The translations under genes and the position numbers were made by a program. Below, one piece after another: positions 1 to 64,000 of a stretch of 64,000 nucleotides of DNA (the stretch's first letter is position 1; the number at the start of each line of letters is the position of its first letter). This stretch comes from Rubrobacter xylanophilus. GTDB taxonomy: Bacteria; Actinomycetota; Rubrobacteria; Rubrobacterales; Rubrobacteraceae. The notes under the pieces were generated by a model. It was given only the letters and a program-made list of their open reading frames with translations. It was not told where the DNA came from and ran no database searches. The stretch spans positions 2,467,501-2,531,500 of the forward strand of contig NZ_AP019791.1 in NCBI RefSeq assembly GCF_007164525.1, read 5' to 3'.

Positions 1-737
1 GGATGTCGCAGGAGGGTGCCCCGGAGCGCCGAGGGGATGAGCCTTATCACCTCGGCGCGGCTCACCCGGTCAGACCACACCACGTCGAACGCACCGTCGT
101 CCAGGCGGGCCTCCGGCGCGAGGCGGAACCTGGCCCCGTAGGTGGTGCCGAGCGCCACCGCCACCAGGATGGTCTCGGACTCCACCACCGTCCCGTCGTC
201 GAAGGCGAGCCGCGCCGGGTGGCACGTGAAGCCCCACAGCAGCTTCGCCACGGACCACATGTACCGCCCGGTGCCCCCCAGGTAGGCCGGTGCCTTGACC
301 ACCCCTGCGGCCACCTCGGCGTCGAAGCCGATGCCGAGCCCGTTGTCGAAGAGCTCTCCGTTGACCTCCCCGACGTCCACCTCGCGCACCTCGCCCGCGA
401 GCACCACCTCCATCGCCCGGCGCAGGTTCCCGCCGATACCGAGGGCCTTTACGTAGTCGTTGCCGCTCCCGGCCGGCAGCACCCCCATCGGACGCCCGGT
501 GCCGGCGCAGGCCCGCGCCACCTCGTGCACCGTACCGTCCCCCCCGACGGCCACCGCCGGAGCGCCCGGCGGGAGCTCACCCACGATCTGCCCCGCGTGA
601 CCCGGCCGCCGGGTCACGTGCCAGACGGCCCGCGCGCCCCGCTCCTCCAGGAAACGCGAGATCTCCGGCCTCAGCGCCGCCGCCCGGCCCCGCCCCGCCG
701 TCGGGTTGAGGATGAGATGTATCTCGGAAGGCTCCAC
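1..737 (-). CDS. Diacylglycerol kinase-family lipid kinase (partial, runs off left edge)
   Basis: About 245 codons are visible; the C-terminus lies outside the window. The protein opens with a nucleotide-binding strand (LILNPTAGRG, about residues 8-17), then GGDGTVHEVA near 65-74 and GSGNDYVKAL near 90-99, the hallmarks of the DAGK catalytic domain (DgkB/YegS/BmrU). Members of the family phosphorylate diacylglycerol or related lipids at the inner membrane face using ATP. The GTG at 737 is the best start; no strong Shine-Dalgarno precedes it. The exact lipid substrate cannot be told from sequence. Confidence 0.85.
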   Translation of the reverse strand, partial: MEPSEIHLILNPTAGRGRAAALRPEISRFLEERGARAVWHVTRRPGHAGQIVGELPPGAPAVAVGGDGTVHEVARACAGTGRPMGVLPAGSGNDYVKALGIGGNLRRAMEVVLAGEVREVDVGEVNGELFDNGLGIGFDAEVAAGVVKAPAYLGGTGRYMWSVAKLLWGFTCHPARLAFDDGTVVESETILVAVALGTTYGARFRLAPEARLDDGAFDVVWSDRVSRAEVIRLIPSALRGTLLRH

Positions 738-897
738 GGTCGCGGGAAAACTTAGCAGAATCCGGGGCCTGATGCCGGGCTGCGTAAACCTCCGCTCGAA
801 GTGTACCCCCGCCGTGGCTTTTGCGTTGGCGTTGCGTTAAAGTGGGGATTGTACACATCTTCCGCCGGACGGAGGGGCGACCAGTGGCGTGAGAGGA

Positions 898-903
898 TAC
901 AAT
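898..903 (+). promoter_or_regulatory. Candidate -10 box TACAAT just upstream of a start codon
   Basis: TACAAT lies 10 nt before the ATG at 914. Transcription would begin about 4 nt before the start codon, so the mRNA would be nearly leaderless. No close Shine-Dalgarno is present. The -35 region is weak. Confidence 0.35.
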
Positions 904-913
904 ACGCGTTTAC

Positions 914-1447
914 ATGGCGGAGGGTTGTCTGCATCTGGAGGGGCTCAGGGTTGGCGGTGCAAACGGTTACGTGTGTCCGGTATGTGGTGTGCGCTTCGAG
1001 GATCTGGAGGAGGTCCGGCGCTGGGTTCGCGAGGCCGAGCGGGCGCGGGACGAGGCTTACTCTCTTGTCGAGGGTGATGGGTTCGGGGAGATCGCGCTCC
1101 GCGAGAGCCAGCGGGAAGTCTACCGGCGGCGGAGAGTGATGTACGAGCTGGAGAACGCGGCGCGGGTGCCGTTCGTACGGCCGGAGATGGTCCTGGTGAT
1201 GTACGACGGGGACCGCGGGGTCTACGAGTGCCGGGTTTTCTACAAGGAGCCGCGGCCCGCGAACGCGATGGAGAGCTTCGCCATAGGCGCCTCGCAGGAG
1301 GAGATCCTGGAGTTCCGCTCCGACCCGAACCCCATAGTGCGCCTGCTGGCCGAGAAGGTCGAGGAGTTCCATCAGGTGCGCGGGAAGCTGGCCGGCGACG
1401 GGGCGCCGGCCCCGGAGCGGCGGGTGTTCTACTCCAGCGAGCTCTAG
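914..1447 (+). CDS. Hypothetical protein with one CxxC knuckle
   Basis: A 177-aa protein of unknown function. It has a single CPVCG knuckle near residues 21-25, then charged helical segments rich in Arg and Glu (about 30-85), and a mixed C-terminal half. One CxxC pair could be half of a zinc site completed by a second chain or by other residues, but that is speculation. No membrane segment or signal peptide is seen. Codon use matches the neighbours. The start is supported by a TACAAT box 10 nt upstream rather than by a ribosome-binding site. I do not recognise the family. Confidence 0.6.
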   Translation: MAEGCLHLEGLRVGGANGYVCPVCGVRFEDLEEVRRWVREAERARDEAYSLVEGDGFGEIALRESQREVYRRRRVMYELENAARVPFVRPEMVLVMYDGDRGVYECRVFYKEPRPANAMESFAIGASQEEILEFRSDPNPIVRLLAEKVEEFHQVRGKLAGDGAPAPERRVFYSSEL

Positions 1448-1481
1448 CAGCTCCGTGCTGGCGAGGGGCGTCCCGGGGGGC

Positions 1482-1487
1482 TAGAAT
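1482..1487 (+). promoter_or_regulatory. Candidate -10 box TAGAAT
   Basis: TAGAAT sits about 42 nt before the TTG start of the small membrane peptide at 1529. The same hexamer recurs before several genes in this window. No convincing -35 box is seen. Confidence 0.3.
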
Positions 1488-1528
1488 GTGGCCTGTAACG
1501 GACGCTGGCTGAAAGGACGGGGCCTATA

Positions 1529-1621
1529 TTGAGCGGGAGTAACTTCATAGCGATGGTCGTTATGATCCTGATACTCCTCTTCATCCTGATGAACATCGGG
1601 CCCCTGCTCTCAGCGTTCTGA
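1529..1621 (+). CDS. Small single-span membrane peptide (30 aa)
   Basis: A short reading frame begins with TTG behind the purine-rich stretch AAAGGACGGGG. It encodes MSGSNFIAMV, a run of Met, Ile, Leu and Phe, and ends in NIGPLLSAF. The whole middle is one hydrophobic helix with no charged residue. The stop codon overlaps the 3' end of convergent thpR by 12 nt. Small single-span peptides of this kind often modulate membrane complexes, but no partner is evident. It is called on the ribosome-binding site and composition alone and could be spurious. Confidence 0.45.
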   Translation: MSGSNFIAMVVMILILLFILMNIGPLLSAF

Positions 1622-2152
1622 GAAGGGGTGCTCCAGGAGGCTCTCGTAGTACACGCCCGAGGGACCCTGGGCGCTCCTCATCAGGTGTAGCGCTCCGGCG
1701 GTGAAGCCTGGGATCTCGCGGTCCGGCTCCACGGTCTCCAGTCGCGTCGGACGCCCGCGGGCGCGGCCGAGGGTGAGATGAGCCCGGAAGGGGCGGCGTT
1801 CGCGCTCGAAGCCCAGAGGGGAGAGCGCCTCCTCCACCGCCGCGGCCAGCTCCTCCAGGCGTTCGGAGCCCTCCCCGATTCCGGCCCAGAGGACGCGCGC
1901 CCTCTCCGGGGAGGGGAAGGCACCGAAGCCCTCGGGCTCGATGCGGAAGGGGTGCTCCAGGCGGGCGACCTCCGAGAGAGCGGCGGACATCCGGGGGATA
2001 AGGTCCTCCGGGACCTCGCCGAGGAACTTCAGGGTCAGGTGGATGTTCTCCGGGCGCACCCAGCGCACCCCGATCACCGGCAGGGAGCGGGCCGCGCGGG
2101 AGAGGGCCTCCCGGACCTCCCGCGGGGGGAGGATCGCTACGAAGGCCCGCAT
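1610..2152 (-). CDS. thpR: RNA 2',3'-cyclic phosphodiesterase (LigT/ThpR)
   Basis: This 180-aa protein has the two HxTx motifs of the 2H phosphoesterase superfamily: HLTL at about 38-41 and HLTL at about 125-128. Enzymes of this family open 2',3'-cyclic phosphates on RNA ends to 2'-phosphates and also show 2'-5' RNA ligase activity in vitro. Length and motif spacing are standard for ThpR. Its start overlaps the end of larB by 16 nt, so the two are probably co-transcribed, though no functional link is known. Confidence 0.9.
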   Translation of the reverse strand: MRAFVAILPPREVREALSRAARSLPVIGVRWVRPENIHLTLKFLGEVPEDLIPRMSAALSEVARLEHPFRIEPEGFGAFPSPERARVLWAGIGEGSERLEELAAAVEEALSPLGFERERRPFRAHLTLGRARGRPTRLETVEPDREIPGFTAGALHLMRSAQGPSGVYYESLLEHPFSER

Positions 2153-2913
2153 CTTGCCCGGCGGGTGGCGCGGTTGGCGATCAAGGCGGCCGTGGCTCCC
2201 GCGCCCACTCCGTTGTCCACGTTCACCACCGCGAGCCCCGGCGAGCAGGTCTGGAGCATCCCCAGGATCGCCGCCGACCCGTCGCCGCCGAGGCCGTAGC
2301 CGGCGGAGGTCGGGAGCCCTATGACCGGGACGTCCACCAGTGCGGAGACCACCGTGGGGAGTGCGCCCTCCATGCCGGCGGCGACGATCAGGCAGTCGGG
2401 GTCGAAGGAGCGCAGCTCCTGCAGCGGCTGCTCCAGCCGGTGCAGCCCCGCCACCCCCACGTCGTAGAAGCTCCGGGTCTCGGCGCCCATCTCCCGGGCC
2501 ACCGCCACGGCCTCCTCCAGGACCGGGATGTCCGAGGTGCCCGCGCAGATCGCCCCGATCCGCGCCCCCGTCGGCTCGGGCTCGCCGGAGCCCGCGACCA
2601 GCGCCCTCCCCGAGCGCCGCACCGGGGTGTCGGGGAGGGCCGCCCGGAGCGCCGCCTCGTGCTCCCCGGAGGCGGCGCTCACGATCACCCGCCGCCCCGG
2701 CTCCACGAGGGCCGCACAGATCTTCGCAACCTGCTCCGGGGTCTTCGCCCCCGCGTAGACCACCTCCGGCACCCCCTTGCGGATCGCGCGACTCGTATCG
2801 AGCACCGCCAGGCCGTCCAGATAGCGCACCTCGCCGCTCTGCAGGAGATCCTCTGCCCTCTCCGGGGGGATCGTCCCCTGCGCCACCGCGTCAAGTATCT
2901 CTCTCAGCCGCAT
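2137..2913 (-). CDS. larB: Nickel-pincer cofactor biosynthesis protein LarB
   Basis: The protein (258 aa from the ATG at 2913) starts MRLREILDAV, as LarB/PurE-like proteins do. Its C-terminal PurE-like half carries the strand-turn patterns TSDIPVLEEA, VAAGMEGALP and GLPTSAGYG. LarB carboxylates nicotinic acid adenine dinucleotide and cleaves the product to give pyridinium-3,5-biscarboxylic acid mononucleotide, the first step to the LarA nickel-pincer cofactor. A GTG at 2982 would add 23 residues; the family's usual N-terminus and GAAGAGG just upstream favour 2913. LarE and LarC are not in the window. Two LarA-like proteins occur at 22.6-23.9 and 33.4-34.7 kb. Confidence 0.88.
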   Translation of the reverse strand: MRLREILDAVAQGTIPPERAEDLLQSGEVRYLDGLAVLDTSRAIRKGVPEVVYAGAKTPEQVAKICAALVEPGRRVIVSAASGEHEAALRAALPDTPVRRSGRALVAGSGEPEPTGARIGAICAGTSDIPVLEEAVAVAREMGAETRSFYDVGVAGLHRLEQPLQELRSFDPDCLIVAAGMEGALPTVVSALVDVPVIGLPTSAGYGLGGDGSAAILGMLQTCSPGLAVVNVDNGVGAGATAALIANRATRRARCGPS

Positions 2914-3008
2914 GTCCTCTTCACTCGGAAGGTAGCTTTCGTCAGCCAGCGGGTAGAATCTTACACGTTCGTGCTCACACACAGACAGAGAAAGGCTTTC
3001 AAGACACC

Positions 3009-4022
3009 TTGACCATCGTAGAGCTCGTACTCTCGCTCGGCGCCATACTGCTCGCCGCCTTCCTCTTCACCAACGCCGTCGAGATCCTGGGCGAACGGCT
3101 CGACCTGGGGCAGGGGGCGGTGGGCAGCGTGCTCGCCGCCGTGGGCACCGCCCTGCCGGAGACCATGATCCCCATCGTCGCCATCCTCGGCGCCCTCATC
3201 CTCGGCAACGATCCCCAGACCGCCGGGGAGATCGGGGTCGGCGCGATCCTCGGGGCCCCCTTCCTGCTCGCCACCCTCGCCATGTGCGTCATAGGGGCCT
3301 CGGCGCTCCTTTTCCGGGGGCGGAGGGAGAGCGGTGTCCACCTCGCCATCGACGAGGGGGTGGTGGCCCGGGACATCCGCTTCTTCCTCGTCTTCTACGC
3401 CGTGGCCGCGGCCGCCGGGATCATCGCCCTGCCCTTCTACCTGAAGGCGGCGGTCGGGGTAGTGTTGCTCCTGGCCTACGCCCACTACGTACGGCGGACG
3501 CTCGCCTCCGGCGGGGCCGAGCTCGAGGAGATACCGGAGCGGCTCATCCTCTGGCGCTTCAGCTCGCAGCCGCCGACCTGGGCCGCCGCCGGCCAGCTGC
3601 TCGGGGCGCTCGCGGTCATGATCGCCGGGGCCGAGTTCTTCGTGGACGCCGTGGAGCACGCCTCGCGGGAGCTCGGGATCCCGGCCGGCCTCATCTCGCT
3701 CGTGCTCGCCCCGCTGGCCACCGAGCTGCCCGAGAAGTTCAACTCCGTCATCTGGCTCAGGGAGAACAAGGACACTCTGGCCTTCGGGAACGTCAGCGGG
3801 GCGATGGTCTTCCAGAGCACCGTGCCGGTGACCCTGGGTATCCTGTTCACGCCGTGGGATCTGAAGTTCCTCGATCTTTTCTCCGTGGGGCTCGCGCTGG
3901 CCTCGGGGCTCGTGCTGTTTCTGATGCTGCGGGGCAAGCGGCGCGTGCGGGCTGAGGTGCTGCTCGGCGGCGGGTTGATGTACGCGGCCTTTGTCGTTGC
4001 GGCGGTCGTCGTGGTCCTGTAG
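3009..4022 (+). CDS. Sodium/calcium antiporter family membrane protein
   Basis: About 337 aa from the TTG at 3009. It is a pseudo-symmetric membrane protein with two alpha-repeat signatures, GTALPETMIP near residues 46-55 and ATELPEKFNS in the second half, both matching the Na/Ca-exchanger superfamily. Around ten membrane segments are visible in two halves joined by a polar loop. The family exchanges Na or H for Ca or other cations across the cytoplasmic membrane. The open frame extends far upstream, but that part is Pro/Arg-rich noise antisense to larB. It is divergent from larB. Confidence 0.85.
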   Translation: MTIVELVLSLGAILLAAFLFTNAVEILGERLDLGQGAVGSVLAAVGTALPETMIPIVAILGALILGNDPQTAGEIGVGAILGAPFLLATLAMCVIGASALLFRGRRESGVHLAIDEGVVARDIRFFLVFYAVAAAAGIIALPFYLKAAVGVVLLLAYAHYVRRTLASGGAELEEIPERLILWRFSSQPPTWAAAGQLLGALAVMIAGAEFFVDAVEHASRELGIPAGLISLVLAPLATELPEKFNSVIWLRENKDTLAFGNVSGAMVFQSTVPVTLGILFTPWDLKFLDLFSVGLALASGLVLFLMLRGKRRVRAEVLLGGGLMYAAFVVAAVVVVL

Positions 4023-4114
4023 GGAATGTGCGCCGTCCGGCGCTCCACCTGATAAGATACCGACGTCGTCCGGAGGGTTCTTGCTGGTCGGGTAGGCTCT
4101 AGAAGGCGGTGTAG

Positions 4115-4816
4115 ATGGATTTTTTGAGCGGAGAGCTCGCGGCCCGTTTTCTCGGGGTGCTCATGATAGACCTCATCCTCTCCGGCGACAACGCGGTGGT
4201 GATCGCGCTGGCCGTGCGCCAGCTGCACGGCAAGACCCGCAAGCGGGCGATCTTCTGGGGTGCCTTCGGCGCGGTGGCGCTCCGCCTGATCTTCGCCGCC
4301 GTCATCACCTACCTGCTCAGGATACCGCTGTTGCAGGCCATCGGGGCGGTGCTGTTGGTGTGGATCGCCTGGAAGCTCCTCTTCCAGGATCACGGGGAGC
4401 CGGAGGAGGACGTGGAGGCCGCGGGGAACATCTGGGAGGCCATAAGGATCATCATCGCGGCCGACGCGATCATGTCGCTGGACAACGTGGTGGCGCTGGT
4501 CGGGGTCTCCGGGGGCAACCTGTGGCTCTTGGTCTTCGGGCTCGCGCTGACCATCCCGCTCATCGTGTGGGGCAGCACCATCCTCTCGGCGCTGATGGAC
4601 CGCCTGCCGTGGCTGGTGTACGTGGGGTCGGGGGTTCTGATCTACGTCGCCGTCGAGATGTTCTTCAAGGACCGCGTGATCCACGACTGGCTCGGGGGCT
4701 CGCTGGAGGGGATAGAGTGGATGATCGGGGTGGCCGCGGCGATCGTCTTCATGCTCTTCGGCTGGTGGTACGCCCGCCGGGTCCGGCGGCGGGAGACGGC
4801 CCCGCGGGTCAGGTGA
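4115..4816 (+). CDS. TerC/YjbE-family integral membrane protein
   Basis: This 233-aa protein has the paired TerC motifs SGDNAVVIAL (Asp about 25) and SLDNVVALVG (Asp about 123), each inside a membrane helix, and about seven membrane segments overall. TerC/YjbE/Alx proteins have been linked to Mn efflux and to metalation of exported enzymes. The start is preceded by AAGGCGG. It follows the Na/Ca antiporter by 92 nt and could be read with it. The substrate is not decided by sequence; Mn is the best guess from family knowledge. Confidence 0.88.
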   Translation: MDFLSGELAARFLGVLMIDLILSGDNAVVIALAVRQLHGKTRKRAIFWGAFGAVALRLIFAAVITYLLRIPLLQAIGAVLLVWIAWKLLFQDHGEPEEDVEAAGNIWEAIRIIIAADAIMSLDNVVALVGVSGGNLWLLVFGLALTIPLIVWGSTILSALMDRLPWLVYVGSGVLIYVAVEMFFKDRVIHDWLGGSLEGIEWMIGVAAAIVFMLFGWWYARRVRRRETAPRVR

Positions 4817-5042
4817 CCTCCCGGGCCCCGGCGGAGGGATCTACCCCGTAGCCCGCCCGGCGCGCGGCCTCCTCTATTCTCTCGAGCTCCTCCCCGCCCC
4901 CCTCGTAGGAGACGGCGACGAGGCCGCGCTCCCGGTCCACGTTGACCAGCCTCACGAACTCCAGCCGCCGCAGCGCGCGCTCCAGCCGCTCTTCGCCGCC
5001 TTCCCGTCCGGGCTCCTTCAGGGCGAGCGTCACGTCCGGCAC
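4809..5042 (-). CDS. Small HMA-fold-like protein without CxxC
   Basis: A 77-aa protein with the beta-alpha-beta-beta-alpha-beta rhythm of heavy-metal-associated domains: an N-terminal strand, a helix ending RRLEFVRLVN, a strand pair VDRERGLVAVSY, and a final helix LERIEEAARRAGY. The metal-binding CxxC of true HMA chaperones is absent, so metal binding is unlikely. It ends 8 nt inside the convergent terC-like gene and lies 5 nt after htrA, with which it is probably transcribed. A regulatory or partner-binding role is possible but unproven. Confidence 0.6.
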   Translation of the reverse strand: MPDVTLALKEPGREGGEERLERALRRLEFVRLVNVDRERGLVAVSYEGGGEELERIEEAARRAGYGVDPSAGAREVT

Positions 5043-5047
5043 GCGGG

Positions 5048-6010
5048 CTACTCCTCCCGGTACTCCCGGGGCCGGATGCTCAGCGAGAGCTCCTTCCCGC
5101 GGCGCAGCACCCGGATCTGGACGTCACTCCCGATCACCGACCCGTCCAGCAGGCTCAGCAGGTCGTCCGTGTTGCGCACGGGGTGGTCCTCGAAGCCCAC
5201 GATCACGTCTCCGGGCCTGAGCCCGGCCCGCTCGGCCGGGCTGTTCGTGGCTACGCTCTCCACCCGGGCGCCGCCGCCCGCTCCGGCGGGCTGGCTCTGC
5301 ACCATCACCCCCAGGTAGGCCCTGAGCACCCGGCCCTCGGTGACCAGCGAGAAGACCACCCGCCGGAAGGCGGCCGAGACCGGGATGGCGAAGCCGATCC
5401 CCTGGGCGCCCCCGATGATCGCCGTGTTGATCCCGACCACCCTCCCGTTCGCGTCGGCCAGCGGTCCGCCGGAGTTGCCGGGGTTGATCGCGGCGTCGGT
5501 CTGGATCACGTTCTCGATCAGGCGCCGGCCCTCCCCCCGCAGGGTGCGCCCGAGCGCGCTCACCACCCCGGCGGTCACCGTGCTCTGGAAGCCCAGAGGA
5601 CTCCCGATGGCCACCACGAGCTGGCCGACCACGAGGTTGTCGGCGTCGCCCAGCTCGGCGACCACGGGCTCCTCCTCGGGAGAGAAGCGGACCACGGCCA
5701 GGTCGCTCGGGGGGTCGAAGCCCAGTACCTCGGCCGGGGCCGTCCCGCCGCCGGACTGGACGACCGAGAGCTCCTCCGCCCTCCCCCGCGCGCGGAGGCC
5801 CTGCACCACGTGGCTGTTCGTGACTGCGGTGGCCGCCCCCTCATCCAACCCCAGGATCACACCGCTCCCCCCACCCCGGCCGCCGGGCACCCCGAGCGCT
5901 ACGACGGCTGGCTCGAGCTTTCTGGCCACCTCCCGGACGGTGCGGGAATAGGGGTCGAGCTCGGCGGGTTCCACCCGCGAGCTCGCCGACAGGTTCTCGA
6001 AGATCTTCAT
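5048..6010 (-). CDS. HtrA/Deg-family trypsin-like serine protease with PDZ domain
   Basis: This 320-aa protein has the S1C catalytic triad: His about 67 in TNSHVV, Asp about 103 in SDLAVVRF, and Ser about 180 in GNSGGPL. A C-terminal PDZ domain follows (about 230-315, with GLRPGDVIVGF). HtrA proteases degrade or refold misfolded proteins. Unusually, no signal peptide or membrane anchor is visible at the N-terminus, so it may be cytoplasmic or exported by another route. The ATG at 6010 lies 7 nt after a TAGAAA box, which suggests a leaderless mRNA. It is divergent from murT. Confidence 0.9.
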   Translation of the reverse strand: MKIFENLSASSRVEPAELDPYSRTVREVARKLEPAVVALGVPGGRGGGSGVILGLDEGAATAVTNSHVVQGLRARGRAEELSVVQSGGGTAPAEVLGFDPPSDLAVVRFSPEEEPVVAELGDADNLVVGQLVVAIGSPLGFQSTVTAGVVSALGRTLRGEGRRLIENVIQTDAAINPGNSGGPLADANGRVVGINTAIIGGAQGIGFAIPVSAAFRRVVFSLVTEGRVLRAYLGVMVQSQPAGAGGGARVESVATNSPAERAGLRPGDVIVGFEDHPVRNTDDLLSLLDGSVIGSDVQIRVLRRGKELSLSIRPREYREE

Positions 6011-6016
6011 GCAGAA

Positions 6017-6022
6017 TTTCTA
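6017..6022 (-). promoter_or_regulatory. Candidate -10 box TAGAAA for a leaderless htrA transcript
   Basis: Read on the minus strand, TCGACG-N18-TAGAAA is followed by 6 nt and then the ATG at 6010. The expected start of transcription coincides with the A of the start codon, and no Shine-Dalgarno is present. Confidence 0.4.
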
Positions 6023-6141
6023 CCGCATCCACGGGGACGACGTCGACCCGGTTCTGTCCCCTTCGGAGGACCGATCGGACACGCGGGCGGTTGGCGCGAG
6101 CGGGAAGCGAACGAAGCGGCCGGCAGAGGCTCCGCCGCGTA

Positions 6142-6147
6142 TATAAT
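6142..6147 (+). promoter_or_regulatory. Consensus -10 box TATAAT for a leaderless murT transcript
   Basis: A perfect TATAAT ends 7 nt before the murT ATG at 6155. Transcription should start at or next to the A of the start codon. There is no Shine-Dalgarno in the gap and no clear -35 box. Confidence 0.55.
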
Positions 6148-6154
6148 CCCCCGC

Positions 6155-7573
6155 ATGGTGCTGCTGCGGGACGCAAGGCTCTCCGGCGCGATAGCGGCGG
6201 CCCGGGCGGCCCGGGTCGCGAGCCGGCTGCTGCGAGCCGGGGGCGGCTCCACCGTTCCCGGCGTGGTCGCGAGGAGGGTCGACCCGTACGTCCTGCAGGC
6301 CCTCTCCGAGCGGCTGCCGCGTGGAGCGGTGGCCGTGACCGGGACCAACGGCAAGACCACCACCGCCCGGATGGCGGGCGCCATCCTGCGCGCGGCCGGC
6401 GTCCGCACGGTCAGCAACTTCACCGGGGCGAACCTGGTGACCGGGGTCACCGCGGCGCTCGTCGCGGACTCGGACCTCGCCGGCAGGCCCGCCGCGGAGA
6501 TGGGGCTCTTCGAGGTGGACGAGGCGAGCGTCCCGAGGGTGGCGTCCGAAACGAGGCTGCGCCTGCTCGCCGTCCTGAACCTCTTCCGGGACCAGCTCGA
6601 CCGCTACGGGGAGCTGACCCACACCGCCAAGGTGATAGCCTCCGCCTTCGGGCACCTGCCGCCCGGGGCGGCGGTGCTCCTGAACGCCGACGACCCGCTG
6701 GTGGCGAGCCTCGGGCGCTCGGCCGCGCGCCCGCTCTACTACGGGGTGGACGAGCCGGCCCTCGACACCGGGCGCCTGCAGCACGTGGCGGACTCCAAGG
6801 ACTGCCCCCTCTGCGGGGCTCCGCTCTCCTACTCGGCGGTGTATATGGGACACGTCGGGGTCTACCGGTGCGGCCGCTGCGGCTTCGGGCGGCCGGAGCC
6901 GGCCTACCGGGCGCGCCGGGTGCGCCTGCAGGGGGCCCGCGGCACCACGTTCGTCCTCTCCGGCCCGGCGGGGGAGAGGGAAGTACGCCTGCAGCTCCCC
7001 GGCCTCTACAACGTGTACAACGCGCTGGCCGCCGCCGCGGTCGCTGGGGAAGCCGGCGCCGGGATGGAGCACGTCGTCCGGGGGCTCGAGGGCTTCGGGG
7101 GCGCCTTCGGGCGGGTCGAGAGGGTTCGGGCCGGGGACAGGGAGGTCTTCCTGCTGCTCATAAAGAACCCCGTGGGGTTCAACGAGATCCTGCGCACCTT
7201 CATCGCCGGGGGCGACGCCCGGCACGTGCTCATCGTCATAAACGACAAGGATGCCGACGGCCGGGACGTCTCCTGGCTGTGGGACGTGGATCTCGAGATG
7301 CTCGCCGCGGCCCGCGACCGGGGACTGCTCTCGGAGATGCAGCCGATCATGGCCGGCGGCCTCCGGGCAGAGGACATGGCCGTGCGGCTGAAGTATGCCG
7401 GGCTGCCGGTGGGCGAGGTCGTCCCGGGCTGCGACCAGGCTCTGCGCCGGGCTCTGAACACGACCCCGCCCGGGGAGACCCTGTACGTGCTCCCGACCTA
7501 CACCGCCATGCTGGAGATCCGGCGCGCCTTGAGCGAGATGGGATACACCCACCCCTTCTGGGAGGACCGTTGA
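6155..7573 (+). CDS. murT: Lipid II isoglutaminyl synthase, MurT subunit
   Basis: This 472-aa Mur-ligase-like protein has the P-loop TGTNGKTT (about 62-69). A four-cysteine zinc ribbon (Cys 217, 220, 239, 242) is inserted in the central domain, and the C-terminal domain carries DKDADGRD (about 364-371), matching the catalytic-Asp region of Staphylococcus MurT. With GatD it amidates the alpha-carboxylate of D-Glu in lipid II to D-isoglutamine in the cytoplasm, using ATP and glutamine. gatD overlaps it by 4 nt. The start is set by the consensus -10 box just upstream. Confidence 0.95.
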   Translation: MVLLRDARLSGAIAAARAARVASRLLRAGGGSTVPGVVARRVDPYVLQALSERLPRGAVAVTGTNGKTTTARMAGAILRAAGVRTVSNFTGANLVTGVTAALVADSDLAGRPAAEMGLFEVDEASVPRVASETRLRLLAVLNLFRDQLDRYGELTHTAKVIASAFGHLPPGAAVLLNADDPLVASLGRSAARPLYYGVDEPALDTGRLQHVADSKDCPLCGAPLSYSAVYMGHVGVYRCGRCGFGRPEPAYRARRVRLQGARGTTFVLSGPAGEREVRLQLPGLYNVYNALAAAAVAGEAGAGMEHVVRGLEGFGGAFGRVERVRAGDREVFLLLIKNPVGFNEILRTFIAGGDARHVLIVINDKDADGRDVSWLWDVDLEMLAAARDRGLLSEMQPIMAGGLRAEDMAVRLKYAGLPVGEVVPGCDQALRRALNTTPPGETLYVLPTYTAMLEIRRALSEMGYTHPFWEDR

Positions 7574-8319
7574 AGCTCACCATCCACCACCTCTACGCCG
7601 ACATGATGAACCTCTACGGGGACCGGGGGAACGTGCTCTCCATAAAGAAGCGCTGCGAGTGGCGCGGCATCCCCGTGGAGGTCGTGGACGTGGGGGTGGG
7701 GGAGCCCATCCGCCCCACCGGCTGCGACGTCTTCCTCTTCGGCGGCGGTCAGGACAGGGAGCAGGCACTCCTGGCCGGGGATCTGGCCGGGAAAAAGGGC
7801 GCTGAGCTCAGGGCCATCGTGGAGGACGGCGGGGTGGTCCTGGGGGTGTGCGGCGGCTACCAGCTGATGGGACACAGCTACGAGACCCCGGAGGGAGAGA
7901 AGCTGCCGGGCATCGGCGTCTTCGATTTGCACACCGAGCCCCGCAGGCCCGGGGAGGAGCGCCTGATCGGGAACGTCCTCGTCCGGGTGGAGCTCGGGGG
8001 CGAGAGCCGCGAGCTCGTCGGCTTCGAGAACCACGGCGGGCGCACCTACCTGGGGGACGTGGAGCCTTTGGGGACCGTGCTGTACGGGCACGGCAACAAC
8101 GGCAGGGACGGCACCGAGGGCGCCCGGCGCCTCAATGCCTACGGCACCTACCTGCACGGCTCGCTCCTGCCCAAGAACCCCTGGTTCACCGACCACCTCA
8201 TCCTGAGCGCGCTGCGGAGGGTCGACGATTCCTTCGAGCTCGAGCCGCTGGACGACACGCTCGAGAGGCGGGCCTTCGAGGCGATGGCCTCCCGCCTCCG
8301 CGGCAGGGGGGGCTCCTAG
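7570..8319 (+). CDS. gatD: Lipid II isoglutaminyl synthase, GatD glutaminase subunit
   Basis: A 249-aa class I glutamine amidotransferase-like protein. The nucleophile is Cys 94 in GVCGGYQ, and His 196 in YLHGSLL is the likely partner; the Cys position is the same as in Staphylococcus GatD. It hydrolyses glutamine and hands ammonia to MurT for lipid II amidation. The TTG at 7570 overlaps the murT stop and is preceded by GGGAGG, so translation is probably coupled. The matched pair makes the assignment firm. Confidence 0.95.
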   Translation: MKLTIHHLYADMMNLYGDRGNVLSIKKRCEWRGIPVEVVDVGVGEPIRPTGCDVFLFGGGQDREQALLAGDLAGKKGAELRAIVEDGGVVLGVCGGYQLMGHSYETPEGEKLPGIGVFDLHTEPRRPGEERLIGNVLVRVELGGESRELVGFENHGGRTYLGDVEPLGTVLYGHGNNGRDGTEGARRLNAYGTYLHGSLLPKNPWFTDHLILSALRRVDDSFELEPLDDTLERRAFEAMASRLRGRGGS

Positions 8320-8759
8320 ACCTCTCGCCGCGGCCAGTCCCCGCGGAGGCGTTGCCAGCGCTCCCTGAGGTGACCGGTGGCGTCCTCGTAGTGGGGGTGG
8401 GTGAAGGTCGGGCCGCCGGGAAACTCCGTCACCGTCACCTCGCCCTCCACCGAAGAGTGCTCTTCCGCCAGCGCCTCGCTGGCCTCCAGTTCGGCCATCA
8501 GCTCCGGGGCGTCGGGGGGCTCGAGCTCGTCTATGCGCTTGACGTACAGCCTGCCCCGCCGCAGCAGGTAGACGTAGCCCTTCTCCGCCAGCTCCCTGTC
8601 GCGGCGGGCGTGTTCATCGCCATGGAAGACCCCGAGCAGGGAGACCATCTCCGGGCTCTGCCGCTCCTCGAGCTCTTGCCGGTAGTAGGCCAGAAGGTCC
8701 TCCCAGAACGCCCGCTGCTCCTCGTTCAGCACCTCGCCCACCTCCCGGAAGCGTATCAC
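8316..8759 (-). CDS. Hypothetical protein, acidic and soluble
   Basis: A 147-aa protein convergent with gatD, overlapping it by 4 nt. It is predicted to be mostly helical with many Glu and Arg residues, with an N-terminal helix NEEQRAFWEDLLAYY and a segment GYVYLLRRGRLYVKRIDE that looks like a beta hairpin. No membrane segment, signal peptide or known catalytic motif is seen. Codon use matches the surrounding genes. I do not recognise the family and assign no function. Confidence 0.55.
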   Translation of the reverse strand: MIRFREVGEVLNEEQRAFWEDLLAYYRQELEERQSPEMVSLLGVFHGDEHARRDRELAEKGYVYLLRRGRLYVKRIDELEPPDAPELMAELEASEALAEEHSSVEGEVTVTEFPGGPTFTHPHYEDATGHLRERWQRLRGDWPRREV

Positions 8760-8810
8760 CCCTCGTGTTGTGGGGACTTGCGTTTCCGGTCGCGGCGGGT
8801 TTGAAACCTC

Positions 8811-9521
8811 CTAGAAGCGCTCCACCGAGGGCCTCAGGTCCAGCTCCAGCGTCCAGGCGTCCGGCGGCTGGGAGTGCAGCTGCCAGTAGGTCTCGGCTAT
8901 GCTCTCCGGGGAGAGCATCGTGTGCGCCTCGCGCCCCGGGTACCGCCGCCGGACCTGCGGGGTGTCTATCTGGCCGTCGATGACGACGTGGGCCACGTGC
9001 ACCCCCCGCGGGCCGAACTCGCGGGCCATCGACTGCGCCAGCGCCCGCAGCCCGAACTTCCCCACCGCGAGCGCCGCGAACTTCGCCGAGCCGCGCAGCG
9101 AGGCGGTCGCCCCGGTGAGCAGGACCGTCCCGCGCCCCTTCTCCGCCATCGCGGGGAGCACCTCGCGGGCCGCATAGAAGGCCCCGGCGCAGTTGATCCT
9201 CCAGCACTCCTCGAACCTCCCGGGGGTGATCTCCAGGATGCCGCCCGGCTGGAAGGCCCCGGCGTTGTACACGAGCACCTCCGGGTCGCCGAGCTCCTCC
9301 CTTACCCGCCGGAAGGCGGCGGCGACCGAGGAGGGATCTGAGGCGTCGGCGGGAATGGCCGACGCCGTGCCTCCGGCTGCTTCTATCTCCTCGCGCACCG
9401 GCTCCAGGCTCTCCCGGCGGCGCACCATGAGCGCGACCGCGTAGCCCCCGCGGGCGAAGCGGCGGGCCACGGCGGCCCCGAGCCCCGGGCCCACCCCGAC
9501 CACCGCCGCGACCCCGCTCAC
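8811..9521 (-). CDS. Short-chain dehydrogenase/reductase-like protein lacking the catalytic Tyr
   Basis: A 236-aa Rossmann protein with a cofactor loop (GVGPGLG near 9-15) and YNAG (85-88). At the catalytic site the usual Tyr-x3-Lys reads Leu-x3-Lys (about 151-155, in FAALAVGK), so the general acid/base of classical SDRs is missing. It may bind NAD(P) without normal oxidoreductase activity, or use another residue. The GTG start overlaps the end of the upstream dehydratase by 4 nt and has a GAGGGG site, so it is the last gene of a three-gene minus-strand operon. Confidence 0.75.
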   Translation of the reverse strand: MSGVAAVVGVGPGLGAAVARRFARGGYAVALMVRRRESLEPVREEIEAAGGTASAIPADASDPSSVAAAFRRVREELGDPEVLVYNAGAFQPGGILEITPGRFEECWRINCAGAFYAAREVLPAMAEKGRGTVLLTGATASLRGSAKFAALAVGKFGLRALAQSMAREFGPRGVHVAHVVIDGQIDTPQVRRRYPGREAHTMLSPESIAETYWQLHSQPPDAWTLELDLRPSVERF

Positions 9522-10822
9522 GCGCCCCCCTCCCAGGCCGGACCCGAGGGGTAGGCGAACTCCTGCAGCGACTCCGGGCGCATCTCGATCGAGTAGCCCG
9601 GGGCCTGCGGGGGCATGTAGCGGCCGTTCTCGATCCGCACCGGCTCCACGAAGTGCTCGTGCAGGTGGTCCACGTACTCCAGCACCCGGTCCTCCAGCGA
9701 GGCGCTCACGTATATGTAGTCGAAGATGGAGAGGTGCTGGACGTACTCGCAGAGCCCGACCCCGCCGGCGTGCGGGCACACCGGTATGCCGAACTTCGCC
9801 GCCATGAGCAGCACCGCGAGCACCTCGTTCACCCCGCCGAGGCGGCAGGCGTCCAGCTGGCAGAAGCCGATCGCACCCGCCTGCATCAGCTGCTTGAAGA
9901 CGACGCGGTTCTGGCAGTGCTCGCCGGTGGCGACCCGGATGGGGGAGACGGCTTCGGCGATCCTGGCGTGCCCGAGGACGTCGTCGGGGCTGGTGGGCTC
10001 CTCGACCCAGTAGGGGTCGAACTCCGCCAGGCGCCGGACGCTGGCTATGGCCTCCTCCACGTCCCAGACCTGGTTCGCGTCCATCATCAGCTTGCGGCCC
10101 GCTCCGATCTCCTCCCGGATCAGGGCCGCCCGCCGCACGTCGTCCTCGATGTCGGCGCCCACCTTCTGCTTGAAGTGGGTGAACCCCTGCGCGACCGCCT
10201 CCCGGCAGAGCTCGCGCACCCGCTCGTCGGTGTAGCCGAGCCAGCCGGCCGAGGTGGTGTAGGCCGGGTAGCCCTCTTTGAGCATCCGGGCCTCGCGCGC
10301 GGCCCGGGTGCCCTCGTTCCGGCGCAGGATCTCGAGCGCCTCCTCGGGGGTCAGGGCGTCGGTGATGTAGCGGAAGGGGACGCAGGCGACGATCTGCTCG
10401 GGGGTCATGTCCACCAGCAGCTTCCACAGCGGCTTGGCCTCGGCCTTGGCCCACAGGTCCCACACCGCGTTGACGATCGCCGCGGCGGCCAGGTGGATCA
10501 CGCCCTTCTCCGGCCCGACCCAGCGCAGCTGGCTGTCGCCGGTGAGCGCGTACCAGAAGGCGGCCATGTCCCGGGTGATGGATTCGAGCGTCCGCCCGAC
10601 CACGAACGGGGAGAGGGAGCGGATGGCGGCGACGCACAGCTCGTTGCCCCGCCCGATGGTGAAGGTGAGGCCGTGCCCGTCGAGCCCCTCCTCGGTACGG
10701 AGTACGGCGTAGGCCGCCGAGTAGTCGGGGGCGGGGTTCATCGCGTCGGAGCCGGAGAGGTCGCGGGAGGTTGGGAAGCGTACGTCCAGCGCCTCCACCC
10801 CGGTGATCCTGAGCGGGCTCAT
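9518..10822 (-). CDS. Enolase-superfamily L-fuconate dehydratase-like enzyme
   Basis: This 434-aa protein has the mandelate-racemase subgroup pattern: KQK in HFKQKVG, metal ligands in MMDANQ, WVEEPTSP and GEHCQN, and a catalytic His in CPHAGGVG. The GEHCQN/CPHAGGVG combination and overall length resemble L-fuconate dehydratase (FucD/ENOSF1 type), which removes water from sugar acids to give 2-keto-3-deoxy acids in non-phosphorylative sugar breakdown. It is flanked by two SDR genes with 4-nt overlaps. The exact acid sugar is inferred, not shown. Confidence 0.82.
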   Translation of the reverse strand: MSPLRITGVEALDVRFPTSRDLSGSDAMNPAPDYSAAYAVLRTEEGLDGHGLTFTIGRGNELCVAAIRSLSPFVVGRTLESITRDMAAFWYALTGDSQLRWVGPEKGVIHLAAAAIVNAVWDLWAKAEAKPLWKLLVDMTPEQIVACVPFRYITDALTPEEALEILRRNEGTRAAREARMLKEGYPAYTTSAGWLGYTDERVRELCREAVAQGFTHFKQKVGADIEDDVRRAALIREEIGAGRKLMMDANQVWDVEEAIASVRRLAEFDPYWVEEPTSPDDVLGHARIAEAVSPIRVATGEHCQNRVVFKQLMQAGAIGFCQLDACRLGGVNEVLAVLLMAAKFGIPVCPHAGGVGLCEYVQHLSIFDYIYVSASLEDRVLEYVDHLHEHFVEPVRIENGRYMPPQAPGYSIEMRPESLQEFAYPSGPAWEGGA

Positions 10823-11574
10823 CCGGCCGTCACGCCCCCGTCGACGACCATGCAGGCGCCGACCACCGAGGCGGCCTCCTCGCTGGCCAGGTAGGCCGCC
10901 ATCGCCGCCACCTCCTCCGGCCGCACAAAGCGCCCGTGCGGCTGGCGGGCCCGCATCTGCCGCCGCGCCTCCTCCGGGTCGGGGAGGCCGGCGGTGATCC
11001 TGGAGATCCAGGGCGTCTCCACCGTACCGGGGGCTATGGCGTTGACGCGCACGCCCTCCTGTACGTGGTCTATGGCCGCAGCCCGGGTGAGGGCGAGCAC
11101 CGCCCCCTTGGCCGCGCTGTAGACGGCCCGCTCCTTGAGGCCCACCAGCGCGGCGATGGAGCTCATGTTTATGACGGCCCCTCCGCCGGAGTCCCTCATG
11201 GCGGGGATGGCGTACTTCATCCCGAGGAAGGTGCCCCGCACGCACACGTCCATGACCCGCTCGAAGTCCTCCTCGGAGGTCTCGGGGGTCGTGGCGGCGA
11301 CGCCCACGCCGGCGTTGTTGACCATGACGTCGAGCCCGCCCCACTCCTCCACGGCCCGCCGCACCAGCGCCGCGACCTCCTCCGCCACCGTCACGTCGGT
11401 CCTGTGCACCAGGCACCCTCCGCCGATCTCGGCGGCGACCTTCCGCGCGGCCCCCTCGTCCACGTCCGCGAGCGCCACGTGCGCTCCCTCGGCGGCGAAC
11501 CGGTGGGCGATCGCCCGTCCGATCCCGCTGCCCGCCCCGGTGACTATCGTTCTCTTGCCCTCAAGACGCCGCAC
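10819..11574 (-). CDS. Short-chain dehydrogenase/reductase (classical SDR)
   Basis: A 251-aa classical SDR with TGAGSGIG (about 12-19), NNAG, an active-site MSS serine and Tyr-x3-Lys in VYSAAKGAV. It probably oxidises a sugar or keto-deoxy-sugar acid with NAD(P). First gene of the minus-strand operon SDR, dehydratase, SDR; its stop overlaps the dehydratase start. In the L-fucose oxidative pathway an SDR oxidises 2-keto-3-deoxy-L-fuconate, a plausible role here. The GTG at 11574 has GGGGGTGG just upstream. Confidence 0.85.
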   Translation of the reverse strand: MRRLEGKRTIVTGAGSGIGRAIAHRFAAEGAHVALADVDEGAARKVAAEIGGGCLVHRTDVTVAEEVAALVRRAVEEWGGLDVMVNNAGVGVAATTPETSEEDFERVMDVCVRGTFLGMKYAIPAMRDSGGGAVINMSSIAALVGLKERAVYSAAKGAVLALTRAAAIDHVQEGVRVNAIAPGTVETPWISRITAGLPDPEEARRQMRARQPHGRFVRPEEVAAMAAYLASEEAASVVGACMVVDGGVTAG

Positions 11575-11594
11575 GCACCACCCCCGATCCAGGA

Positions 11595-11626
11595 TCTCTC
11601 TTTCCGGCAGGCAGAGAGAGTATAGT
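11595..11626. promoter_or_regulatory. Overlapping divergent -10 boxes flanked by a short inverted repeat
   Basis: TATAGT (plus, 11621-11626) and TATACT (minus, 11624-11619) overlap between the divergent SDR operon and the cupin gene. TCTCTCT at 11595-11601 pairs with AGAGAGA just before the boxes. This arrangement would allow one regulator to control both directions. No strong -35 box is seen. Confidence 0.35.
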
Positions 11627-11668
11627 GAGGCCGGCTCCGGCGACGCAACGAGGAGGTGGAGAGAGCCC

Positions 11669-12019
11669 ATGAACCCGTTTCCGCGCTGGATACTGGACCT
11701 TCCGGGAGTAGAGACGCCCTTCTCCGGCCTCGAGGGTCGGCTGCTCGCGAGTCCCGACGGGCAGGCGGTCTTCTTCCGGGCCGAGCGGGACGTGGAGGTG
11801 CCGCCCCACTCGCACGGCGCCCAGTGGGGCATCGTCGTCACCGGGCGCCTGGAGCTCACCGTGGGCGGAGAGACCTCCGTCTACGGGCCGGGGGACACCT
11901 ACGAGATCCCCGCCGGCGCCGAACACTCCGCCCGGCTGCCCGCCGGGTGCAGCGTCATAGATTTCTTCCAGGATCCCGACCGCTACGAGCCGGTCCGGAG
12001 GAACGCGGGAAGCCGCTAG
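11669..12019 (+). CDS. Small cupin-domain protein
   Basis: A 116-aa single-domain cupin. Motif 1 contains PPHSHGAQWG followed by a Glu-containing strand, and motif 2 reads PGDTYEIPAGAEHSA, so the His and Glu metal ligands of a mononuclear cupin are mostly kept. Small cupins in sugar clusters can be isomerases, lyases or sensors. The ATG is preceded by AGGAGGTGG. It is divergent from the SDR-dehydratase operon and followed 48 nt later by the MDR dehydrogenase. The substrate is unknown. Confidence 0.8.
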   Translation: MNPFPRWILDLPGVETPFSGLEGRLLASPDGQAVFFRAERDVEVPPHSHGAQWGIVVTGRLELTVGGETSVYGPGDTYEIPAGAEHSARLPAGCSVIDFFQDPDRYEPVRRNAGSR

Positions 12020-12067
12020 AATGGTGGGGCGGAGACCCCGCGCGTTCTCTATGAGGGAGGTGGGAGC

Positions 12068-13090
12068 ATGAAAGGCGTGGTCTGGCACGGGCCGCGTAGG
12101 ATGGCGGTGGAGGAGGTGCCCCAGCCGGAGCCCGGTCCCGGCGCGGTGGTCCTGAGGACCGGGGCGGCCGGGATCTGCGGCTCGGAGGTCGAGGGGTACC
12201 TGGGCAGGATGGGCAACCGCACGCCCCCCCTGATCATGGGCCACGAGTTCTCCGGGACGGTGGTCGCGGTGGGCGAGGGGGTGGACGGGGGCTGGCTGGG
12301 CCGCCGGGTGGCGGTGAACCCCCTGATCTCCTGCGGGGAGTGCCGGCTGTGCCGCGCCGGACACGAGAACCTCTGCCCGGAACGGGCCATGGTCGGGATA
12401 CACCGCCCCGGCGCCTTCGCCGAGTACGTGGAGGTCCCGGCGGGCGGGCTGCACGCGCTGCCGGAAGGAATGGACCTGCGCTCGGCGGCCCTCGCCGAGC
12501 CTCTGGCCAACGGGGTGCACGCGGCCGGCCTCGGCCTCGAACGGGGTCCGGCTGAGCTGGCGGTGGTCATGGGCGCCGGAACCATCGGCCTGATGTGCCT
12601 GCAGGCCGCGGTCCTCTCGGGGATACCGGAGGTCTGGGTGCTTGAGCCGCACGACGGCCGCCGAGCCCGGGCGCTGGAGCTCGGGGCGTCCCGGGCCCTC
12701 GCCCCGGGCGCGGCCTCCGAGGAGGCCGTCCGTGAGGCCGCCGGCGGGCTCGGCGCCGACCTGGTGCTGGACGCCGCCGGGGCGGGGGAGACCCGCCGGG
12801 CCGCCGCGCGGCTGGCGCGTCCGGGCGGGACCGTGGTGCTCGTGGGGCTGCACGAGGACGAGACCTCCCTGGGCTTCCACGACGTGGTGCGGCGCCAGAT
12901 CGCCCTGCAGGGCTCCTACGCCTACACCCCCCGGGACTTCGAGCGCGCCCTGGAGTGGCTCGCCTCCGGGGAGGCCGGTATCGGGGAGCTCCCCGACCCC
13001 CTGCCGCTGGAGAAGGGCCCCGACGCCTTCGAGGAGCTGGTCAGGGGACCCTCCGACCGGGTGAAGGTCTTCCTCGGAGAGGGGGCGTGA
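12068..13090 (+). CDS. Zinc-dependent MDR-family (alcohol/polyol) dehydrogenase
   Basis: This 340-aa protein has the catalytic zinc site Cys 37 (GICGSE) and His 59-Glu 60 (GHEFSG). The structural zinc site is formed by Cys 89, 92, 95 and 103, and a Rossmann glycine motif (VMGAGTIG) is present. The family oxidises sugar alcohols, sugars or threonine with NAD(P). It heads a run of genes (SDR, dehydratase, SDR) with overlapping or adjacent ends, so it probably oxidises an early intermediate of the same carbohydrate. A TAGAAT box lies at 12017-12022. Confidence 0.88.
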   Translation: MKGVVWHGPRRMAVEEVPQPEPGPGAVVLRTGAAGICGSEVEGYLGRMGNRTPPLIMGHEFSGTVVAVGEGVDGGWLGRRVAVNPLISCGECRLCRAGHENLCPERAMVGIHRPGAFAEYVEVPAGGLHALPEGMDLRSAALAEPLANGVHAAGLGLERGPAELAVVMGAGTIGLMCLQAAVLSGIPEVWVLEPHDGRRARALELGASRALAPGAASEEAVREAAGGLGADLVLDAAGAGETRRAAARLARPGGTVVLVGLHEDETSLGFHDVVRRQIALQGSYAYTPRDFERALEWLASGEAGIGELPDPLPLEKGPDAFEELVRGPSDRVKVFLGEGA

Positions 13091-13872
13091 TGGAGGGGCG
13101 ACCTCTGGAGGGCCGCACGGCGATCGTCACCGGGGCCTCGAGCGGCATCGGGCTCGCGGTGACGAACATGCTCGCCGACGGCGGGGCCCGGGTGCACGCG
13201 GTCTCCCGCCGCCGGGAGGCCATAGCCGGGGGGGTGGGTGAGAAGAGGATCTCCTCCGGGCGGGTCGTGCCCCACACCCTCGACGTCTCCGACCGGGCGG
13301 GGGTGGAGCGGCTGGTGCGCGGCGTCGGCGAGGAGGAGGGGGTGGGCATCCTGGTGCTCGCCGCCGGGACCAACGTCCCCAACCGCAGACTGGACCGCGT
13401 GACGCCCGAGGACTGGGAGAGGATCCTCGCGGTCAACCTGGATGGGCCTTTCTACTTCGTGAAGGCGGCCTTGCCCTACCTGCGGGACGCCCGGGGGGAC
13501 GTGGTGTTCGTCGGGAGCGTCTCGGGGATGTGGCCCGACGTCTCGGGCGCGGCCTACCAGGCCTCCAAGCTCGGGCTCGCCGGGCTGGCGCGGGCGGCCG
13601 GCTTCGAGGAGCACGCGCGCGGCGTCCGCTTCTCCAACGTGATGCCCGGCATCGTGGACACGCCCTTGCTGGACAACCGCCCCGAGCCGCCCCCGAAGGA
13701 GGTGCGCGAGCGGGCGCTCCGGCCCGAGGACGTCGCCCGGGCGTGCCTGTTCCTGGTGACCCTCCCGGAGCGGGCCTACGTCCCCGAGCTGACCATCGTG
13801 CCGACCGAGATACAGGCCCTGGGCAAGACCTCCACCGCTACCCCGCCGGTGCCGCCAGCGGAGGGCTCCTGA
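13090..13872 (+). CDS. Short-chain dehydrogenase/reductase
   Basis: A 260-aa classical SDR: TGASSGIG near the N-terminus, a catalytic Ser in VGSVSG, and Tyr-x3-Lys in AYQASKLGL. The expected NNAG is replaced by LAAGTN, a mild variant. Its ATG shares one base with the stop of the MDR gene, so translation is coupled. The C-terminal tail after the core is Thr/Pro-rich and poorly conserved-looking. It probably acts on a sugar, polyol or keto-acid in the same path as its neighbours. Confidence 0.85.
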   Translation: MEGRPLEGRTAIVTGASSGIGLAVTNMLADGGARVHAVSRRREAIAGGVGEKRISSGRVVPHTLDVSDRAGVERLVRGVGEEEGVGILVLAAGTNVPNRRLDRVTPEDWERILAVNLDGPFYFVKAALPYLRDARGDVVFVGSVSGMWPDVSGAAYQASKLGLAGLARAAGFEEHARGVRFSNVMPGIVDTPLLDNRPEPPPKEVRERALRPEDVARACLFLVTLPERAYVPELTIVPTEIQALGKTSTATPPVPPAEGS

Positions 13873-13873
13873 G

Positions 13874-15130
13874 GTGAGGATCACCGACGTCCGCACCGCG
13901 GTAGTGGAGGCTAACTACGACTGGACCTTCGTCCGGATCTACACCGACGAGGGGCTGACCGGTCTGGGGGAGAGCTTTCTGGCCCCGGGGCTCACGGGGA
14001 TCATCCGGGACCTCAAGCCCCTCTTGCTCGGCCAGGACCCGCTGGACGTGGACCGGCTGTTCTCCAGGATGCGCTGGGCCGCCTCCGGCGCTGGCTCGGT
14101 CGCGGGCGTCGTCTACAACGCTATCTCGGGCATAGAGACGGCGCTGTGGGATTTGGCGGGCAAATACTGCGGCGTGCCCGTCTACCGGCTGCTGGGCGGG
14201 AAGTACCGCGACAGGGTGCGCATCTACGCCGACTGCCACGCCGGGGAGGCACTCGAGGCCCTGAGCTCCGTGATGATCCCGCGCCGCCCCCGGTGGCTCC
14301 CGCCGGGGGCGGGTGAGGCTCCCGCGGGAAACGACCCGGTGCACGGACGGGCCTTCGGGCTCCAGGAGCCGGACGAGGCATACACCCCCGAGATGTACGC
14401 CGCACGGGCGCGGGAGGTGGCCGCGATGGGCTTCACCGCGCTCAAGTTCGACCTCGACGTCCCCAATCCCCACACCCTGGACCCCCACTCCGGGACCCTC
14501 ACCCACGCGGAGATCCGGTACATGGTCTCGCTGGTGGAGGCGGTCCGGGAGGCCGTGGGTGACGGGGTGGATATCGCGTTCGACCTGCACTGGCGCTACA
14601 ACGTCTCGGACGCGGTGCGGCTGGCCTGCGAGCTGGAGCCCTACGGGCTGATGTGGCTGGAGGACCCGGTCCCGCCGGAGAACGTGGAGGCGCTGAGGCG
14701 GGTGACCCGGAGCACCCGCACCCCCATCGCCAGCGGCGAGAACCTCTACCTGCGCCACGGCTTCCGGGAGGCGCTGGAGCGGGGCGCGCTGGACGTCGCC
14801 GCCCCGGACCTGCAGAAGTGCGGCGGCCTCTTCGAGGGACGCAAGATCGCCGACATGGCCGACGCCCACTACGTGGCGGTGGCGCCGCACTGCATCGCGA
14901 GCCCCATCGGCACCGTGGCCGCGACCCACGTGGCCGCCGCCATCCCCAACTTCCTGGCGCTGGAGTGGCACGGGATGAGCGTCCCGTTCTGGGAGGAGAT
15001 CGCCACCGGGTTCGACGGGCCCATCATCCAGGACGGTTACATAAGGGTGCCCGAGGCCCCTGGCCTCGGGGTGGAGCTCGACGAGGAGGTCGCCCGCCGG
15101 TACGCCCGGGAGGGCGAGCCGTTCTTCTAG
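13874..15130 (+). CDS. Enolase-superfamily acid-sugar dehydratase (mandelate racemase subgroup)
   Basis: This 418-aa protein has the capping domain at both ends and a barrel with KFDLD (K-x-D), metal ligands in FDLHWR, WLEDPVP and ASGENLY, and a His in APHCIASPIG. This pattern is that of acid-sugar dehydratases such as D-galactonate or L-rhamnonate dehydratase. A Pro-rich insert near residues 135-150 is not typical. The GTG lies 1 nt after the preceding SDR stop. It is the second dehydratase in this island, so two acid sugars or two epimers may be handled. Confidence 0.82.
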   Translation: MRITDVRTAVVEANYDWTFVRIYTDEGLTGLGESFLAPGLTGIIRDLKPLLLGQDPLDVDRLFSRMRWAASGAGSVAGVVYNAISGIETALWDLAGKYCGVPVYRLLGGKYRDRVRIYADCHAGEALEALSSVMIPRRPRWLPPGAGEAPAGNDPVHGRAFGLQEPDEAYTPEMYAARAREVAAMGFTALKFDLDVPNPHTLDPHSGTLTHAEIRYMVSLVEAVREAVGDGVDIAFDLHWRYNVSDAVRLACELEPYGLMWLEDPVPPENVEALRRVTRSTRTPIASGENLYLRHGFREALERGALDVAAPDLQKCGGLFEGRKIADMADAHYVAVAPHCIASPIGTVAATHVAAAIPNFLALEWHGMSVPFWEEIATGFDGPIIQDGYIRVPEAPGLGVELDEEVARRYAREGEPFF

Positions 15131-15160
15131 AGATCGGACGAGCGAAGGGAGGAGATCTCT

Positions 15161-15919
15161 ATGGCCACTTTCTCCGGAGAGGTTGCCTGGGTGACGGGCA
15201 GCAGCACGGGCATCGGGGCCGCCTGCGCCGTCGCGCTGGCCAGGGAGGGCTGCCGGGTCGCGGTCCACTACAACCGCAGCGAGGAGGAGGCCCGGCGGGT
15301 CGCGGAGAGGATAGAGGATTCCGGCGGCGAGGCGCTCCTGGTCAAGGGTGACGTCTCGGACGCCCGCGAGGTGGAGCGGATGGCCGGTGAGGTGGAGGAC
15401 CGCTTAGGGGGGCTGGATTTCCTGGTGAACAACGCCGGCGGGCTCCTGGAGCGGCGGTCCTTCTCGGAGATGACGGAGGACCTCTGGGAGAGGGTCATGG
15501 AGGTGAACCTCAAGAGCGTCTTCCTGGTCTCCCGGGCGGCGCTCCCGCTCCTGCGCCGGAGGGGCGGGGGCAGGATAGTGAACGTCACCTCCATTGCCGC
15601 CCGCACCGGGGGCGGGCCGGGCTCCGTGGCCTACGCCTCGGCCAAGGGCGGGGTGAGCACCCTCACCCGGGCGATGGCCAAGGAGCTCGTCTCGGAGAAC
15701 ATCCTGGTCAACGGGGTCGCGCCGGGGGTCATCACCACCCCGTTCCACGACCGCTACACCCCGCCGGAGGTGCGCGAGCGGCTCCGCCGCGGGATCCCCA
15801 TCGGACGGGAGGGGACCCCGGAGGAGGTGGCCGGGGTGGTGGTCTTCCTACTCTCTCCGGCCGCGAGCTACCTGGTCGGGGAGATCATAGAGATCAACGG
15901 CGGCCAGCTCATGGACTGA
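15161..15919 (+). CDS. Short-chain dehydrogenase/reductase (FabG-like)
   Basis: A 252-aa classical SDR with TGSSTGIG, NNAG, a catalytic Ser in VTSIAA, and Tyr-x3-Lys in AYASAKGGV. It closely follows the FabG/gluconate-5-dehydrogenase pattern, and in this setting it more likely reduces or oxidises a keto-sugar acid than a fatty acyl chain. A strong GGGAGGAG site precedes the ATG. It ends the plus-strand run and overlaps the convergent aldo/keto reductase by 11 nt. Confidence 0.87.
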   Translation: MATFSGEVAWVTGSSTGIGAACAVALAREGCRVAVHYNRSEEEARRVAERIEDSGGEALLVKGDVSDAREVERMAGEVEDRLGGLDFLVNNAGGLLERRSFSEMTEDLWERVMEVNLKSVFLVSRAALPLLRRRGGGRIVNVTSIAARTGGGPGSVAYASAKGGVSTLTRAMAKELVSENILVNGVAPGVITTPFHDRYTPPEVRERLRRGIPIGREGTPEEVAGVVVFLLSPAASYLVGEIIEINGGQLMD

Positions 15920-16868
15920 CCTCTTCCAGCCGATCCCACAGCTCCCCGGGGACTGGGTGCCGCGCCAGCTCCAGCGTCTGCTCGACCCGCTCCGGGCGGC
16001 TGATGCCGACTATCGTGGAGGCTACGCGCGGGTCCCTGAGCGAGAACTGCAACGCGGCGGCCGCGAGCGGGACGCCGAACTCCCGGCAGACCCTCTCCAT
16101 GGCCCTCACCCTCTCCACGAGCGCCGCCGGAGCCTCCCGGTACTCGTAGCGGGCGTAGGTGTCGGGACCCTTGGCCAGGATGCCGCTGCCGTAGGGGGCG
16201 GCGTTGAGGCACGCGACGCCGCGCTCGGCGCACGCGTCGAGCAGCGGCTCTGCGCTCCGCTCCACGAGCGTGTAGCGGTTGTGGGTGATGGCGACCTCGA
16301 AGAGGCCCGTCTCCACGAACCGCACCATGAGCTCGACGGGCCCCCCGGCGATCCCCAGGTGCTCTATGAGACCCTCCTCCTTGAGCTCCTGCAACGCCTC
16401 GACCGGCCCGCCGGGGGACGTCATGTACTCGAAGGGCTCCCGGCCGGGCTCGTGGAGGTACTCGGGGTCGTGCAGGTAGACGAGCTGGAGCCTCTCCAGC
16501 CCGAGCAGCCGCAGGCTGCGCTCCACCGAGCGGCGCATCTGCTCCGCGGAGAAGTCCCCGGTCCGGAGGTCTCGATCGGCCTTGGTGGCGAGCACGTACC
16601 CCTTGGGGAGCCCGCCGATCTCCCCGAGCACCCGGCCTATGCGGCGCTCGCTCTCCCCGTCCCCGTAGGAGGCGGCGGTGTCCAGAAAGTTTATGGGGCT
16701 CCGGAAGACCTCGAGGAGGGTCTCTCTGGCGCGCTCCTCGGAGACGGAGTACTCGAAGGTCTCGGGCATGTCCCCGAGCGGGGCGCAACCCACGCAGAGC
16801 GGGGAGACCGCAAGGCCCGTGTTCCCGAGCGGCCTGCGGGAGGCCGGGTCGAAGCCTGCCGCCGTCAC
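15909..16868 (-). CDS. Aldo/keto reductase (sugar dehydrogenase-like)
   Basis: A 319-aa AKR with the tetrad Asp and Tyr in FLDTAASYG, Lys in LATKAD, and His in YLHDPE. This subgroup includes D-threo-aldose/L-fucose 1-dehydrogenases that oxidise the aldose to a lactone, which would supply the sugar acid used by the neighbouring dehydratases. The GTG start overlaps the end of the solute-binding-protein gene by 4 nt and is preceded by GGAGGGAG. L-fucose is an attractive but unproven substrate. Confidence 0.85.
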   Translation of the reverse strand: MTAAGFDPASRRPLGNTGLAVSPLCVGCAPLGDMPETFEYSVSEERARETLLEVFRSPINFLDTAASYGDGESERRIGRVLGEIGGLPKGYVLATKADRDLRTGDFSAEQMRRSVERSLRLLGLERLQLVYLHDPEYLHEPGREPFEYMTSPGGPVEALQELKEEGLIEHLGIAGGPVELMVRFVETGLFEVAITHNRYTLVERSAEPLLDACAERGVACLNAAPYGSGILAKGPDTYARYEYREAPAALVERVRAMERVCREFGVPLAAAALQFSLRDPRVASTIVGISRPERVEQTLELARHPVPGELWDRLEEVSP

Positions 16869-18028
16869 CGCTCTCCCTCCGCCGCCCGGCGGGCGGCCTC
16901 TTCGGTCCGGGCGAGCGCCTCCTCCACGGAGCGTCTCCCAAGCAGCGCCTCCCGGAGGCCCCGCCAGATGACCTCCTCCACGGCCGGGTAGTTCTCGTGC
17001 TTGGGCGGGATGAGGGCGGGCCTCTGGGTCTCCTCCAGCAGCGCCCACCGCCGCCCGGCGAGCGAGCCGGGTTGGGCCTCCGCGCGAACGTCGCCGAGCG
17101 CGTCGAGCCTGGCGGGCAGGGTCCCGAAACGGGCCTCGTGGGCCTGCGAATCGCGGGAGGTGAGAAAGCGCAGCAGCTCGACCGCCGCCCCCCTGTCCCG
17201 CACGGTGCGGGGGATGGCGAAGGAGTGGCAGCCGGCGTAGACGTACCTCCCCGCCGGCCCCTGCGGGTAGAGGGCGAGCCCGTAGCGGCCCCTGACCCTG
17301 CTGCCCTCTCCCTCATAGAGGTGGAACCCGCCGGGCCAGTCGGTGCTCATGGCGGCTCGTCCCTCCCGGAAACAGGCGGCCACCTCGTCGTAGTGCCAGT
17401 CCGGGGTCTCCTCCGGAGCGGCCTGCCGGTAGAGCTGGACGAGGATCCCCAGCGCCCGCCGCCCGGCCTCGTCGTTTATGCGCGGCGCGGGCGATCCCTC
17501 CTCCCGGAACGTCCTGCCGCCGTACATGGCGTGCAGCTCGAAGAAGTGGCCGAAGAGCCCGCTCTCCTTGCCGGGGAAGGCGAAACCGTACACCCCGCCG
17601 GAGCGCAGGTGTGTCGCCTTCTCCAGCAGCTCCTCCCACGTCTCCGGCGGGCGTTCAATGAGATCCGTCCGGTAGTGCAGGAGCTTGACGTCGAGGTTGC
17701 GGGGCAGACCGTAGAGCGCGCCGTCCATCCGGGCGAGCTCCAGCGTCCTCTCCGCGAACGGCGCGAGCTCCTCCGGGCCCAGATCCCCATCCAGCGGGGT
17801 GAGCCACCGGCGCTGCCCCGGCGCGTACTTGGTGTGGGTGGAGATGAGGTCGTACGAAGCCTCCCCAGAGCCGAACTCCCGCGCTATCCGGGCGTTGAGG
17901 TCCGGATGGTCGCGGGAGACGACCCGCTCCACCCGTACCCCGGTCCGCTCCTCGAACTCCCCGATCCTCCCGTACAGCGGATCGTACATCGGCCCGCCCA
18001 CCAGCAAAACCCGCAGAGTCTCCGCCAT
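16865..18028 (-). CDS. ABC-type sugar-binding-protein fold without signal peptide
   Basis: A 387-aa protein with the fold and motifs of family 1 extracellular solute-binding proteins (PMYDPLYGRI, YGLPRNLDVKLLHYR, AMSTDWPGGFHL, HENYPAVEEVIWRGL). It starts directly at the mature domain: MAETLRVLLVGG with a strong GAGGAG site and no signal peptide or lipobox. A longer start at 18094 adds no hydrophobic segment either. No family-1 permease lies nearby. It overlaps the aldo/keto reductase, so it may act inside the cell as a sugar-binding sensor or storage protein. Confidence 0.8.
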   Translation of the reverse strand: MAETLRVLLVGGPMYDPLYGRIGEFEERTGVRVERVVSRDHPDLNARIAREFGSGEASYDLISTHTKYAPGQRRWLTPLDGDLGPEELAPFAERTLELARMDGALYGLPRNLDVKLLHYRTDLIERPPETWEELLEKATHLRSGGVYGFAFPGKESGLFGHFFELHAMYGGRTFREEGSPAPRINDEAGRRALGILVQLYRQAAPEETPDWHYDEVAACFREGRAAMSTDWPGGFHLYEGEGSRVRGRYGLALYPQGPAGRYVYAGCHSFAIPRTVRDRGAAVELLRFLTSRDSQAHEARFGTLPARLDALGDVRAEAQPGSLAGRRWALLEETQRPALIPPKHENYPAVEEVIWRGLREALLGRRSVEEALARTEEAARRAAEGER

Positions 18029-18058
18029 GCTCCTCCTCAGCCGATTCCAACTCCTTGG

Positions 18059-18070
18059 CATATTAGTATG
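18059..18070. promoter_or_regulatory. Short inverted repeat CATA-N4-TATG
   Basis: The sequence CATATTAGTATG lies in the AT-rich gap between the solute-binding-protein gene and the divergent GntR gene, 31 nt upstream of the former. It could be half of a regulator site pair together with the palindrome at 18125-18141. Confidence 0.3.
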
Positions 18071-18124
18071 ACTTATCTGGGGATACGAGGCCACGCTGAG
18101 CGGTGCTGAGCCCTGAAATCTGGA

Positions 18125-18141
18125 TATTGATCATATCAATA
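18125..18141. promoter_or_regulatory. Palindromic operator candidate TATTGAT-CAT-ATCAATA
   Basis: A perfect 7-bp inverted repeat with a 3-bp centre lies 21 nt before the GntR start. The local base composition is far more AT-rich than the genes. GntR/FCD regulators usually bind such short palindromes near their own gene, so this is the likely autoregulatory site. Confidence 0.5.
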
Positions 18142-18161
18142 GTTTGCTGTAAATTTGTTTT

Positions 18162-18860
18162 GTGGTGGGTGATGGGCATTCGCTGGCCGAGGAGGCGATC
18201 CGGCGGTTGAAGGCCATGATCCTCTCCGGGGAGCTTGCGCCGGGGGAGCGGCTTCCGGTGGAGAGGGAGCTTGCGGCCCGGCTGGGGATCTCCCGCGGCT
18301 CGCTGCGAGAGGCGGTGCGGGCGCTGGCGCTGGTGGGCGTGCTTAGGACACGCCGGGGCGACGGTACTTACGTGACGAGCCTGGAGCCCGGTCTGCTGCT
18401 GGAGGCGACCGGGATGGTGGCCGAGCTCCTGCAGGAGAACAGCGCCGTCTGGCTCCTGGAGGTGCGCCGGATGCTGGAGCCGGGGGCCACCGCTCTCGCC
18501 GCGGCCCGCATGTCGCCCGAGGAGATCTCCGGGCTGCGGGAATGCCTCGAACGCCTGGAGAAGGCCCCCGGCGTCGAGGAGCTCGTCGCCGCCGACGACG
18601 AATTCCACGCCCGCATCGCCAGCGCCGCCGGTAACCCGGTCCTCTCCTCCCTGCTGCGCGGCCTCGCCGGACGTACCCTCCGAGCCCGCCTCTGGCGCGG
18701 CGTCTCCGACCAGAAGACCCTGGAGAGAACCCGCCTCGGCCACCGCGCCATCTTCCAGGCCATCGAACGCCGCGACCCGGAGCTCGCCCGGGCCGCAGCA
18801 GCCTCCCACATAGCCGAGGTCGAAGACTGGTTCCGTAGCAACCCTCAGGAGCCCGCTTGA
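18162..18860 (+). CDS. GntR-family transcriptional regulator, FadR/FCD subgroup
   Basis: A 232-aa regulator. The winged helix spans about residues 5-75 (VERELAARLGISRGSLREAV is the recognition region). The all-helical FCD ligand domain spans about 90-225, with candidate metal/ligand residues in DDEFHARI, LGHRAIF and ASHIAEVEDW. FCD regulators respond to carboxylic acids or sugar acids. It is divergent from the solute-binding-protein/AKR pair and upstream of the ABC importer, and it probably represses one or both. The GTG at 18162 is the likely start. Confidence 0.9.
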   Translation: MVGDGHSLAEEAIRRLKAMILSGELAPGERLPVERELAARLGISRGSLREAVRALALVGVLRTRRGDGTYVTSLEPGLLLEATGMVAELLQENSAVWLLEVRRMLEPGATALAAARMSPEEISGLRECLERLEKAPGVEELVAADDEFHARIASAAGNPVLSSLLRGLAGRTLRARLWRGVSDQKTLERTRLGHRAIFQAIERRDPELARAAAASHIAEVEDWFRSNPQEPA

Positions 18861-18877
18861 TGAAATGCGCCCCACCC

Positions 18878-18906
18878 TTGACCGTCCCCCCACCGGGTGG
18901 TACAGT
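18878..18906 (+). promoter_or_regulatory. Promoter TTGACC-N17-TACAGT with extended -10
   Basis: TTGACC (18878-18883) and TACAGT (18901-18906) are separated by exactly 17 bp. TGG sits right before the -10, forming an extended -10. It is placed to drive the ABC importer operon, with a leader of about 66 nt. Confidence 0.7.
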
Positions 18907-18918
18907 GCCAGACCAATC

Positions 18919-18938
18919 TTGGGAAATCGATTTCTCAA
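18919..18938. promoter_or_regulatory. 20-bp operator-like palindrome in the start region of the ABC operon
   Basis: TTGGGAAATCGATTTCTCAA is an inverted repeat with 9 of 10 arms paired around a central CG, the form typical of LacI-family operators. It lies just downstream of the promoter at 18878-18906, where a bound repressor would block transcription. No LacI gene is in the window; the GntR upstream has a different palindrome. Confidence 0.6.
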
Positions 18939-18978
18939 AGATGGGTGGAGTTTCCGGGAGGAGCATGAGGTGAGGAGG

Positions 18979-20478
18979 ATGGAGGAGCGTGTGGAGCCGG
19001 TGGTTCGGCTACGGGGCATCTGCAAGGAGTTCCCCGGGGTTATGGCGGTGGACGGGGTGGATCTGGACATCCTCCCGGGCGAGGTACACGTGGTTGCGGG
19101 GGAGAACGGGGCTGGCAAGAGCACCCTCATGAAGCTGCTCTCGCAGGTGGAGCGGCCGACGGCCGGTGAGATCTACATCTCCGGCGAGCGGGTGGAGTTT
19201 CACGGGCCGGGACATGCGCAGCGGCTGGGGGTGGCGATGGTCTACCAGGAGTTCGCGCTGGCCCCGCATCTCTCGGTGGCGGAGAACCTCTTTCTGGGTC
19301 GGGAGCCGGGACGGGGGGGCTTCGTCGACCGGCGGGCGGAGAAAGAGGAGGCGCGGGGGCTCCTGGAGCGGGTGGGGCTTGAGGTGGATCCGGACCGGCT
19401 CGTCTCCACGCTCACGGTGGCCGAGCAGCAGCGGGTGGAGATCGCAAAGGCGCTGGCCATCGACGCGAAGGTTGTCATCATGGACGAGCCCACTGCCACG
19501 CTGGCCGAGAAGGAGATAGAGGAGCTCTTCGGGGTCATAAGGGATCTCACCTCTCAGGGGCGGGCCGTGCTGTACATCTCGCACCGGCTGGACGAGATCT
19601 TCCGGATCGCCGACCGGGTCACCGTGATGCGCGACGGGAAGGTCGTGGCCACCCTTCCGGTGGAGGAGCTCGACGAGGCGAAGCTCGTGCGGCTCATGGT
19701 GGGGCGGGAGATCGGCAACCTCTACCCCAGGCCCGAGACCCAGATAGGGGACGTCCTTCTGCGGGTGCGCGGGCTCAGCCGCGGGGAGAGGCTCAGGGAC
19801 TGCTCCTTCGAGGTGCGTGCGGGGGAGATCCTGGGCTTCGCCGGGCTCGTGGGGGCCGGGAGGACCGAGCTCGCCCGGGCCGTCTTCGGGGCCGACCCCG
19901 TGGATGCGGGGGAGATCGAGCTGGAAGGCCGGAGGCTCCGCATCCGCAAGCCGCAGGACGCCATAGAGGCCGGCATCGGGTATCTCACGGAGGATCGCAA
20001 GGGGGAGGGGCTCGCGCTCCAACTCGGGATCGACCAGAACATAACGCTCGCCAGCCTGCCCGCCCGGTTCGGCTTCATCGGTCTCGGGAGAGAGCGGAGC
20101 ATCGCCGAGCGGCGCCGGGAGCAGCTCAACATCCGCACCCCCTCCGTCCGTCGCAAGGTACAGGTGCTCTCCGGCGGCAACCAGCAAAAGGTGGTCGTCG
20201 CCCGGTGGCTCGAGACCCGGGCCCGGGTGCTCTTCTTCGACGAGCCCGCCCGCGGCATAGACGTCGGGGCCAAGGCCGAGATGTTCGCCCTCATCGGGGA
20301 GTTGGCCAGGGAGGGGCGGGGGATAGTGCTCATCTCCTCCTACCTGCCCGAGCTCATAAACATGTGCGACCGCATCCTCGTGATGCGCGACGGTAGCGTG
20401 GCGGGTGTTCTGGAGAGGGAGGAGTTCTCCGAGGAGAGGATCATAGCCCTTGCAACCGGAGTAAAGGAGACCGTATGA
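18979..20478 (+). CDS. Ribose-type ABC importer, double ATPase subunit
   Basis: A 499-aa protein with two ABC cassettes, as in RbsA/MglA/XylG. The first has Walker A GENGAGKST and Walker B VIMDEPTATL. The second has a degenerate Walker A (GLVGAGRTEL), signature LSGGNQQKV and Walker B VLFFDEPARGID. This asymmetry is normal for the family. It energises sugar import at the membrane with the downstream permease and lipoprotein. The ATG at 18979 has GAGGTGAGGAGG before it; longer starts at 18865 would overlap the promoter and operator. Confidence 0.93.
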   Translation: MEERVEPVVRLRGICKEFPGVMAVDGVDLDILPGEVHVVAGENGAGKSTLMKLLSQVERPTAGEIYISGERVEFHGPGHAQRLGVAMVYQEFALAPHLSVAENLFLGREPGRGGFVDRRAEKEEARGLLERVGLEVDPDRLVSTLTVAEQQRVEIAKALAIDAKVVIMDEPTATLAEKEIEELFGVIRDLTSQGRAVLYISHRLDEIFRIADRVTVMRDGKVVATLPVEELDEAKLVRLMVGREIGNLYPRPETQIGDVLLRVRGLSRGERLRDCSFEVRAGEILGFAGLVGAGRTELARAVFGADPVDAGEIELEGRRLRIRKPQDAIEAGIGYLTEDRKGEGLALQLGIDQNITLASLPARFGFIGLGRERSIAERRREQLNIRTPSVRRKVQVLSGGNQQKVVVARWLETRARVLFFDEPARGIDVGAKAEMFALIGELAREGRGIVLISSYLPELINMCDRILVMRDGSVAGVLEREEFSEERIIALATGVKETV

Positions 20479-21476
20479 GCCAGACCACGGCCACAGGAAG
20501 GACGCTCGGCGCCACCCTGCGGGAGCATCTCTCGGACGTAGTCTCGCAGCTCGCCGCGGCGGGGGCGCTCATCGTCGTCTTCGTCTTCCTCTCCATCGCC
20601 TCGCCCAACTTCCTCACCGCCGACAACCTCTTCAACGTGGGCACCCAGACCGCGGTCACCGCGGTCATCGCCATCGGGATGACGCTGGTCATCATCACCG
20701 CCGGCATAGACCTCTCGGTCGGGTCGGTGGCGGCGCTCTCGGGGGTCATGGGGGTCATGATGATGGTCGACCTCGGGCTGCCGGTGCCCCTGGCCATCCT
20801 CGGCGGGACCCTGGTGGGGGCGGTGTGCGGGCTGGTGAACGGGCTTCTCATCTCGGTGGCGGGGCTCAACCCGTTCATCGCGACGCTCGGGATGCTCAGC
20901 GTGGCCCGCGGGCTGGTCTACATCGTCAGCGACGCCCAGGCCGTCTTCGGGACCCCCGACTCCTTCCGGCTGCTGGGGCAGGGGGTGTTCGTCGGCGGCA
21001 TTCCCATCCCCGTGGTCGTCATCCTGGTGGTGGCCGTCGCGGGCTACGTGGTGCTCTCGCGGACCAAGCTCGGCCGCTACGCCTACGCCATCGGCTCCAA
21101 CGTGGAGGCTGCCAGGCTCTCCGGGATCCCCATCCGGCGCTACCTCACGGCGGTCTACGTCATCTCGGGCGCTTTAGCGGGCTTCGGCGGCATGATCGCC
21201 TCCTCCCGGGTGGCCTCCGGGCAGCCCAACTTCGGGATGGGGCTCGAGCTGGACGTCATCGCGGCGGCCGTCATAGGCGGGGCCAGCCTCTTCGGGGGGC
21301 AGGGGACGGTCCTCGGGACCCTCATCGGGGCCTTCCTCATAGCCCTCATCCGCAACGGGGCCGTGCTCCTCGACGTCAACATCTTCTACCAGCAGGTGAT
21401 CATCGGGGTCGTGATCTGGCTCGCCGTCATGTGGGACCAGTACCGGCGGCGCAGGCTCGCCGCGGCCTCGGAGTAG
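20475..21476 (+). CDS. Ribose-type ABC importer, permease subunit
   Basis: A 333-aa membrane protein with about eight to ten membrane segments and the RbsC/BPD_transp_2 signature regions (NFLTADNLFNVGTQTA, AGIDLSVGSV, GLNPFIATLGM, AARLSGIP). It forms the sugar channel with the ATPase encoded just upstream; the two genes overlap by 4 nt. A single permease gene implies a homodimer. The substrate is a pentose, hexose or polyol, not further resolved. Confidence 0.92.
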   Translation: MSQTTATGRTLGATLREHLSDVVSQLAAAGALIVVFVFLSIASPNFLTADNLFNVGTQTAVTAVIAIGMTLVIITAGIDLSVGSVAALSGVMGVMMMVDLGLPVPLAILGGTLVGAVCGLVNGLLISVAGLNPFIATLGMLSVARGLVYIVSDAQAVFGTPDSFRLLGQGVFVGGIPIPVVVILVVAVAGYVVLSRTKLGRYAYAIGSNVEAARLSGIPIRRYLTAVYVISGALAGFGGMIASSRVASGQPNFGMGLELDVIAAAVIGGASLFGGQGTVLGTLIGAFLIALIRNGAVLLDVNIFYQQVIIGVVIWLAVMWDQYRRRRLAAASE

Positions 21477-21501
21477 GAAAAAGAGAAAAAGGGGGTCTGT
21501 C

Positions 21502-22533
21502 GTGTACGGGAGAAGGATCCTGGTTCTGCTCGCGGCGGTCGCCGCCGCGCTCGTCCTCGCGGCGTGCGCCGAGGTCAGGGAGCAGGGAGGGGGCCAGCAG
21601 GGCGGCGGGGAGGGCCAGCAGGGGCCCATAGAGCTCGCCGTCGTGCCCAAGGCCGTCGGCTTCGACTTCTGGGAGACGGTCCGGGAGGGGGCGGTGTGCG
21701 CCGCCAGGAGGGCCGAGGGCGAGGTGGACGTGCAGTGGGACGGGGTCGCCCAGGAGACCGACGTTACCGGGCAGGTCAACCTGCTGCAGAACTTCATCAC
21801 CCAGGGGGTGGACGGTCTCGTCTACGCCGCCACCGACGCCAGGGTGCTCCACGACGTCACCCGGCAGGCGCTCGATCAGGGCATAACCGTGGTCAACATC
21901 GACTCCGGCACCGACCCGCAGCCCGAGAACGTGCCGGTCTTCGCCACGGACAACGTGGCCGCCGCCGAGCGGGCGACCGAGTACCTGGTGGAGCAGCTCG
22001 GTCCCGACGGCGGGAAGGTGGCCTTCATCCCCTTCCAGCCCGGCACCGCGACCAACGACACCCGCACGCAGGGCTTCAAGAACGTGCTCGAGGAGAACCC
22101 GCAGGTCGAGCTCGTCGCCGAGCAGTCCAGCGAGAGCAACTACAACCGGGCGCTGCAGGTCACCGAGGACATCCTCACAGCCCACCCGGACCTGGACGCC
22201 ATCTACGCGGCCAACGAGCCCGGCGTGCTCGGCGCCGCCGAGGCGGTGAGGAGCGCGGGCAAGGCCGGGGAGATCATCATCGTCGGTTGGGATACCGCCC
22301 CGGACGAGCTCAAGGCGGTGCGTGAGGGCGTGGTGAGCGCGCTCATCGCCCAGAACCCCTTCCGCATGGGCTACGACGGGGTGAACGCCGCCGTCCGGAT
22401 GATCCGTACCGGCGAGCAGGTCGAGGGCGGCGACACCGGGGCCATACTGGTCACCAAAGAGAACATCGACGACCCGGAGGTGCAGCGGGTGCTGAAGCCC
22501 AGCTGCGAGAACCCGCCGGTCGAGGACCAGTAG
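21502..22533 (+). CDS. Ribose-type ABC importer, sugar-binding lipoprotein
   Basis: A 343-aa lipoprotein. It has a hydrophobic signal to about residue 21, a lipobox ending LAAC with the lipidated Cys near 22, and a Gly/Gln-rich linker, followed by the Peripla_BP_4 (RbsB-like) domain. Regions such as VDGLVYAATDA, ATDNVAAAERA and AIYAANEPGVLGA match the sugar-binding fold. It captures the ligand outside the membrane and docks on the permease. The GTG start has AAAAAGGGGG before it. It ends the importer operon. Confidence 0.92.
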   Translation: MYGRRILVLLAAVAAALVLAACAEVREQGGGQQGGGEGQQGPIELAVVPKAVGFDFWETVREGAVCAARRAEGEVDVQWDGVAQETDVTGQVNLLQNFITQGVDGLVYAATDARVLHDVTRQALDQGITVVNIDSGTDPQPENVPVFATDNVAAAERATEYLVEQLGPDGGKVAFIPFQPGTATNDTRTQGFKNVLEENPQVELVAEQSSESNYNRALQVTEDILTAHPDLDAIYAANEPGVLGAAEAVRSAGKAGEIIIVGWDTAPDELKAVREGVVSALIAQNPFRMGYDGVNAAVRMIRTGEQVEGGDTGAILVTKENIDDPEVQRVLKPSCENPPVEDQ

Positions 22534-22546
22534 AGCCGCCTTTAGA

Positions 22547-22573
22547 GGGGCCGCGCCGGAAGGGTGCGGCCCC
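22547..22573. terminator. Hairpin between convergent genes
   Basis: GGGGCCGC and GCGGCCCC form a perfect 8-bp stem with an 11-nt loop in the gap between the ABC operon and the convergent LarA-like gene. No T-run follows on either strand, so termination would rely on the stem alone or on Rho. Confidence 0.45.
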
Positions 22574-22579
22574 AGCGCT

Positions 22580-23851
22580 CTAGAGCAGGTTCCCTGCTGC
22601 GTCGAAGCGCATCGGGCGCGGGTCTTCGAGGACCCGGAGCCCGGGCTCCGCCTGTCCCAGCAGCGCTTCGGAGACCCACATCCGACGCAGGCTGAGGGTG
22701 TTGCGGATGCGCACCAGGCGGGCCTCTGCGGGCTCCACACCGGCGCACATCAGGAGGGCCGCGGCGATGGCCTCGCGGTCGGTCTCCATCACCATCGGGG
22801 TCTTCACCGTGTCGGGGACGGTGGAGGTCAGGGCGTTCATGTAGGTGGCGGAGCGGTCCATCCTGCGCTCGAGGCGGGAGGTGATCACGTCCGAGAGCCC
22901 CACCCCGTTGGCGTTGCCGCCGGTCTCCTCGGTGAGGTCCAGGAAGACCATCCGCCCGACCTTCGGTCCGCCGGAGGCGTAGGGGGTGGGGTAGCGTCCG
23001 GTTACGTTGGGGTCTGCCCCGTCGCCGGAGATGTTCTTCCCGATCTCGTCCACCACCAGCACGTCCAGCTCGTCGAAGGGGAGGCGCGGCAGGTTCCTCT
23101 TGGCCTCCTTGAGGAGCGGAGTCTCGGCCTCGATCAGCCGCTCTGCCGGGAGGGCGACGACCCTGCAGGGTTCTTCGTCGGCGTTCTCCAGCGTGGCGAG
23201 CGCGAAGGCGACCTTCCCGGCCCCGACGGCTACCCGGGCGGCCTCCGGGATGGTGCGGTGGATGTTCTCCCAGCCCGCCGCGTGGATCGCGTGCGCCCCC
23301 CGTTGCTTGCCGAGCCCGATGGCGAGCATCTTCGAGGGCCCGCTCTCCACGGCGCCGCGGAAGGCGGTGTGCGGTTTGATGCGGTTGACCACGACCACCG
23401 CGTCCGCCTCGGAGGCCAGCCGGTCCATGTAGACCGGGACGCCGGAGGGGGTGCGCCCTACCTCCACCGTCTCCATCGTGGCCCGCACCGGACACCCCAC
23501 CCGCTCCTCGCTCACGCCCAGGTGCGCCAGCACTTCCGCCTGGCCCCCGGCGGTGGAGGCGCCGTGGCTGCCCATCGCCGGCACGATGAACGGCTCCGCC
23601 CCGGCCTCCTTCAGGGCCTCCACCAGGGCCGCCACGATCTCCGCGATCCGGGCCACGCCCCGGCTGCCGACGCCTATGGCGACGGAGCCCTTTGGCAGCT
23701 CCACCTCTTCCAGCGCCTCCCGCACCGCCGCCCGGACGTCCCCGAGGGCGGGCGGAGAGGCTATCCGCTGCTCCACGAGCGCAACCCGCGGTGGCTCCAC
23801 GGCCTCGAGAAGCCGCCGGATCTCCTCGCGAACCGGACTTGCCGTCTGCAT
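22580..23851 (-). CDS. LarA-like nickel-pincer hydroxy-acid racemase/epimerase homologue (paralogue 1)
   Basis: A 423-aa protein of the DUF2088/LarA superfamily. Residues in the right order for the LarA active site are visible: His 96 in MGSHG, His 161 in RIKPHT, Lys 174 in SGPSKM, and His 190. The Lys-to-His spacing of 16 equals that of Lys 184 and His 200 in Lactobacillus LarA, which tether the cofactor and bind nickel. It probably racemises or epimerises a 2-hydroxy acid. Start ATG 23851, with GGGGTGAGG upstream. It is divergent from lutABC. Confidence 0.82.
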   Translation of the reverse strand: MQTASPVREEIRRLLEAVEPPRVALVEQRIASPPALGDVRAAVREALEEVELPKGSVAIGVGSRGVARIAEIVAALVEALKEAGAEPFIVPAMGSHGASTAGGQAEVLAHLGVSEERVGCPVRATMETVEVGRTPSGVPVYMDRLASEADAVVVVNRIKPHTAFRGAVESGPSKMLAIGLGKQRGAHAIHAAGWENIHRTIPEAARVAVGAGKVAFALATLENADEEPCRVVALPAERLIEAETPLLKEAKRNLPRLPFDELDVLVVDEIGKNISGDGADPNVTGRYPTPYASGGPKVGRMVFLDLTEETGGNANGVGLSDVITSRLERRMDRSATYMNALTSTVPDTVKTPMVMETDREAIAAALLMCAGVEPAEARLVRIRNTLSLRRMWVSEALLGQAEPGLRVLEDPRPMRFDAAGNLL

Positions 23852-23915
23852 CGCCTCACCCCCGCAAAGACGCTTCGCAGCGCCCATTCTACCCGCATCC
23901 TGCCCTGCTATACTC

Positions 23916-23924
23916 CGCTCTGCG
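23916..23924 (+). promoter_or_regulatory. Extended -10 promoter TGC-TATACT for lutABC
   Basis: TGCTATACT ends 19 nt before the lutA ATG. Transcription would start near 23931, just ahead of the GGGAGGA ribosome-binding site. No clear -35 is seen, as is usual for extended -10 promoters. Confidence 0.5.
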
Positions 23925-23943
23925 ACCAGAGGCGGGAGGAACT

Positions 23944-24684
23944 ATGAGGGTGGCCCTTTTCATACCGTGCTACGTGGACCTCGTGAGCCCGGAGGTCGGG
24001 GTGAGCGTGGTGCGCGTGCTGCGTTCGCAGGGCGTCGAGGTCTTCTACCCGGAAGGTCAGACCTGCTGCGGCCAGCCGGCCTTCAACTCCGGCTTCTTCG
24101 AGGAGGCGCGCGGCGCGGCCCGGCACTTTCTCGACGTGTTCGGGGGGGAGCGCTTCGACTACGTCGTCTGCCCCTCCGGGTCGTGCACCACGATGGTCTC
24201 CCACTACTACCCATTCCTCTTCCGGGAGCTGCCGGAGGAGCTGGAGCGGGCCGAGGGGATCGGGGGGCGGGTGAGGGAGTTCTCGGACTTCCTCGCCAAC
24301 GTGCTCGGCACCGAGGAGTTCGGGGCCCGGTTCGAGGGCCGGGCGGTCTTCCACTGCGGGTGCCACCAGCGGCGCGAGCTGGGGGTGCTGGAGGAGCCGC
24401 AGAGGATCCTGCGCAACGTCGAGGGTCTCGAGCTCGTGGGGTGGGAGAACGAGGAGCTCTGCTGCGGCTTCGGAGGGACCTTCTCCGTCAAGATGCCCGA
24501 GGTTTCCGTGGCGATGGCCGACGAGAAGATAAGGGCGCTGGAGAAGAGCGGGGCGGACACCCTCGTCTCCTGCGACCCGAGCTGCCTGCTGCACCTGAAG
24601 GGACGGCTCGACCGGACCGGCCACGGCACCCGGGTGCTGCATCTGGCGCAGGTACTGGACCCCAGGCGAGGGAGGGTTGGATAG
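23944..24684 (+). CDS. lutA: Lactate-utilisation protein LutA (CCG-domain subunit)
   Basis: A 246-aa protein with two cysteine-rich CCG domains: TCCGQPAFN with VVCPSGSC, and HCGCHQRR with LCCGFGG and SCDPSC. Such domains bind non-cubane or heterodisulfide-reductase-like iron-sulfur clusters. In Bacillus, LutA works with LutB and LutC to oxidise L-lactate and feed the respiratory chain. The order lutA, lutB, lutC is intact here. Start ATG with GGGAGGA upstream. The substrate may be a hydroxy acid other than lactate, given the neighbours. Confidence 0.92.
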   Translation: MRVALFIPCYVDLVSPEVGVSVVRVLRSQGVEVFYPEGQTCCGQPAFNSGFFEEARGAARHFLDVFGGERFDYVVCPSGSCTTMVSHYYPFLFRELPEELERAEGIGGRVREFSDFLANVLGTEEFGARFEGRAVFHCGCHQRRELGVLEEPQRILRNVEGLELVGWENEELCCGFGGTFSVKMPEVSVAMADEKIRALEKSGADTLVSCDPSCLLHLKGRLDRTGHGTRVLHLAQVLDPRRGRVG

Positions 24685-24688
24685 CGGC

Positions 24689-26146
24689 ATGGAGAAGACC
24701 GGCACCGAGGAGAGGGCCCGTCGTGAGGGGCTCGCGAGCGGGGTCGAGGGCTTCAACGGGCGGGCGCGGCGGGCGCTCGCCGACCCCGAGTTGCACGACT
24801 CCATAGCGCTCTTCACCCGCAAGACCCTCAAGGGCCGCGCCGCCCGGCTGGCCGAGCTTCCGGATGCCCCCGAGCTCAGGGAGCGGGCCTACCACATAAA
24901 GCAGGAGACGATGGCCAACCTCGACCGCTACCTGGGGCAGATGGCCGACGCGGTCGAGGCGCGGGGCGGCAACGTCTTCTTCGCCGAGACCGGCGAGGAC
25001 GTGGTCCGCTACGTCGGGGAGCTGGCGCGCGAGAAGGGCGCGAAGGTCATCACCAAGTCCAAGAGCATGGCCACCGAGGAGATAGAGCTCAACCGCCGCC
25101 TCGAAGAGGAGTACGGCGAGCTGGGGCTCGAGGTGGTCGAGACCGACCTCGGGGAGTGGATCGCGCAGCTCGCCGGGGATGCCCCCTCCCACATCGTGGC
25201 CCCCATCATGCACATGAACCGCCACCAGATCGCCCGGGTGCTCTCCGGGGTGGCCGGGGAGCCGCTGCCGCCGGACGTCAAGGCGCTCGCGGGCTTCGCC
25301 CGCCGGAGGCTCCGGGAGAAGTTCCTCGCGGCGGACATCGGGATCTCGGGGGCCAACTTCGGGGTGGCGCAGACGGGCACCGTCTGCCTCGTCACCAACG
25401 AGGGCAACGGGCGGCTGGTCACCAGCGTCCCGCCGGTGCACGTGGTGGTGATGGGCATCGAGAAGCTGGTGCCGCGCTTCGAGGATCTTGAGGTCTTCGT
25501 GCAGCTTTTGGCGCGCAACGGCACCGGCCAGAAGCTCACGGTCTACACCAGCTTCATCACCGGCCCGCGCGGGGCGGACGAGCTGGACGGTCCGGAGGAG
25601 TTCCACCTGATCCTGATGGACAACGGCCGCTCGAAGCTGCTCGGCACCGAGTTCGAGGAGGCGCTCTACTGCATCCGGTGCGGCTCGTGCCTGAACGTCT
25701 GCCCGGTCTACCGGCAGACCGGCGGCCACGCCTACGGCTCCACCTACTCGGGCCCGATAGGCGCGGTGATCACGCCGCTGCTCAAAGGGGACCGGGAGGC
25801 GAAGGACCTGCCGCACGCCTCCTCGCTGTGCGGCGCCTGCTGGGAGACGTGCCCGGTGGGGATCCCGCTGCACGACTTGCTGCTGAAGCTCCGAAACCGG
25901 CAGGTGGATGAAGGGCTCGCTGGGAAGGCGCAGGAGATAGCCTTCAAGGGCTTCGAAGAGGCGGTGGAGCGCCCGGCGCTCTACCGGGCCGGAGCGCGGC
26001 TGGGGCGCGTCGCCCAGCGGCCGCTGGTCCGGGACGGCTCCGTGCGCCGGCTCCCGCCGCCGCTGAGCGGCTGGACGGACTTCCGGGATCTCCCCCCGCT
26101 CGCCGAGAGATCCTTCCGGGAGCTGTGGCGGGAGGGGATAGATTGA
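24689..26146 (+). CDS. lutB: Lactate-utilisation protein LutB (iron-sulfur LUD protein)
   Basis: About 485 aa. An N-terminal LUD domain (KSKSMATEEIELN, ADIGISGANFGVAQTGT) is followed by a ferredoxin-like 4Fe-4S region with CIRCGSCLNVCPVY and CGACWETCPVG. It is the electron-carrying core of the LutABC complex on the cytoplasmic side of the membrane. A TTG at 24677 would add four residues but sits directly against GGAGGG, so the ATG at 24689 is preferred. The C-terminus overlaps lutC by 4 nt. Confidence 0.93.
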   Translation: MEKTGTEERARREGLASGVEGFNGRARRALADPELHDSIALFTRKTLKGRAARLAELPDAPELRERAYHIKQETMANLDRYLGQMADAVEARGGNVFFAETGEDVVRYVGELAREKGAKVITKSKSMATEEIELNRRLEEEYGELGLEVVETDLGEWIAQLAGDAPSHIVAPIMHMNRHQIARVLSGVAGEPLPPDVKALAGFARRRLREKFLAADIGISGANFGVAQTGTVCLVTNEGNGRLVTSVPPVHVVVMGIEKLVPRFEDLEVFVQLLARNGTGQKLTVYTSFITGPRGADELDGPEEFHLILMDNGRSKLLGTEFEEALYCIRCGSCLNVCPVYRQTGGHAYGSTYSGPIGAVITPLLKGDREAKDLPHASSLCGACWETCPVGIPLHDLLLKLRNRQVDEGLAGKAQEIAFKGFEEAVERPALYRAGARLGRVAQRPLVRDGSVRRLPPPLSGWTDFRDLPPLAERSFRELWREGID

Positions 26147-26811
26147 GGCGAAAGGAGTTCCTGGAGAACATCCGGCACCGCACCCGCTCCGGCCGCTACC
26201 AGCCCACCAGAGCCCCCGATGCCTCCTGGACGCCCGGCCGGCGGGCCGCCGCGGCGCGCGAGGTCGGGGATCCTCCGTCCCGCTTTCTGGAGGAGCTCGC
26301 GGCCCTCGGCGGCCACGGGCGGCGCGTGAAGGACCTGGAGGGAGCCCGGGACTACGTAGTGGAGCTGGCGCGGGAGCGCGGGGCGCGGCTGCTCGTCCGG
26401 TGGGACGTGGAGGAGCTGGAGCGGCTCGGGGCCGACGGCCCGCTCCGGGAGGCGGGGGTGGAGGTGGCCGTCTGGCGGGATCTCGAAGATTTCCGGGAGG
26501 TGGCCGGCCGGGCGGACATCGGGCTCTCCACCGCCGAGTGGGCCATCGCCGAGACCGGGAGCCTGGTCCTGGAGAGCGGGCCCGGGAAGGGACGCACCGT
26601 GGCGATCCTGCCGCCGGTCTACGTGGCGGTGGTGCCGGTGGAGCGGCTCGTCCGGACGGTCCCCGAGGCCATAAGGATGTACGCCGGGCGGGGCTCACTG
26701 CCGCAGAACCTCTGCTTCCACACCGGGCCCAGCCGTTCGGGGGACATAGAGCAGTCGCTGGCCACCGGGGTGCACGGTCCCGGCGAGGTGCACGTGCTGC
26801 TTCTGGGCTAG
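26143..26811 (+). CDS. lutC: Lactate-utilisation protein LutC (LUD domain)
   Basis: A 222-aa LUD-domain protein (ADIGLSTAEWAIAETGSLV, GPGKGRTVAILPPVYVAV, GPSRSGDIEQSL). The TTG at 26143 overlaps the lutB stop and follows GGGAGGGG, so expression is coupled. LutC lacks cysteine clusters and completes the LutABC dehydrogenase. It is followed within 3 nt by the HpcH-type aldolase, which suggests that the oxidised product or a related keto-acid is cleaved next. Confidence 0.9.
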   Translation: MRRKEFLENIRHRTRSGRYQPTRAPDASWTPGRRAAAAREVGDPPSRFLEELAALGGHGRRVKDLEGARDYVVELARERGARLLVRWDVEELERLGADGPLREAGVEVAVWRDLEDFREVAGRADIGLSTAEWAIAETGSLVLESGPGKGRTVAILPPVYVAVVPVERLVRTVPEAIRMYAGRGSLPQNLCFHTGPSRSGDIEQSLATGVHGPGEVHVLLLG

Positions 26812-26814
26812 AGG

Positions 26815-27564
26815 ATGGTGCGGCGGAACCCCCTCAGGGAGCTCTGGGAGCGGGACCGGACGGCGTTCGGCCTGTGGGCCACCGTGCCGGGCTCCTTCGG
26901 GGCCGAGCTGCTCGCCGGGGCCGGCTTCGACTACCTGTGCGTGGACCAGCAGCACGGGGTGCTGGACTATGCGGCGATGGTCCCCATGCTCCAGGCGGCG
27001 CGGGCGGCCGGGGCGGCCCCGCTCACCCGGGTGCTCTCGGGCGATCCCGCGCTCGTGACCAAGGCGCTCGACGCCGGGGCGTGGGGCGTGATCGTGCCTC
27101 TGGTCTCCGATGGCGCGGCGGCGGCCCGGGTGGTGTCCGCCTGCCGGTTTCCGCCGCGCGGGAGCCGCTCCTACGGGCCGGTGCGGGCCGCGGAGGTCAT
27201 CGGCTCCTCTGATCCTGGGGTGGTGGAGCGGGAGGCGCTGTGCTTCGTGATGGTCGAGACCGCCGAGGGGGTAGGGAACGTGGAGGAGATAGCGGCCACC
27301 CCTGGGCTGGATGGGATCTACATCGGCCCCGCCGACCTCTCGCTCTCCCTCGGCTCCGGGGAGCTGGAGCGGGCCGTGGGGCGCATAAGGGAGGCGTGCG
27401 AGGACGCGGGGATAGTCCCCGGCATCCACTGTTTCTCCGGCGAGGAGGCCCGCCGCCGGGCGGAGGAGGGCTTCCGGCTCGTCACCGTCACCTCCGACGC
27501 GGCCCTCCTGCGGGAGGGGGCCCGGCGGGAGCTCGCGGCGGCCCGCCGGGCCCCCTCCCGTTAG
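26815..27564 (+). CDS. HpcH/HpaI-family class II aldolase
   Basis: A 249-aa TIM-barrel aldolase with FDYLCVDQQHGVLD, VMVETAEGVGN (metal-binding Glu), and GIYIGPADLSLSLG (metal-binding Asp). The family cleaves 2-keto-3-deoxy acid sugars or 4-hydroxy-2-oxo acids to pyruvate and an aldehyde. It directly follows lutC, so pyruvate-yielding cleavage linked to hydroxy-acid oxidation is plausible. It would also suit the keto-deoxy acids made by the dehydratases at 9.5-15.1 kb. Confidence 0.88.
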   Translation: MVRRNPLRELWERDRTAFGLWATVPGSFGAELLAGAGFDYLCVDQQHGVLDYAAMVPMLQAARAAGAAPLTRVLSGDPALVTKALDAGAWGVIVPLVSDGAAAARVVSACRFPPRGSRSYGPVRAAEVIGSSDPGVVEREALCFVMVETAEGVGNVEEIAATPGLDGIYIGPADLSLSLGSGELERAVGRIREACEDAGIVPGIHCFSGEEARRRAEEGFRLVTVTSDAALLREGARRELAAARRAPSR

Positions 27565-27662
27565 GAGATCAGGCCCGTGACCCGCATGAAAAGGTAGGCC
27601 GTCACCAGGACGGCCCAGATGAACAGCGCTACCAGGATCCTCAGCCAGAGGCGTTTGAGCAT
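27561..27662 (-). CDS. Small membrane peptide (33 aa) following the Nramp-like transporter
   Basis: A 33-aa frame opens with MLKRLWLRIL, has one hydrophobic helix and ends FMRVTGLIS. Its ATG directly abuts the stop codon of the Nramp-like transporter and is preceded by GGGGGG, so the two should be translated together. It has the positive-inside pattern of a single-span protein with the N-terminus in the cytoplasm. Some transporters need such tiny partners for stability. It overlaps the convergent aldolase stop by 4 nt. Confidence 0.6.
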   Translation of the reverse strand: MLKRLWLRILVALFIWAVLVTAYLFMRVTGLIS

Positions 27663-29126
27663 CTACCCCCCGAGGATGTTCGTCTGGATCTGGTCGTAGA
27701 CCAGATACACCGAGAAGAACCCGAAGAACAGGAACGAGATGATCATCGCCACGAGGCGCACGCCCCGGATCTTTATCGGGTCGGGCAGCGCCACCCGGTT
27801 CAGCCAGATGAGCAGCCCCGAGTAGATGAACATCATCACCCCGGCTATGGAGGAGGAGATCACCAGCAGGATCAGGGGCTGCTCCATGCCGCTGATGAGG
27901 ATGATGGAGCCCACGATGATCATGAGCCACACGAAGGAGGCGTACAACCGGCTCTCGGACCAGAACTGGCTCTCCCGGAGGGCGTTGACCTTGAGCTGGT
28001 CCGCTATGAGGCGGCAGGTGTAGTCGATGATACCCAGGTTGGTCGAGAAGAGCACGAAGGTCCCGGTGAGCCAGAACGCGATCCCGAACCACGGCGCGAT
28101 CCGCTCGGAGAGCACCTCGCCCTCGGTCCTGATGAAGTCGAAGCTCTGCTCCTCGACCTGTCCGACCGGCAGGATCGAGTAGGCGAGCACCGAGAGGATG
28201 ATGAGGGTGGTGACCCCGATGAGGAAGAAGGTGATGAACTGCTCCTGGTTCGCCACCCGCCACCAGCCCCGCCAGCGGCGCATGTTCTCCTCGTCGGTGC
28301 GGAACATGTAGCCGAGGGAGGGCACCGCCTGCTCCTCGCCGGTGAACGGGGAGACGATCTTGGGGATGCGCGCCCCCATCCCCATGTCCTTGTCCCGGAT
28401 GTAGTTGCTCTGCACCAGGTTGTTGGCCCCGCCGGCGCCGGCGAACGCCAGCGCACCGAGGAGCAGCGCCGCTCCGAGACCCTCCTCGCCTATGGGGATC
28501 CTCGGGAAGTTGGCGAAGCCGGTGACGAGGTCGCCCCACGCCTCCAGACGGGTCGCCATGAAGATCGACGCGACGAGGAAGATGACGATCAGGGTGACGA
28601 TGACGAACTGGATCTTTTCCACCGCGTCGTAGACGACCGGCGAGAGGGTGAGCGCGAGCCCGATGGCGATGAGCGCCGCCACCGTGATCGGGACGACCGC
28701 CCCCTCACCGAGCCCGAAGACGAAGGTGAGCGTCGTGGAGGAGCCGGTCGCCCAGCCGGGCCAGAAGTTCTGGAATAGAGCGAAGAGTATGAACAGCCAC
28801 CACCACGGCTTCCACAGCCGGGCAAAACCCGTGATCGCGCTCTCGCCGGTGGCGAGCGTGTAGCGCTCCACCTCCATGTTGATGAAGAACTGGATCAGGA
28901 ACCCTACCACCGCACCCCACATGAACACGAGCCCTATCTGCGAGGTGATGTAGGGCCAGAGTACGTACTCCCCGCTCCCGAGCGCCGTGGCGAGGATGAT
29001 GACGCTGGCCCCGACCACCCGCCGCAGCGGGACGGGCTCCGGAAGGTCCTGGTATGTTACCGGCGGTAGATACTTGCTTGGCAGCTCGGCTGCAAAACCT
29101 CCCTCGCGGCTTGCCGTGTCGGCCAC
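27663..29126 (-). CDS. Divergent Nramp-fold membrane transporter
   Basis: A 487-aa protein with about eleven membrane segments and the overall plan of Nramp transporters. The metal-binding motifs are changed: the DPGN site in the first helix reads GSGE (TALGSGEYVLWP), and the MPH site in the sixth reads LVQ (GGANNLVQSNY). A divalent metal is therefore unlikely as substrate. Between hydroxy-acid genes, an organic acid is a reasonable guess. GTG start with AAAGGAGG upstream and its own promoter at 29178-29207. Confidence 0.82.
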   Translation of the reverse strand: MADTASREGGFAAELPSKYLPPVTYQDLPEPVPLRRVVGASVIILATALGSGEYVLWPYITSQIGLVFMWGAVVGFLIQFFINMEVERYTLATGESAITGFARLWKPWWWLFILFALFQNFWPGWATGSSTTLTFVFGLGEGAVVPITVAALIAIGLALTLSPVVYDAVEKIQFVIVTLIVIFLVASIFMATRLEAWGDLVTGFANFPRIPIGEEGLGAALLLGALAFAGAGGANNLVQSNYIRDKDMGMGARIPKIVSPFTGEEQAVPSLGYMFRTDEENMRRWRGWWRVANQEQFITFFLIGVTTLIILSVLAYSILPVGQVEEQSFDFIRTEGEVLSERIAPWFGIAFWLTGTFVLFSTNLGIIDYTCRLIADQLKVNALRESQFWSESRLYASFVWLMIIVGSIILISGMEQPLILLVISSSIAGVMMFIYSGLLIWLNRVALPDPIKIRGVRLVAMIISFLFFGFFSVYLVYDQIQTNILGG

Positions 29127-29177
29127 GTTCTCCCTCCTTTTCCCTTACTCTACGGAAGCCTCCCCGGCCTCTGATCC

Positions 29178-29207
29178 ATCTTAGAGGAAGTGGTAAGACA
29201 AAGTCAA
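29178..29207 (-). promoter_or_regulatory. Promoter TTGACT-N18-TAAGAT for the Nramp-like gene
   Basis: On the minus strand TTGACT (29207-29202) and TAAGAT (29183-29178) are 18 bp apart. Transcription would start about 45 nt before the GTG at 29126. This separates the transporter pair from the PanE-like gene upstream. Confidence 0.6.
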
Positions 29208-29214
29208 AGGGTCT

Positions 29215-30219
29215 TCAGGTGGCGAGGGAAGCGAGCTCCCGGAGCTTCTCGGGGGAGGGCGAGTCGGCTCCCTCCTCCATCCTGTGGACGAGCCGGAGGA
29301 CGTGCTCGTTGAGCGGCGCGGGCACCCCGTGCTCCCGGGCCTTCTCCACGACGCCGCCGTTGATGACGTCCACCTCCGTCTTGAGACCACGCTCCAGATC
29401 CTGGAGCATCGAGGCCTTGGTGGCCCCCACGTGGCGCATCACCTCTCGCACCGCCTCCTCCGCCCTCCTGCCGCCCGCCGCGAGCTCCTCCGCCGGGACG
29501 CCCACGAAACGCTCCAGCCTGAGCCCCTGCGCCTTCCCCACCTCGTAGCCCTCCCGCCACACCGCCAGCGCCGCCTCCAGCCCGGCGCGCGAGGCCACCA
29601 CCTCCCGGTAGAGCAGCCCCGAGACCGCCCCCAACCCGGAGAAGGTGCTGTTGACCAGCAGCTTGGTCCACACCTGCCCCCGGACGTTGCGCGTGAGGTG
29701 CACTTCGAAGGCCGTCCCGAGCGCCGCCGCGAGCCGGCGGGTGCGCTCCCGCACGCTCCCGTCCGGCTCGCCGACCACGAAGGGTGCCCGGGTGGTGCGC
29801 GCCAGATGCCCCGGCCCCAGGTTGGTCGCCCCCCACTCCACCGTCCCGACGATGAGGTTCTCCTCCCCGACGAGGCGGGCCACCCGCTCCTGCACCAGCC
29901 CGTTGCCCAATGAGACGTAGGCCCGGGCGAGCTCCCGCTCCACCAGCGGCGCGAGCGCCGCCTCCAGGTGCGGCGCCTTGACCGTCACGAGGGCGAAGTC
30001 GAAGGGGCCGTCCGGCTCCGCGGGGTCGGCGTATGCCTCGAGCCGCACCCGCCGCTCGGTGCCCAGGTCGTCGAGCAGGAGCCCGGGGTCGCGCATCCTC
30101 GCGGCGTGCTCCCGGTTCGCGTCCAGCACCGCCACCCGCCGCACCCGGCCCGCGAGCAGCGCCGCCGTCGCCCCGCCGATGGCGCCCCCGCCGACGACCA
30201 GGATCTCCGCCTCGCTCAC
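29215..30219 (-). CDS. PanE/ApbA-family 2-keto-acid (ketopantoate-like) reductase
   Basis: A 334-aa protein with an N-terminal Rossmann motif GGGAIGGATAALLAG, a conserved VTVKAPHLE strand-turn, and the C-terminal helical domain with KLLVNSTFSGL, where the catalytic Lys of ketopantoate reductase resides. It reduces a 2-keto acid or oxidises a 2-hydroxy acid with NADPH or NAD. It overlaps the BKACE gene by 4 nt and lies far from pantothenate genes, so it is more likely a catabolic homologue than true PanE. Confidence 0.8.
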   Translation of the reverse strand: MSEAEILVVGGGAIGGATAALLAGRVRRVAVLDANREHAARMRDPGLLLDDLGTERRVRLEAYADPAEPDGPFDFALVTVKAPHLEAALAPLVERELARAYVSLGNGLVQERVARLVGEENLIVGTVEWGATNLGPGHLARTTRAPFVVGEPDGSVRERTRRLAAALGTAFEVHLTRNVRGQVWTKLLVNSTFSGLGAVSGLLYREVVASRAGLEAALAVWREGYEVGKAQGLRLERFVGVPAEELAAGGRRAEEAVREVMRHVGATKASMLQDLERGLKTEVDVINGGVVEKAREHGVPAPLNEHVLRLVHRMEEGADSPSPEKLRELASLAT

Positions 30220-31133
30220 CCGGCCACCTCCCCGGCGCCGGCGGGCAGCCTTCCCCTCTCCCTGCCGCGCAGCCCCAGCATCTCCCGCGCCTCCTGCGGG
30301 GTGGCCACCCGCCGCTCCAGCTCCCGCGCGATGCGTACCGTGCGCTCCACCAGCTGCGCGTTGTTTTCGAGGAGCTCCCCTCTGCGGTAGTAGACGTTGT
30401 CCTCCATCCCTACCCGCACGTTCAGGCCCATCGCCAGGGCCATGGTGGTTATCGGGAGTTGCGTCGGCCCCATCGAGGAGACGTTGATGCGCAGCTCCTC
30501 CCGCCTCACCGGCAGCTCGTCCAGGCGCTGGAGCATGTCGAAAAGGTTCCTCGGGGTGCCCCGCTGGCCGCCCTGGGTGGGGGTATGCAGCACGAGGTTG
30601 ATCGTGTACGGCGGCTGCAGGATGCCCAGAGAGAGCAGGTGGGCGACCTCCTCCAGCATCGCGCTGCTGTAGACCTCCAGCTCCGGCTTTATGTTTCGGG
30701 CGGCGATCTCGCGGGCGAAGCGCTCGATGTCCGAGCGGTGGTTGGCGAAGAAGACCTGCTCGCCCCGGATGAAGAAGTTCAGAAGCCCCATGTTCAGCGA
30801 GCACATCTCCGGGCAGAGGTAGACGGTGTTCAGGCGCTCCTCCACGGAGAGCACCGGGCTCCCCCCGGTGGTCAGCTGCACGACGGCGTCGGTCTCGGCG
30901 CACAGCCGCTCGTGCAGCTCCGAGTAGATCGCCGGGTCCATCGTGTTGGAGCCGTCGGGGTTCCTGGCGTGCACGTGCAGGATGGCCGCCCCCGCCTCCC
31001 ACGCCGCAACGCCCTGTTCGACGATCTCGTCGGGCTGCTCGGGGAGGTTGGGGTTGGCCTCCTTGCCGTGGATGCCTCCGGTCAGGGCGCAGGTGATGAT
31101 CACGGGGTCGTTTCTCGGGACGGCGTTGAGCAA
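30216..31133 (-). CDS. BKACE (beta-keto acid cleavage, DUF849) family enzyme
   Basis: About 305 aa from the TTG at 31133, which follows GAGGAGGAGG with good spacing; an upstream TTG at 31202 has no such site. It is a TIM barrel with the zinc ligands of the family: HVH in ILHVHARN and Glu in VGMEDN. BKACE enzymes condense a beta-keto acid with acetyl-CoA and split it to acetoacetate and a new CoA ester, as in lysine fermentation and carnitine breakdown. The substrate here is unknown. The PanE-like partner could make or use the keto acid. Confidence 0.85.
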   Translation of the reverse strand: MLNAVPRNDPVIITCALTGGIHGKEANPNLPEQPDEIVEQGVAAWEAGAAILHVHARNPDGSNTMDPAIYSELHERLCAETDAVVQLTTGGSPVLSVEERLNTVYLCPEMCSLNMGLLNFFIRGEQVFFANHRSDIERFAREIAARNIKPELEVYSSAMLEEVAHLLSLGILQPPYTINLVLHTPTQGGQRGTPRNLFDMLQRLDELPVRREELRINVSSMGPTQLPITTMALAMGLNVRVGMEDNVYYRRGELLENNAQLVERTVRIARELERRVATPQEAREMLGLRGRERGRLPAGAGEVAG

Positions 31134-31243
31134 GGCCTGCCTCCTCCTCTCCAGAGAGATCTCCCTCGGTGCCAAACTACCCCCGGGGCCTGGGAGGGTC
31201 AAGCCCCGGCCGCTGTGGTAAACATGGTACGAGGGGATGTGAG

Positions 31244-32413
31244 GTGCGCTTCGCGATAGTCGCCGACGACCTGACGGGGGCCATGGACTCCGGCGTCCAG
31301 CTCGCCGGGGCCGGCTACCGGACGGCCGTCGCCCTTGAGGGCGTGCCGCTCCCGCCCGCCCCGGAACTCGACGCCGTGGTGGCGGATACGGGCTCCCGGA
31401 CGCTTTCCCCCGATGAGGCCGCCTCGCGGGTGAAGAGGGCTGTCGGGGCGCTCGGCGGGGCGGGGATCCTCTACAAGAAGATCGACTCCACGCTGCGCGG
31501 GCCGATCGGCGCCGAGGTGGAGGCCGCGCTCGCCGCCTCGGGCCGGGCGGCCGCCCTGATCTGCCCGGCCTTCCCTGCGGCCGGGCGCACCACCCGCGGC
31601 GGGATGCAGCTCGTCCGCGGGGAGCCGGTCGAGCGCACCGGTTTCGCCCGCGACCCGCGCACCCCGGTGCTGACCTCCAGCTTGACCTCCCTCATACCCG
31701 GGGTCGGGGCGGTGTTGGGGACGGAGGAGCTCTCGGATCCCACCCGCGTCCGCGGTGCCCTCCGCCGACACCGGCTGGTGGCGGCGGATGCGGAGACCGA
31801 AGCCCACCTCGCCGCGCTCGTGCGCGCGGTCCCGGACCCCTCGGAGGTGCTCTGGGTGGGCTCCGCGGGGCTCGCCCGGGCGCTCGCCGAGGTGTATCCC
31901 GGTCCCCGCGCTCCCGGAGGGCCGCTGCCCGCGGCGGAGCGGGTGGTCGCGGCGGTGGGCAGCAGAAACGAGATGTCCCTGCGGCAGCGGGAGCTGCTCG
32001 CGGCCGAGCCCGGGGTGGTCGAGGTGGTGGTCCGGGGGGACGGTGGCGGGTCGGTGCGGGCCGCGATCCGGGCGCTCGCGGCGGGGGCGCGCTGCGCACT
32101 GCTGCGTCCGGAGGACGCGGCGGGCGACCCGGAGGCCGTGCTTCGGGTTCTGGGCGGGGCCGCCGCCGGGCTCGCACGCTCCTTCCCCGGGACCGGGCTC
32201 ATCCTCACCGGGGGCGACACCGCCGCCGCGGTGGCGCGCGGGCTCGGCGCGGGCGGCATCCTGGTGTTGCGGGAGCTCGAGCCCGGGGTCCCGATCGGGG
32301 TGCTCCTCGGGCCGCATCCCTGTCCGGTGGTCACCAAGGCCGGGGGATTCGGGAGGGACGGGACGCTCAGGGACGCTATGGGGCTGCTGCTGGGTGAGAG
32401 GAGTCCGGCGTGA
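31244..32413 (+). CDS. Four-carbon acid-sugar kinase family protein (DUF1537)
   Basis: A 389-aa protein with the N-terminal substrate domain (FAIVADDLTGAMDSGVQLA, YKKIDSTLRGPIG, PAFPAAGRTTRGG) and the C-terminal nucleotide-binding domain (LILTGGDTAAAV, GPHPCPVVTKAGGFG) of D-threonate/D-erythronate kinases (DtnK/DenK/OtnK). It phosphorylates a C4 sugar acid at the 4-OH. The next gene, PdxA2-like, overlaps it by 4 nt. The pair normally converts threonate or erythronate to dihydroxyacetone phosphate and CO2. Confidence 0.9.
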   Translation: MRFAIVADDLTGAMDSGVQLAGAGYRTAVALEGVPLPPAPELDAVVADTGSRTLSPDEAASRVKRAVGALGGAGILYKKIDSTLRGPIGAEVEAALAASGRAAALICPAFPAAGRTTRGGMQLVRGEPVERTGFARDPRTPVLTSSLTSLIPGVGAVLGTEELSDPTRVRGALRRHRLVAADAETEAHLAALVRAVPDPSEVLWVGSAGLARALAEVYPGPRAPGGPLPAAERVVAAVGSRNEMSLRQRELLAAEPGVVEVVVRGDGGGSVRAAIRALAAGARCALLRPEDAAGDPEAVLRVLGGAAAGLARSFPGTGLILTGGDTAAAVARGLGAGGILVLRELEPGVPIGVLLGPHPCPVVTKAGGFGRDGTLRDAMGLLLGERSPA

Positions 32414-33420
32414 GCGCGCCGCTCGTGGCGCTCACCATGGGGGATCCGGCCGGCATTGGGCCGGAGATCGTCGCCAGGGCCTTCGCCGAGGAGGGCTTCT
32501 GCCGGGAGAACCGGGTCGTCGTGGTCGGGGACCGGGCGATACTGGAGCGCGCCGTGCGGCTCCTCGGCCTCCCGCTGCGCGTCAACGCGGTCTCTGACCC
32601 CGGCGAGGCGTGCTTCGAGCCGGGTACCGTGGACGTGCTCACGGAGACCGAGCTCCCCGAAGACCTGCCGTTCGGCGAGCTGGACGCCCGCGCCGGGGAC
32701 GCAGCGTTCCGGTACGTGCGGCGGGCCGTGGAGCTGGCGCTGGAGGGGCGGGTGGCGGCGGTCGCCACCGCGCCCCTGAACAAGGAGGCGCTGCACCTGG
32801 CGGGCCACAGGTACCCGGGGCACACCGAGATCCTGGCCGACCTCACCGGCACCCGCGACTACGCGATGATGCTCGTCGCCGAGGCCGCCCCTTCGGCGCT
32901 GCGCGTGATCCACGTCTCCACCCACGTCTCTTTGAGGGAGGCCATCGAGCGCGTCGAGCCGGAGCGGGAGCTGACGGTCATCCGGCTGGCCCAAGGGGCG
33001 ATGCGCCGGATCGGGATCGAGCGCCCGCGCGTGGCCGTAGCCGGGCTCAACCCGCACGCGGGGGAGAACGGCCTCTTCGGTACCGAGGACGCCGAGAAGA
33101 TAAGGCCCGCCGTCGAGCGGGCGCGGAAGGAGGGCATCGAGGCGAGCGGCCCCTGGCCGCCGGACACGGTGTTTTTGCGGGCCCGCCAGGGGGAGTTCGA
33201 CATCGTGGTGGTGCAGTACCACGACCAGGGGCACATCCCGGTGAAGCTTCTGGGCTTCGAGGGCGGGGTGAACGTGACGGTGGGGCTGCCGTTCTTCCGC
33301 ACGAGCGTGGACCACGGCACGGCCTTCGACATCGCCGGGACGGGGAAGGCCGACCATTCGAGCCTGCTGGCGGCGCTCGCGCTGGCGCGGGAGCTTGCGG
33401 GATCCGAGGAGAGGAGCTAG
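32410..33420 (+). CDS. pdxA2: PdxA2-type 4-phospho-acid-sugar dehydrogenase
   Basis: A 336-aa PdxA-family protein with the opening LTMGDPAGIGPE, the metal-site His in GHRYPGHTE, and later His residues in VQYHDQGHIP and FFRTSVDHGTAFD. Together with an acid-sugar kinase immediately upstream, it is the PdxA2 type: it oxidises and decarboxylates 4-phospho-threonate or erythronate to dihydroxyacetone phosphate, rather than making pyridoxal phosphate. The GTG overlaps the kinase stop. Confidence 0.9.
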   Translation: MSAPLVALTMGDPAGIGPEIVARAFAEEGFCRENRVVVVGDRAILERAVRLLGLPLRVNAVSDPGEACFEPGTVDVLTETELPEDLPFGELDARAGDAAFRYVRRAVELALEGRVAAVATAPLNKEALHLAGHRYPGHTEILADLTGTRDYAMMLVAEAAPSALRVIHVSTHVSLREAIERVEPERELTVIRLAQGAMRRIGIERPRVAVAGLNPHAGENGLFGTEDAEKIRPAVERARKEGIEASGPWPPDTVFLRARQGEFDIVVVQYHDQGHIPVKLLGFEGGVNVTVGLPFFRTSVDHGTAFDIAGTGKADHSSLLAALALARELAGSEERS

Positions 33421-33423
33421 GAG

Positions 33424-34692
33424 ATGCGTCTTCCCAGGGTGGTCAGGGTGAGGCAGGAGTTCCCGAGGCCGCGCGTCGGGAACGTGGGGGCGGCGCTCCG
33501 GGAGGAGCTTGGCCGGGAGGAGATCCGGGCCCGGATAGAGCCGGGGGCGAGCGTCGCGATAACGGCCGGGAGCCGCGGCATCTCGAACATCGCGGAGATC
33601 CTGCGCACGCTGGTCGCCCTCTTGAAGGAGGCGGGCGCGGAGCCGTTCGCCGTGCCGGCGATGGGCAGCCATGGCGGGGCGACGGCGGAGGGGCAGGTGG
33701 AGATCCTCGCCTCTTTGGGCGTCACGGAGGGGTACGTCGGGGCGCCCATCCGCTCCTCGATGGAGGTCGTCGAGCTGGGGCGGACGGGGCGCGGCATCCC
33801 GGTGTTTATGGACCGGATCGCCTCGGAGTCGGACGGCGTCGTGCTGGTGAACCGCATAAAGCCGCACACGGACTTCCACGCGGGCGTGGAGAGCGGGCTC
33901 TTGAAGATGGCCTCCATAGGCCTCGGCAAGCACGCGCAGGCCCTCGCCCTGCACGCCCACGGCGTCCCCGGCATCCGGGACCACATGGTCGAGGTCGGGA
34001 AGGCCATGCTCGCCTCGGGCAAGGTTCTCTTCGGCGTCGGTATCGTCGAGAACGCCTACGAGGAGACGGCGGTGATCGAGGCGATCCCACCAGAGCGCAT
34101 CCCGGAGCGCGAGGCGGAGCTCCTCGAGGAGTCGGCGCGCCTGATGCCGAAGCTGCCCGTCGAGGAGATGGACGTGCTCTTCGTGGACGAGCTCGGCAAG
34201 AACTACAGCGGCACGGGGATGGACACCAACGTGATCGGGCGCTTCCGCATCCTCGGGGTGGAGGAGCCGGAGAGCCCGAGGGCGAGGTACGTGATCGTGA
34301 GCGACCTCAGCGAGGCCTCCCACGGCAACGCCCTGGGCGTCGGTCTTGCGGACTTCACCACGAGGAGGCTCTTCGAGAAGATAGACTTCCGCGCCACGAA
34401 CGAGAACGTCCTCACCAGCACGTTCGTCGAGCGGGGCAAGATCCCGATGGTGATGGAGAGCGACCGCGAGGCGCTCGAGGCCGCAATTAGGTGCAACTGG
34501 GGCGTCCCGCCGGAGGAGACCCGCTTCGTCCGCATACCGAACACGCTGCACCTCCGCGAGCTCTACCTCTCGGAGAACCTGCTGGAGGAGGCCCTCGCGA
34601 GCGGCCGCGTGGAGGTGGTCGAGGGCCCGCGCGAGATGGCCTTCGACGGGGAGGGGAACCTGTTGCCTTTCACCCGGGCGGCCGCGGCTTGA
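33424..34692 (+). CDS. LarA-like nickel-pincer hydroxy-acid epimerase homologue (paralogue 2)
   Basis: A 422-aa DUF2088/LarA-superfamily protein. Active-site candidates are His 83 in MGSHG, His 148 in RIKPHT, Lys 161 in SGLLKM and His 177. The Lys-His spacing of 16 matches LarA Lys 184/His 200 and equals that in paralogue 1. It begins 3 nt after PdxA2 with a TAGGAG site, so it belongs to the acid-sugar kinase operon. A C2 epimerase that feeds a C4 acid sugar (for instance erythronate and threonate) to the kinase fits this context. Confidence 0.84.
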   Translation: MRLPRVVRVRQEFPRPRVGNVGAALREELGREEIRARIEPGASVAITAGSRGISNIAEILRTLVALLKEAGAEPFAVPAMGSHGGATAEGQVEILASLGVTEGYVGAPIRSSMEVVELGRTGRGIPVFMDRIASESDGVVLVNRIKPHTDFHAGVESGLLKMASIGLGKHAQALALHAHGVPGIRDHMVEVGKAMLASGKVLFGVGIVENAYEETAVIEAIPPERIPEREAELLEESARLMPKLPVEEMDVLFVDELGKNYSGTGMDTNVIGRFRILGVEEPESPRARYVIVSDLSEASHGNALGVGLADFTTRRLFEKIDFRATNENVLTSTFVERGKIPMVMESDREALEAAIRCNWGVPPEETRFVRIPNTLHLRELYLSENLLEEALASGRVEVVEGPREMAFDGEGNLLPFTRAAAA

Positions 34693-34758
34693 AGAGCACC
34701 GCTGTGGTAGGTTAGTCCCTGCGAGAAACGAGGTCTTTACACGACGAGGTGGGGCGTT

Positions 34759-35988
34759 ATGCAGACGTTCGAGAGGCTCATGGACTACGCGGAGGCGGAG
34801 CGGCTGGTGCTCGAGAACTCCCCGCCGCTCCCCGAGGAGAGGGTGCCGATTCCGGAGGCGCTGGGGCTCGCGCTCGCCGGGGACGTGAGGGCGTGCTTCG
34901 ACTCCCCGCCCTTCGACAACTCCGCGGTGGACGGCTACGCGCTGAGGAGCGCCGACGCCGAGGCGGGGCGGGTCTTCAGGGTGGTGGATGAGGCCCCGGC
35001 CGGACGCCCGGCGGCGAGGGGCGTCGGGGAGGGGGAGGCGGTCAAGATCTTCACCGGAGGCGTCATCCCCGAGGGTGCCGACGCGGTGGTGATGGTCGAG
35101 AACACCTCCGGCTGGAGCGAGGAATTCGAGCTCAAGAAGGAGGTCTCGCCGGGGCAGAACATACGGCGCCGGGGGGAGGACGTCCGGGAGGGGGAGGTCA
35201 TCCTCCGGGCCGGGACGGAGATCGGCCCCTACGAGATAGCCCTCGCCGCCGCACAGGGCCACGGGAGCCTGCCGGTCCGCCGCCGCCCCCAGGTAGTCGT
35301 GCTCTCGACGGGGAGCGAGCTCGTGGAGCCCGGGACTCGGGAGCTCTCTCCCGGGGAGATCTACGACTCCAACTCCTACGCCCTCGTCGCCCAGGCCCTC
35401 GAGGCCGGGGCCCGGGCCCGCCGCCTCTACGCCGCCTCCGACGACGCCGAAAGGATACGCGCCGCCGTCGGGGAGGCCCTGGAGGACGCGGACGTCGTGA
35501 TCACGAGCGGCGGGGTCTCGGTGGGGGAGAAGGACCTGGTAAAGGGTACGATGCAGGACCTCGGCGTCGAGCAGGTCTTCTGGGGCGTGAAGTTCAAGCC
35601 GGGGAAGCCCTTGTTCTTCGGCGTGCGCGGCGAGACGCTCGTCTTCGGCCTGCCCGGCAACCCGGTCTCGGCGATGGTCTGCTTCGAGCTCTTCGTCCGG
35701 CCCGCCATCTTCCGGATGATGGGCCGGGTTGACCGGCGCCGCCCGCGGGTGCGGGTGTACTTCGAGGAGGACGTGAAGAACCGCTTCGGCCGGATGCACG
35801 CCGTACGGGTCACCCTGGAGAGGACCGGGCGGGGCTGGTTAGCCCGCTCGGTGGGGGCGCAGGGGTCCGGGATCATCAGCTCCCTCACCAAGGCCGACGC
35901 CATCGCCCTCATCGGCCCCGGGGCCGAGGTGCGGGCCGGGGAGGAGGTCGAGGCGGTCGTGCTCCGGGATCCGGAGCGCCGGTGGTAG
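34759..35988 (+). CDS. moeA: Molybdopterin molybdenumtransferase MoeA
   Basis: A 409-aa MoeA with the family signatures in order: SPPFDNSAVDGYAL, TGGVIPEGADAVVMVE, GEIYDSNSYALVA, TSGGVSVGEKD and GLPGNPVSAMV, then the C-terminal beta-barrel domain. It inserts molybdate into adenylated molybdopterin to make the molybdenum cofactor. No other moa/moe gene is in the window, and it is not clearly linked to a molybdoenzyme here. It overlaps the next gene by 7 nt. Confidence 0.95.
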   Translation: MQTFERLMDYAEAERLVLENSPPLPEERVPIPEALGLALAGDVRACFDSPPFDNSAVDGYALRSADAEAGRVFRVVDEAPAGRPAARGVGEGEAVKIFTGGVIPEGADAVVMVENTSGWSEEFELKKEVSPGQNIRRRGEDVREGEVILRAGTEIGPYEIALAAAQGHGSLPVRRRPQVVVLSTGSELVEPGTRELSPGEIYDSNSYALVAQALEAGARARRLYAASDDAERIRAAVGEALEDADVVITSGGVSVGEKDLVKGTMQDLGVEQVFWGVKFKPGKPLFFGVRGETLVFGLPGNPVSAMVCFELFVRPAIFRMMGRVDRRRPRVRVYFEEDVKNRFGRMHAVRVTLERTGRGWLARSVGAQGSGIISSLTKADAIALIGPGAEVRAGEEVEAVVLRDPERRW

Positions 35989-37034
35989 AATCGCCCTTGC
36001 GGATGTTCGGCTCGGAGCTCGAAGAGGGCGTCTTCAGGCGCCGCCTGATGAAGGAGGTCGTCCCGGGACGGCCGGTGCATTTCTCCTTCTACTCACCCTC
36101 GGTGAAGGTGCAGGTCATGCCCGACGCCGAGTCCATCCCCGGGGCTAACGGTCGCTACATCGGCGACGCCGTCACCATAGAGTTCGTCCCGGAGGACGCG
36201 GCGGCCGTCGAGCGGGTGCGGGAGTTCGTCTGGCGCTGGGAGCGCCACAACGAGTGGACCGCCGTCCGGAAGATAAACCACCTGCGCCGGGGGGTCTGTC
36301 CCGAGAGCGTGGAGGGAATCCTGGAGCGGGTGCGCGGGGTAGACCGGCGGGCGGCCGCCAAGGCGGCCGAGGCCGTCGGCCCCGAGGAGCTGCGGGAGCT
36401 CATCTCCGAGGGGGACGTGAAGAACCTCTCGCGGCTGCCAGGCATGGGCGAGAAGCGGGCCCGGGCCGTCATAAGCTTCTACGAGAACGAGAGGAGCGGC
36501 CGCCGCTTCCTCTACGCCGCGAACCGCAACGACCGCTTCCGGGGGCGGCCCGTCATCACGGAGCTAGACCTCGACGGGGACATCGAGGAGCAGGTCTGGG
36601 AGCACGCCCTGCGGGCTCAGCGGCTCGGAGATCCGGACCCGCTGAGCGGCGGCGAGCCCCCGGGGCACACCACCGTCCGCGATGCGAACCTGCTGCACCC
36701 GCTGCCGATGACCCCGGTGCTCATGGGCCGGGGGGTCTACCATCCGGAGCAGGTGGAGATCTTCGCCGACGTCCTGCGGCGGGTGCTGGTGGAGGGGGAG
36801 CGGCTCGCCGGGGTGGAGAACCTCAGGATCCAGCGGGGCCTCATCTTCCACACCACCCGCATGCCCGGCGTCGGAACGAAGACCCGCAACCGCGTCCTGG
36901 CCAGCGGGCTGCTGGACTCCGAGTACACCTACGAGAACCTGATCCTGATCCCCGGGATCACCGAAGCGCAGGCCCGCACGATCGCGCGGGCCGCCCGGGA
37001 GGCGGAGCGCCGGACGGGAGCGCGTGTCTCCTAG
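35982..37034 (+). CDS. Helix-hairpin-helix protein of unknown function
   Basis: A 350-aa soluble protein with two helix-hairpin-helix-like motifs: LSRLPGMGEKRARAVI near residues 145-160 and LIPGITEAQARTIARA near 322-337. HhH motifs bind the DNA backbone without sequence choice. The N-terminal part contains a possible beta domain (VHFSFYSPSVKVQVM), and the middle holds conserved-looking RNDRFRGRPVITELDLD. It sits between moeA and a nuclease fusion and overlaps both genes by a few nt, so a role in DNA repair or recombination is plausible. Start GTG 35982 with GGAG upstream. Confidence 0.65.
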   Translation: MVESPLRMFGSELEEGVFRRRLMKEVVPGRPVHFSFYSPSVKVQVMPDAESIPGANGRYIGDAVTIEFVPEDAAAVERVREFVWRWERHNEWTAVRKINHLRRGVCPESVEGILERVRGVDRRAAAKAAEAVGPEELRELISEGDVKNLSRLPGMGEKRARAVISFYENERSGRRFLYAANRNDRFRGRPVITELDLDGDIEEQVWEHALRAQRLGDPDPLSGGEPPGHTTVRDANLLHPLPMTPVLMGRGVYHPEQVEIFADVLRRVLVEGERLAGVENLRIQRGLIFHTTRMPGVGTKTRNRVLASGLLDSEYTYENLILIPGITEAQARTIARAAREAERRTGARVS

Positions 37035-38787
37035 TCTCTACGGCTACCTCAGCGAGCGCGGGCCGGCGAGCCCGGAGGAGATAGCCTCCGGGTGTCTAGG
37101 GCTCGGTGATCTGAACGGCGAGGCCCGCTCCGTGGTCGAGCGGCTGGTCGCGGGCGATCCCCGCTTCGTGTGGGAGGGGACCCTGCTGCGGGCGGCCGAC
37201 CCGCTCGGCCTCTCCCTGCACGAGGCACCCTACGTAGTCTTCGACCTGGAGACCACCGGCTCCTCCGCCCGCGAGGGGGGCATCACCGAGCTCGGCGCGC
37301 TGAAACTGGTGCGCGGGAGGGTGGTGGACCGCTTCTGCACGCTGGTCTATCCCGGGCGGCCCATAGAGCCCTTCGTGGCGAGGCTCACCGGGATCACCGA
37401 CGAGATGGTCGCCGGCGCCCCGCCGGCGGCGGAGGTGATCCCCCGCTTCGAGGAGTTCGCCGAGGGCTCGGTGCTCGTGGCCCACAACGCGAGCTTCGAC
37501 TGTTCCTTCGTGGCGGCGGCGCGCGGGGGCTGCCCCCTGCCCAACCCGGTCCTGGACACCCTGAGGCTCGCCCGGCTGCTGGTGCCCGGCCTGCGGCGCT
37601 ACCGGCTCTCGGCGCTCGCCGCGCACTTCGGGGTCCGTCAGGCTCCGAACCACCGGGCGCTCGCGGACGCCGCGGCGACGGCCGGGGTCTTTCTGCACCT
37701 CGTGCGCCTGCTGCGGGCGGCGGGGGTGGGGAGCGTGGGCGAGGCGCTCGCGCTCCGCGGCGGCCGGCGCATCCCTCCGCAGAAGCATCACCTGGCCGAG
37801 GGGCTGCCCGCCTCCTGCGGGGTCTACTACTTCCTGGACGGAGCCGGGAGGGTGCTCTACGTGGGCAAGGCCAAGAACCTGCGGGCCCGGGTGCGCACCT
37901 ACTTCAGCGGCGGCGACGGCCGGAGAAAGATCCGGCGGCTGGTGGAGGAGGTCGCCTCCGTCCGGTTCCGCAACACGAAGACCGAACTCGAGGCGCTGCT
38001 GCTCGAGGCCCGGGAGATACGGCGGCTCGCCCCCCGCTACAACACGGCGGGCCGCGGCGAGGAACGGCGCTGGTACATAGGTTTCTCCCGCGCGGAGCCC
38101 TATCCCGTCCCCGGACGTGTCTCCAGTGAAGAGGCGTCGGAGGACCTCCTCCTGCTCGGCCCGTACCGCAGCGCCGGGATGGTCGACGCCTGCATCGAGG
38201 CGCTGGGGCGGATCTTCCCGCTGCGCCGGTGCTCGGGGGAGGGGCCGCCCTGCCTCTACGGCCAGATGGGGAGGTGCGCGCCGTGCACGGGCATGGGACC
38301 CGGAGAGTACGCCCGGCGGGTCGTCGGTGGCATCGCCGCCCTGCTGCGCGGGGAGGAGGAAGAGAGGCTCGACGCGCTGAGGCGCGAGCGCGACCGGCTC
38401 GCCGCCGCGCTGGAGTTCGAGGCCGCCGCCCGGTTGCGGGATCTCGTCTCGGGAATAGAGCGGCTGCGCCTGACCCGCGTCCTCGGGACCTCCACCACCC
38501 CCCTGGCCGCCGTCGCACCCTCCACCGAGAGCGGGATGGTCGAGGTCTTCGCCTTCGCGGGCGGCGCCCTGCTAGCCCACGGGAGCTTCGAGGTCGAAGA
38601 CGAGCGGGGGCTGCGCGGCTTCGCCGCCCGGGCGCGGAAGGTCCGGAGATCCGGGAGTGGGGTGGACGAGGCGCGCGTCGTCCTCTCCTACCTCCGGCGG
38701 CGCTCCGGGCTCGTCGAAGTCTCCGGGCTCGACGAGCTCGTCGCGGCCGTCCGGCGAGTGGGAAAGACGAGCAGCATGGTACAATAG
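37024..38787 (+). CDS. DEDD exonuclease - GIY-YIG (UvrC/Cho-like) fusion
   Basis: A 587-aa fusion. Residues about 70-230 form a DnaQ-like DEDD exonuclease (Asp 74 and Glu 76 in FDLETTG, Asp 159 in HNASFD, His 210 and Asp 215 in HRALADAA). About 262-350 is a GIY-YIG nuclease (GVYYFLD, VLYVGKAKNLRARV). A UVR-like helix pair (ALEFEAAARLRDLVSGIERL) follows. The RNase-H-like and HhH domains of full UvrC are missing, so it resembles Cho plus an exonuclease. Such fusions are known in actinobacteria, where a role in DNA repair is proposed. Confidence 0.9.
   Translation: MSPSLYGYLSERGPASPEEIASGCLGLGDLNGEARSVVERLVAGDPRFVWEGTLLRAADPLGLSLHEAPYVVFDLETTGSSAREGGITELGALKLVRGRVVDRFCTLVYPGRPIEPFVARLTGITDEMVAGAPPAAEVIPRFEEFAEGSVLVAHNASFDCSFVAAARGGCPLPNPVLDTLRLARLLVPGLRRYRLSALAAHFGVRQAPNHRALADAAATAGVFLHLVRLLRAAGVGSVGEALALRGGRRIPPQKHHLAEGLPASCGVYYFLDGAGRVLYVGKAKNLRARVRTYFSGGDGRRKIRRLVEEVASVRFRNTKTELEALLLEAREIRRLAPRYNTAGRGEERRWYIGFSRAEPYPVPGRVSSEEASEDLLLLGPYRSAGMVDACIEALGRIFPLRRCSGEGPPCLYGQMGRCAPCTGMGPGEYARRVVGGIAALLRGEEEERLDALRRERDRLAAALEFEAAARLRDLVSGIERLRLTRVLGTSTTPLAAVAPSTESGMVEVFAFAGGALLAHGSFEVEDERGLRGFAARARKVRRSGSGVDEARVVLSYLRRRSGLVEVSGLDELVAAVRRVGKTSSMVQ
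38777..38785 (+). promoter_or_regulatory. Extended -10 promoter TGG-TACAAT for the two-component system
   Basis: TGGTACAAT overlaps the stop codon of the nuclease fusion. Transcription would start near 38792 and leave a 44-nt leader before the response-regulator ATG. No good -35 is present. Confidence 0.55.
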
Positions 38788-38835
38788 GTTTGGTGTATTT
38801 TAAGTAGCAAGAGGCAAACGGGAAGATCCGAGAAC

Positions 38836-39534
38836 ATGGTGCAGGGTTTGCAGGGTACGACGCGCAGGATCCTACTGGTGGACGACGAACCGTCGCTCCA
38901 GAAGATGCTCGTGCACGCCCTGGAGCGGGAGGGGTTTCAGGTCGAGGCCGTCGGGGACGGCGAGGCGGCGCTCGAGGCCTTCAACAGCTACGAGCCGCAT
39001 CTCATCATCCTGGACATCATGCTCCCCAAGCTGGACGGGACCGAGGTCTGCCGCAGGATCCGGGCGCAGAGCGACGTGCCGATCCTGATGCTCACCGCCA
39101 AGGACGACGAGATAGACCGGGTGGTGGGGCTCGAGCTCGGGGCCGACGACTACGTCACCAAGCCCTTCGCGGTGCGGGAGCTGGTGGCGCGGGTGAGGGC
39201 CATCATGCGCCGGGCCCAGGTTCCGGCCGGTCAGCGGCCGGACGAGCTCAACTACGACGGGCTCAAGATAAACCTGCCCAGCCGCCGGGTCTCGGTGGAC
39301 GGGCGGGAGGTGGACCTTACCTACACCGAGTTCGAGCTTCTGGTGACGCTGGCCTCCAACCCGGGCAAGGTTTTCTCCCGGAGTGCCCTGCTGCGCCGGG
39401 TGTGGGGCGACGAGTTCCGCGATGAGCGCACCGTCGACGTGCACATCCGGCACCTCCGGGAGAAGATAGAGCGCGACCCCCGCAACCCCGAGTTCATCCA
39501 CACCGCGCGGGGTGTCGGGTATGTCTTCCGTTAG
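38836..39534 (+). CDS. OmpR/PhoB-family response regulator
   Basis: A 232-aa regulator. Its receiver domain has the acidic pair Asp 16-Asp 17, phospho-acceptor Asp 60 (ILDIMLP), Thr in MLTAKD, and Lys 109 in VTKPF. A winged-helix domain follows (about 130-230) with TYTEFELLVTLASNPG and RTVDVHIRHLREKIE. It controls transcription after phosphorylation by the kinase encoded immediately downstream, whose start lies inside its 3' end. The signal and regulon are unknown. Confidence 0.95.
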   Translation: MVQGLQGTTRRILLVDDEPSLQKMLVHALEREGFQVEAVGDGEAALEAFNSYEPHLIILDIMLPKLDGTEVCRRIRAQSDVPILMLTAKDDEIDRVVGLELGADDYVTKPFAVRELVARVRAIMRRAQVPAGQRPDELNYDGLKINLPSRRVSVDGREVDLTYTEFELLVTLASNPGKVFSRSALLRRVWGDEFRDERTVDVHIRHLREKIERDPRNPEFIHTARGVGYVFR

Positions 39535-41347
39535 GAAGTTCCTCTGGCGAAAGCCATTCTCCGTCCGGCTGCCGCGCAGACCGCACCGGGAAGGTGTGCG
39601 GCCGCGCGTCGGCATCAGGGTCTGGCTCACGGCCCTCTTCGTGCTGGTCACCGCCCTGGCGGCGGTGACGGCCTACGAGCTGGTGCGCCCAATCCTGCAG
39701 GATACCCTCAACCGGGCCAGCGAGGCCAGCTTCCGGCAGGTGGGGGAGCAGTTCGAGGCCCAGCTGTCCCGCAACGACGGCCAGGTCTCGGTGGACCAGG
39801 TGAAGTCCTTCGCGACCAGCCGGGGCCTGCAGTGGGGCGTGGTACGGGCCGAGAACGGCGCGAAGCTGGAGGGCGATCTCGGGGGGAACCTCGACGACTG
39901 GTCGGCCCGGGCGGTGCAGCGGGCGGTGGCCGAGCAGCGCCCGCAGCAGACCATCGAGCGGGTGGCCGAGGGCAATCCGCGGGAGGGTCAGCTGCGAGCC
40001 ACCTACGCTTCCCCGATCAGGATAGAGGGCGAGAGCGGCTACGCGATCGTGTTCGTCAAGTTCTTCACCCAGAACGACATAGAGAACGTACAGGCGGCGC
40101 TCGCGAAGATAGACCGGGTGGCGCTGATCGCGGCGGCCCTGGCCCTCTTGGTGGCGGGTGCGGTGGGTTATCTGGTGGCGACCCTGATCTCCCGCCGCAT
40201 CAGCCGCCTGGGGCTGGCGGCCGAGCGGCTGGCCGCCGGCAACTTCGACGAGCGGATAAGGAGCCGGGTGGAGGACGAGGTGGGTTCGCTCGGGGAGACC
40301 TTCAACTCCATGGCGGCCTCCCTCAAGAGCGCCTTCGAGCAGGTGGAGCAGGAGAAGGAGCGGGGCCGCGCCATCCTGGACGGGATGACCGACGCGGTGG
40401 TCGGCGTGGACCGGGAGCTCAACCCGGTCTTCCTGAACCCCCGGGCCCGGGAGCTTCTGGAGTCCGCCCCTCCGGAGTTCCACAACCGGCTGCAGGAGGT
40501 GCTCGCCAAGACCCGCTACAGCGGCCCGATCACCGAGCCCGAGGCGGAGGCGGGCGAGAGGATCATCGAGATCCGGGCCGCCCCCCTGGAGGACGGAGCC
40601 CTGGCCATCCTGCGCGACGTGACTGAGGAGCGCCAGGTCCAGCGGGCCAAGGCGGAGTTCATCGCCAACGCCTCCCACGAGCTCAAGACCCCCATCTCGG
40701 CGCTCTCCGGCTACCTGGAGATGCTGGAGGACGAACGGGACGAGGAGGTCCGCGCCGAGTTCCTCAGGGAGATGCGGACCCAGACCGAACGGCTGCAGAA
40801 CCTGGCCCGGACGCTGCTGGACCTCTCGCGGCTGGACGCCAACGCGGTGATCTTCCGGCTGGAGGAGGTCGACCTGGAGGACCTGTTGCACGAGCTGCGA
40901 CGGGACTTCAACTACACCGGCCGCCTGCTGAGGATCCATGCCGAAGGCGACGTCCCGCCCGTGGAGACGGACCCTACCCAGCTGCACCGGACGCTCACCA
41001 TCCTGGTGGACAACGCCATAAAATACTCCCCGGAGGGAACCCCGGTGGACCTGACCCTCCGCCGCGAAGATGGAAACGCCCTGATCGAGGTCCGCGACCA
41101 GGGCTGCGGGATCTCGGAGGCGGAGATCCCCCACATCTTCGAGCGTTTCTACCGGGCTCAGGGCTCCTCCCGCGCCGACGGTACCGGGCTCGGCCTCGCC
41201 CTGGCCAACGAGATAGTAGGACACCTGGGCGGAGAGATCCGGGTGCAGAGCAAACCCGGCGCGGGCAGCACCTTCTCGGTCGTCCTGCCCCTCAAGGAGA
41301 ACGCCACCCGGGAGAAGAAAGCCCGTAACCGGGCCCACGTCTCCTGA
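39521..41347 (+). CDS. Sensor histidine kinase (HAMP, PAS, HisKA, HATPase)
   Basis: About 608 aa. Membrane helices at about 33-53 and 201-223 enclose an extracellular sensor domain of about 150 residues. HAMP (about 224-275) and a PAS-like domain (about 283-368) follow, then HisKA with phospho-His 386 in NASHELKTP, then the ATPase domain with N box VDNAIKYSPEG, G1 DQGCGIS and G2 GTGLGLALAN. The layout is WalK/PhoR-like. The ATG at 39521 has GGGGTG at good distance; a GTG at 39512 is possible. It overlaps the regulator gene by 14 nt. Confidence 0.93.
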   Translation: MSSVRKFLWRKPFSVRLPRRPHREGVRPRVGIRVWLTALFVLVTALAAVTAYELVRPILQDTLNRASEASFRQVGEQFEAQLSRNDGQVSVDQVKSFATSRGLQWGVVRAENGAKLEGDLGGNLDDWSARAVQRAVAEQRPQQTIERVAEGNPREGQLRATYASPIRIEGESGYAIVFVKFFTQNDIENVQAALAKIDRVALIAAALALLVAGAVGYLVATLISRRISRLGLAAERLAAGNFDERIRSRVEDEVGSLGETFNSMAASLKSAFEQVEQEKERGRAILDGMTDAVVGVDRELNPVFLNPRARELLESAPPEFHNRLQEVLAKTRYSGPITEPEAEAGERIIEIRAAPLEDGALAILRDVTEERQVQRAKAEFIANASHELKTPISALSGYLEMLEDERDEEVRAEFLREMRTQTERLQNLARTLLDLSRLDANAVIFRLEEVDLEDLLHELRRDFNYTGRLLRIHAEGDVPPVETDPTQLHRTLTILVDNAIKYSPEGTPVDLTLRREDGNALIEVRDQGCGISEAEIPHIFERFYRAQGSSRADGTGLGLALANEIVGHLGGEIRVQSKPGAGSTFSVVLPLKENATREKKARNRAHVS

Positions 41348-41397
41348 AATGGCTTGAAATTTGTCTCACTAATCGCGTTTCGCGCTAAAATATGTAT

Positions 41398-41467
41398 CCG
41401 GGGCGGCGACCGGCTCGTGGCTTTCTGTCCCCCCTCCCTGCGAACCGCGCCGCCCCGGTTTCGTTTT
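41398..41467. terminator. Large-loop inverted repeat with T-run between convergent genes
   Basis: CCGGGGCGGCG (41398-41408) and CGCCGCCCCGG (41448-41458) form a perfect 11-bp stem with a 39-nt loop, followed by TTTCGTTTT. It lies between the histidine kinase and the convergent S2P gene and can serve both strands. Confidence 0.6.
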
Positions 41468-42132
41468 CAGAGGACCGGTATCCCCGGGGGCAGGCCGAGG
41501 GTCTCCAGCAGCGGCACCACCGGGGCCAGCAAGAAGCCGAAGATCGAGAAGCCCGGCAGGAAGATCGCCACGACCACCAGGACCAGCAGTATCGTCGGTC
41601 CGTACTGGTTCATGAAGGCGACGAACCCATCCAGCGAGCGGGGGAGGAACGGGAAGATCACCTTCGCCCCGTCCAGGGGTGGGATGGGGATGAGGTTGAA
41701 GACGAAGAGCAGGGCGTTCACGAAGGCCACCGCGGCTATGGTGACGAGCAGGTAGCCCTCGCCCAGGGCCGGTATCCTGTAGAGCACCGCGCACGCGGCG
41801 ACGATCAGCAGGTTGGAGGCCGGTCCCGCGAACGCCACCGCCACCGGTCCCATCACCCCGCCCCGCAGCTTGGCCGGGGTCACCGGTGTCGGCCTGCCCC
41901 AGCCGAAGCCGGCTATCAGCAGCATGAGGCTCCCCAGGATGTCCAGGTGCGAGGCCGGGTTCAGGGTCACCCGCCCCTGCCGGTAGGCGGTGTCGTCGCC
42001 GAGGAGGTAGGCCGAGGCAGCATGGGCCGCCTCGTGCAGCGTGATGCCCACCACGAACCCCAGCAGTATCGCCACCGCCGCCGCCGGACTCTGCTCGAAG
42101 AGCTGGACGAACATCGTGGGCGTATGATACAC
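41467..42132 (-). CDS. Site-2-protease family (M50) membrane metalloprotease
   Basis: A 221-aa membrane protein with five or six helices. The zinc-binding HEAAH motif (His 33, Glu 34, His 37) lies in the second helix, and the third ligand region is NLIPIPPLDGAKV, as in the S2P group that lacks a PDZ domain. A further conserved patch reads RVTLNPASHLD. Such small M50 proteins (YwhC type) cleave membrane-spanning substrates; the target is unknown. GTG at 42132 or ATG at 42114 could be the start. Confidence 0.9.
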   Translation of the reverse strand: MYHTPTMFVQLFEQSPAAAVAILLGFVVGITLHEAAHAASAYLLGDDTAYRQGRVTLNPASHLDILGSLMLLIAGFGWGRPTPVTPAKLRGGVMGPVAVAFAGPASNLLIVAACAVLYRIPALGEGYLLVTIAAVAFVNALLFVFNLIPIPPLDGAKVIFPFLPRSLDGFVAFMNQYGPTILLVLVVVAIFLPGFSIFGFLLAPVVPLLETLGLPPGIPVL

Positions 42133-42146
42133 GCCCTCGCGGGTGC

Positions 42147-42989
42147 TTAGCTCTCCGGGAAGACCGAGACCGTTACGTGGTTGCCCGCATCACCGGTGTA
42201 CGAGGAGAGCTGCGGGTCCAGGACCTTCGCCGAGTCCGCCACCGATCCGATCCTGGTCATCCCGGCGGTCACCGGGGACTTCACGCCGGCCTCGCTCCCC
42301 TCGCTCTCCACCAGCGACACCGCGACCCGCACGTCCGGGTTGGCCTTGGGCTGTATCTCGACCACGTTAGCCCCCTCCACCATCGGGTCGGGGCGGATCG
42401 AGACGATCGTACCGGTGACCGGGGAGTAGACCGGCGCTCCGGCCGGGGCCCCGGCGTCCAGCGCGCCGGTGTCTGGGCCCTTGCGCCCCGCGCCGTCCAT
42501 CACGTAGAAGCGCAGCCCCTCCGGGGTGGACTCGCCGACGAAGAGCCGCAGCAACGGGTTGAGCGAGAGGTTCTTGCCCCGCGGCTCCATCGGGAGCAGG
42601 CTCTCACCCTCCGGATGGTAGCCCAGCCCGGTGAGGTCGCCCGGACGGATGGGGGTGGATAAGCTCACGCCCGCCGCCTCGGCGACCACTGTATCGGGTG
42701 CCGCGTTGCCGGGGTCCACCGGCACGGCCCCGCGGGAGGTTCCGGAGGCCGCCTGCGCGAACACGGCGAGCACGATCACCGCGAGCACCAGCACGCCTCC
42801 GACCACCGCCGCGATCCGGCGCCGCCGGTAGACGGCCATCCGCCGCTGCCGCCGCTCTCGCAGCCGCGCCCGGCGGCGTGCCTCGGCGGCGTCGTCCCGC
42901 TCTACGACCCGCAGGTACGGCGGCCGGCGGCGGTCCGGACCGGACCGCCGCCCAAGATGTTGGGTTCGCTGAACCTGCCCCCCTCGCAT
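42147..42989 (-). CDS. Membrane-anchored extracytoplasmic protein, M23-like barrel fold suspected
   Basis: A 280-aa protein with a very basic cytoplasmic N-terminus (about 1-57), one membrane helix (about 59-80), and an extracytoplasmic domain. The segment APVYSPVTGTIVSI followed by VEIQPKANPDVRVAVSLVE and VKSPVTAGMTRIG resembles the lipoyl/M23-type beta barrel, but the M23 zinc ligands are not seen, so it is probably not a peptidase. The ATG is 12 nt from a consensus -10 on the minus strand, with almost no leader. A cell-envelope role is likely but untested. Confidence 0.65.
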   Translation of the reverse strand: MRGGQVQRTQHLGRRSGPDRRRPPYLRVVERDDAAEARRRARLRERRQRRMAVYRRRRIAAVVGGVLVLAVIVLAVFAQAASGTSRGAVPVDPGNAAPDTVVAEAAGVSLSTPIRPGDLTGLGYHPEGESLLPMEPRGKNLSLNPLLRLFVGESTPEGLRFYVMDGAGRKGPDTGALDAGAPAGAPVYSPVTGTIVSIRPDPMVEGANVVEIQPKANPDVRVAVSLVESEGSEAGVKSPVTAGMTRIGSVADSAKVLDPQLSSYTGDAGNHVTVSVFPES

Positions 42990-43000
42990 ACTGGGGCGGG

Positions 43001-43029
43001 ATTATACAGGCGGGGGTGTGGGGTGTAAA
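43001..43029 (-). promoter_or_regulatory. Near-consensus promoter TTTACA-N17-TATAAT
   Basis: On the minus strand TTTACA (43029-43024) and TATAAT (43006-43001) are 17 bp apart. The start codon of the gene at 42989 is 12 nt from the -10 box, so the transcript would have only about 5 nt before the ATG. Confidence 0.7.
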
Positions 43030-43053
43030 CTCGCCGCGCGCCCGGGCTCGTGC

Positions 43054-43062
43054 TGGTACCAT
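43054..43062 (+). promoter_or_regulatory. Extended -10 promoter TGG-TACCAT, leaderless arrangement
   Basis: TGGTACCAT ends 7 nt before the GTG at 43069, so the transcript should start at the start codon. It lies back to back with the minus-strand promoter at 43001-43029. Confidence 0.5.
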
Positions 43063-43068
43063 TGAAGC

Positions 43069-44232
43069 GTGGATTCCCCGGAGCAGAGCCCTCCCGCGGC
43101 GGGCAGGCTGGTCGTCTCGACCTACCTGCAGTACTTCCTCATAGCCGTCGGGCTGGTGCTCGCGGTGGTCCTGGTGCGTCAGATCGGCGGCGTTCTCCTG
43201 ACCTTCCTGATGGCCGGGGTTCTGGCCTACGCTCTGAACCCCCTCGTACGCCGCCTGGAGGACATGCGTGTTCCCCGGGTACTGGCCGTGCTCGGGGTCT
43301 TCACGGCGCTGATTTTGGTCCTGCTGGTGGTCCTCCTGATCATCATCGTTCCCGCCGTCCGCCAGGTACAGCAGCTGCTGCAGAGCCCGCAGGCGGTCGT
43401 GGGGACCGCGGCGGACCTGCTGGCCTGGGCCGAGGGACTGCCCTACGTGGGACAGCAGATCTCCACGGTCGACCAGGCCGCCGCGCTCGCCTTCATCCAG
43501 AACAACCTTCCCCCGGCGAGCACGCTGCTCAAAGCGGCTCTCGGATTCATCGGGGGGGTGTTCGGGGTATTCGGGGCCATCCTGAACCTGGTGTTCATGC
43601 TCATCGTGGCCGTCTACATGCTGTTGGACCGGGAGAGGATCCGGCGCGGGGCTCTCGCCCTGATCCCCGAGACCGTCCGGGGGAACGTGCTGGAGCTGTT
43701 CTCCGCGGTCGAAGGGGCGCTGGTCCGCTACCTGAAGGCGCAGCTTCTGCTGTGTTTGCTGATGGGCGTGATCGGCTGGGCGATCGTCTTCTTCACCGGC
43801 GGCGAGTACGCCCTGCTGATCGGGGTGTGGGTGGGGGTGACGGAGCTGATCCCGGTGCTCGGGCCGGTGCTGGGCGCGATCCCCGCCGTGGTGCTTGCTC
43901 TGGTGGACAGCCCCCTGAAGGCGCTGCTCGTGGCCGGCCTCTTCCTGGCGGCCCAGCAGCTGGAGGGTAACGTGCTGGTTCCCCGCATCATGGGCAGCTC
44001 GGTGGGGGTGCATCCCCTCTGGGTGATGTTCGCGATGCTCTCCGCCACGGCGCTCTACGGGATCGTGGGGGCGCTGTTCGCCGTTCCGATCGTGGCCATG
44101 GTCGCTGCCTCGCTGCGTTACCTGCGGGGTACCCTGGTGTTCGAACGGTGGGGCGAGCGCCTGATCGCCCCGGCGCAAGCCCCCGCGGGAGAACCGGCCG
44201 GAGGTCAGGCTAGGGAAAGGAGCCGAACTTGA
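43069..44232 (+). CDS. AI-2E-family (UPF0118) membrane transporter
   Basis: A 387-aa protein with about eight membrane helices and the family's patterns (LLTFLMAGVLAYALNPLV, LMLIVAVYMLLDR-like, GVTELIPVLGPVLGAIP, QQLEGNVLVPRIMG). Members include the AI-2 exporter TqsA and Na/H antiporters, so substrate assignment is open. It overlaps the CDP-alcohol phosphatidyltransferase gene by 4 nt. The GTG start is placed by the extended -10 box immediately upstream. Confidence 0.88.
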   Translation: MDSPEQSPPAAGRLVVSTYLQYFLIAVGLVLAVVLVRQIGGVLLTFLMAGVLAYALNPLVRRLEDMRVPRVLAVLGVFTALILVLLVVLLIIIVPAVRQVQQLLQSPQAVVGTAADLLAWAEGLPYVGQQISTVDQAAALAFIQNNLPPASTLLKAALGFIGGVFGVFGAILNLVFMLIVAVYMLLDRERIRRGALALIPETVRGNVLELFSAVEGALVRYLKAQLLLCLLMGVIGWAIVFFTGGEYALLIGVWVGVTELIPVLGPVLGAIPAVVLALVDSPLKALLVAGLFLAAQQLEGNVLVPRIMGSSVGVHPLWVMFAMLSATALYGIVGALFAVPIVAMVAASLRYLRGTLVFERWGERLIAPAQAPAGEPAGGQARERSRT

Positions 44233-44837
44233 GCCTGCCGCACCGCGAGTCCGGAAGGAGATCCTACGCCTCCAAGGAGGCGCTGCGGCAGCTGCTGAAC
44301 CCCCTCGTGCGGGTGCTCTCTCGCCTGAGGGTGCGCCCGAACACCCTGACGGTGACCGGCTGGGTCCTCTCCGTGGCCGCCGCGATCCTGTTCGGGGCCG
44401 GCTACGTGAGGCTCGCCGGGGCGGTGATGCTCCTCGGCGGGCTCTTCGACGCTCTGGACGGAGCGGTGGCCCGAGAGTCGAACCGGATGAGCTCCTTCGG
44501 CGCCTTTCTCGACTCCACGCTGGACCGGCTCTCGGAGGCGGCGATCTTCGTGGGCATGATCTTTCTGTACGCCACCCGAGACCATCCCTACCTGGCCCTG
44601 CTCGCCGCGACGGCCATGACGTTCTCGCTGCTGACGTCCTACACCCGCGCCCGCGCCGAGGGACTCGGCATGGAGTGCCGGGTGGGCATCCTGGAGCGCG
44701 CCGGTCGGGTGGTGCTGCTCTCTGCCTTCTCCATCCTGGGCCTCCTGTGGGTCGGACTCGCGCTGGTGGCGTCAGGGGCCCTGATCACCACCCTGCAGCG
44801 TATCCTCCACGTCCGCCGCTCCACAACCCGTGCGTAG
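44229..44837 (+). CDS. CDP-alcohol phosphatidyltransferase
   Basis: A 202-aa membrane enzyme with the complete family motif D-x2-DG-x2-AR-x8-G-x3-D-x3-D (Asp 74, Asp 77, Asp 95, Asp 99) and about five membrane helices. It transfers a phosphatidyl group from CDP-diacylglycerol to an alcohol such as myo-inositol phosphate or glycerol phosphate. In actinobacteria a protein of this length is often phosphatidylinositol-phosphate synthase, but the acceptor is not proven. TTG start with GGAAAGGAG. Confidence 0.9.
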   Translation: MSLPHRESGRRSYASKEALRQLLNPLVRVLSRLRVRPNTLTVTGWVLSVAAAILFGAGYVRLAGAVMLLGGLFDALDGAVARESNRMSSFGAFLDSTLDRLSEAAIFVGMIFLYATRDHPYLALLAATAMTFSLLTSYTRARAEGLGMECRVGILERAGRVVLLSAFSILGLLWVGLALVASGALITTLQRILHVRRSTTRA

Positions 44838-45348
44838 CCACCCGCCAGACGATTACCGCAAAAAAGCCGAGCGGGAGCTGGAGATCATCTCACGCCTCCC
44901 CAGACAGAGATGTTCCCTCCCCTCCGGCAACCCCGCCTCGGGCTTGATGCTGGTGCTGGAAGACCCCGCCAGCCCCCGCGTCCTCGACGCCCTGCACCGC
45001 AGCCTCGCCGCCGTGGAACTCCCCGAAGCCTACCTCACCCCCGCTTCCTCCCCCTCTCTCCGCGAGGAACTTTACGCCGTCGACCCTTCGCTCCTCGTCG
45101 CCGTTGGCCCCGGAGCAGCCCACGGGATAGACGCTCTGGATTACCCCCTCGTTCACCACGGCTTCTCCGAAGCCCCCGAAGGCGAACCCTTCCCCTGGAC
45201 CAGAGGAACACCCGGCCTGCGCCTCCCGCCCCTCGCCCCGGCACTCGAGGACGAACCCGCAAAACACCGGTTCTGGAGAGCCTTCCTCGTGCTTCGGGCG
45301 TTCTCCTCCGGCAGTCTCCAGAGCTTTCCGGATCGTTACATAAATTAA
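44830..45348 (+). CDS. Hypothetical protein (172 aa)
   Basis: The GTG at 44830 overlaps the end of the phosphatidyltransferase gene by 8 nt. The protein alternates strands and helices: a basic N-terminal helix, a hydrophobic strand LMLVLEDPA, a strand LLVAVGPGAAHGIDAL, and a C-terminal helix with HRFWRAFLVLRAF. No membrane helix or known motif is seen. The codon pattern is pyrimidine-rich compared with neighbours. The alternating layout suggests a small alpha/beta fold, but I cannot name the family. Confidence 0.55.
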   Translation: MRSHPPDDYRKKAERELEIISRLPRQRCSLPSGNPASGLMLVLEDPASPRVLDALHRSLAAVELPEAYLTPASSPSLREELYAVDPSLLVAVGPGAAHGIDALDYPLVHHGFSEAPEGEPFPWTRGTPGLRLPPLAPALEDEPAKHRFWRAFLVLRAFSSGSLQSFPDRYIN

Positions 45349-45351
45349 ATT

Positions 45352-45379
45352 TTGTTAAGGACAGGTTTCGGCCTAGAAA
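45352..45379 (+). promoter_or_regulatory. Candidate promoter TTGTTA-N16-TAGAAA
   Basis: TTGTTA (45352-45357) and TAGAAA (45374-45379) lie in an AT-rich stretch after the preceding stop. Transcription near 45386 would create a leader of about 180 nt before the NlpC/P60 gene. Confidence 0.4.
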
Positions 45380-45382
45380 CAC

Positions 45383-45564
45383 AGACTCCCTTTATTTAAG
45401 CCATTTTCTCTTGCGGTGGTTGGAGAGGGGAGTCTTTACGGGCGTTGCGCGGCGTTTTGGCTTCGTCTAGAGTGCCGCCGTCAGGAGGGGGGATTTTCTC
45501 CTGAGGATCCCCTGTTTGCTGGGAAGAGAATAGGGCGCGTGAGCTACCGGAAGGAGCCTGCTAT
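45383..45564 (+). ncRNA. Structured 5' leader candidate of the NlpC/P60 gene
   Basis: Three stems can form in order. AGACTCCC (45383-45390) pairs with GGGAGTCT (45428-45435). GCGGC (45449-45453) pairs with GCCGC (45474-45478), extended by G-U pairs. TCAGGAG (45481-45487) pairs with CTCCTGA (45498-45504). GGGGAT in the last loop could instead pair with ATCCCC just downstream, giving an alternative fold. It does not show the conserved bases of the c-di-AMP riboswitch that often precedes such genes. Confidence 0.4.
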
Positions 45565-47076
45565 ATGCCGCGAAGGCTGGGTTTCGTAGTGTTTCTCGGT
45601 GTCTTACTGGGAGCGCTTCTGGCGACCGGGATCACGGCCGGCGCTTCGCCGCAGGACGTGGAGGAGAAGAGGGCCGAGGTCGCCGGTGCCAGGGACCGGC
45701 TGGTAGAGATCAGGCGGGAAGCGGCGGCATCCTACGAGGCGTACAACCAGGCGCTCTACCAGCTTAACCGGCTGGACGAGAGGATCTCGTCGACGCGCGA
45801 GGAACTCGCTGCCGCCGAGCGTCGCTACGCGGAGGCGCGCAGGGAGCTGGAGGAGCGGGCTTCCCAGGTCTACCGCAGCGGCAACGTTGCGTTCCTCGAC
45901 GTTCTCGTCGGTGTCGACAGCTTCGCCGAGTTCTCGACCCGTCTGGATCTCTGGCTGAGGCTGCTGCAGAAGGAGCAGGCCGAGCTCGCGGCCGTCAGAC
46001 AGGCCAGGCAGGAGCTCGAGGCACGCCAGGCGGCGCTGGAGAGCCAGCGCGAGGAGCGGGTGGCCGCCCTGCAGGAGGCCGCAGAGCAGAGGGAGCGGGC
46101 CGAGCAGGCCCAGAGGGAGGCCGAGGCCTATCTCGGCTCCCTCAACCGGGAGCTGCAGGCGGCAATCCGGGCCGAGGAGCAGCGGCAGGCCGAACTGGCC
46201 CGCCGCGCAGCCGAGGAGGCTGCGCGGGAGGCGGTCGAGACCGTGCCGGTGGCGAACACGGCGAGCGCGCCCGCGGTCACCCGGGCCGAGATCGAGGCTC
46301 GAAAGCAGGCCGCCGCCGAGGCCCGGCGGCGGGCCGAGGAGTTGGCCGAGCGTCGGGCCGCCCAGCAGGAGGCCGCCGAGCGTGCCGCTCGGCAGGCCGA
46401 GCTGGCCGAGCGGCGGGAGGACGCCCGCGAGGCCGCCCGGCAGGCGGCCATAGAGCAGGAGGCCGCCGAGCGCGCCGCGCAGCAGGCCGCCGCCCAGCAG
46501 GAGGCCGCCGAGCGCGCCGCGGCGCAGCAGCGAGGGGCGGAGCAGGCAGCGCTCGAGCAGCCGCAGGTCCAGCCGCAGTCGGAGCAGCAGGTCGCATCCG
46601 ACCAGACCGCGCCCCAGCAGGCCTCTCCCGGCACTACTTCCTCTTCGTCCTCCGGGCAGCAGTCTCCCTCGACCGGGGGCGGTTCCCCGCAGCCCTCGAC
46701 CGGTGGTGGTAGTGCCACCGGGGTGAGCGGCGAGGCGATAGTCGCCGAGGCCCGGAAGTACCTTGGAGTGCCCTACGTCTACGGCGGGGCCTCTCCGGAC
46801 CAGGGCTTCGACTGCTCCGGGCTCGTGATGTATGTCTTCGCCCAGTTCGGCATCTCACTGCCGCACTCGGCGGCCGCCCAGTACGGCTACGGCTACTCCG
46901 TCTCCACGCCGGGTCCGGGTGATGTGGTCTTCTGGGCCCAGGGTGGCGGGGGCATCACCCACAACGGCATAGCCACCGGCAGTGGCACCGTCATCCACGC
47001 GCCCTATCCCGGCACCGTGGTACGGGAGGAGGCGATCTGGTCCGACGGCTACGTCGGGGCGAAGCGTCTGATCTGA
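45565..47076 (+). CDS. NlpC/P60 peptidoglycan endopeptidase with long coiled coil
   Basis: A 503-aa secreted protein. A signal peptide ends near residue 28. Coiled coil runs about 30-215, and a second Ala/Glu/Gln/Arg-rich helix with [11 protein letters not shown]-like repeats spans about 240-330. A Ser/Gly/Pro-rich linker leads to the NlpC/P60 domain (about 388-503) with catalytic Cys 417 (FDCSGLV), His 466 (ITHNGIA) and a later His 478. It cuts peptide stems of the cell wall. The coiled coil probably regulates it through FtsEX-like or self-inhibition, as in PcsB and RipA. Confidence 0.93.
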
Positions 47077-47107
47077 GCCCGGGTACAAACTCGCCACCGG
47101 TAGCCCG

Positions 47108-47142
47108 CCGGGGGGTCCCTCCAGGGGCCCTCCGGTTCTCTT
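47108..47142 (+). terminator. Hairpin terminator after the NlpC/P60 gene
   Basis: CCGGGGGGTCCCT and AGGGGCCCTCCGG pair at 11 of 13 positions around a 2-nt loop (47108-47135) and are followed by TTCTCTT. It lies 32 nt after the stop codon. Confidence 0.6.
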
Positions 47143-47157
47143 CGTACATGTGCTGCG

Positions 47158-47166
47158 TGGTATAAA
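47158..47166 (+). promoter_or_regulatory. Extended -10 promoter TGG-TATAAA
   Basis: TGGTATAAA lies about 47 nt before the ATG of the SPFH gene, right after the terminator. The -35 region is weak, as expected for extended -10 promoters. Confidence 0.5.
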
Positions 47167-47212
47167 GGGTGGGACGTTTTGCCGGTGGACCTTTGCGAGG
47201 AGGGTGCTTCTC

Positions 47213-48049
47213 ATGAGTCTTGCGCTGCTGCAGGCGGCCGGGATAGGGTTTCTGGTCTTCGTCCTCGTCGTCATCCTCGTCGCCGCCTATCTCTTCTTCA
47301 GCGCCGTAAAGATCGTCAAAGAGTACGAGCGGGGGGTGATCTTCCGGCTCGGGCGGGTGCGGGGCGGTCCCAAAGGGCCCGGGCTCTTCCTGCTTCTCCC
47401 TCTGGTGGACAGCATGGTCAAAGTGGATCTCAGGACCGTCACCATGGACGTTCCTCCCCAGGACATCATCACCCGGGACAACGTCCCCGCCCGGGTCAAC
47501 GCCGTCGTCTATTTCAGGGTGGTCGACCCCAACAAGAGCGTCATCGAGGTGGAGAACCACGTGCTGGCGACCAGTCAGATCTCCCAGACCACCCTGCGCA
47601 GCGTGCTGGGACAGAAGGATCTCGACGACCTGCTGACCAACCGGGAGTCCATAAACAACGAGCTGCAGCGGATCATCGACGAACAGACCGACCCCTGGGG
47701 GGTCAAGGTCAGCACCGTCGAGGTGAAGGACGTGGAGATCCCACAGCAGATGCAGCGGGCCATGGCCCGGCAAGCCGAGAGCGAGCGCGAGCGGAGGGCC
47801 AAGATCATCGCCGCCGAGGGCGAGTACCAGGCCTCCGAGCGTCTCCGGCAGGCCGCGGACCGTCTGGACAGCCCCACCGCGCTGCAGCTCCGGCTCTTCC
47901 AGACCATGGGGGAGATAGCGGTCAACCAGAACTCCACCATCATCCTGCCCGTCCCCATAGACCTCTTCCGCCCCTTCCTGCGCGACGGGGCCCGAGACGG
48001 CGTGGCCCGACGGCCGGCTTCCGAGGAGGCCCGACCGGCCGGGGAGTGA
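47213..48049 (+). CDS. SPFH/band-7 (slipin/stomatin-like) membrane protein
   Basis: A 278-aa protein: one N-terminal membrane helix (about 5-30), then the SPFH domain ([59 protein letters not shown]) and a helical tail. Slipins form membrane-linked rings and are often paired with an NfeD protein, which is not seen here. The ATG at 47213 has AGGAGGG; an upstream ATG-like frame extension at 47150 overlaps the promoter and is rejected. Function in membrane domain organisation is inferred from family. Confidence 0.9.
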
Positions 48050-48074
48050 CCGCCGGGTTTTTCGCTCGCCACGG

Positions 48075-48098
48075 GTTAATCTTCCATAATATGGGTAA
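48075..48098 (+). promoter_or_regulatory. SigB/SigF-like promoter GTTA-N14-GGGTAA
   Basis: The pattern resembles the stress-sigma consensus GTTT-N13-17-GGGTAT and lies about 60 nt upstream of the RsbW-like gene. Autoregulation of such genes by the sigma factor they control is common. Confidence 0.35.
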
Positions 48099-48158
48099 GA
48101 TAGAATCCTGAGGTAACGGAGGCTGTGTAACCTACTGGACTCGGGAACCGGCAGACCG

Positions 48159-48611
48159 ATGAGACGTGGGGCGAGAGAAGGAATACGGGCTCGGCGGCGG
48201 CTCTCCGAGCCGCTCTCTCTCCGCGTCCCCAGCAACCCCGAGTACGTGATGCTGGCCCGCCTGGTGGTCTCCCACATAGCCCGGGTGGCCGGCTTCGGTC
48301 CCGAGGAGACCTACGACCTGAAGCTGGCGGTCACCGAGGCGGCCACCAACGTCATCCGCCACGCCGCGGTGGACCACTTCGAGATAGAGTACAGGATCCT
48401 CCCCGAGGCCGTGCAGATAACCGTCACCGACGCCGGCGGGGGCTTCGACGTCGAGGAGGCCGGGGGCTCCCCCGGTGGGTACGGGGGCTTCGGTCTGGCC
48501 GTAATACGCCACCTGGTCGACGAGATGGTCGTGGATTCCGCCCCCGACGGAACCCGCCTCCGGATGATCCGTCGCCGGGGCGCCTCCGTAGAAGAAGCCT
48601 CGAACGTCTGA
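48159..48611 (+). CDS. RsbW-like anti-sigma/ATP-binding regulatory protein
   Basis: A 150-aa GHKL ATPase domain of the HATPase_c_2 type: helix with VTEAATNVIRHA (N box), TVTDAGGGFD (G1) and GYGGFGLAVIRHLVDE (G2). RsbW/SpoIIAB proteins bind a stress sigma factor and phosphorylate an antagonist. No antagonist or sigma gene adjoins it, so it is an orphan whose partner lies elsewhere. The Arg-rich N-terminus (about 1-15) is unusual and may reflect a later true start. Confidence 0.82.
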   Translation: MRRGAREGIRARRRLSEPLSLRVPSNPEYVMLARLVVSHIARVAGFGPEETYDLKLAVTEAATNVIRHAAVDHFEIEYRILPEAVQITVTDAGGGFDVEEAGGSPGGYGGFGLAVIRHLVDEMVVDSAPDGTRLRMIRRRGASVEEASNV

Positions 48612-48644
48612 GCTCGGAGAGGCGGCGGGCGCCTTTTCTTCGCG

Positions 48645-48674
48645 TTGAAGGGCTTGCGCCGAATAAAGTACAGT
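48645..48674 (+). promoter_or_regulatory. Promoter TTGAAG-N18-TACAGT for treT
   Basis: TTGAAG (48645-48650) and TACAGT (48669-48674) are 18 bp apart and lie about 50 nt before the treT start. This is a good housekeeping-type promoter for the trehalose genes. Confidence 0.55.
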
Positions 48675-48720
48675 TACGCCCTGTAAAGGTGTCGCGAGTG
48701 GGTTACAGAGGGGCGCTGTC

Positions 48721-49971
48721 GTGCTGCAGCGGGTGAACCCGGGCCACAAGGCGCTGGCCGACTACCGCAGCATCATCCGCCGCGAGCTCTACGAGGAGCT
48801 GCAGGAGCTCGCCGGGCGCCTGCGGGGGGTGCGGGTGCTGCACGTGAACGCCACCAGCTTCGGGGGCGGGGTGGCGGAGATCCTCTACACCCTCGTGCCT
48901 TTGGCCCGGGACGCTGGGCTGGAGGTGGAATGGGCCATAATGTTCGGCGCCGAGCCCTTCTTCAACGTCACCAAGCGTTTCCACAACGCCCTGCAGGGCG
49001 CCGACTACGAGCTGACGATCGAGGACCGCGCCATCTACGAGGAGTACAACCGCAGGACCGCGCGGGCGCTCGCCGAGTCCGGCGAGGAGTGGGACATAGT
49101 CTTCATCCACGACCCGCAGCCCGCGCTCGTCCGGGAGTTCTCCGGGGGGCTGGGGGAGGGGACGCGTTGGATCTGGCGGTGCCACATCGACACCTCCACC
49201 CCCAACCGGCAGGTGCTCGACTACCTGTGGCCGTACATAGTCGATTACGACGCTCAGGTCTACACCATGCGCGAGTACACCCCGCCGGGCGTCGAGTTGC
49301 CCGGGCTCACGCTCATCCCCCCGGCCATAGACCCGCTCTCGCCCAAGAACATGGCCCTCTCCCGCGACGATGCCGGCTACATCGTCAGCCAGTTCGGGGT
49401 CGATACCGAGCGGCCTTTCCTCCTGCAGGTTTCGCGCTTCGACCCCTGGAAGGACCCGCTCGGTGTCATCGACGTCTACCGGATGGTCAGGGAGGAGGTG
49501 CCGGAGGTCCAGCTGGTGCTCGTCGGCTCCATGGCCCACGACGACCCGGAGGGGTGGGACTACTGGTACAAGACCGTCAACTACGCGGGCGGGGACCCCG
49601 ACATCTTCCTGTTCTCCAACCTCACCAACGTCGGCGCCATAGAGGTCAACGCCTTCCAGTCGCTCGCCGACGTGGTGATCCAGAAGTCCATCCGGGAGGG
49701 CTTCGGGCTCGTGGTCTCCGAGGCGCTCTGGAAGGCCCGGCCGGTGGTGGCCAGCCGGGTGGGGGGCATCCCCATGCAGATAACCTCCGGCGGCGGCATC
49801 CTGATAGACACCATCCCGGAGGCGGCGGCGGCCTGCGCCAAGCTCCTCTCCGACCCGGACTTCGCCCGCGAGATGGGCCGGCGCGGCAAGGAGCACGTTA
49901 GGGCCAACTTCCTCACCCCGCGCCTGCTGCGCGACGAGCTGCGGCTTTTCGCTAAACTTCTCGGCGTGTAA
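48721..49971 (+). CDS. treT: Trehalose synthase TreT (trehalose glycosyltransferring synthase)
   Basis: A 416-aa GT4 glycosyltransferase with the TreT pattern VLHVNATSFGGGVAEIL, FIHDPQP, RCHIDTSTP, QVSRFDPWKDP and the donor-site region REGFGLVVSEALW. TreT joins ADP- or UDP-glucose and glucose to trehalose, or reverses this. Trehalose is a compatible solute for heat, salt and desiccation. otsA follows 32 nt later, giving two routes to the same product in one unit. GTG start with GAGGGG upstream. Confidence 0.93.
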   Translation: MLQRVNPGHKALADYRSIIRRELYEELQELAGRLRGVRVLHVNATSFGGGVAEILYTLVPLARDAGLEVEWAIMFGAEPFFNVTKRFHNALQGADYELTIEDRAIYEEYNRRTARALAESGEEWDIVFIHDPQPALVREFSGGLGEGTRWIWRCHIDTSTPNRQVLDYLWPYIVDYDAQVYTMREYTPPGVELPGLTLIPPAIDPLSPKNMALSRDDAGYIVSQFGVDTERPFLLQVSRFDPWKDPLGVIDVYRMVREEVPEVQLVLVGSMAHDDPEGWDYWYKTVNYAGGDPDIFLFSNLTNVGAIEVNAFQSLADVVIQKSIREGFGLVVSEALWKARPVVASRVGGIPMQITSGGGILIDTIPEAAAACAKLLSDPDFAREMGRRGKEHVRANFLTPRLLRDELRLFAKLLGV

Positions 49972-50003
49972 GGGGCGGCTTGTTGCGGAGGGAGGAGGCG
50001 AGC

Positions 50004-51455
50004 GTGGTGCACAGGGGCGGAATGGTGATCGTTTCCAACCGGGCTCCGGTGACCTTCTCCCGCTCGGAGAGCGGGGAGAGAACCTACTCGCGGGGGGCGG
50101 GGGGGCTCGTCACGGCGCTCAACGCCGTCTCGCGGCGCGCGGAGGGGGCGCTCTGGATCGCCTCCGCCGCCTCCGAGGAGGACGTCCGGGTGGCGCGTGA
50201 GCCGGGTGTCTGCGAGATAGAGGATCTCCGGATCGTCCTCGTGGAGCACGACCCCTCCGCTTACGACCTGATGTACAACCACCTGGCCAATCCCCTGTTG
50301 TGGTTCGTCCAGCACGGCCTGTACGACCTGCCGTACGCCCCGGAGCTCGGGGGGGAGACGCTGCGGGCCTGGGAGGAGGGCTACCTGCCGACCAACCGCA
50401 ACTTCGCACGGGCCACCGCGGAGGCACTCTCGGGCCTGGAGAGCCCCGTGGTGCTGCTGCACGACTACCACCTCTACATGGTCCCCGAGCTGCTGCGCGA
50501 GGAGGTGGGGGAGGAGCCCCTGATCTCCTTCTTCGTCCACATTCCCTGGCCGGAACCCGGGCTCTGGCGGGTCTTGCCCTCGTACATCCGGGAGGGGGTG
50601 CTCAGGAGCCTGCTGCGCTCTGATATCGTGGCCTTCCACACCCGCCGGTACGCCCGCAACTTCATGGCCTCCGCGGCCGAGCTCCTCGGCGCCGAGGTGG
50701 ACCCCCGGGGCGGTGCGGTCCGCTGGGGCGGCCGCGAGGTGTGGGTGCGCTCCTATCCCATCTCCATAGACCCGGCCGAGTTCGAGGAGGCCGCAGAGAG
50801 CCCGGAAGTCCTCCGGGAGGAGGAGTACGTGCGCAACCTCCCCGGGGCGCTCCTCGTGAGGGTGGACCGGGCCGACCTTTCCAAGAACGTCGTGCGCGGC
50901 TTCAGGGCCTACGGAAGGATGCTCGAGCTGCACCCCGAGATGCGCGGACGGGTGACCTTCCTCGCCCAGGTGCAGCCCTCCCGCGGCGACATCCCCGAGT
51001 ACGCCGCCTACGCGGAGGCGATCCGCCGGAGCGCCGGGGAGGTCAACGAGGCCTTCGGCACTCCCTCCTGGCGTCCGGTGGAGCTCTCCATGCAGGACAA
51101 CTTCCCTCGCTCCGTCGCCGCCTACAAAAACTACGATGCCCTGCTGGTGAACGCCGTCCGCGACGGCATGAACCTCGTGGCCAAGGAGGCCGCGGTGGTC
51201 AACCGGAAGGACGGCGTCCTGATCCTCTCCGAGAACGCCGGAGCTCACGAGGAGCTCAAGGATAACGCCCTGAGCGTCAACCCCTTCGACCTCGACGACC
51301 AGGCCGCGGCGATCCACCGGGCGCTCACGATGCCTGCCGCAGAGCGCGCCCGGCGGGCCAGGGCCCTGCGCGAGGCGGTGCTCTCCAACACCATCGAGGA
51401 CTGGGTCGCGGCGCAGATGCACGACATGGCAGCTCGCCGCAAGGCCTTCTCCTAG
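50004..51455 (+). CDS. otsA: Trehalose-6-phosphate synthase OtsA
   Basis: A 483-aa GT20 enzyme with VIVSNRAPV, HDYHLYMVPELLR, FFVHIPWPEPGLWRVLP, SDIVAFHTRRYARNF and VRDGMNLVAKEA. It makes trehalose 6-phosphate from nucleotide-glucose and glucose 6-phosphate; OtsB then removes the phosphate. The GTG at 50004 follows GGAGGGAGGAGG at ideal distance; TTGs at 49980 and 49983 are too early. It overlaps convergent otsB by 4 nt, an unusual tail-to-tail layout for partner genes. Confidence 0.93.
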   Translation: MVHRGGMVIVSNRAPVTFSRSESGERTYSRGAGGLVTALNAVSRRAEGALWIASAASEEDVRVAREPGVCEIEDLRIVLVEHDPSAYDLMYNHLANPLLWFVQHGLYDLPYAPELGGETLRAWEEGYLPTNRNFARATAEALSGLESPVVLLHDYHLYMVPELLREEVGEEPLISFFVHIPWPEPGLWRVLPSYIREGVLRSLLRSDIVAFHTRRYARNFMASAAELLGAEVDPRGGAVRWGGREVWVRSYPISIDPAEFEEAAESPEVLREEEYVRNLPGALLVRVDRADLSKNVVRGFRAYGRMLELHPEMRGRVTFLAQVQPSRGDIPEYAAYAEAIRRSAGEVNEAFGTPSWRPVELSMQDNFPRSVAAYKNYDALLVNAVRDGMNLVAKEAAVVNRKDGVLILSENAGAHEELKDNALSVNPFDLDDQAAAIHRALTMPAAERARRARALREAVLSNTIEDWVAAQMHDMAARRKAFS

Positions 51456-52252
51456 AAGGAGGCGAGCTCCCGCAGAACGTCCGCCACTCCCTCTACACCC
51501 TCCACGACGAGGTCGGCTTCCGCGACGATGCCGGGAGGGCCTTCCTCGCTGGCGACGCCGACCCTGAGCATCTCCTCCAGCAGCCCCTCCTCGCGCAGCC
51601 TCTCCAGCTCGCGGAAGGCGTCGAGGTCCGTGGTGTCGTCGCCCATGAACAGCGCCCGTCTGGGGCGGTACTCCTCGACCAGCGCCCGCACCGCCGTGCC
51701 CTTGTCCGCCCGGACCGGAGGGCGGGCCTCAACCACCCCGCGTCCCACGGTCACCCGGAGCCCCAGGCGTTCCCCCTCCCGCCGCACGAAATCCACGCAC
51801 CGCTCCCCGACTTCTCGGGGGACGTTGCGGTAGTGGACGGAAGCCGTGATCACCTTCTCCTCCACGAAGGCGCCCAGGGGGCCGAGCTCCCTCCGGGCCA
51901 TCTCCTCCAGCTCCTGGACGCGCTCCAGGTAGGGCCGCGCCTCCGGGATGATCTCAACCCTCCCGTCGACGAGCTTCTCGAAGCCGTGGTTGCCGAAGTA
52001 CACTACTCCGTCGAGCCCGATGAGTTCGCGCGCCTCCTCGGTCTTGCGCCCGCTGATCCCGGCCACCAGCAGGTACCGGCGGCTGAGCCTCTCCAGAAGC
52101 TCCCTTGTTTCGCCGGGGACCCGGGCGGCGTCCGGGGTGGGGGCTATGGGGGCCAGGGTACCGTCGATGTCCGTGAGGATGGCGGAGGAGCCGGGGTCCT
52201 CCCGCCAGCCGTGGAGCAACCGTTCCTTCCTCGGGGGCCTATCCGCCCCCAT
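51452..52252 (-). CDS. otsB: Trehalose-6-phosphate phosphatase OtsB
   Basis: A 266-aa HAD-family phosphatase: nucleophile Asp 28 and acid/base Asp 30 in LTDIDGTLAPI, the VAGISGR motif, and the final GDDTTDLDAF metal site. It dephosphorylates trehalose 6-phosphate to trehalose. It is encoded on the opposite strand to otsA and is probably read together with the VanY-like gene upstream, whose end it overlaps by 14 nt. ATG at 52252 with GGAGAGGAGGGG. Confidence 0.93.
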   Translation of the reverse strand: MGADRPPRKERLLHGWREDPGSSAILTDIDGTLAPIAPTPDAARVPGETRELLERLSRRYLLVAGISGRKTEEARELIGLDGVVYFGNHGFEKLVDGRVEIIPEARPYLERVQELEEMARRELGPLGAFVEEKVITASVHYRNVPREVGERCVDFVRREGERLGLRVTVGRGVVEARPPVRADKGTAVRALVEEYRPRRALFMGDDTTDLDAFRELERLREEGLLEEMLRVGVASEEGPPGIVAEADLVVEGVEGVADVLRELASF

Positions 52253-53075
52253 CTGCCCCTCCTCTCCCGCCGCAGCGGGGCAGTACCCCCTCGCGGACCA
52301 GAAACTCCTGCAGGCCGAGGCCTCTACGCTGCAGTTGCCGGGCGGCCGGCTCGCCGATGTAGCGGTAGTGCCAGGGCTCCCAGGCGTAGCCGGTCTCCGC
52401 CTGCCTGCCCATAGGGTAGGCCAGCACGAAACCGTAGCGGTGGGCGTTGCGCTCGAGCCACCGGCTGGCCGCCGTCCGGCCGAAGCCCTGCCACACCGCA
52501 TAGTCGGCCGCGGCGTTGGTAAAGTCCACGGCGGTGCCCAGCTGGTGCTGGCTGTGGCCGGGCAGTGCGCTCAGCCCGCCCGCGTTCTCGTCGCCGTAGT
52601 AGCTGGCCCATCGGGCGTGGGCCGCCCGCTGCTCGGCGTAGGAGCGGTAGGCGGAGGCGACGACCAGCTCGTGACCGTCGGAGGCGGCGGCCCTCACGAG
52701 GAGCGCCAAGTTCTCTGCCGCTTCCCGGCGCAGCAGGAGCTCCGGGTCGAGCAGCGGGACGCCGTAGGCTCGCAGCGGCACGAGGTCCCGGGGTGTGTAG
52801 GAGGCGGGAAGCGCGTGCTCTCTGTCCACGAGCACCAGCAGATGGTCACAGCTCTTCTCGGGGGATGGGACTTTGTCCGCAACCCGCTCCTTCTGAGACG
52901 ATTCCGCCTCGGCACCGAGAGGATCCGGCGCCGAGACGGCGGGCCGCTCCGCTGGGGACCGGCCGACGGCCGCGAGCGCGAACACGGTGGGCACGGCGAG
53001 AACGGCGGCCGCGAGCGCCAGCCGGCGCCGGCGAGCCCGTCGGTTCTCCGGTGCACGTCCTCTTCCGGGTACCAC
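52239..53075 (-). CDS. VanY-type D-alanyl-D-alanine carboxypeptidase (M15)
   Basis: A 278-aa exported peptidase. A basic stretch and hydrophobic helix (about 18-37) form a signal anchor, followed by a low-complexity linker and the M15B domain. The zinc site reads SQHQLGTAVDF and EPWHYRY, with ASAYRSYAEQ upstream. It removes the last D-Ala from peptidoglycan stem peptides. With otsB it forms a minus-strand pair with overlapping ends. GTG start. No glycopeptide-resistance genes are nearby, so a housekeeping wall role is likely. Confidence 0.88.
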   Translation of the reverse strand: MVPGRGRAPENRRARRRRLALAAAVLAVPTVFALAAVGRSPAERPAVSAPDPLGAEAESSQKERVADKVPSPEKSCDHLLVLVDREHALPASYTPRDLVPLRAYGVPLLDPELLLRREAAENLALLVRAAASDGHELVVASAYRSYAEQRAAHARWASYYGDENAGGLSALPGHSQHQLGTAVDFTNAAADYAVWQGFGRTAASRWLERNAHRYGFVLAYPMGRQAETGYAWEPWHYRYIGEPAARQLQRRGLGLQEFLVREGVLPRCGGRGGADGGG

Positions 53076-53130
53076 GCCGGGTACAACGCTAGCGCACCAG
53101 CGGGTGGGTGTCCAGGGAGGAGAGGCTGCT

Positions 53131-53631
53131 TCACCTGACCCGGCTCGGGCGCTCCGGCCTCCGTTCCTGAGCTCCGCTCAGTCTGCCGCCCAGGTAGCCT
53201 CCAGCCAGGTTGACGAGGAAGGCTACCACGCCCGCAAGAAAACTCCCGCTGGCGATGCCCAGCACACCCGGGGTGCGGGGCATCTCTCCCTCCAGGAAGA
53301 GCAGCGCGATCACGAGCAGGATGATGGCCAGCACCACCGCGACGGCCAGGCCGAAGACCGCGGTCATCGTGCCGTGCAGCGGGCCCGCCACGCCCGCCCT
53401 GCGGCCCGCCACGTAGCCGCCGGCGAGGTAGGAGAGGAAACCGATGACCAGGGAGAGCAGGAAAGAGCCGGCGCCGATCTCTTCCCCGGTAGCCTCCTCG
53501 GCCGCGCCTCCGGCCGCCGCGAGCCCGATCAGGCCGAAGACGAGGGCCAGCACGAAGCCCACCACCAGGGCGACAACCCAGCCCACCGCCACGGCGCTCC
53601 AGTTTACCTCCCGAATGTTGCCGATGCTCAT
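53131..53631 (-). CDS. Four-helix membrane protein of unknown function
   Basis: A 166-aa protein with four membrane helices: about 12-40, 55-80, 85-115 and 120-150. The glycine pattern YLAGGYVAGRRAG and LAGGYLGGRLSG suggests a twofold internal repeat of the type seen in YrzE/TIGR04086-like proteins. It lies at the downstream end of the Asp23/AmaP cluster and probably belongs to the same envelope-stress set. No catalytic residues are apparent. Confidence 0.7.
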   Translation of the reverse strand: MSIGNIREVNWSAVAVGWVVALVVGFVLALVFGLIGLAAAGGAAEEATGEEIGAGSFLLSLVIGFLSYLAGGYVAGRRAGVAGPLHGTMTAVFGLAVAVVLAIILLVIALLFLEGEMPRTPGVLGIASGSFLAGVVAFLVNLAGGYLGGRLSGAQERRPERPSRVR

Positions 53632-53650
53632 GCAAACACCTCCTCGTCCG

Positions 53651-53848
53651 TCAGCCGCCCCGCCGGCCCTGCGCCCGGGCCCTGATGTCCTCGATGTCCA
53701 GCTCGCCCTCGAGGAAGGCCCCGACGAAGTAACCTATGACGGCGAAGATGACGACCAGCGCGGTGGTGCCCACGCCCAGCGTGGCTATGAGCACTATCAG
53801 CAGCCCGCCGATGAGCGCCCCCCACTGCTTGTAGGTCCACATGCCCAT
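53651..53848 (-). CDS. DUF2273-type small membrane protein
   Basis: A 65-aa protein with two membrane helices (about 8-25 and 28-45) and a short charged tail, typical of the DUF2273 proteins found beside amaP and asp23 in Gram-positive bacteria. The ATG at 53848 follows GGGAGGG. It probably helps anchor Asp23 proteins to the membrane. It ends 19 nt before the gene at 53631. Confidence 0.82.
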   Translation of the reverse strand: MGMWTYKQWGALIGGLLIVLIATLGVGTTALVVIFAVIGYFVGAFLEGELDIEDIRARAQGRRGG

Positions 53849-53868
53849 AAAACCCGCCCTCCCTTTCT

Positions 53869-54432
53869 CTAGCGTTCGGCCAAGCCTCTTACGGTGACCT
53901 CGACGTCCCGCACCGGGATACGCTGGCTCTCCAGCGCCTTGCGGATGTTCTCGCGGGCCCTGCTGGCCAGCGCGGTGTAGTTGCTCCCCTCGGGGGCGTC
54001 GAGCCTGCACTCCACCGAGTACCGTCTGACCCCGCTGAGGGAGATCGAGGCGTCCGCAGCCCCGGCCTCCCGGGCCGCGGACTCGGCGAGCGCCCGCACG
54101 GCGCGGGCGGTGATTGCCGTCTCCGCACCCGGGGTGTCGTCTATTATGGTCTTGCGGGCGACCCTCCGGCCGAGGGTGAGCTCCCTGAGCAACAGGACGA
54201 GCGCGAGCAGGGCGAGCACCACCCCCGCAGCCCCCAGCGCGAGCCGCGCCTGCCAGGAGGAGAGGTCCGCCCGGAGCGCCCCTCCGAGCGCCTCGAGCCC
54301 GGCCCGGTAGCCGGTGTACCGGGCGACGGTCTCGGCCGGCAGCACCCCGTAGTTGACCAGGAGCAGCGCCACAGGGACTGCCAGAAGCAGCAGGGCGAAG
54401 AGCAGGAGGATCAGCCGGTTGAAAGCGTTCAT
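53869..54432 (-). CDS. amaP: AmaP-like alkaline-shock membrane anchor protein
   Basis: A 187-aa protein with two N-terminal membrane helices (about 8-28 and 62-86) joined by an outer loop, then a cytoplasmic Asp23-like domain of about 95 residues (VECRLDAPEGSNYTALASR). AmaP tethers Asp23 to the membrane in Staphylococcus. The ATG overlaps the stop of the next gene upstream by 4 nt and is preceded by GAGGGTGAA. Confidence 0.85.
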   Translation of the reverse strand: MNAFNRLILLLFALLLLAVPVALLLVNYGVLPAETVARYTGYRAGLEALGGALRADLSSWQARLALGAAGVVLALLALVLLLRELTLGRRVARKTIIDDTPGAETAITARAVRALAESAAREAGAADASISLSGVRRYSVECRLDAPEGSNYTALASRARENIRKALESQRIPVRDVEVTVRGLAER

Positions 54433-55007
54433 TTCACCCTCGTCCTGGTCTGTCTCGGGTCGGACTCCACGAGCTTCAGCCGGAGCTTCCTCAGGGGGAT
54501 GCCCCTGCGGGCCAGATGTTCCTGGACGGCGCGGCGGATCTCGTCCTGCAGCGGCCCTGGATCCTCGCCGCGCCGGACATGGGCTTCGAGCCTCACCAGC
54601 GCGCCCGGCCTGCGGCGGGCCTTGACCTTCACCGAGGAGCCGAGTACCGCTCGCACGCTCTCCGCCGCTGCAGCGACCTCGGAAGCCACCGCCGGACGTG
54701 CTATGTAGGTGCCCCGCTCCATCCGCACCCTCCGGGGGCGTGAGGGCTTGAGCTCGGCTACGAGGAGGATCAGACCGACGAGCGCCACCAGCACCAGCGC
54801 CGCGACGGCCAGTGCCGACAGGCGCCCCGCTTCCGCGGCGGAGACCAGGTTCTCCAGCCCGTCGTACATGGACTGCAGCCGCAGAGCCTGCGGAAGCTCC
54901 GAGATCCGGTAGCCGAACCACGGCACGCTGTAGACCACCAGGAGCATCCCGAGCACGAACAGACCGGCCAAAAGCAGCGTCATCACCACCCGGTTAAAGA
55001 CCCGCAT
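54429..55007 (-). CDS. Second AmaP-like protein
   Basis: A 192-aa paralogue of the neighbouring AmaP-like protein with the same plan: membrane helix about 8-30, outer loop, helix about 63-86, and a basic cytoplasmic domain (VKVKARRRPGALVRLEAHV). Having two adjacent AmaP-like proteins may allow hetero-oligomers that anchor different Asp23 proteins. It overlaps the asp23-like gene upstream by 14 nt. Confidence 0.8.
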   Translation of the reverse strand: MRVFNRVVMTLLLAGLFVLGMLLVVYSVPWFGYRISELPQALRLQSMYDGLENLVSAAEAGRLSALAVAALVLVALVGLILLVAELKPSRPRRVRMERGTYIARPAVASEVAAAAESVRAVLGSSVKVKARRRPGALVRLEAHVRRGEDPGPLQDEIRRAVQEHLARRGIPLRKLRLKLVESDPRQTRTRVK

Positions 55008-55296
55008 CGCCCTCCACCTCCAGGTCCTCCACCACCACGGTGGCCCTTCGGCCCGTCTCCGAGGAGACCTTCTCCGCTATCTCCGCCGCTATCTGCGGAA
55101 CCGATTTCGAGAGGGGGTAGGACAGGATGACGTGCACCTCCACCGCTCCGTCCTTAACCACCACCCCGGTCACCTTCTCACCGCCCTCGTAGGTGGCCGC
55201 CTCCGCGAAGCGCCCGCTGCCGAGGTCCGCGACTCCCTCTACGGCGAGGGCCGCTCTGGAAGCGGCCCTCGCCAGCTGTAGAAGCTCTCCGGCCAA
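54994..55296 (-). CDS. Asp23/Gls24-family envelope stress protein (short)
   Basis: A 100-aa Asp23-domain protein, soluble, with GVVVKDGAVEVHVILSYPLSKSVPQIAAEIAEKV as its core in two segments. Members sit under the membrane and respond to envelope stress. The start is a TTG at 55296. It lies between a longer Asp23 paralogue and two AmaP-like anchors, so the cluster encodes at least two Asp23 proteins and two anchors. Confidence 0.85.
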   Translation of the reverse strand: MAGELLQLARAASRAALAVEGVADLGSGRFAEAATYEGGEKVTGVVVKDGAVEVHVILSYPLSKSVPQIAAEIAEKVSSETGRRATVVVEDLEVEGDAGL

Positions 55297-55312
55297 GGAA
55301 ACGGTATCCTCG

Positions 55313-55771
55313 CTATTGGACCCGCTGCTGTTGCTGCTGCTCCTGCTCCAGCTCCCGCTGCTCCTCCTGCTCTTCCTGCGGGAAGAAGATGTCGCTCACC
55401 GTGATGTTCACCTCGGTGACCCGCAGGCCGACGAGGTTCTCCACCCGGTTTATCACGTTGCGTCGCACGGCCTCCGAGATCTGGGGTATGGACTTGCCGT
55501 ACTCGGCGGTGAGCGTCAGGTCTATGGCGGCCTCCTCCTGCCCGACCTCCACCGAGACGCCCTGGGTCTGTCCGCCCCGGCCGCCGGTGATGCCACCGAT
55601 GATGCCGCTCACGGCCTGGGAGGCGGCCCCGCCCATCCGGATGCCCTCGACCTCCTGCGCGGCGATCCCGGCTATCTTGGCCACGACGCTGTCCTGGATA
55701 ACGGTGTTGCCCCGCTCGGTCTGAAGCGGGCTGCGCCCCGTCCGCTGCTGCTGGGTCCTCTGCTCCGTCAT
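55313..55771 (-). CDS. Asp23/Gls24-family envelope stress protein (long, Gln-rich tail)
   Basis: A 152-aa Asp23 protein. The core runs from about residue 22 (TVIQDSVVAKIAGIAAQEVEGI) to about 130, with LTLTAEYGKSIPQISEAVRR. Both ends are Gln-rich: an N-terminal QQQR stretch and a C-terminal tail of alternating Gln and Glu that is likely disordered. It is the first gene of the Asp23/AmaP run. Sixteen nt separate it from the next Asp23 gene. Confidence 0.9.
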   Translation of the reverse strand: MTEQRTQQQRTGRSPLQTERGNTVIQDSVVAKIAGIAAQEVEGIRMGGAASQAVSGIIGGITGGRGGQTQGVSVEVGQEEAAIDLTLTAEYGKSIPQISEAVRRNVINRVENLVGLRVTEVNITVSDIFFPQEEQEEQRELEQEQQQQQRVQ

Positions 55772-55842
55772 TTCGTTCTCCTTTCTTCCGGTTTTCGCCG
55801 CGGTTTATCCGGCTTTACGTAATTCTGCTGTCCTTCGATGTC

Positions 55843-56112
55843 TCACGCCACCCGGCGGGTGATCAGGCGGTATATGGCGAGCAGGATGACAGCCCCCAGC
55901 ACCGCCGTCAGGATGGAGCCCAGGCTGAACTGGCCCCTCTCGGCGGCGATGCCGAACAGGCTCAGCACCCACCCGCCGATAAAGGCGCCGGCGATCCCGA
56001 TGAGGATCGTCACGATGATCCCGCCCGGGTCGGGCCCCGGCATGATCCACTTCGCCAAAACCCCGGCGATGAGGCCCACTATGATCCACACGATTACCGC
56101 TCCGAGGCTCAT
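55843..56112 (-). CDS. GlsB/YeaQ/YmgE-family stress membrane protein
   Basis: An 89-aa protein with three membrane helices and the family pattern WIIVGLIAGVLAKWIMPG and GIAGAFIGGWVLSLFG. GlsB proteins are made under general stress in many bacteria; the molecular role is unclear. A SigB-like promoter lies 113-137 nt upstream. AGGTGAG precedes the ATG. It heads the stress-envelope gene run. Confidence 0.9.
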   Translation of the reverse strand: MSLGAVIVWIIVGLIAGVLAKWIMPGPDPGGIIVTILIGIAGAFIGGWVLSLFGIAAERGQFSLGSILTAVLGAVILLAIYRLITRRVA

Positions 56113-56224
56113 GGCTCACCTCCCTTCCATGCAGTTTCCATTCTGTTTGTCTCCCGCCTTTTCTTCGTATGGTTGGACAACGAGAGCCGCGTATCCGTTG
56201 CAGGAGATCCGGATGGGAAGAGAT

Positions 56225-56249
56225 TTACCCCCCTTCCGGTAGACTAAAC
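56225..56249 (-). promoter_or_regulatory. SigB/SigF-like promoter GTTT-N15-GGGTAA
   Basis: On the minus strand GTTT (56249-56246) and GGGTAA (56230-56225) are 15 bp apart, matching the stress-sigma consensus except for the last base. It lies between azgA and the GlsB-like gene and would drive the stress cluster with a leader of about 105 nt. Confidence 0.45.
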
Positions 56250-56266
56250 CTCTCCGTGCTGCGGGC

Positions 56267-57625
56267 TCAGGAGATGAAGGGCTCGGCGGCGAAGACCAGC
56301 GCGAAGAGGATCGCAACCCCGTAGAGCAGGGGATGGACCTCCCCGGGCTTGCCGCGGGCGAGTTTTATGAGCACGTAGGAGATGAAGCCGAAGCCTATGC
56401 CGTAGGAGATGTTGAAGGTCAGCGGCAGGGTGAGGATGGTCAGGAAGGCCGGGATGGCCTCGTCGAAGCGGTCCCAGGGTATGTAGCGAACCGAGGTCAT
56501 CATCAGGAAGCCCACCACCACCAGCGCCGGGGCGGTCACCGGGGAGACGAAGATCTGCTGTCCCTGCTCGGGGCCGGGGATGGGGACCGAACCGCCGAAG
56601 ACCCCGATGATCGGGGAGAAAGGCAAAGCCAGCAGGAACAGCAGGCCCACCACCACGCTGGTGAGGCCGGTCCTGCCGCCCTCGGCCACCCCCGAGCCGC
56701 TCTCGATGTAGCTGGTGACCGAGCTGGCCCCCAGTGCCCCGCCCCCCGCGGCGGCGAGCGAGTCGACGAGCAGGATGCGCTTGAGGTGCGGTGGGCGGCC
56801 CTCCTCGTCCAGGAGGCCTCCCTCCTGACCCACGGCGATGACCGTGCCCATCGTGTCGAAGAAGTCCGTCATGAACAGGGCGAAGACGACCGGCACCAGC
56901 GTGAGCTGCAGCACCTCCGGGATCGCCAGCAGCCCGCCGCCCACCGTCGAGGTGTCGAAGCGGAAGTCCACCACCCGCTCCGGTAGCGGGATTATCCCGA
57001 AGACCATCCCCACGATCCCCGTTATGAGGATGCCGCCGAGGATGCCGCCGCGCAGCCCCAGAGCCACCAGCACCAGCGTGACCGCCAGCCCGAAGGCGGC
57101 CAGGAGCACCGGCCCCTGTGTGAAGTCCCCCAGCGTCAGGTAGGTGGCCGGGTCCTGCACCACGATCCCGCCGTTCTTCAGCCCGATGAACGCGATGAAG
57201 AGCCCGATGCCCACCGCGATGGCGAACTTCAGCGACATGGGGATCGCGTTCATCACCGCCTCGCGCAGGTTGGTCAGCACCAGCACCGTCACCAGCAGGC
57301 CCTCCAGCACGATCACCGCCATCGCCTGCTGCCAGCTGAGGCCGAGCCCGAGGATGAGGGTGAAGGCCACGACCGCGTTCAGACCAAGGCCGGAGGCGAG
57401 CGCCAGCGGGTAGTTGGCGAAGAGCCCCATGGCGATGCTCGCCGCCGCGGCGGCGACGCAGGTGGCGAAGAAGACCCCGGAGATGGGCAACCCGGTCCCC
57501 TCGGTGCTCAGGATGGAGGGGTTGACGAAGATGATGTAGGCCATCGTCATGAAGGTCGTCAGCCCGGCCACGACCTCCGTCCGGAGGTTGGTGCCGCGCT
57601 CGGAGAGCCTGAAGAAAGCGTCCAA
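56267..57625 (-). CDS. AzgA-type (NCS2) purine permease
   Basis: A 452-aa transporter with about twelve to fourteen helices. It opens with the AzgA pattern GTNLRTEVVAGLTTFMTMAYI and contains FFATCVAAAAASIAMG, GLNAVVAF and DFFDTMGTVIAVG. It imports adenine, guanine or hypoxanthine with protons. The TTG at 57625 follows GGGAGGAG. Its promoter spacer holds a perfect inverted repeat (57679-57693). No purine riboswitch is visible in the short leader. Confidence 0.92.
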   Translation of the reverse strand: MDAFFRLSERGTNLRTEVVAGLTTFMTMAYIIFVNPSILSTEGTGLPISGVFFATCVAAAAASIAMGLFANYPLALASGLGLNAVVAFTLILGLGLSWQQAMAVIVLEGLLVTVLVLTNLREAVMNAIPMSLKFAIAVGIGLFIAFIGLKNGGIVVQDPATYLTLGDFTQGPVLLAAFGLAVTLVLVALGLRGGILGGILITGIVGMVFGIIPLPERVVDFRFDTSTVGGGLLAIPEVLQLTLVPVVFALFMTDFFDTMGTVIAVGQEGGLLDEEGRPPHLKRILLVDSLAAAGGGALGASSVTSYIESGSGVAEGGRTGLTSVVVGLLFLLALPFSPIIGVFGGSVPIPGPEQGQQIFVSPVTAPALVVVGFLMMTSVRYIPWDRFDEAIPAFLTILTLPLTFNISYGIGFGFISYVLIKLARGKPGEVHPLLYGVAILFALVFAAEPFIS

Positions 57626-57671
57626 GAACCCGCTCCTCCCCTAGGGAATCCTCGACACCGAATGCGGAATC

Positions 57672-57701
57672 AATATACCAACCCGGCGGGTTGCGGGTAA
57701 A
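57672..57701 (-). promoter_or_regulatory. Promoter TTTACC-N18-TATATT with an inverted repeat in the spacer
   Basis: On the minus strand TTTACC (57701-57696) and TATATT (57677-57672) are 18 bp apart. CAACCCG-G-CGGGTTG (57679-57693) fills the spacer as a perfect 7-bp palindrome, a likely repressor site for azgA. Confidence 0.5.
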
Positions 57702-57712
57702 GAGACGCGCCG

Positions 57713-58399
57713 CTAGAGGAAAGGTTTGTTGCGCTTCCAGAGGAGCCAGCCCAGCGAGGCCAGCCAGACCACGATGACGGCCGAGTAGGCCGGGAAGATC
57801 TGGCGGTACTGCTGGGGGGTGTCGCCGGTCTCTATGACCGGGATGCTCTCGTCGCGGGGAAGATTGGCTCTCTCGAGCCCGTGCTGGGTGGTGTCGTGGA
57901 AGATCACCGTCCCTACCCGGGCGAGCCTGCCGTCCCACACCCGCTCGCCCATGTTCTCGAGGTCCCGCAGTGAGTCGCCCGGCAGATCCTGCGCGGTCTG
58001 GATCAGCAGGTTGTCCCCGGTCTCCTCCAGCCGGAAGTAGAAGTAGCTCACGCTGTAGCGCGAGGAGATGCCTATCCCGGATTCCGGGCTGCCCAGCTTC
58101 TCCAGCGTGAGGTCCTCACCCACGTCGGGGGTGCCCCTGATCCTGACGTAGTCCCCGACCTCCACGCCCTCCGGGAGGTTGCCGGAGTTGATCTGCTCGG
58201 CCGTGAGCGTCACAGGCTTTCCTTCCAGCCCGTAGGAGAACTGGTCGGCGATCATGGAGGCCCCGAAGCTGAAGACGAGCACGATGAACAGACGCACCAG
58301 CAGCCATGGATTGCGGTGTATCCACGGGCCGAGTCCCCGCGGGCGGTACTCCTCCCGCCCCGCGGTCCTCAGGCCCTCCTTGTGCTCCCTCGTCTCCAC
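57713..58399 (-). CDS. Membrane protein with large extracytoplasmic domain, unknown function
   Basis: About 228 aa from the GTG at 58399. A cytoplasmic N-terminus is followed by a helix at about 32-52, a beta-rich outer domain (about 55-200), and a second helix near 205-223 with a short basic tail. The outer domain has strands around GDYVRIRGTPDVG and YSVSYFYFRLE, which hint at an OB- or GIDE-like fold. A TAGACT box lies 8 nt before the start codon. I do not recognise the family. Confidence 0.6.
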   Translation of the reverse strand: METREHKEGLRTAGREEYRPRGLGPWIHRNPWLLVRLFIVLVFSFGASMIADQFSYGLEGKPVTLTAEQINSGNLPEGVEVGDYVRIRGTPDVGEDLTLEKLGSPESGIGISSRYSVSYFYFRLEETGDNLLIQTAQDLPGDSLRDLENMGERVWDGRLARVGTVIFHDTTQHGLERANLPRDESIPVIETGDTPQQYRQIFPAYSAVIVVWLASLGWLLWKRNKPFL

Positions 58400-58580
58400 G
58401 CTCCCATAGTCTACCCCGAAGTTCCGGCTGTCGGTGGGAGTATCCACACCTCGGAGAGCGGATTTTTGTGAAAGAGATAGCCGCGTCCCGGGGGTTGCTT
58501 CCCTAGTATGGAAGCCCGCGACGATGCTATGCTGTTGGGCGGCAAGGCCGCGTTTTTGGACCCTCGGTGGAGGTAGGCAT

Positions 58581-59225
58581 TTGGCAGAGAGTCGGGAAGC
58601 GCCGGAGAGGGACGCCCGGGAGCAGTACACGGTCGTCGGTGTGCTCGACGACGGGGCGAACCTCAACCGGGCCGTGAAGGAGATCCGGGATCTCGGTGTA
58701 GACCCGGACGACATCACGGTCATCCTCAAGCGGCAGGATCCCAGCGAGCCCGAGCCCTTTCCGGAGGGAACCCGCTACATAGTGGTCCCCGGCGACCGAC
58801 GGGGACTGGAGGTCCCGGTGGGCTTCGGCGTGGTCTTCATAATAGTGGGGATCTTCTTCGCCATAACCACGCCGGCCATCGGCATCCCGGCGCTCTTCGT
58901 CTTCGTCTCGCTCGCGGCTATCCTCTTCGCCGGGGCCTTCTCGCGGGTGGGGCTCACGCCCATCCTCACCGACATGGAGGCTCCCCGGGAGGAGGCCGGA
59001 GCCTGGGACGATGAGTTCGAGATGGGCAAGGTGCTCGTCTTCGTCAACACCACCGGCCGGCGGCTTCTCAGGCCCATAAGGGAAGTTCTGGAGGGCAGCG
59101 GGGCCACCTACTACCTGGTCGACCGCCACCTGAGGCCGCGGGCCCTGCACCAGGCCTCCATGTACCGGGCCGGCGGGAGGAAGAAGATGGAGGGTTCGGT
59201 CTCGAACCACACCGGGAGCGTCTAG
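58581..59225 (+). CDS. Two-helix membrane protein heading the respiratory cluster, unknown function
   Basis: A 214-aa protein from the TTG at 58581, which follows GGTGGAGGTAGG. An N-terminal domain of about 80 residues (YTVVGVLDDGANLNRAV, LGVDPDDITVILK) resembles the ferredoxin-like fold of small stress or ActD-like proteins. Two membrane helices follow (about 88-135), then a cytoplasmic tail with strands (KVLVFVNTT). It lies 12 nt before the first CydA-like gene and is probably a subunit or assembly factor. A single-gene function cannot be assigned. Confidence 0.65.
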   Translation: MAESREAPERDAREQYTVVGVLDDGANLNRAVKEIRDLGVDPDDITVILKRQDPSEPEPFPEGTRYIVVPGDRRGLEVPVGFGVVFIIVGIFFAITTPAIGIPALFVFVSLAAILFAGAFSRVGLTPILTDMEAPREEAGAWDDEFEMGKVLVFVNTTGRRLLRPIREVLEGSGATYYLVDRHLRPRALHQASMYRAGGRKKMEGSVSNHTGSV

Positions 59226-59237
59226 GAGGAGTATAGC

Positions 59238-60590
59238 TTGAGCCTGGCAACCTTATCCGGTACATACCTGCTGGCACAACTGGATCTCTCCGACGCCTTC
59301 TCCAACCTGGGTGGGGCCCGCGTCATCACCGGGCTGGTGATGATCGTTCACATCTTCTTCGCCGAGCTCTTCGTCGGCTTCGCGCTGGCCGCGCCGGCCC
59401 TGCAGCTGTGGGGGGCCCGCACCGGGGCGCCGCGGATGGACCGGCTGGCCCACTCGCTGGTCCGCTTCAACGTGCTGACCTTCTCCACCGGGGCCACCTT
59501 CGCGGTGCTCTTTTTGGTGCTGCTCGTCGGTCTGTATCCGCAGGTGACCGCTTCGCTCTTTACCCACTTCTTCTACTTCATCGCCATAGCGATGCTCTCC
59601 ATGATCCTGGCGCTGTGGGGGATGTACACCTACTACTACAAGTGGGACCGTTACAGCGTCTTGAACAAGGGACGTCACATAGCCTTCGGCTTCTCCATGG
59701 GGGTGTTCATCTGGATCTGGATGATCATCATGACCGGCATCGACACCTTCATGGTGACCGGCGGCGGCGCCAGGACCACCGGCATCAGCGGAGAGAACAT
59801 AGCCAGCTTCGGGGCGGCACTGCAGGCGATCTTCAACCCGATGTTCGTGGAGATGGGGTTGCACCGCACCTTCGCGAACCTCTCCTGGCCGGCGTTCGCC
59901 ATGGGTGCCTGGGCGGCGTTCATGTACATCCGCTCCAAGACCCCGGAGGACAGGGCCTTCTTCGACTGGGCCACCTCCGTCGGCCTCATCTGGGGGACCG
60001 TCTTCCTCCTGCTGCAGCCGTTCTCGGGCTTTGCGATAGCCTACGCCATGAAGCTCGCCGCCCCGGTCGACCCGGTCTCGGGGGCCGCCGAGGGGGGCGC
60101 CTACGGGCGGCTGATGGGCACCCAGGGGGACACGTTCACCTCGGACCTGCTGTACGTGAACCTGGTCTTGGTGGTGGCGCTGTTCGTGCTCTCCAACGTG
60201 GGGATGTATTTCGGGGCTGGCCGGCACCCTGAGAGGGGTGGGCGGGTACCGATAAGGTTCTTTGGGCTTGTGGCTGGGGTGAGCGGGCTGTATGCGATCT
60301 CACCGCTCGCGGAGGTACCGTTTCTGTACATGCGCTACATCATGCTGCTCGTCATGGTGCTCGCCACGCTCGGGGCTCTCGTCACCTATCTGCGCGGGCG
60401 GGCCTCCTTCCGGTACGGCAGTCCCGGGGGAGGCTACCGGGTCGTGCTGCTGGGGCTGGGAGTGCTCGCCGCGGTGGTGGCGCTCAACATGGGCTGGATG
60501 AAGTCCAACTCCCGGGCACCCTACACCGTTTATAATCAGCCGGACTACACCGTGGAGAGCAGCCCGCCGCCGACCGGCTTCGGTCCCTAG
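59238..60590 (+). CDS. CydA-like cytochrome bd subunit I homologue (paralogue 1)
   Basis: A 450-aa protein with nine or more helices. Candidate haem ligands of CydA are present: His 38 in the first helix, His 209 in MGLHRTF, and Met 369 in RYIM. The two conserved Glu of the haem b595/d site (E. coli Glu 99 and Glu 107) read His 110 and Ala 118 by eye. The quinol-binding Q-loop of true bd oxidases is missing, and there is no cydB nearby. It is the first large gene of the respiratory cluster; TTG start with AGGAGG. Confidence 0.8.
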   Translation: MSLATLSGTYLLAQLDLSDAFSNLGGARVITGLVMIVHIFFAELFVGFALAAPALQLWGARTGAPRMDRLAHSLVRFNVLTFSTGATFAVLFLVLLVGLYPQVTASLFTHFFYFIAIAMLSMILALWGMYTYYYKWDRYSVLNKGRHIAFGFSMGVFIWIWMIIMTGIDTFMVTGGGARTTGISGENIASFGAALQAIFNPMFVEMGLHRTFANLSWPAFAMGAWAAFMYIRSKTPEDRAFFDWATSVGLIWGTVFLLLQPFSGFAIAYAMKLAAPVDPVSGAAEGGAYGRLMGTQGDTFTSDLLYVNLVLVVALFVLSNVGMYFGAGRHPERGGRVPIRFFGLVAGVSGLYAISPLAEVPFLYMRYIMLLVMVLATLGALVTYLRGRASFRYGSPGGGYRVVLLGLGVLAAVVALNMGWMKSNSRAPYTVYNQPDYTVESSPPPTGFGP

Positions 60591-60650
60591 TGGGTGAGAG
60601 ATGCGGCGAGGAAGAAGCGAGGTTGCGAGAGAAGGAAGGGGCGCTAGGGA

Positions 60651-61379
60651 TTGGCTGAACTGCAGAAGGATCCCATAACCAGAGGAGACTTCCTGGGCTT
60701 CGGGGTCATCGGTGCGGTCATGGGCACCCTCCTGACCATCCCCCCGGTCGCCTACCTCCTCGGGCCCGTCATCGACGTGGACGTGCGGGGCAGGTCCAAC
60801 GTCTCTCAGGGCTGGCAGGAGGTCGGGCCGGTGGCCGAGGTTCCGGAGGATGAGCCGAAGGTCTTCACCGTGGAGTTCCCCATAGACCAGCTCTACGGCG
60901 ACCGTCAGATCCAGCGCCAGTTCCCGGACACCCCGAGGTCCCGGGAGAGGTTCACCGTAAGGAACGCCATCTGGCTCTCCTGGAAGGCTCCGATCCTGAA
61001 GGAGGGCAGGCAAGGCTCCACAGGAGATGAGCTTGGTCATCCCCGGAAGCCCGAGTTTCTGAACCGCAAGAGCTCCGGTTTCACCCCCGAGGAGATCCGG
61101 GAGGTCGAGCGGAGCATAAACGTGCTCTCCAACTCCTGCGCCCATCTGGGATGCCCGGTGCGTTGGATCCAGCGCGAGGGCGAGGGGGAGTTTCTGTGCC
61201 CCTGTCACGGCGGCATCTACGATATAAACGGCGGTTGGGTCGGCGGTCCGCCGCCGCGCGGCATGTTCCGCTACACCAAGTTCGAGGTGCGGGAGAACGG
61301 CCGGCTCTACGTCAAGCACGAGTTCGACGTGGAGCCCGGCATCCCCGGCCTCACGACCACAGAGCCCTACGTGATCTGA
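60651..61379 (+). CDS. Rieske iron-sulfur protein of a quinol oxidoreductase
   Basis: A 242-aa protein with one N-terminal membrane helix (about 16-40) and a Rieske domain. The 2Fe-2S ligands are Cys 163 and His 165 in CAHLGC, and Cys 183 and His 186 in CPCHGG; Cys 168 and Cys 185 form the disulfide. An insert of about 60 residues sits before the cluster-binding region. It accepts electrons from quinol bound by the cytochrome b encoded next. TTG start with GGAAGGGG upstream. Confidence 0.92.
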   Translation: MAELQKDPITRGDFLGFGVIGAVMGTLLTIPPVAYLLGPVIDVDVRGRSNVSQGWQEVGPVAEVPEDEPKVFTVEFPIDQLYGDRQIQRQFPDTPRSRERFTVRNAIWLSWKAPILKEGRQGSTGDELGHPRKPEFLNRKSSGFTPEEIREVERSINVLSNSCAHLGCPVRWIQREGEGEFLCPCHGGIYDINGGWVGGPPPRGMFRYTKFEVRENGRLYVKHEFDVEPGIPGLTTTEPYVI

Positions 61380-61395
61380 GGGGAGGGAGCGCCGG

Positions 61396-62172
61396 ATGAT
61401 CGGCAGGATAAGGTCACAGACGGTGGAGATCGGCCGGAGCGTTACGGACTGGATGGAGAACCGCACCGGCATCGTGACCGCCCTCGAGCACTTCCTCTAC
61501 GAGCCGGTGCCCAAGAGGGGTGCCTGGCTCTACACCTTGGGGAGCGCGACGCTCTTTCTCATAACACTGCAGTTCCTCACCGGCATCCTGTTGCTCTTCT
61601 ACTACGTGCCCACCACCGACCACGCGTGGAACTCCGTCTACTACATCATGAACGAGGCCTACTTCGGCAAGCTCATCCGGGGCATCCACTACTGGTCGGC
61701 CAACTTCCTGATGGCCGTCATCGGGCTGCACATGGCCCGCACCTTCTTCAGCGGGGCGTACAAGGCGCCGCGGGAGATGAACTGGATCGTGGGCGTCATT
61801 CTGCTCCTTCTGGTCATCGGGCTTGCCTTCACCGGCTATCTTCTGCGCTGGGACCAGGACGGGTTCTGGGCCAGCGTCGTGGGCATCAAGATCGGCTCCT
61901 ACTCGCCGTTCCTCGGGCCCTACATCACCCACTTCCTGCTGGGCGGCGACGTTGTCGGTCCGGCGACCCTCTCGCGCTTCTTCGCCATCCACGTGTGGTT
62001 GCTGCCCGCGGCGATAGCGCCGTTCATCGGGATACACCTGTATCTGCTGCGACGCCACGGCGAGTTCGGCAGCGAGTTCGAGTACTCCGACCGGCTGGCC
62101 AAGCTGCACGAGAGACAGCGGCAGGAGGAGTACGCCCGGCGCGAGGAGAGCGGGGAAGAGAGGAGCGAGTAA
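61396..62172 (+). CDS. Cytochrome b6-type subunit (N-terminal cytochrome b)
   Basis: A 258-aa membrane protein with four helices and two haem pairs: His 98/His 199 and His 112/His 214. The second-pair spacing of 15 residues is that of cytochrome b6 rather than mitochondrial cytochrome b (14). The C-terminal four helices of cytochrome b are supplied by the next gene, as in b6f complexes. It oxidises menaquinol with the Rieske protein. A polar Arg/Glu tail of about 35 residues is added at the end. Confidence 0.93.
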   Translation: MIGRIRSQTVEIGRSVTDWMENRTGIVTALEHFLYEPVPKRGAWLYTLGSATLFLITLQFLTGILLLFYYVPTTDHAWNSVYYIMNEAYFGKLIRGIHYWSANFLMAVIGLHMARTFFSGAYKAPREMNWIVGVILLLLVIGLAFTGYLLRWDQDGFWASVVGIKIGSYSPFLGPYITHFLLGGDVVGPATLSRFFAIHVWLLPAAIAPFIGIHLYLLRRHGEFGSEFEYSDRLAKLHERQRQEEYARREESGEERSE

Positions 62173-62237
62173 GAGTTTTTACCAAGCGGTGGACCGCCGG
62201 TTGCTAGGATGGCGGTGAGGTTCGAGGAGAGGTAAGG

Positions 62238-62771
62238 ATGACCGAGATAGAGCGCAGGGACAGCACCAGAACCGATCCGCAGCAGGACGCGGCGCAGGGC
62301 CGGGCTGCTCCGGCGCGCCCGGTCGAGGAGGAGATCATAACCGAGGAGAACGTCTTCGACCGTCCGGACGAGACGATGGCGTTCTTCCCGGGGCAGGTAT
62401 TCCGCGACGGGGTGGTGGCCACGCTACTCCTCATCGCCTGCACCGTGCTCTCCTACGCGGCCCCGGCGCCGCTCGCCGAGCCGGCGGACACTGCGACCAT
62501 CACCTACGTACCGCGGCCGGAGTGGTTCTTCTTCTTCTACGAGCAGATGCTCATGTTCTTCCCCGGCTACGCGCTCATCTCCTTCGGGGCGGTGGTGGTG
62601 CCCACCATCTTCATCGCGCTTCTGTTCGCCGTGCCGTGGCTGGACCGCAGCCCGCACTACAGCCCGATGAAGCGACCCTTCGCCATCGTGGTCGGGGTGC
62701 TGGTGATCGTCACGGTGCTGCTCAACATGCTGCTGGCCGTCAGCCGGGTGATCAACTTCCCGAGTGGGTAG
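62238..62771 (+). CDS. Cytochrome b C-terminal (subunit IV-like) protein
   Basis: A 177-aa protein with a polar N-terminal region of about 55 residues and three membrane helices. The quinol-site motif PEWY reads PEWF here (RPEWFFFFYEQML). It completes the split cytochrome b with the gene upstream. The ATG at 62238 has GAGGAGAGGTAAGG before it. The N-terminal extension, with the charged EEEIITEEN, is longer than in plant-type subunit IV. Confidence 0.88.
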   Translation: MTEIERRDSTRTDPQQDAAQGRAAPARPVEEEIITEENVFDRPDETMAFFPGQVFRDGVVATLLLIACTVLSYAAPAPLAEPADTATITYVPRPEWFFFFYEQMLMFFPGYALISFGAVVVPTIFIALLFAVPWLDRSPHYSPMKRPFAIVVGVLVIVTVLLNMLLAVSRVINFPSG

Positions 62772-62783
62772 GAGGAGGCATCC

Positions 62784-64000
62784 ATGCCGATAGGCAACCT
62801 CGATGTCCCGATAATCGGCAAGAACGTAACGATCGCCGTCCTGGTACAGACGCACATCCTCTTTGCGGCCTTCATCATCGGGGCGGTGCTGATCGCGGCG
62901 ACGAGCGAGTACCTGGGGATGGTCACCAAGCAGCCGCGCTACGAGCGCTTCGCCCGCAACCTGGCCCGGTTCACGGTGCTGCTGTTCGCCTCGGGGGCGG
63001 CGCTGGCGATCACGTTCGTGCTGGCGCTGGTGACGCTGTTCCCGATCTTCTTCAGCTACCTGCAGAACATCTTCTTCTGGGTGTTCCTGGTAGAGGCGTT
63101 CATGTTCCTCGGGCAGATCATCATCGTCTACGCCTGGTACAACGTCTGGGACAAGCTGGCCTACCGCAAGAGCCTGCACGTGGTCTTCGGTTTCGTCGCC
63201 GGCTTCTTCGGTCTGATGGCGATGACCATGATCGACGCCGTGGCCTCCTTCATGCTCACCCCGGCGCAGGCCAACGTGAACGACGTGGCCCGCACGTTCC
63301 TGAACCAGACGATGGTTCCTCTGAACATGCATCGCTTCGTGGGGAACTTTTCCTACGTGGGCTTCCTGGTAGCCGGGTGGGGGGCCTGGCGCTACCTGAG
63401 GAGCACCAGCGAGGAGGACCGCGAGTACTACGACTGGATGGGACACTTCGGGCTGCTGTGGGGCTTCGGTTTCCTGCTTCTGCAGCCGGTGGTGGGCTAC
63501 GGGTATCTGAAGGCCATAAGGGAGAGCTCCCCAGAGGCCTTCAACACCATCATGCTCGGGGACAAGGCCTGGACTTTCCTGCTGCTGGTGTTCTGGCTCG
63601 CGGTGCTCAGCATCGCCAGCGTGGCGTACTTCCTGCACAAGCTGCGCTATGCGGTGCGGCCGATGGAGAATCTGAGGAAGCTCTCGGTGGGGGCCTTTGC
63701 GCTCATGGCGCTCTTTTCGATCCTCAACGTGATCCCGGCCGACGCGAGCATCGTGCCGCAGATAGGGCTTGTGTTTGGGGGCGGGGAGGATGTACAGATA
63801 CCGCTTGGGAGCATGTACCCGTGGAAGTACATAGGGCTCATAGGGCTCACGCTGGTGGGGTTGTTTGTTTTGGCGCTGTACCTGCGGGCTACGGCGAGCG
63901 GGTTTGAGTGGGGGAGGGCGAGCCGGTGGAGCCAGTATGCGTTGATGGTTAGCGCTGTTGTGGTGGTGCTTACGATGGTGACGATGGGCTACACGCGGGA
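62784..64000 (+). CDS. CydA-like cytochrome bd subunit I homologue (paralogue 2, runs off right edge)
   Basis: About 405 codons are visible from the ATG at 62784, which follows GGAGGAGG. It is related to the gene at 59238 (shared FARNLARF/LVRFN region, HVVFGF/HIAFGF, LQPVVGY/LQPFSGF). Candidate ligands His 24 and His 183 and Glu 104 (E. coli Glu 107 position) are present. The Met ligand position reads Gly 351 in KYIG, the reverse of the loss seen in paralogue 1. No Q-loop is seen. The gene is not closed within the window. Confidence 0.78.
   Translation, partial: MPIGNLDVPIIGKNVTIAVLVQTHILFAAFIIGAVLIAATSEYLGMVTKQPRYERFARNLARFTVLLFASGAALAITFVLALVTLFPIFFSYLQNIFFWVFLVEAFMFLGQIIIVYAWYNVWDKLAYRKSLHVVFGFVAGFFGLMAMTMIDAVASFMLTPAQANVNDVARTFLNQTMVPLNMHRFVGNFSYVGFLVAGWGAWRYLRSTSEEDREYYDWMGHFGLLWGFGFLLLQPVVGYGYLKAIRESSPEAFNTIMLGDKAWTFLLLVFWLAVLSIASVAYFLHKLRYAVRPMENLRKLSVGAFALMALFSILNVIPADASIVPQIGLVFGGGEDVQIPLGSMYPWKYIGLIGLTLVGLFVLALYLRATASGFEWGRASRWSQYALMVSAVVVVLTMVTMGYTR

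Follow-up and report, generated by a model that had tools for sequence, protein, structure and literature searches.

Erythronate and threonate arise from the breakdown of erythrose phosphate, ascorbate, and erythritol; D-erythronate (2R,3R) and D-threonate (2S,3R) have C3 in common and differ solely at C2. To our knowledge, few nickel enzymes have been identified, and most LarA groups are still without a substrate. In the D-threonate pathway, as outlined in the accounts of Zhang et al. 2016 within PMC9997740 and PMC10971088, the kinase DtnK and the dehydrogenase PdxA2 take the C4 acid to dihydroxyacetone phosphate. Other enzymes described for C4 acid catabolism are LtnD, OtnI, OtnK, and OtnC, with no nickel-dependent epimerase among them (PMC12540250). 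On the side of the LarA family, the chemistry of the NPN cofactor is already known, as is the name of group 22. For example, GntE2 (LarAH20, Thermotoga maritima Q9WYS3, 4nar) is a D-gluconate 2-epimerase, and LarAH10, 43, 51, 52, and others carry out the C2 epimerisation of 4-deoxy-threonate/4-deoxy-erythronate, a side activity of these promiscuous enzymes (PMC11770544).

Our analysis of 64,000 nucleotides of the Rubrobacter xylanophilus genome (the window) points to a locus that, unlike the DtnK/PdxA2 pathway as described, adds a candidate nickel-dependent epimerase to the kinase and dehydrogenase. The features concerned are as follows.

31244–32413, plus strand: DUF1537 four-carbon acid sugar kinase (DtnK-like), GTG start, assigned from Pfam and the nearest solved chains
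32410–33420, plus strand: PdxA2-type dehydrogenase (D-threonate 4-phosphate dehydrogenase-like), nearest chain 6e85, the single PdxA of the genome
33424–34692, plus strand: larA22A, paralogue A of nickel-pincer isomerase group 22 (LarA superfamily), a proposed C2 epimerase of C4 sugar acids
22580–23887, minus strand: larA22B, second group-22 LarA (NF052515, 516.5 bits), linked to LutABC and not to the kinase/PdxA2 pair
2137–2913, minus strand: LarB (cofactor biosynthesis), in the window and far from larA22A, start codon uncertain

The larA22A open reading frame encodes 422 amino acids and is preceded by an AGGAG-like sequence. The original prediction described the three plus-strand genes as contiguous, and the coordinates agree, with a 4-nt overlap between kinase and PdxA2 and a gap of 3 nt between PdxA2 and larA22A. 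MoeA, downstream at 34759, was considered as a further member of this unit and set aside, because it lies 66 nt off and relatives have intervening genes. Between the two larA22 genes, the minus strand (27663–31202) carries a Nramp-type transporter, a ketopantoate-reductase-like gene, and a beta-keto acid cleavage enzyme; the Nramp gene remains close to larA22 genes across many Rubrobacteraceae. We favor, with moderate confidence, a reading in which larA22A is a nickel-pincer C2 epimerase that interconverts D-erythronate and D-threonate ahead of the kinase/PdxA2 pair, the basis being family, fold, invariant residues, cofactor genes, operon, co-occurrence, and recurrence of the three genes together.

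That larA22A is a LarA-family protein, a distant relative of lactate racemase, is confirmed beyond chance. It is a full-length member of the NCBIfam family NF052515 (nickel pincer cofactor-dependent isomerase, group 22), matching at 548.9 bits over residues 3–390 (curated cut-off 400), and this model names no substrate; the Pfam Lar_N domain (PF09861, lactate racemase N-terminal domain) scores 40.1 bits against a cut-off of 23.3. PDB sequence searches with larA22A itself and with a 25-sequence profile returned no significant LarA match, so the kinship with solved LarAs is too remote for sequence search and becomes visible only by structure comparison and profile-profile alignment. In the AlphaFold2 model (pLDDT 82, pTM 0.81), the two-domain LarA fold is predicted to cover the whole protein; the top 18 Foldseek matches were LarA-family chains, followed by a gap, and 12 LarA-family entries aligned with Z 18–21 over 294–327 residues, the next entry standing at 6.0. 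A structural model had been proposed from the outset as a check on the LarA assignment, and at the level of fold the predicted structure agrees with it (Z about 20). Together, NF052515, Lar_N, and the fold bear out the identity that had been read from the sequence, whereas the gene's standing as an isolated novelty falls away, because it belongs to an already-named, functionally blank group. This group presumably corresponds to group 22 of the 2020 survey (PMC7583248). Across the accessible texts, we found no report of a test of larA22A or of an activity for any group-22 protein. A scan of contigs gave only five relatives, and a broader sample was drawn from whole genomes and plasmids.

The active site was predicted to hold His83, His148, Lys161, and His177 in LarA order, and all four are at these positions, with the Lys-His spacing of 16 found between LarA Lys184 and His200. 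Arg51, His83, His148, Lys161, His177, and Lys259 are invariant in the group-22 proteins of bacteria and haloarchaea (76/76). In the profile-profile alignment, whose confident part stops at about residue 157, His83 and His148 pair with the two catalytic histidines of canonical LarAs (His108 and His174). Arg51, Lys161, and His177 were matched to Arg75, Lys184, and His200, the cofactor residues of LarA, on the strength of their motif, order, and spacing, with roles taken from PMC11770544; the interval from His148 to Lys161 is 13 residues, that from LarA His174 to Lys184 being three shorter. Lys259 and Arg273 are conserved around the region of LarA Lys298, where the C-terminal profile alignment is unreliable. 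The complete 3.02-Mb genome also encodes LarB, LarC, and LarE, all over curated cut-offs (for LarB, NF033503, 236.7 bits, cut-off 175, genome positions 2469673–2470302), and larA22A very probably uses the NPN cofactor.

The position of LarA Asp72, on the other hand, is Ala48 in larA22A (window about 33565–33567), and among the 76 group-22 sequences it is Val in 39, Ala in 27, Gly in 6, Leu in 3, and Met in 1, with Asp in none. Such a hydrophobic or glycine position throughout the group counts against the C4 epimerase reading and lowers the claim that larA22A has a canonical LarA active site, although Asp72 belongs to the 2020 catalytic signature and not to the definition of the superfamily. 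Its replacement in all group-22 proteins would also suit the use of NPN for another hydride transfer, such as an isomerisation at a carbon other than C2 or a redox step, and the 2020 survey (PMC7583248) leaves room for different hydride chemistry where a group is missing catalytic residues. This alternative is very unlikely given that both proton-relay histidines and the three cofactor-binding residues are invariant, as inversion at C2 needs, and the larA22A reaction is, with good confidence, a C2 epimerisation. Substrate choice in LarA is thought to depend on the loop behind the second catalytic His (PMC7583248), and because this loop reads Thr-Asp in larA22A (Glu-Ser in GntE2, Phe-Phe in lactate racemase), a polar substrate would be favored. 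The Asp of this pair, Asp150, lies near His148 in paralogue A and is Ala in paralogue B. The genome contains a third Lar_N protein (L058, genome C1:1348000-1366000, 7249–8889, minus strand, TTG start as listed), which is long (546 amino acids) and divergent, with a second catalytic His that is not clear by eye (...MDGGHKSVHTGLS...); it is possibly among the groups reported without this residue.

The partners of larA22A belong to enzyme families of known chemistry. The kinase has both DUF1537 domains over the Pfam cut-offs, PF07005 (SBD_N) and PF17042 (NBD_C), and its best-scoring model is that of D-threonate kinase (NF047819), at 233.8 bits and under the cut-off of 450. Its nearest solved chains are 4xfm/4xgj and 4xfr/4xg0 (about 145 bits), with 1yzy, HI1011, far behind (65 bits); 4xgj contains D-threonate. 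For PdxA, the best-scoring model is D-threonate 4-phosphate dehydrogenase (NF002891), at 401.3 bits and under the cut-off of 583, and the nearest chain is 6e85, a D-threonate 4-phosphate dehydrogenase (373 bits), followed by 2hi1 and 4jqp of the same kind (about 367 bits), as against 204–212 bits for the biosynthetic-type chains 1yxo/1ps6. Judged by these sequence scores, D-threonate-type substrates are likely for both enzymes, which are uncertified in this role because both fall under the curated D-threonate cut-offs, a point that counts against the C4 epimerase reading. A role for the pair in vitamin B6 synthesis or 4-hydroxythreonine recycling was set aside: PdxS is present, PdxJ is absent from the genome, and PdxA is single, so that this PdxA is catabolic and not for vitamin B6. 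No L-threonate dehydrogenase over cut-off was found, and the LtnD route is therefore not evident.

Conservation of the neighborhood in related genomes had been suggested as a check, and the kinase, PdxA, and paralogue A are indeed kept together in Rubrobacteraceae relatives. In all genomes examined, paralogue A occurs with the kinase and PdxA, either directly adjacent, separated by a single alpha/beta-hydrolase gene, or no more than about 6 kb away. PdxA and paralogue A, the latter scored as present if whole or if a contig-end fragment adjoined PdxA, agree in 39/39 Rubrobacteraceae genomes, with both in 23 and neither in 16, some of these absences being in incomplete drafts (Fisher p 2.7e-11, before kinship correction). 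Paralogue B, which is 52% identical to paralogue A and forms a separate clade with full support in the Rubrobacteraceae tree, does not track PdxA, and five of the 16 genomes without PdxA and paralogue A retain B or a third group-22 gene. It could be argued that the neighborhood has been kept by descent alone in Rubrobacteraceae, with no functional link, and one ancestral arrangement is common to most copies. However, the genera coded g3, g4, and g7 each include high-quality genomes with both genes and with neither, a joint presence and absence that, along with copies that have been rearranged and a linkage seen separately in haloarchaea and Synergistota/Oscillospiraceae, makes this explanation scarcely credible. 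In several Rubrobacteraceae, an alpha/beta-hydrolase gene stands between PdxA2 and larA22A (L004 7079–7969, L005 7082–7969, L084 6611–7498), and larA22A is followed in some by a cyclase-family gene; speculatively, this would be consistent with a lactonase acting on C4 aldonolactones.

The same three genes recur in other lineages. For example, in plasmids of Halarchaeum sp. CBA1220 and Haladaptatus salinisoli the genes run larA22-kinase-pdxA and larA22 extends across the kinase start, and in Haladaptatus sp. QDMS2 the trio is loosely grouped. Fretibacterium (Synergistota) and one Oscillospiraceae MAG have it in a single cluster that also holds TctABC transporters. Counting Bacteria and Archaea together, the trio takes three gene orders. 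The lineages bearing it occupy separate places on the maximum-likelihood tree, where well-supported branches force four changes of the trait (three without the loose QDMS2 case). Because the trio recurs on separate branches, the functional tie of LarA22 to kinase/PdxA2 is much better supported than it would be from one operon. Two Synergistota and Oscillospiraceae MAG loci (L007 1163–11045, L008 1740–12440) have nearly the same gene order, namely kinase, Fe-alcohol dehydrogenase, DapA-like aldolase, PdxA, 2-hydroxyacid dehydrogenase, LarA22, and TctB/A/C, a likeness that suggests transfer of an entire acid-catabolism cassette.

Elsewhere, group-22 genes have other company. They adjoin genes for altronate dehydratase, IlvD/Edd, UxaC, and KDGal kinase, which act on C5/C6 acids, often together with LarB/C/E, and LUD-domain proteins are their neighbors in Haloferax gibbonsii, Haloarcula marismortui, Halarchaeum, and Haladaptatus. 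In the window, larA22B is divergent from LutABC and adjoins an ABC sugar transporter (22580–27564: larA22B, LutA, LutB, LutC, and an HpaI-type aldolase), and paralogue B is near LutABC in many Rubrobacteraceae genomes, so the LarA22/Lut partnership recurs across domains. Group 22 may thus comprise sugar-acid epimerases whose substrate is set by branch. Because other members have larger-sugar-acid neighbors, context alone leaves the substrate unfixed; gene association fixes the pathway better than the substrate, which tempers the C4 claim and counts against the C4 epimerase reading. In keeping with this, larA22A might act on another 2-hydroxy acid, perhaps one of greater chain length (pentonate, hexonate, lactate, or glycerate), and its association with kinase/PdxA2 would then reflect only the co-regulation of several sugar-acid genes. 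The UxaA, IlvD/Edd, UxaC, and KDGal enzymes beside group-22 genes would fit, as would the LUD proteins beside the haloarchaeal members and the LutABC, ABC sugar transporter, and HpaI-type aldolase genes within 12 kb of both window paralogues. We nevertheless consider it unlikely, because A and not B tracks PdxA without exception, the same pair recurs in other orders in unrelated lineages, and Asp150 in A, where B has Ala, fits a polar substrate better than lactate.

A further question is whether the acid is free or phosphorylated. It is conceivable, though quite unlikely, that larA22A makes 4-phospho-D-threonate, for removal by PdxA2, by epimerising 4-phospho-D-erythronate that comes from oxidation damage to erythrose 4-phosphate or from the action of a D-erythronate kinase. 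The tie between the presence or absence of larA22A and PdxA would be explained, DUF1537 holds D-erythronate as well as D-threonate kinases (PMC10971088), and Bacillus subtilis has an enzyme that removes 4-phosphoerythronate (PMC7954711). Against it, the characterised LarA homologues use unphosphorylated 2-hydroxy acids (PMC7583248, PMC11770544), and related group-22 genes beside dehydratases and aldolases imply free acids. We regard a free C4 acid as the probable substrate of larA22A. In the C4 epimerase reading, this acid would bind between the two larA22A domains, where His83 or His148 would take the C2-OH proton while the hydride passed to the pyridinium of NPN, itself held by Arg51, by Lys161 (covalently), and by His177 (a nickel ligand); the 2-oxo intermediate would then be reduced to the other epimer. 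The DUF1537 kinase would phosphorylate D-threonate at O4. PdxA2 would then oxidise C3 of the resulting D-threonate 4-phosphate, which would release CO2 and yield dihydroxyacetone phosphate. With the epimerase, both epimers could be served by one kinase/PdxA2 pair, without the LtnD/OtnI/OtnK/OtnC route.

The proposed enzyme resembles GntE2 in its fold (Z 18.2), in the order of its NPN-binding Arg, Lys, and His, in its location in a sugar-acid cluster, and in the C2 epimerisation of a sugar acid, as proposed for larA22A. It differs from GntE2 in sequence (about 13% identity over the structural alignment) and in its partners, because the hexonate route of GntE2 is not known to use DUF1537/PdxA2. 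The 4-deoxy epimerisations of LarAH10 and its counterparts are the proposed larA22A reaction minus one hydroxyl, but larA22A is proposed as a dedicated enzyme. Within NF052515, strict linkage to the DUF1537 kinase and PdxA2 sets the larA22A sub-branch apart. None of the open main texts searched describes a LarA22-DUF1537-PdxA2 module; a comparable link may be listed in Table S1 of PMC7583248. What is new is the strict co-occurrence of paralogue A and PdxA, the paralogue B that does not follow, the recurrence of the trio, and the catabolic PdxA. The original prediction of a pincer-type C2 epimerase in a C4-acid pathway holds as a reading, with a substrate that context does not fix, and gains strength from the strict way in which paralogue A tracks PdxA and from the three arrangements in which the trio occurs. 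There is an even chance that LarA22, the DUF1537 kinase, and PdxA2 constitute an undescribed nickel-dependent three-enzyme route for D-erythronate/D-threonate, assembled several times in Bacteria and Archaea, with LarA22A as the first dedicated C4 sugar-acid epimerase. A group-22 sub-branch locked to two enzymes of known chemistry yields a short, testable list of substrates, the four C4 acids and their 4-phosphates. If this is true, bacteria and haloarchaea would have one more pathway for erythronate and threonate, and new epimerases for rare sugar acids would become available.
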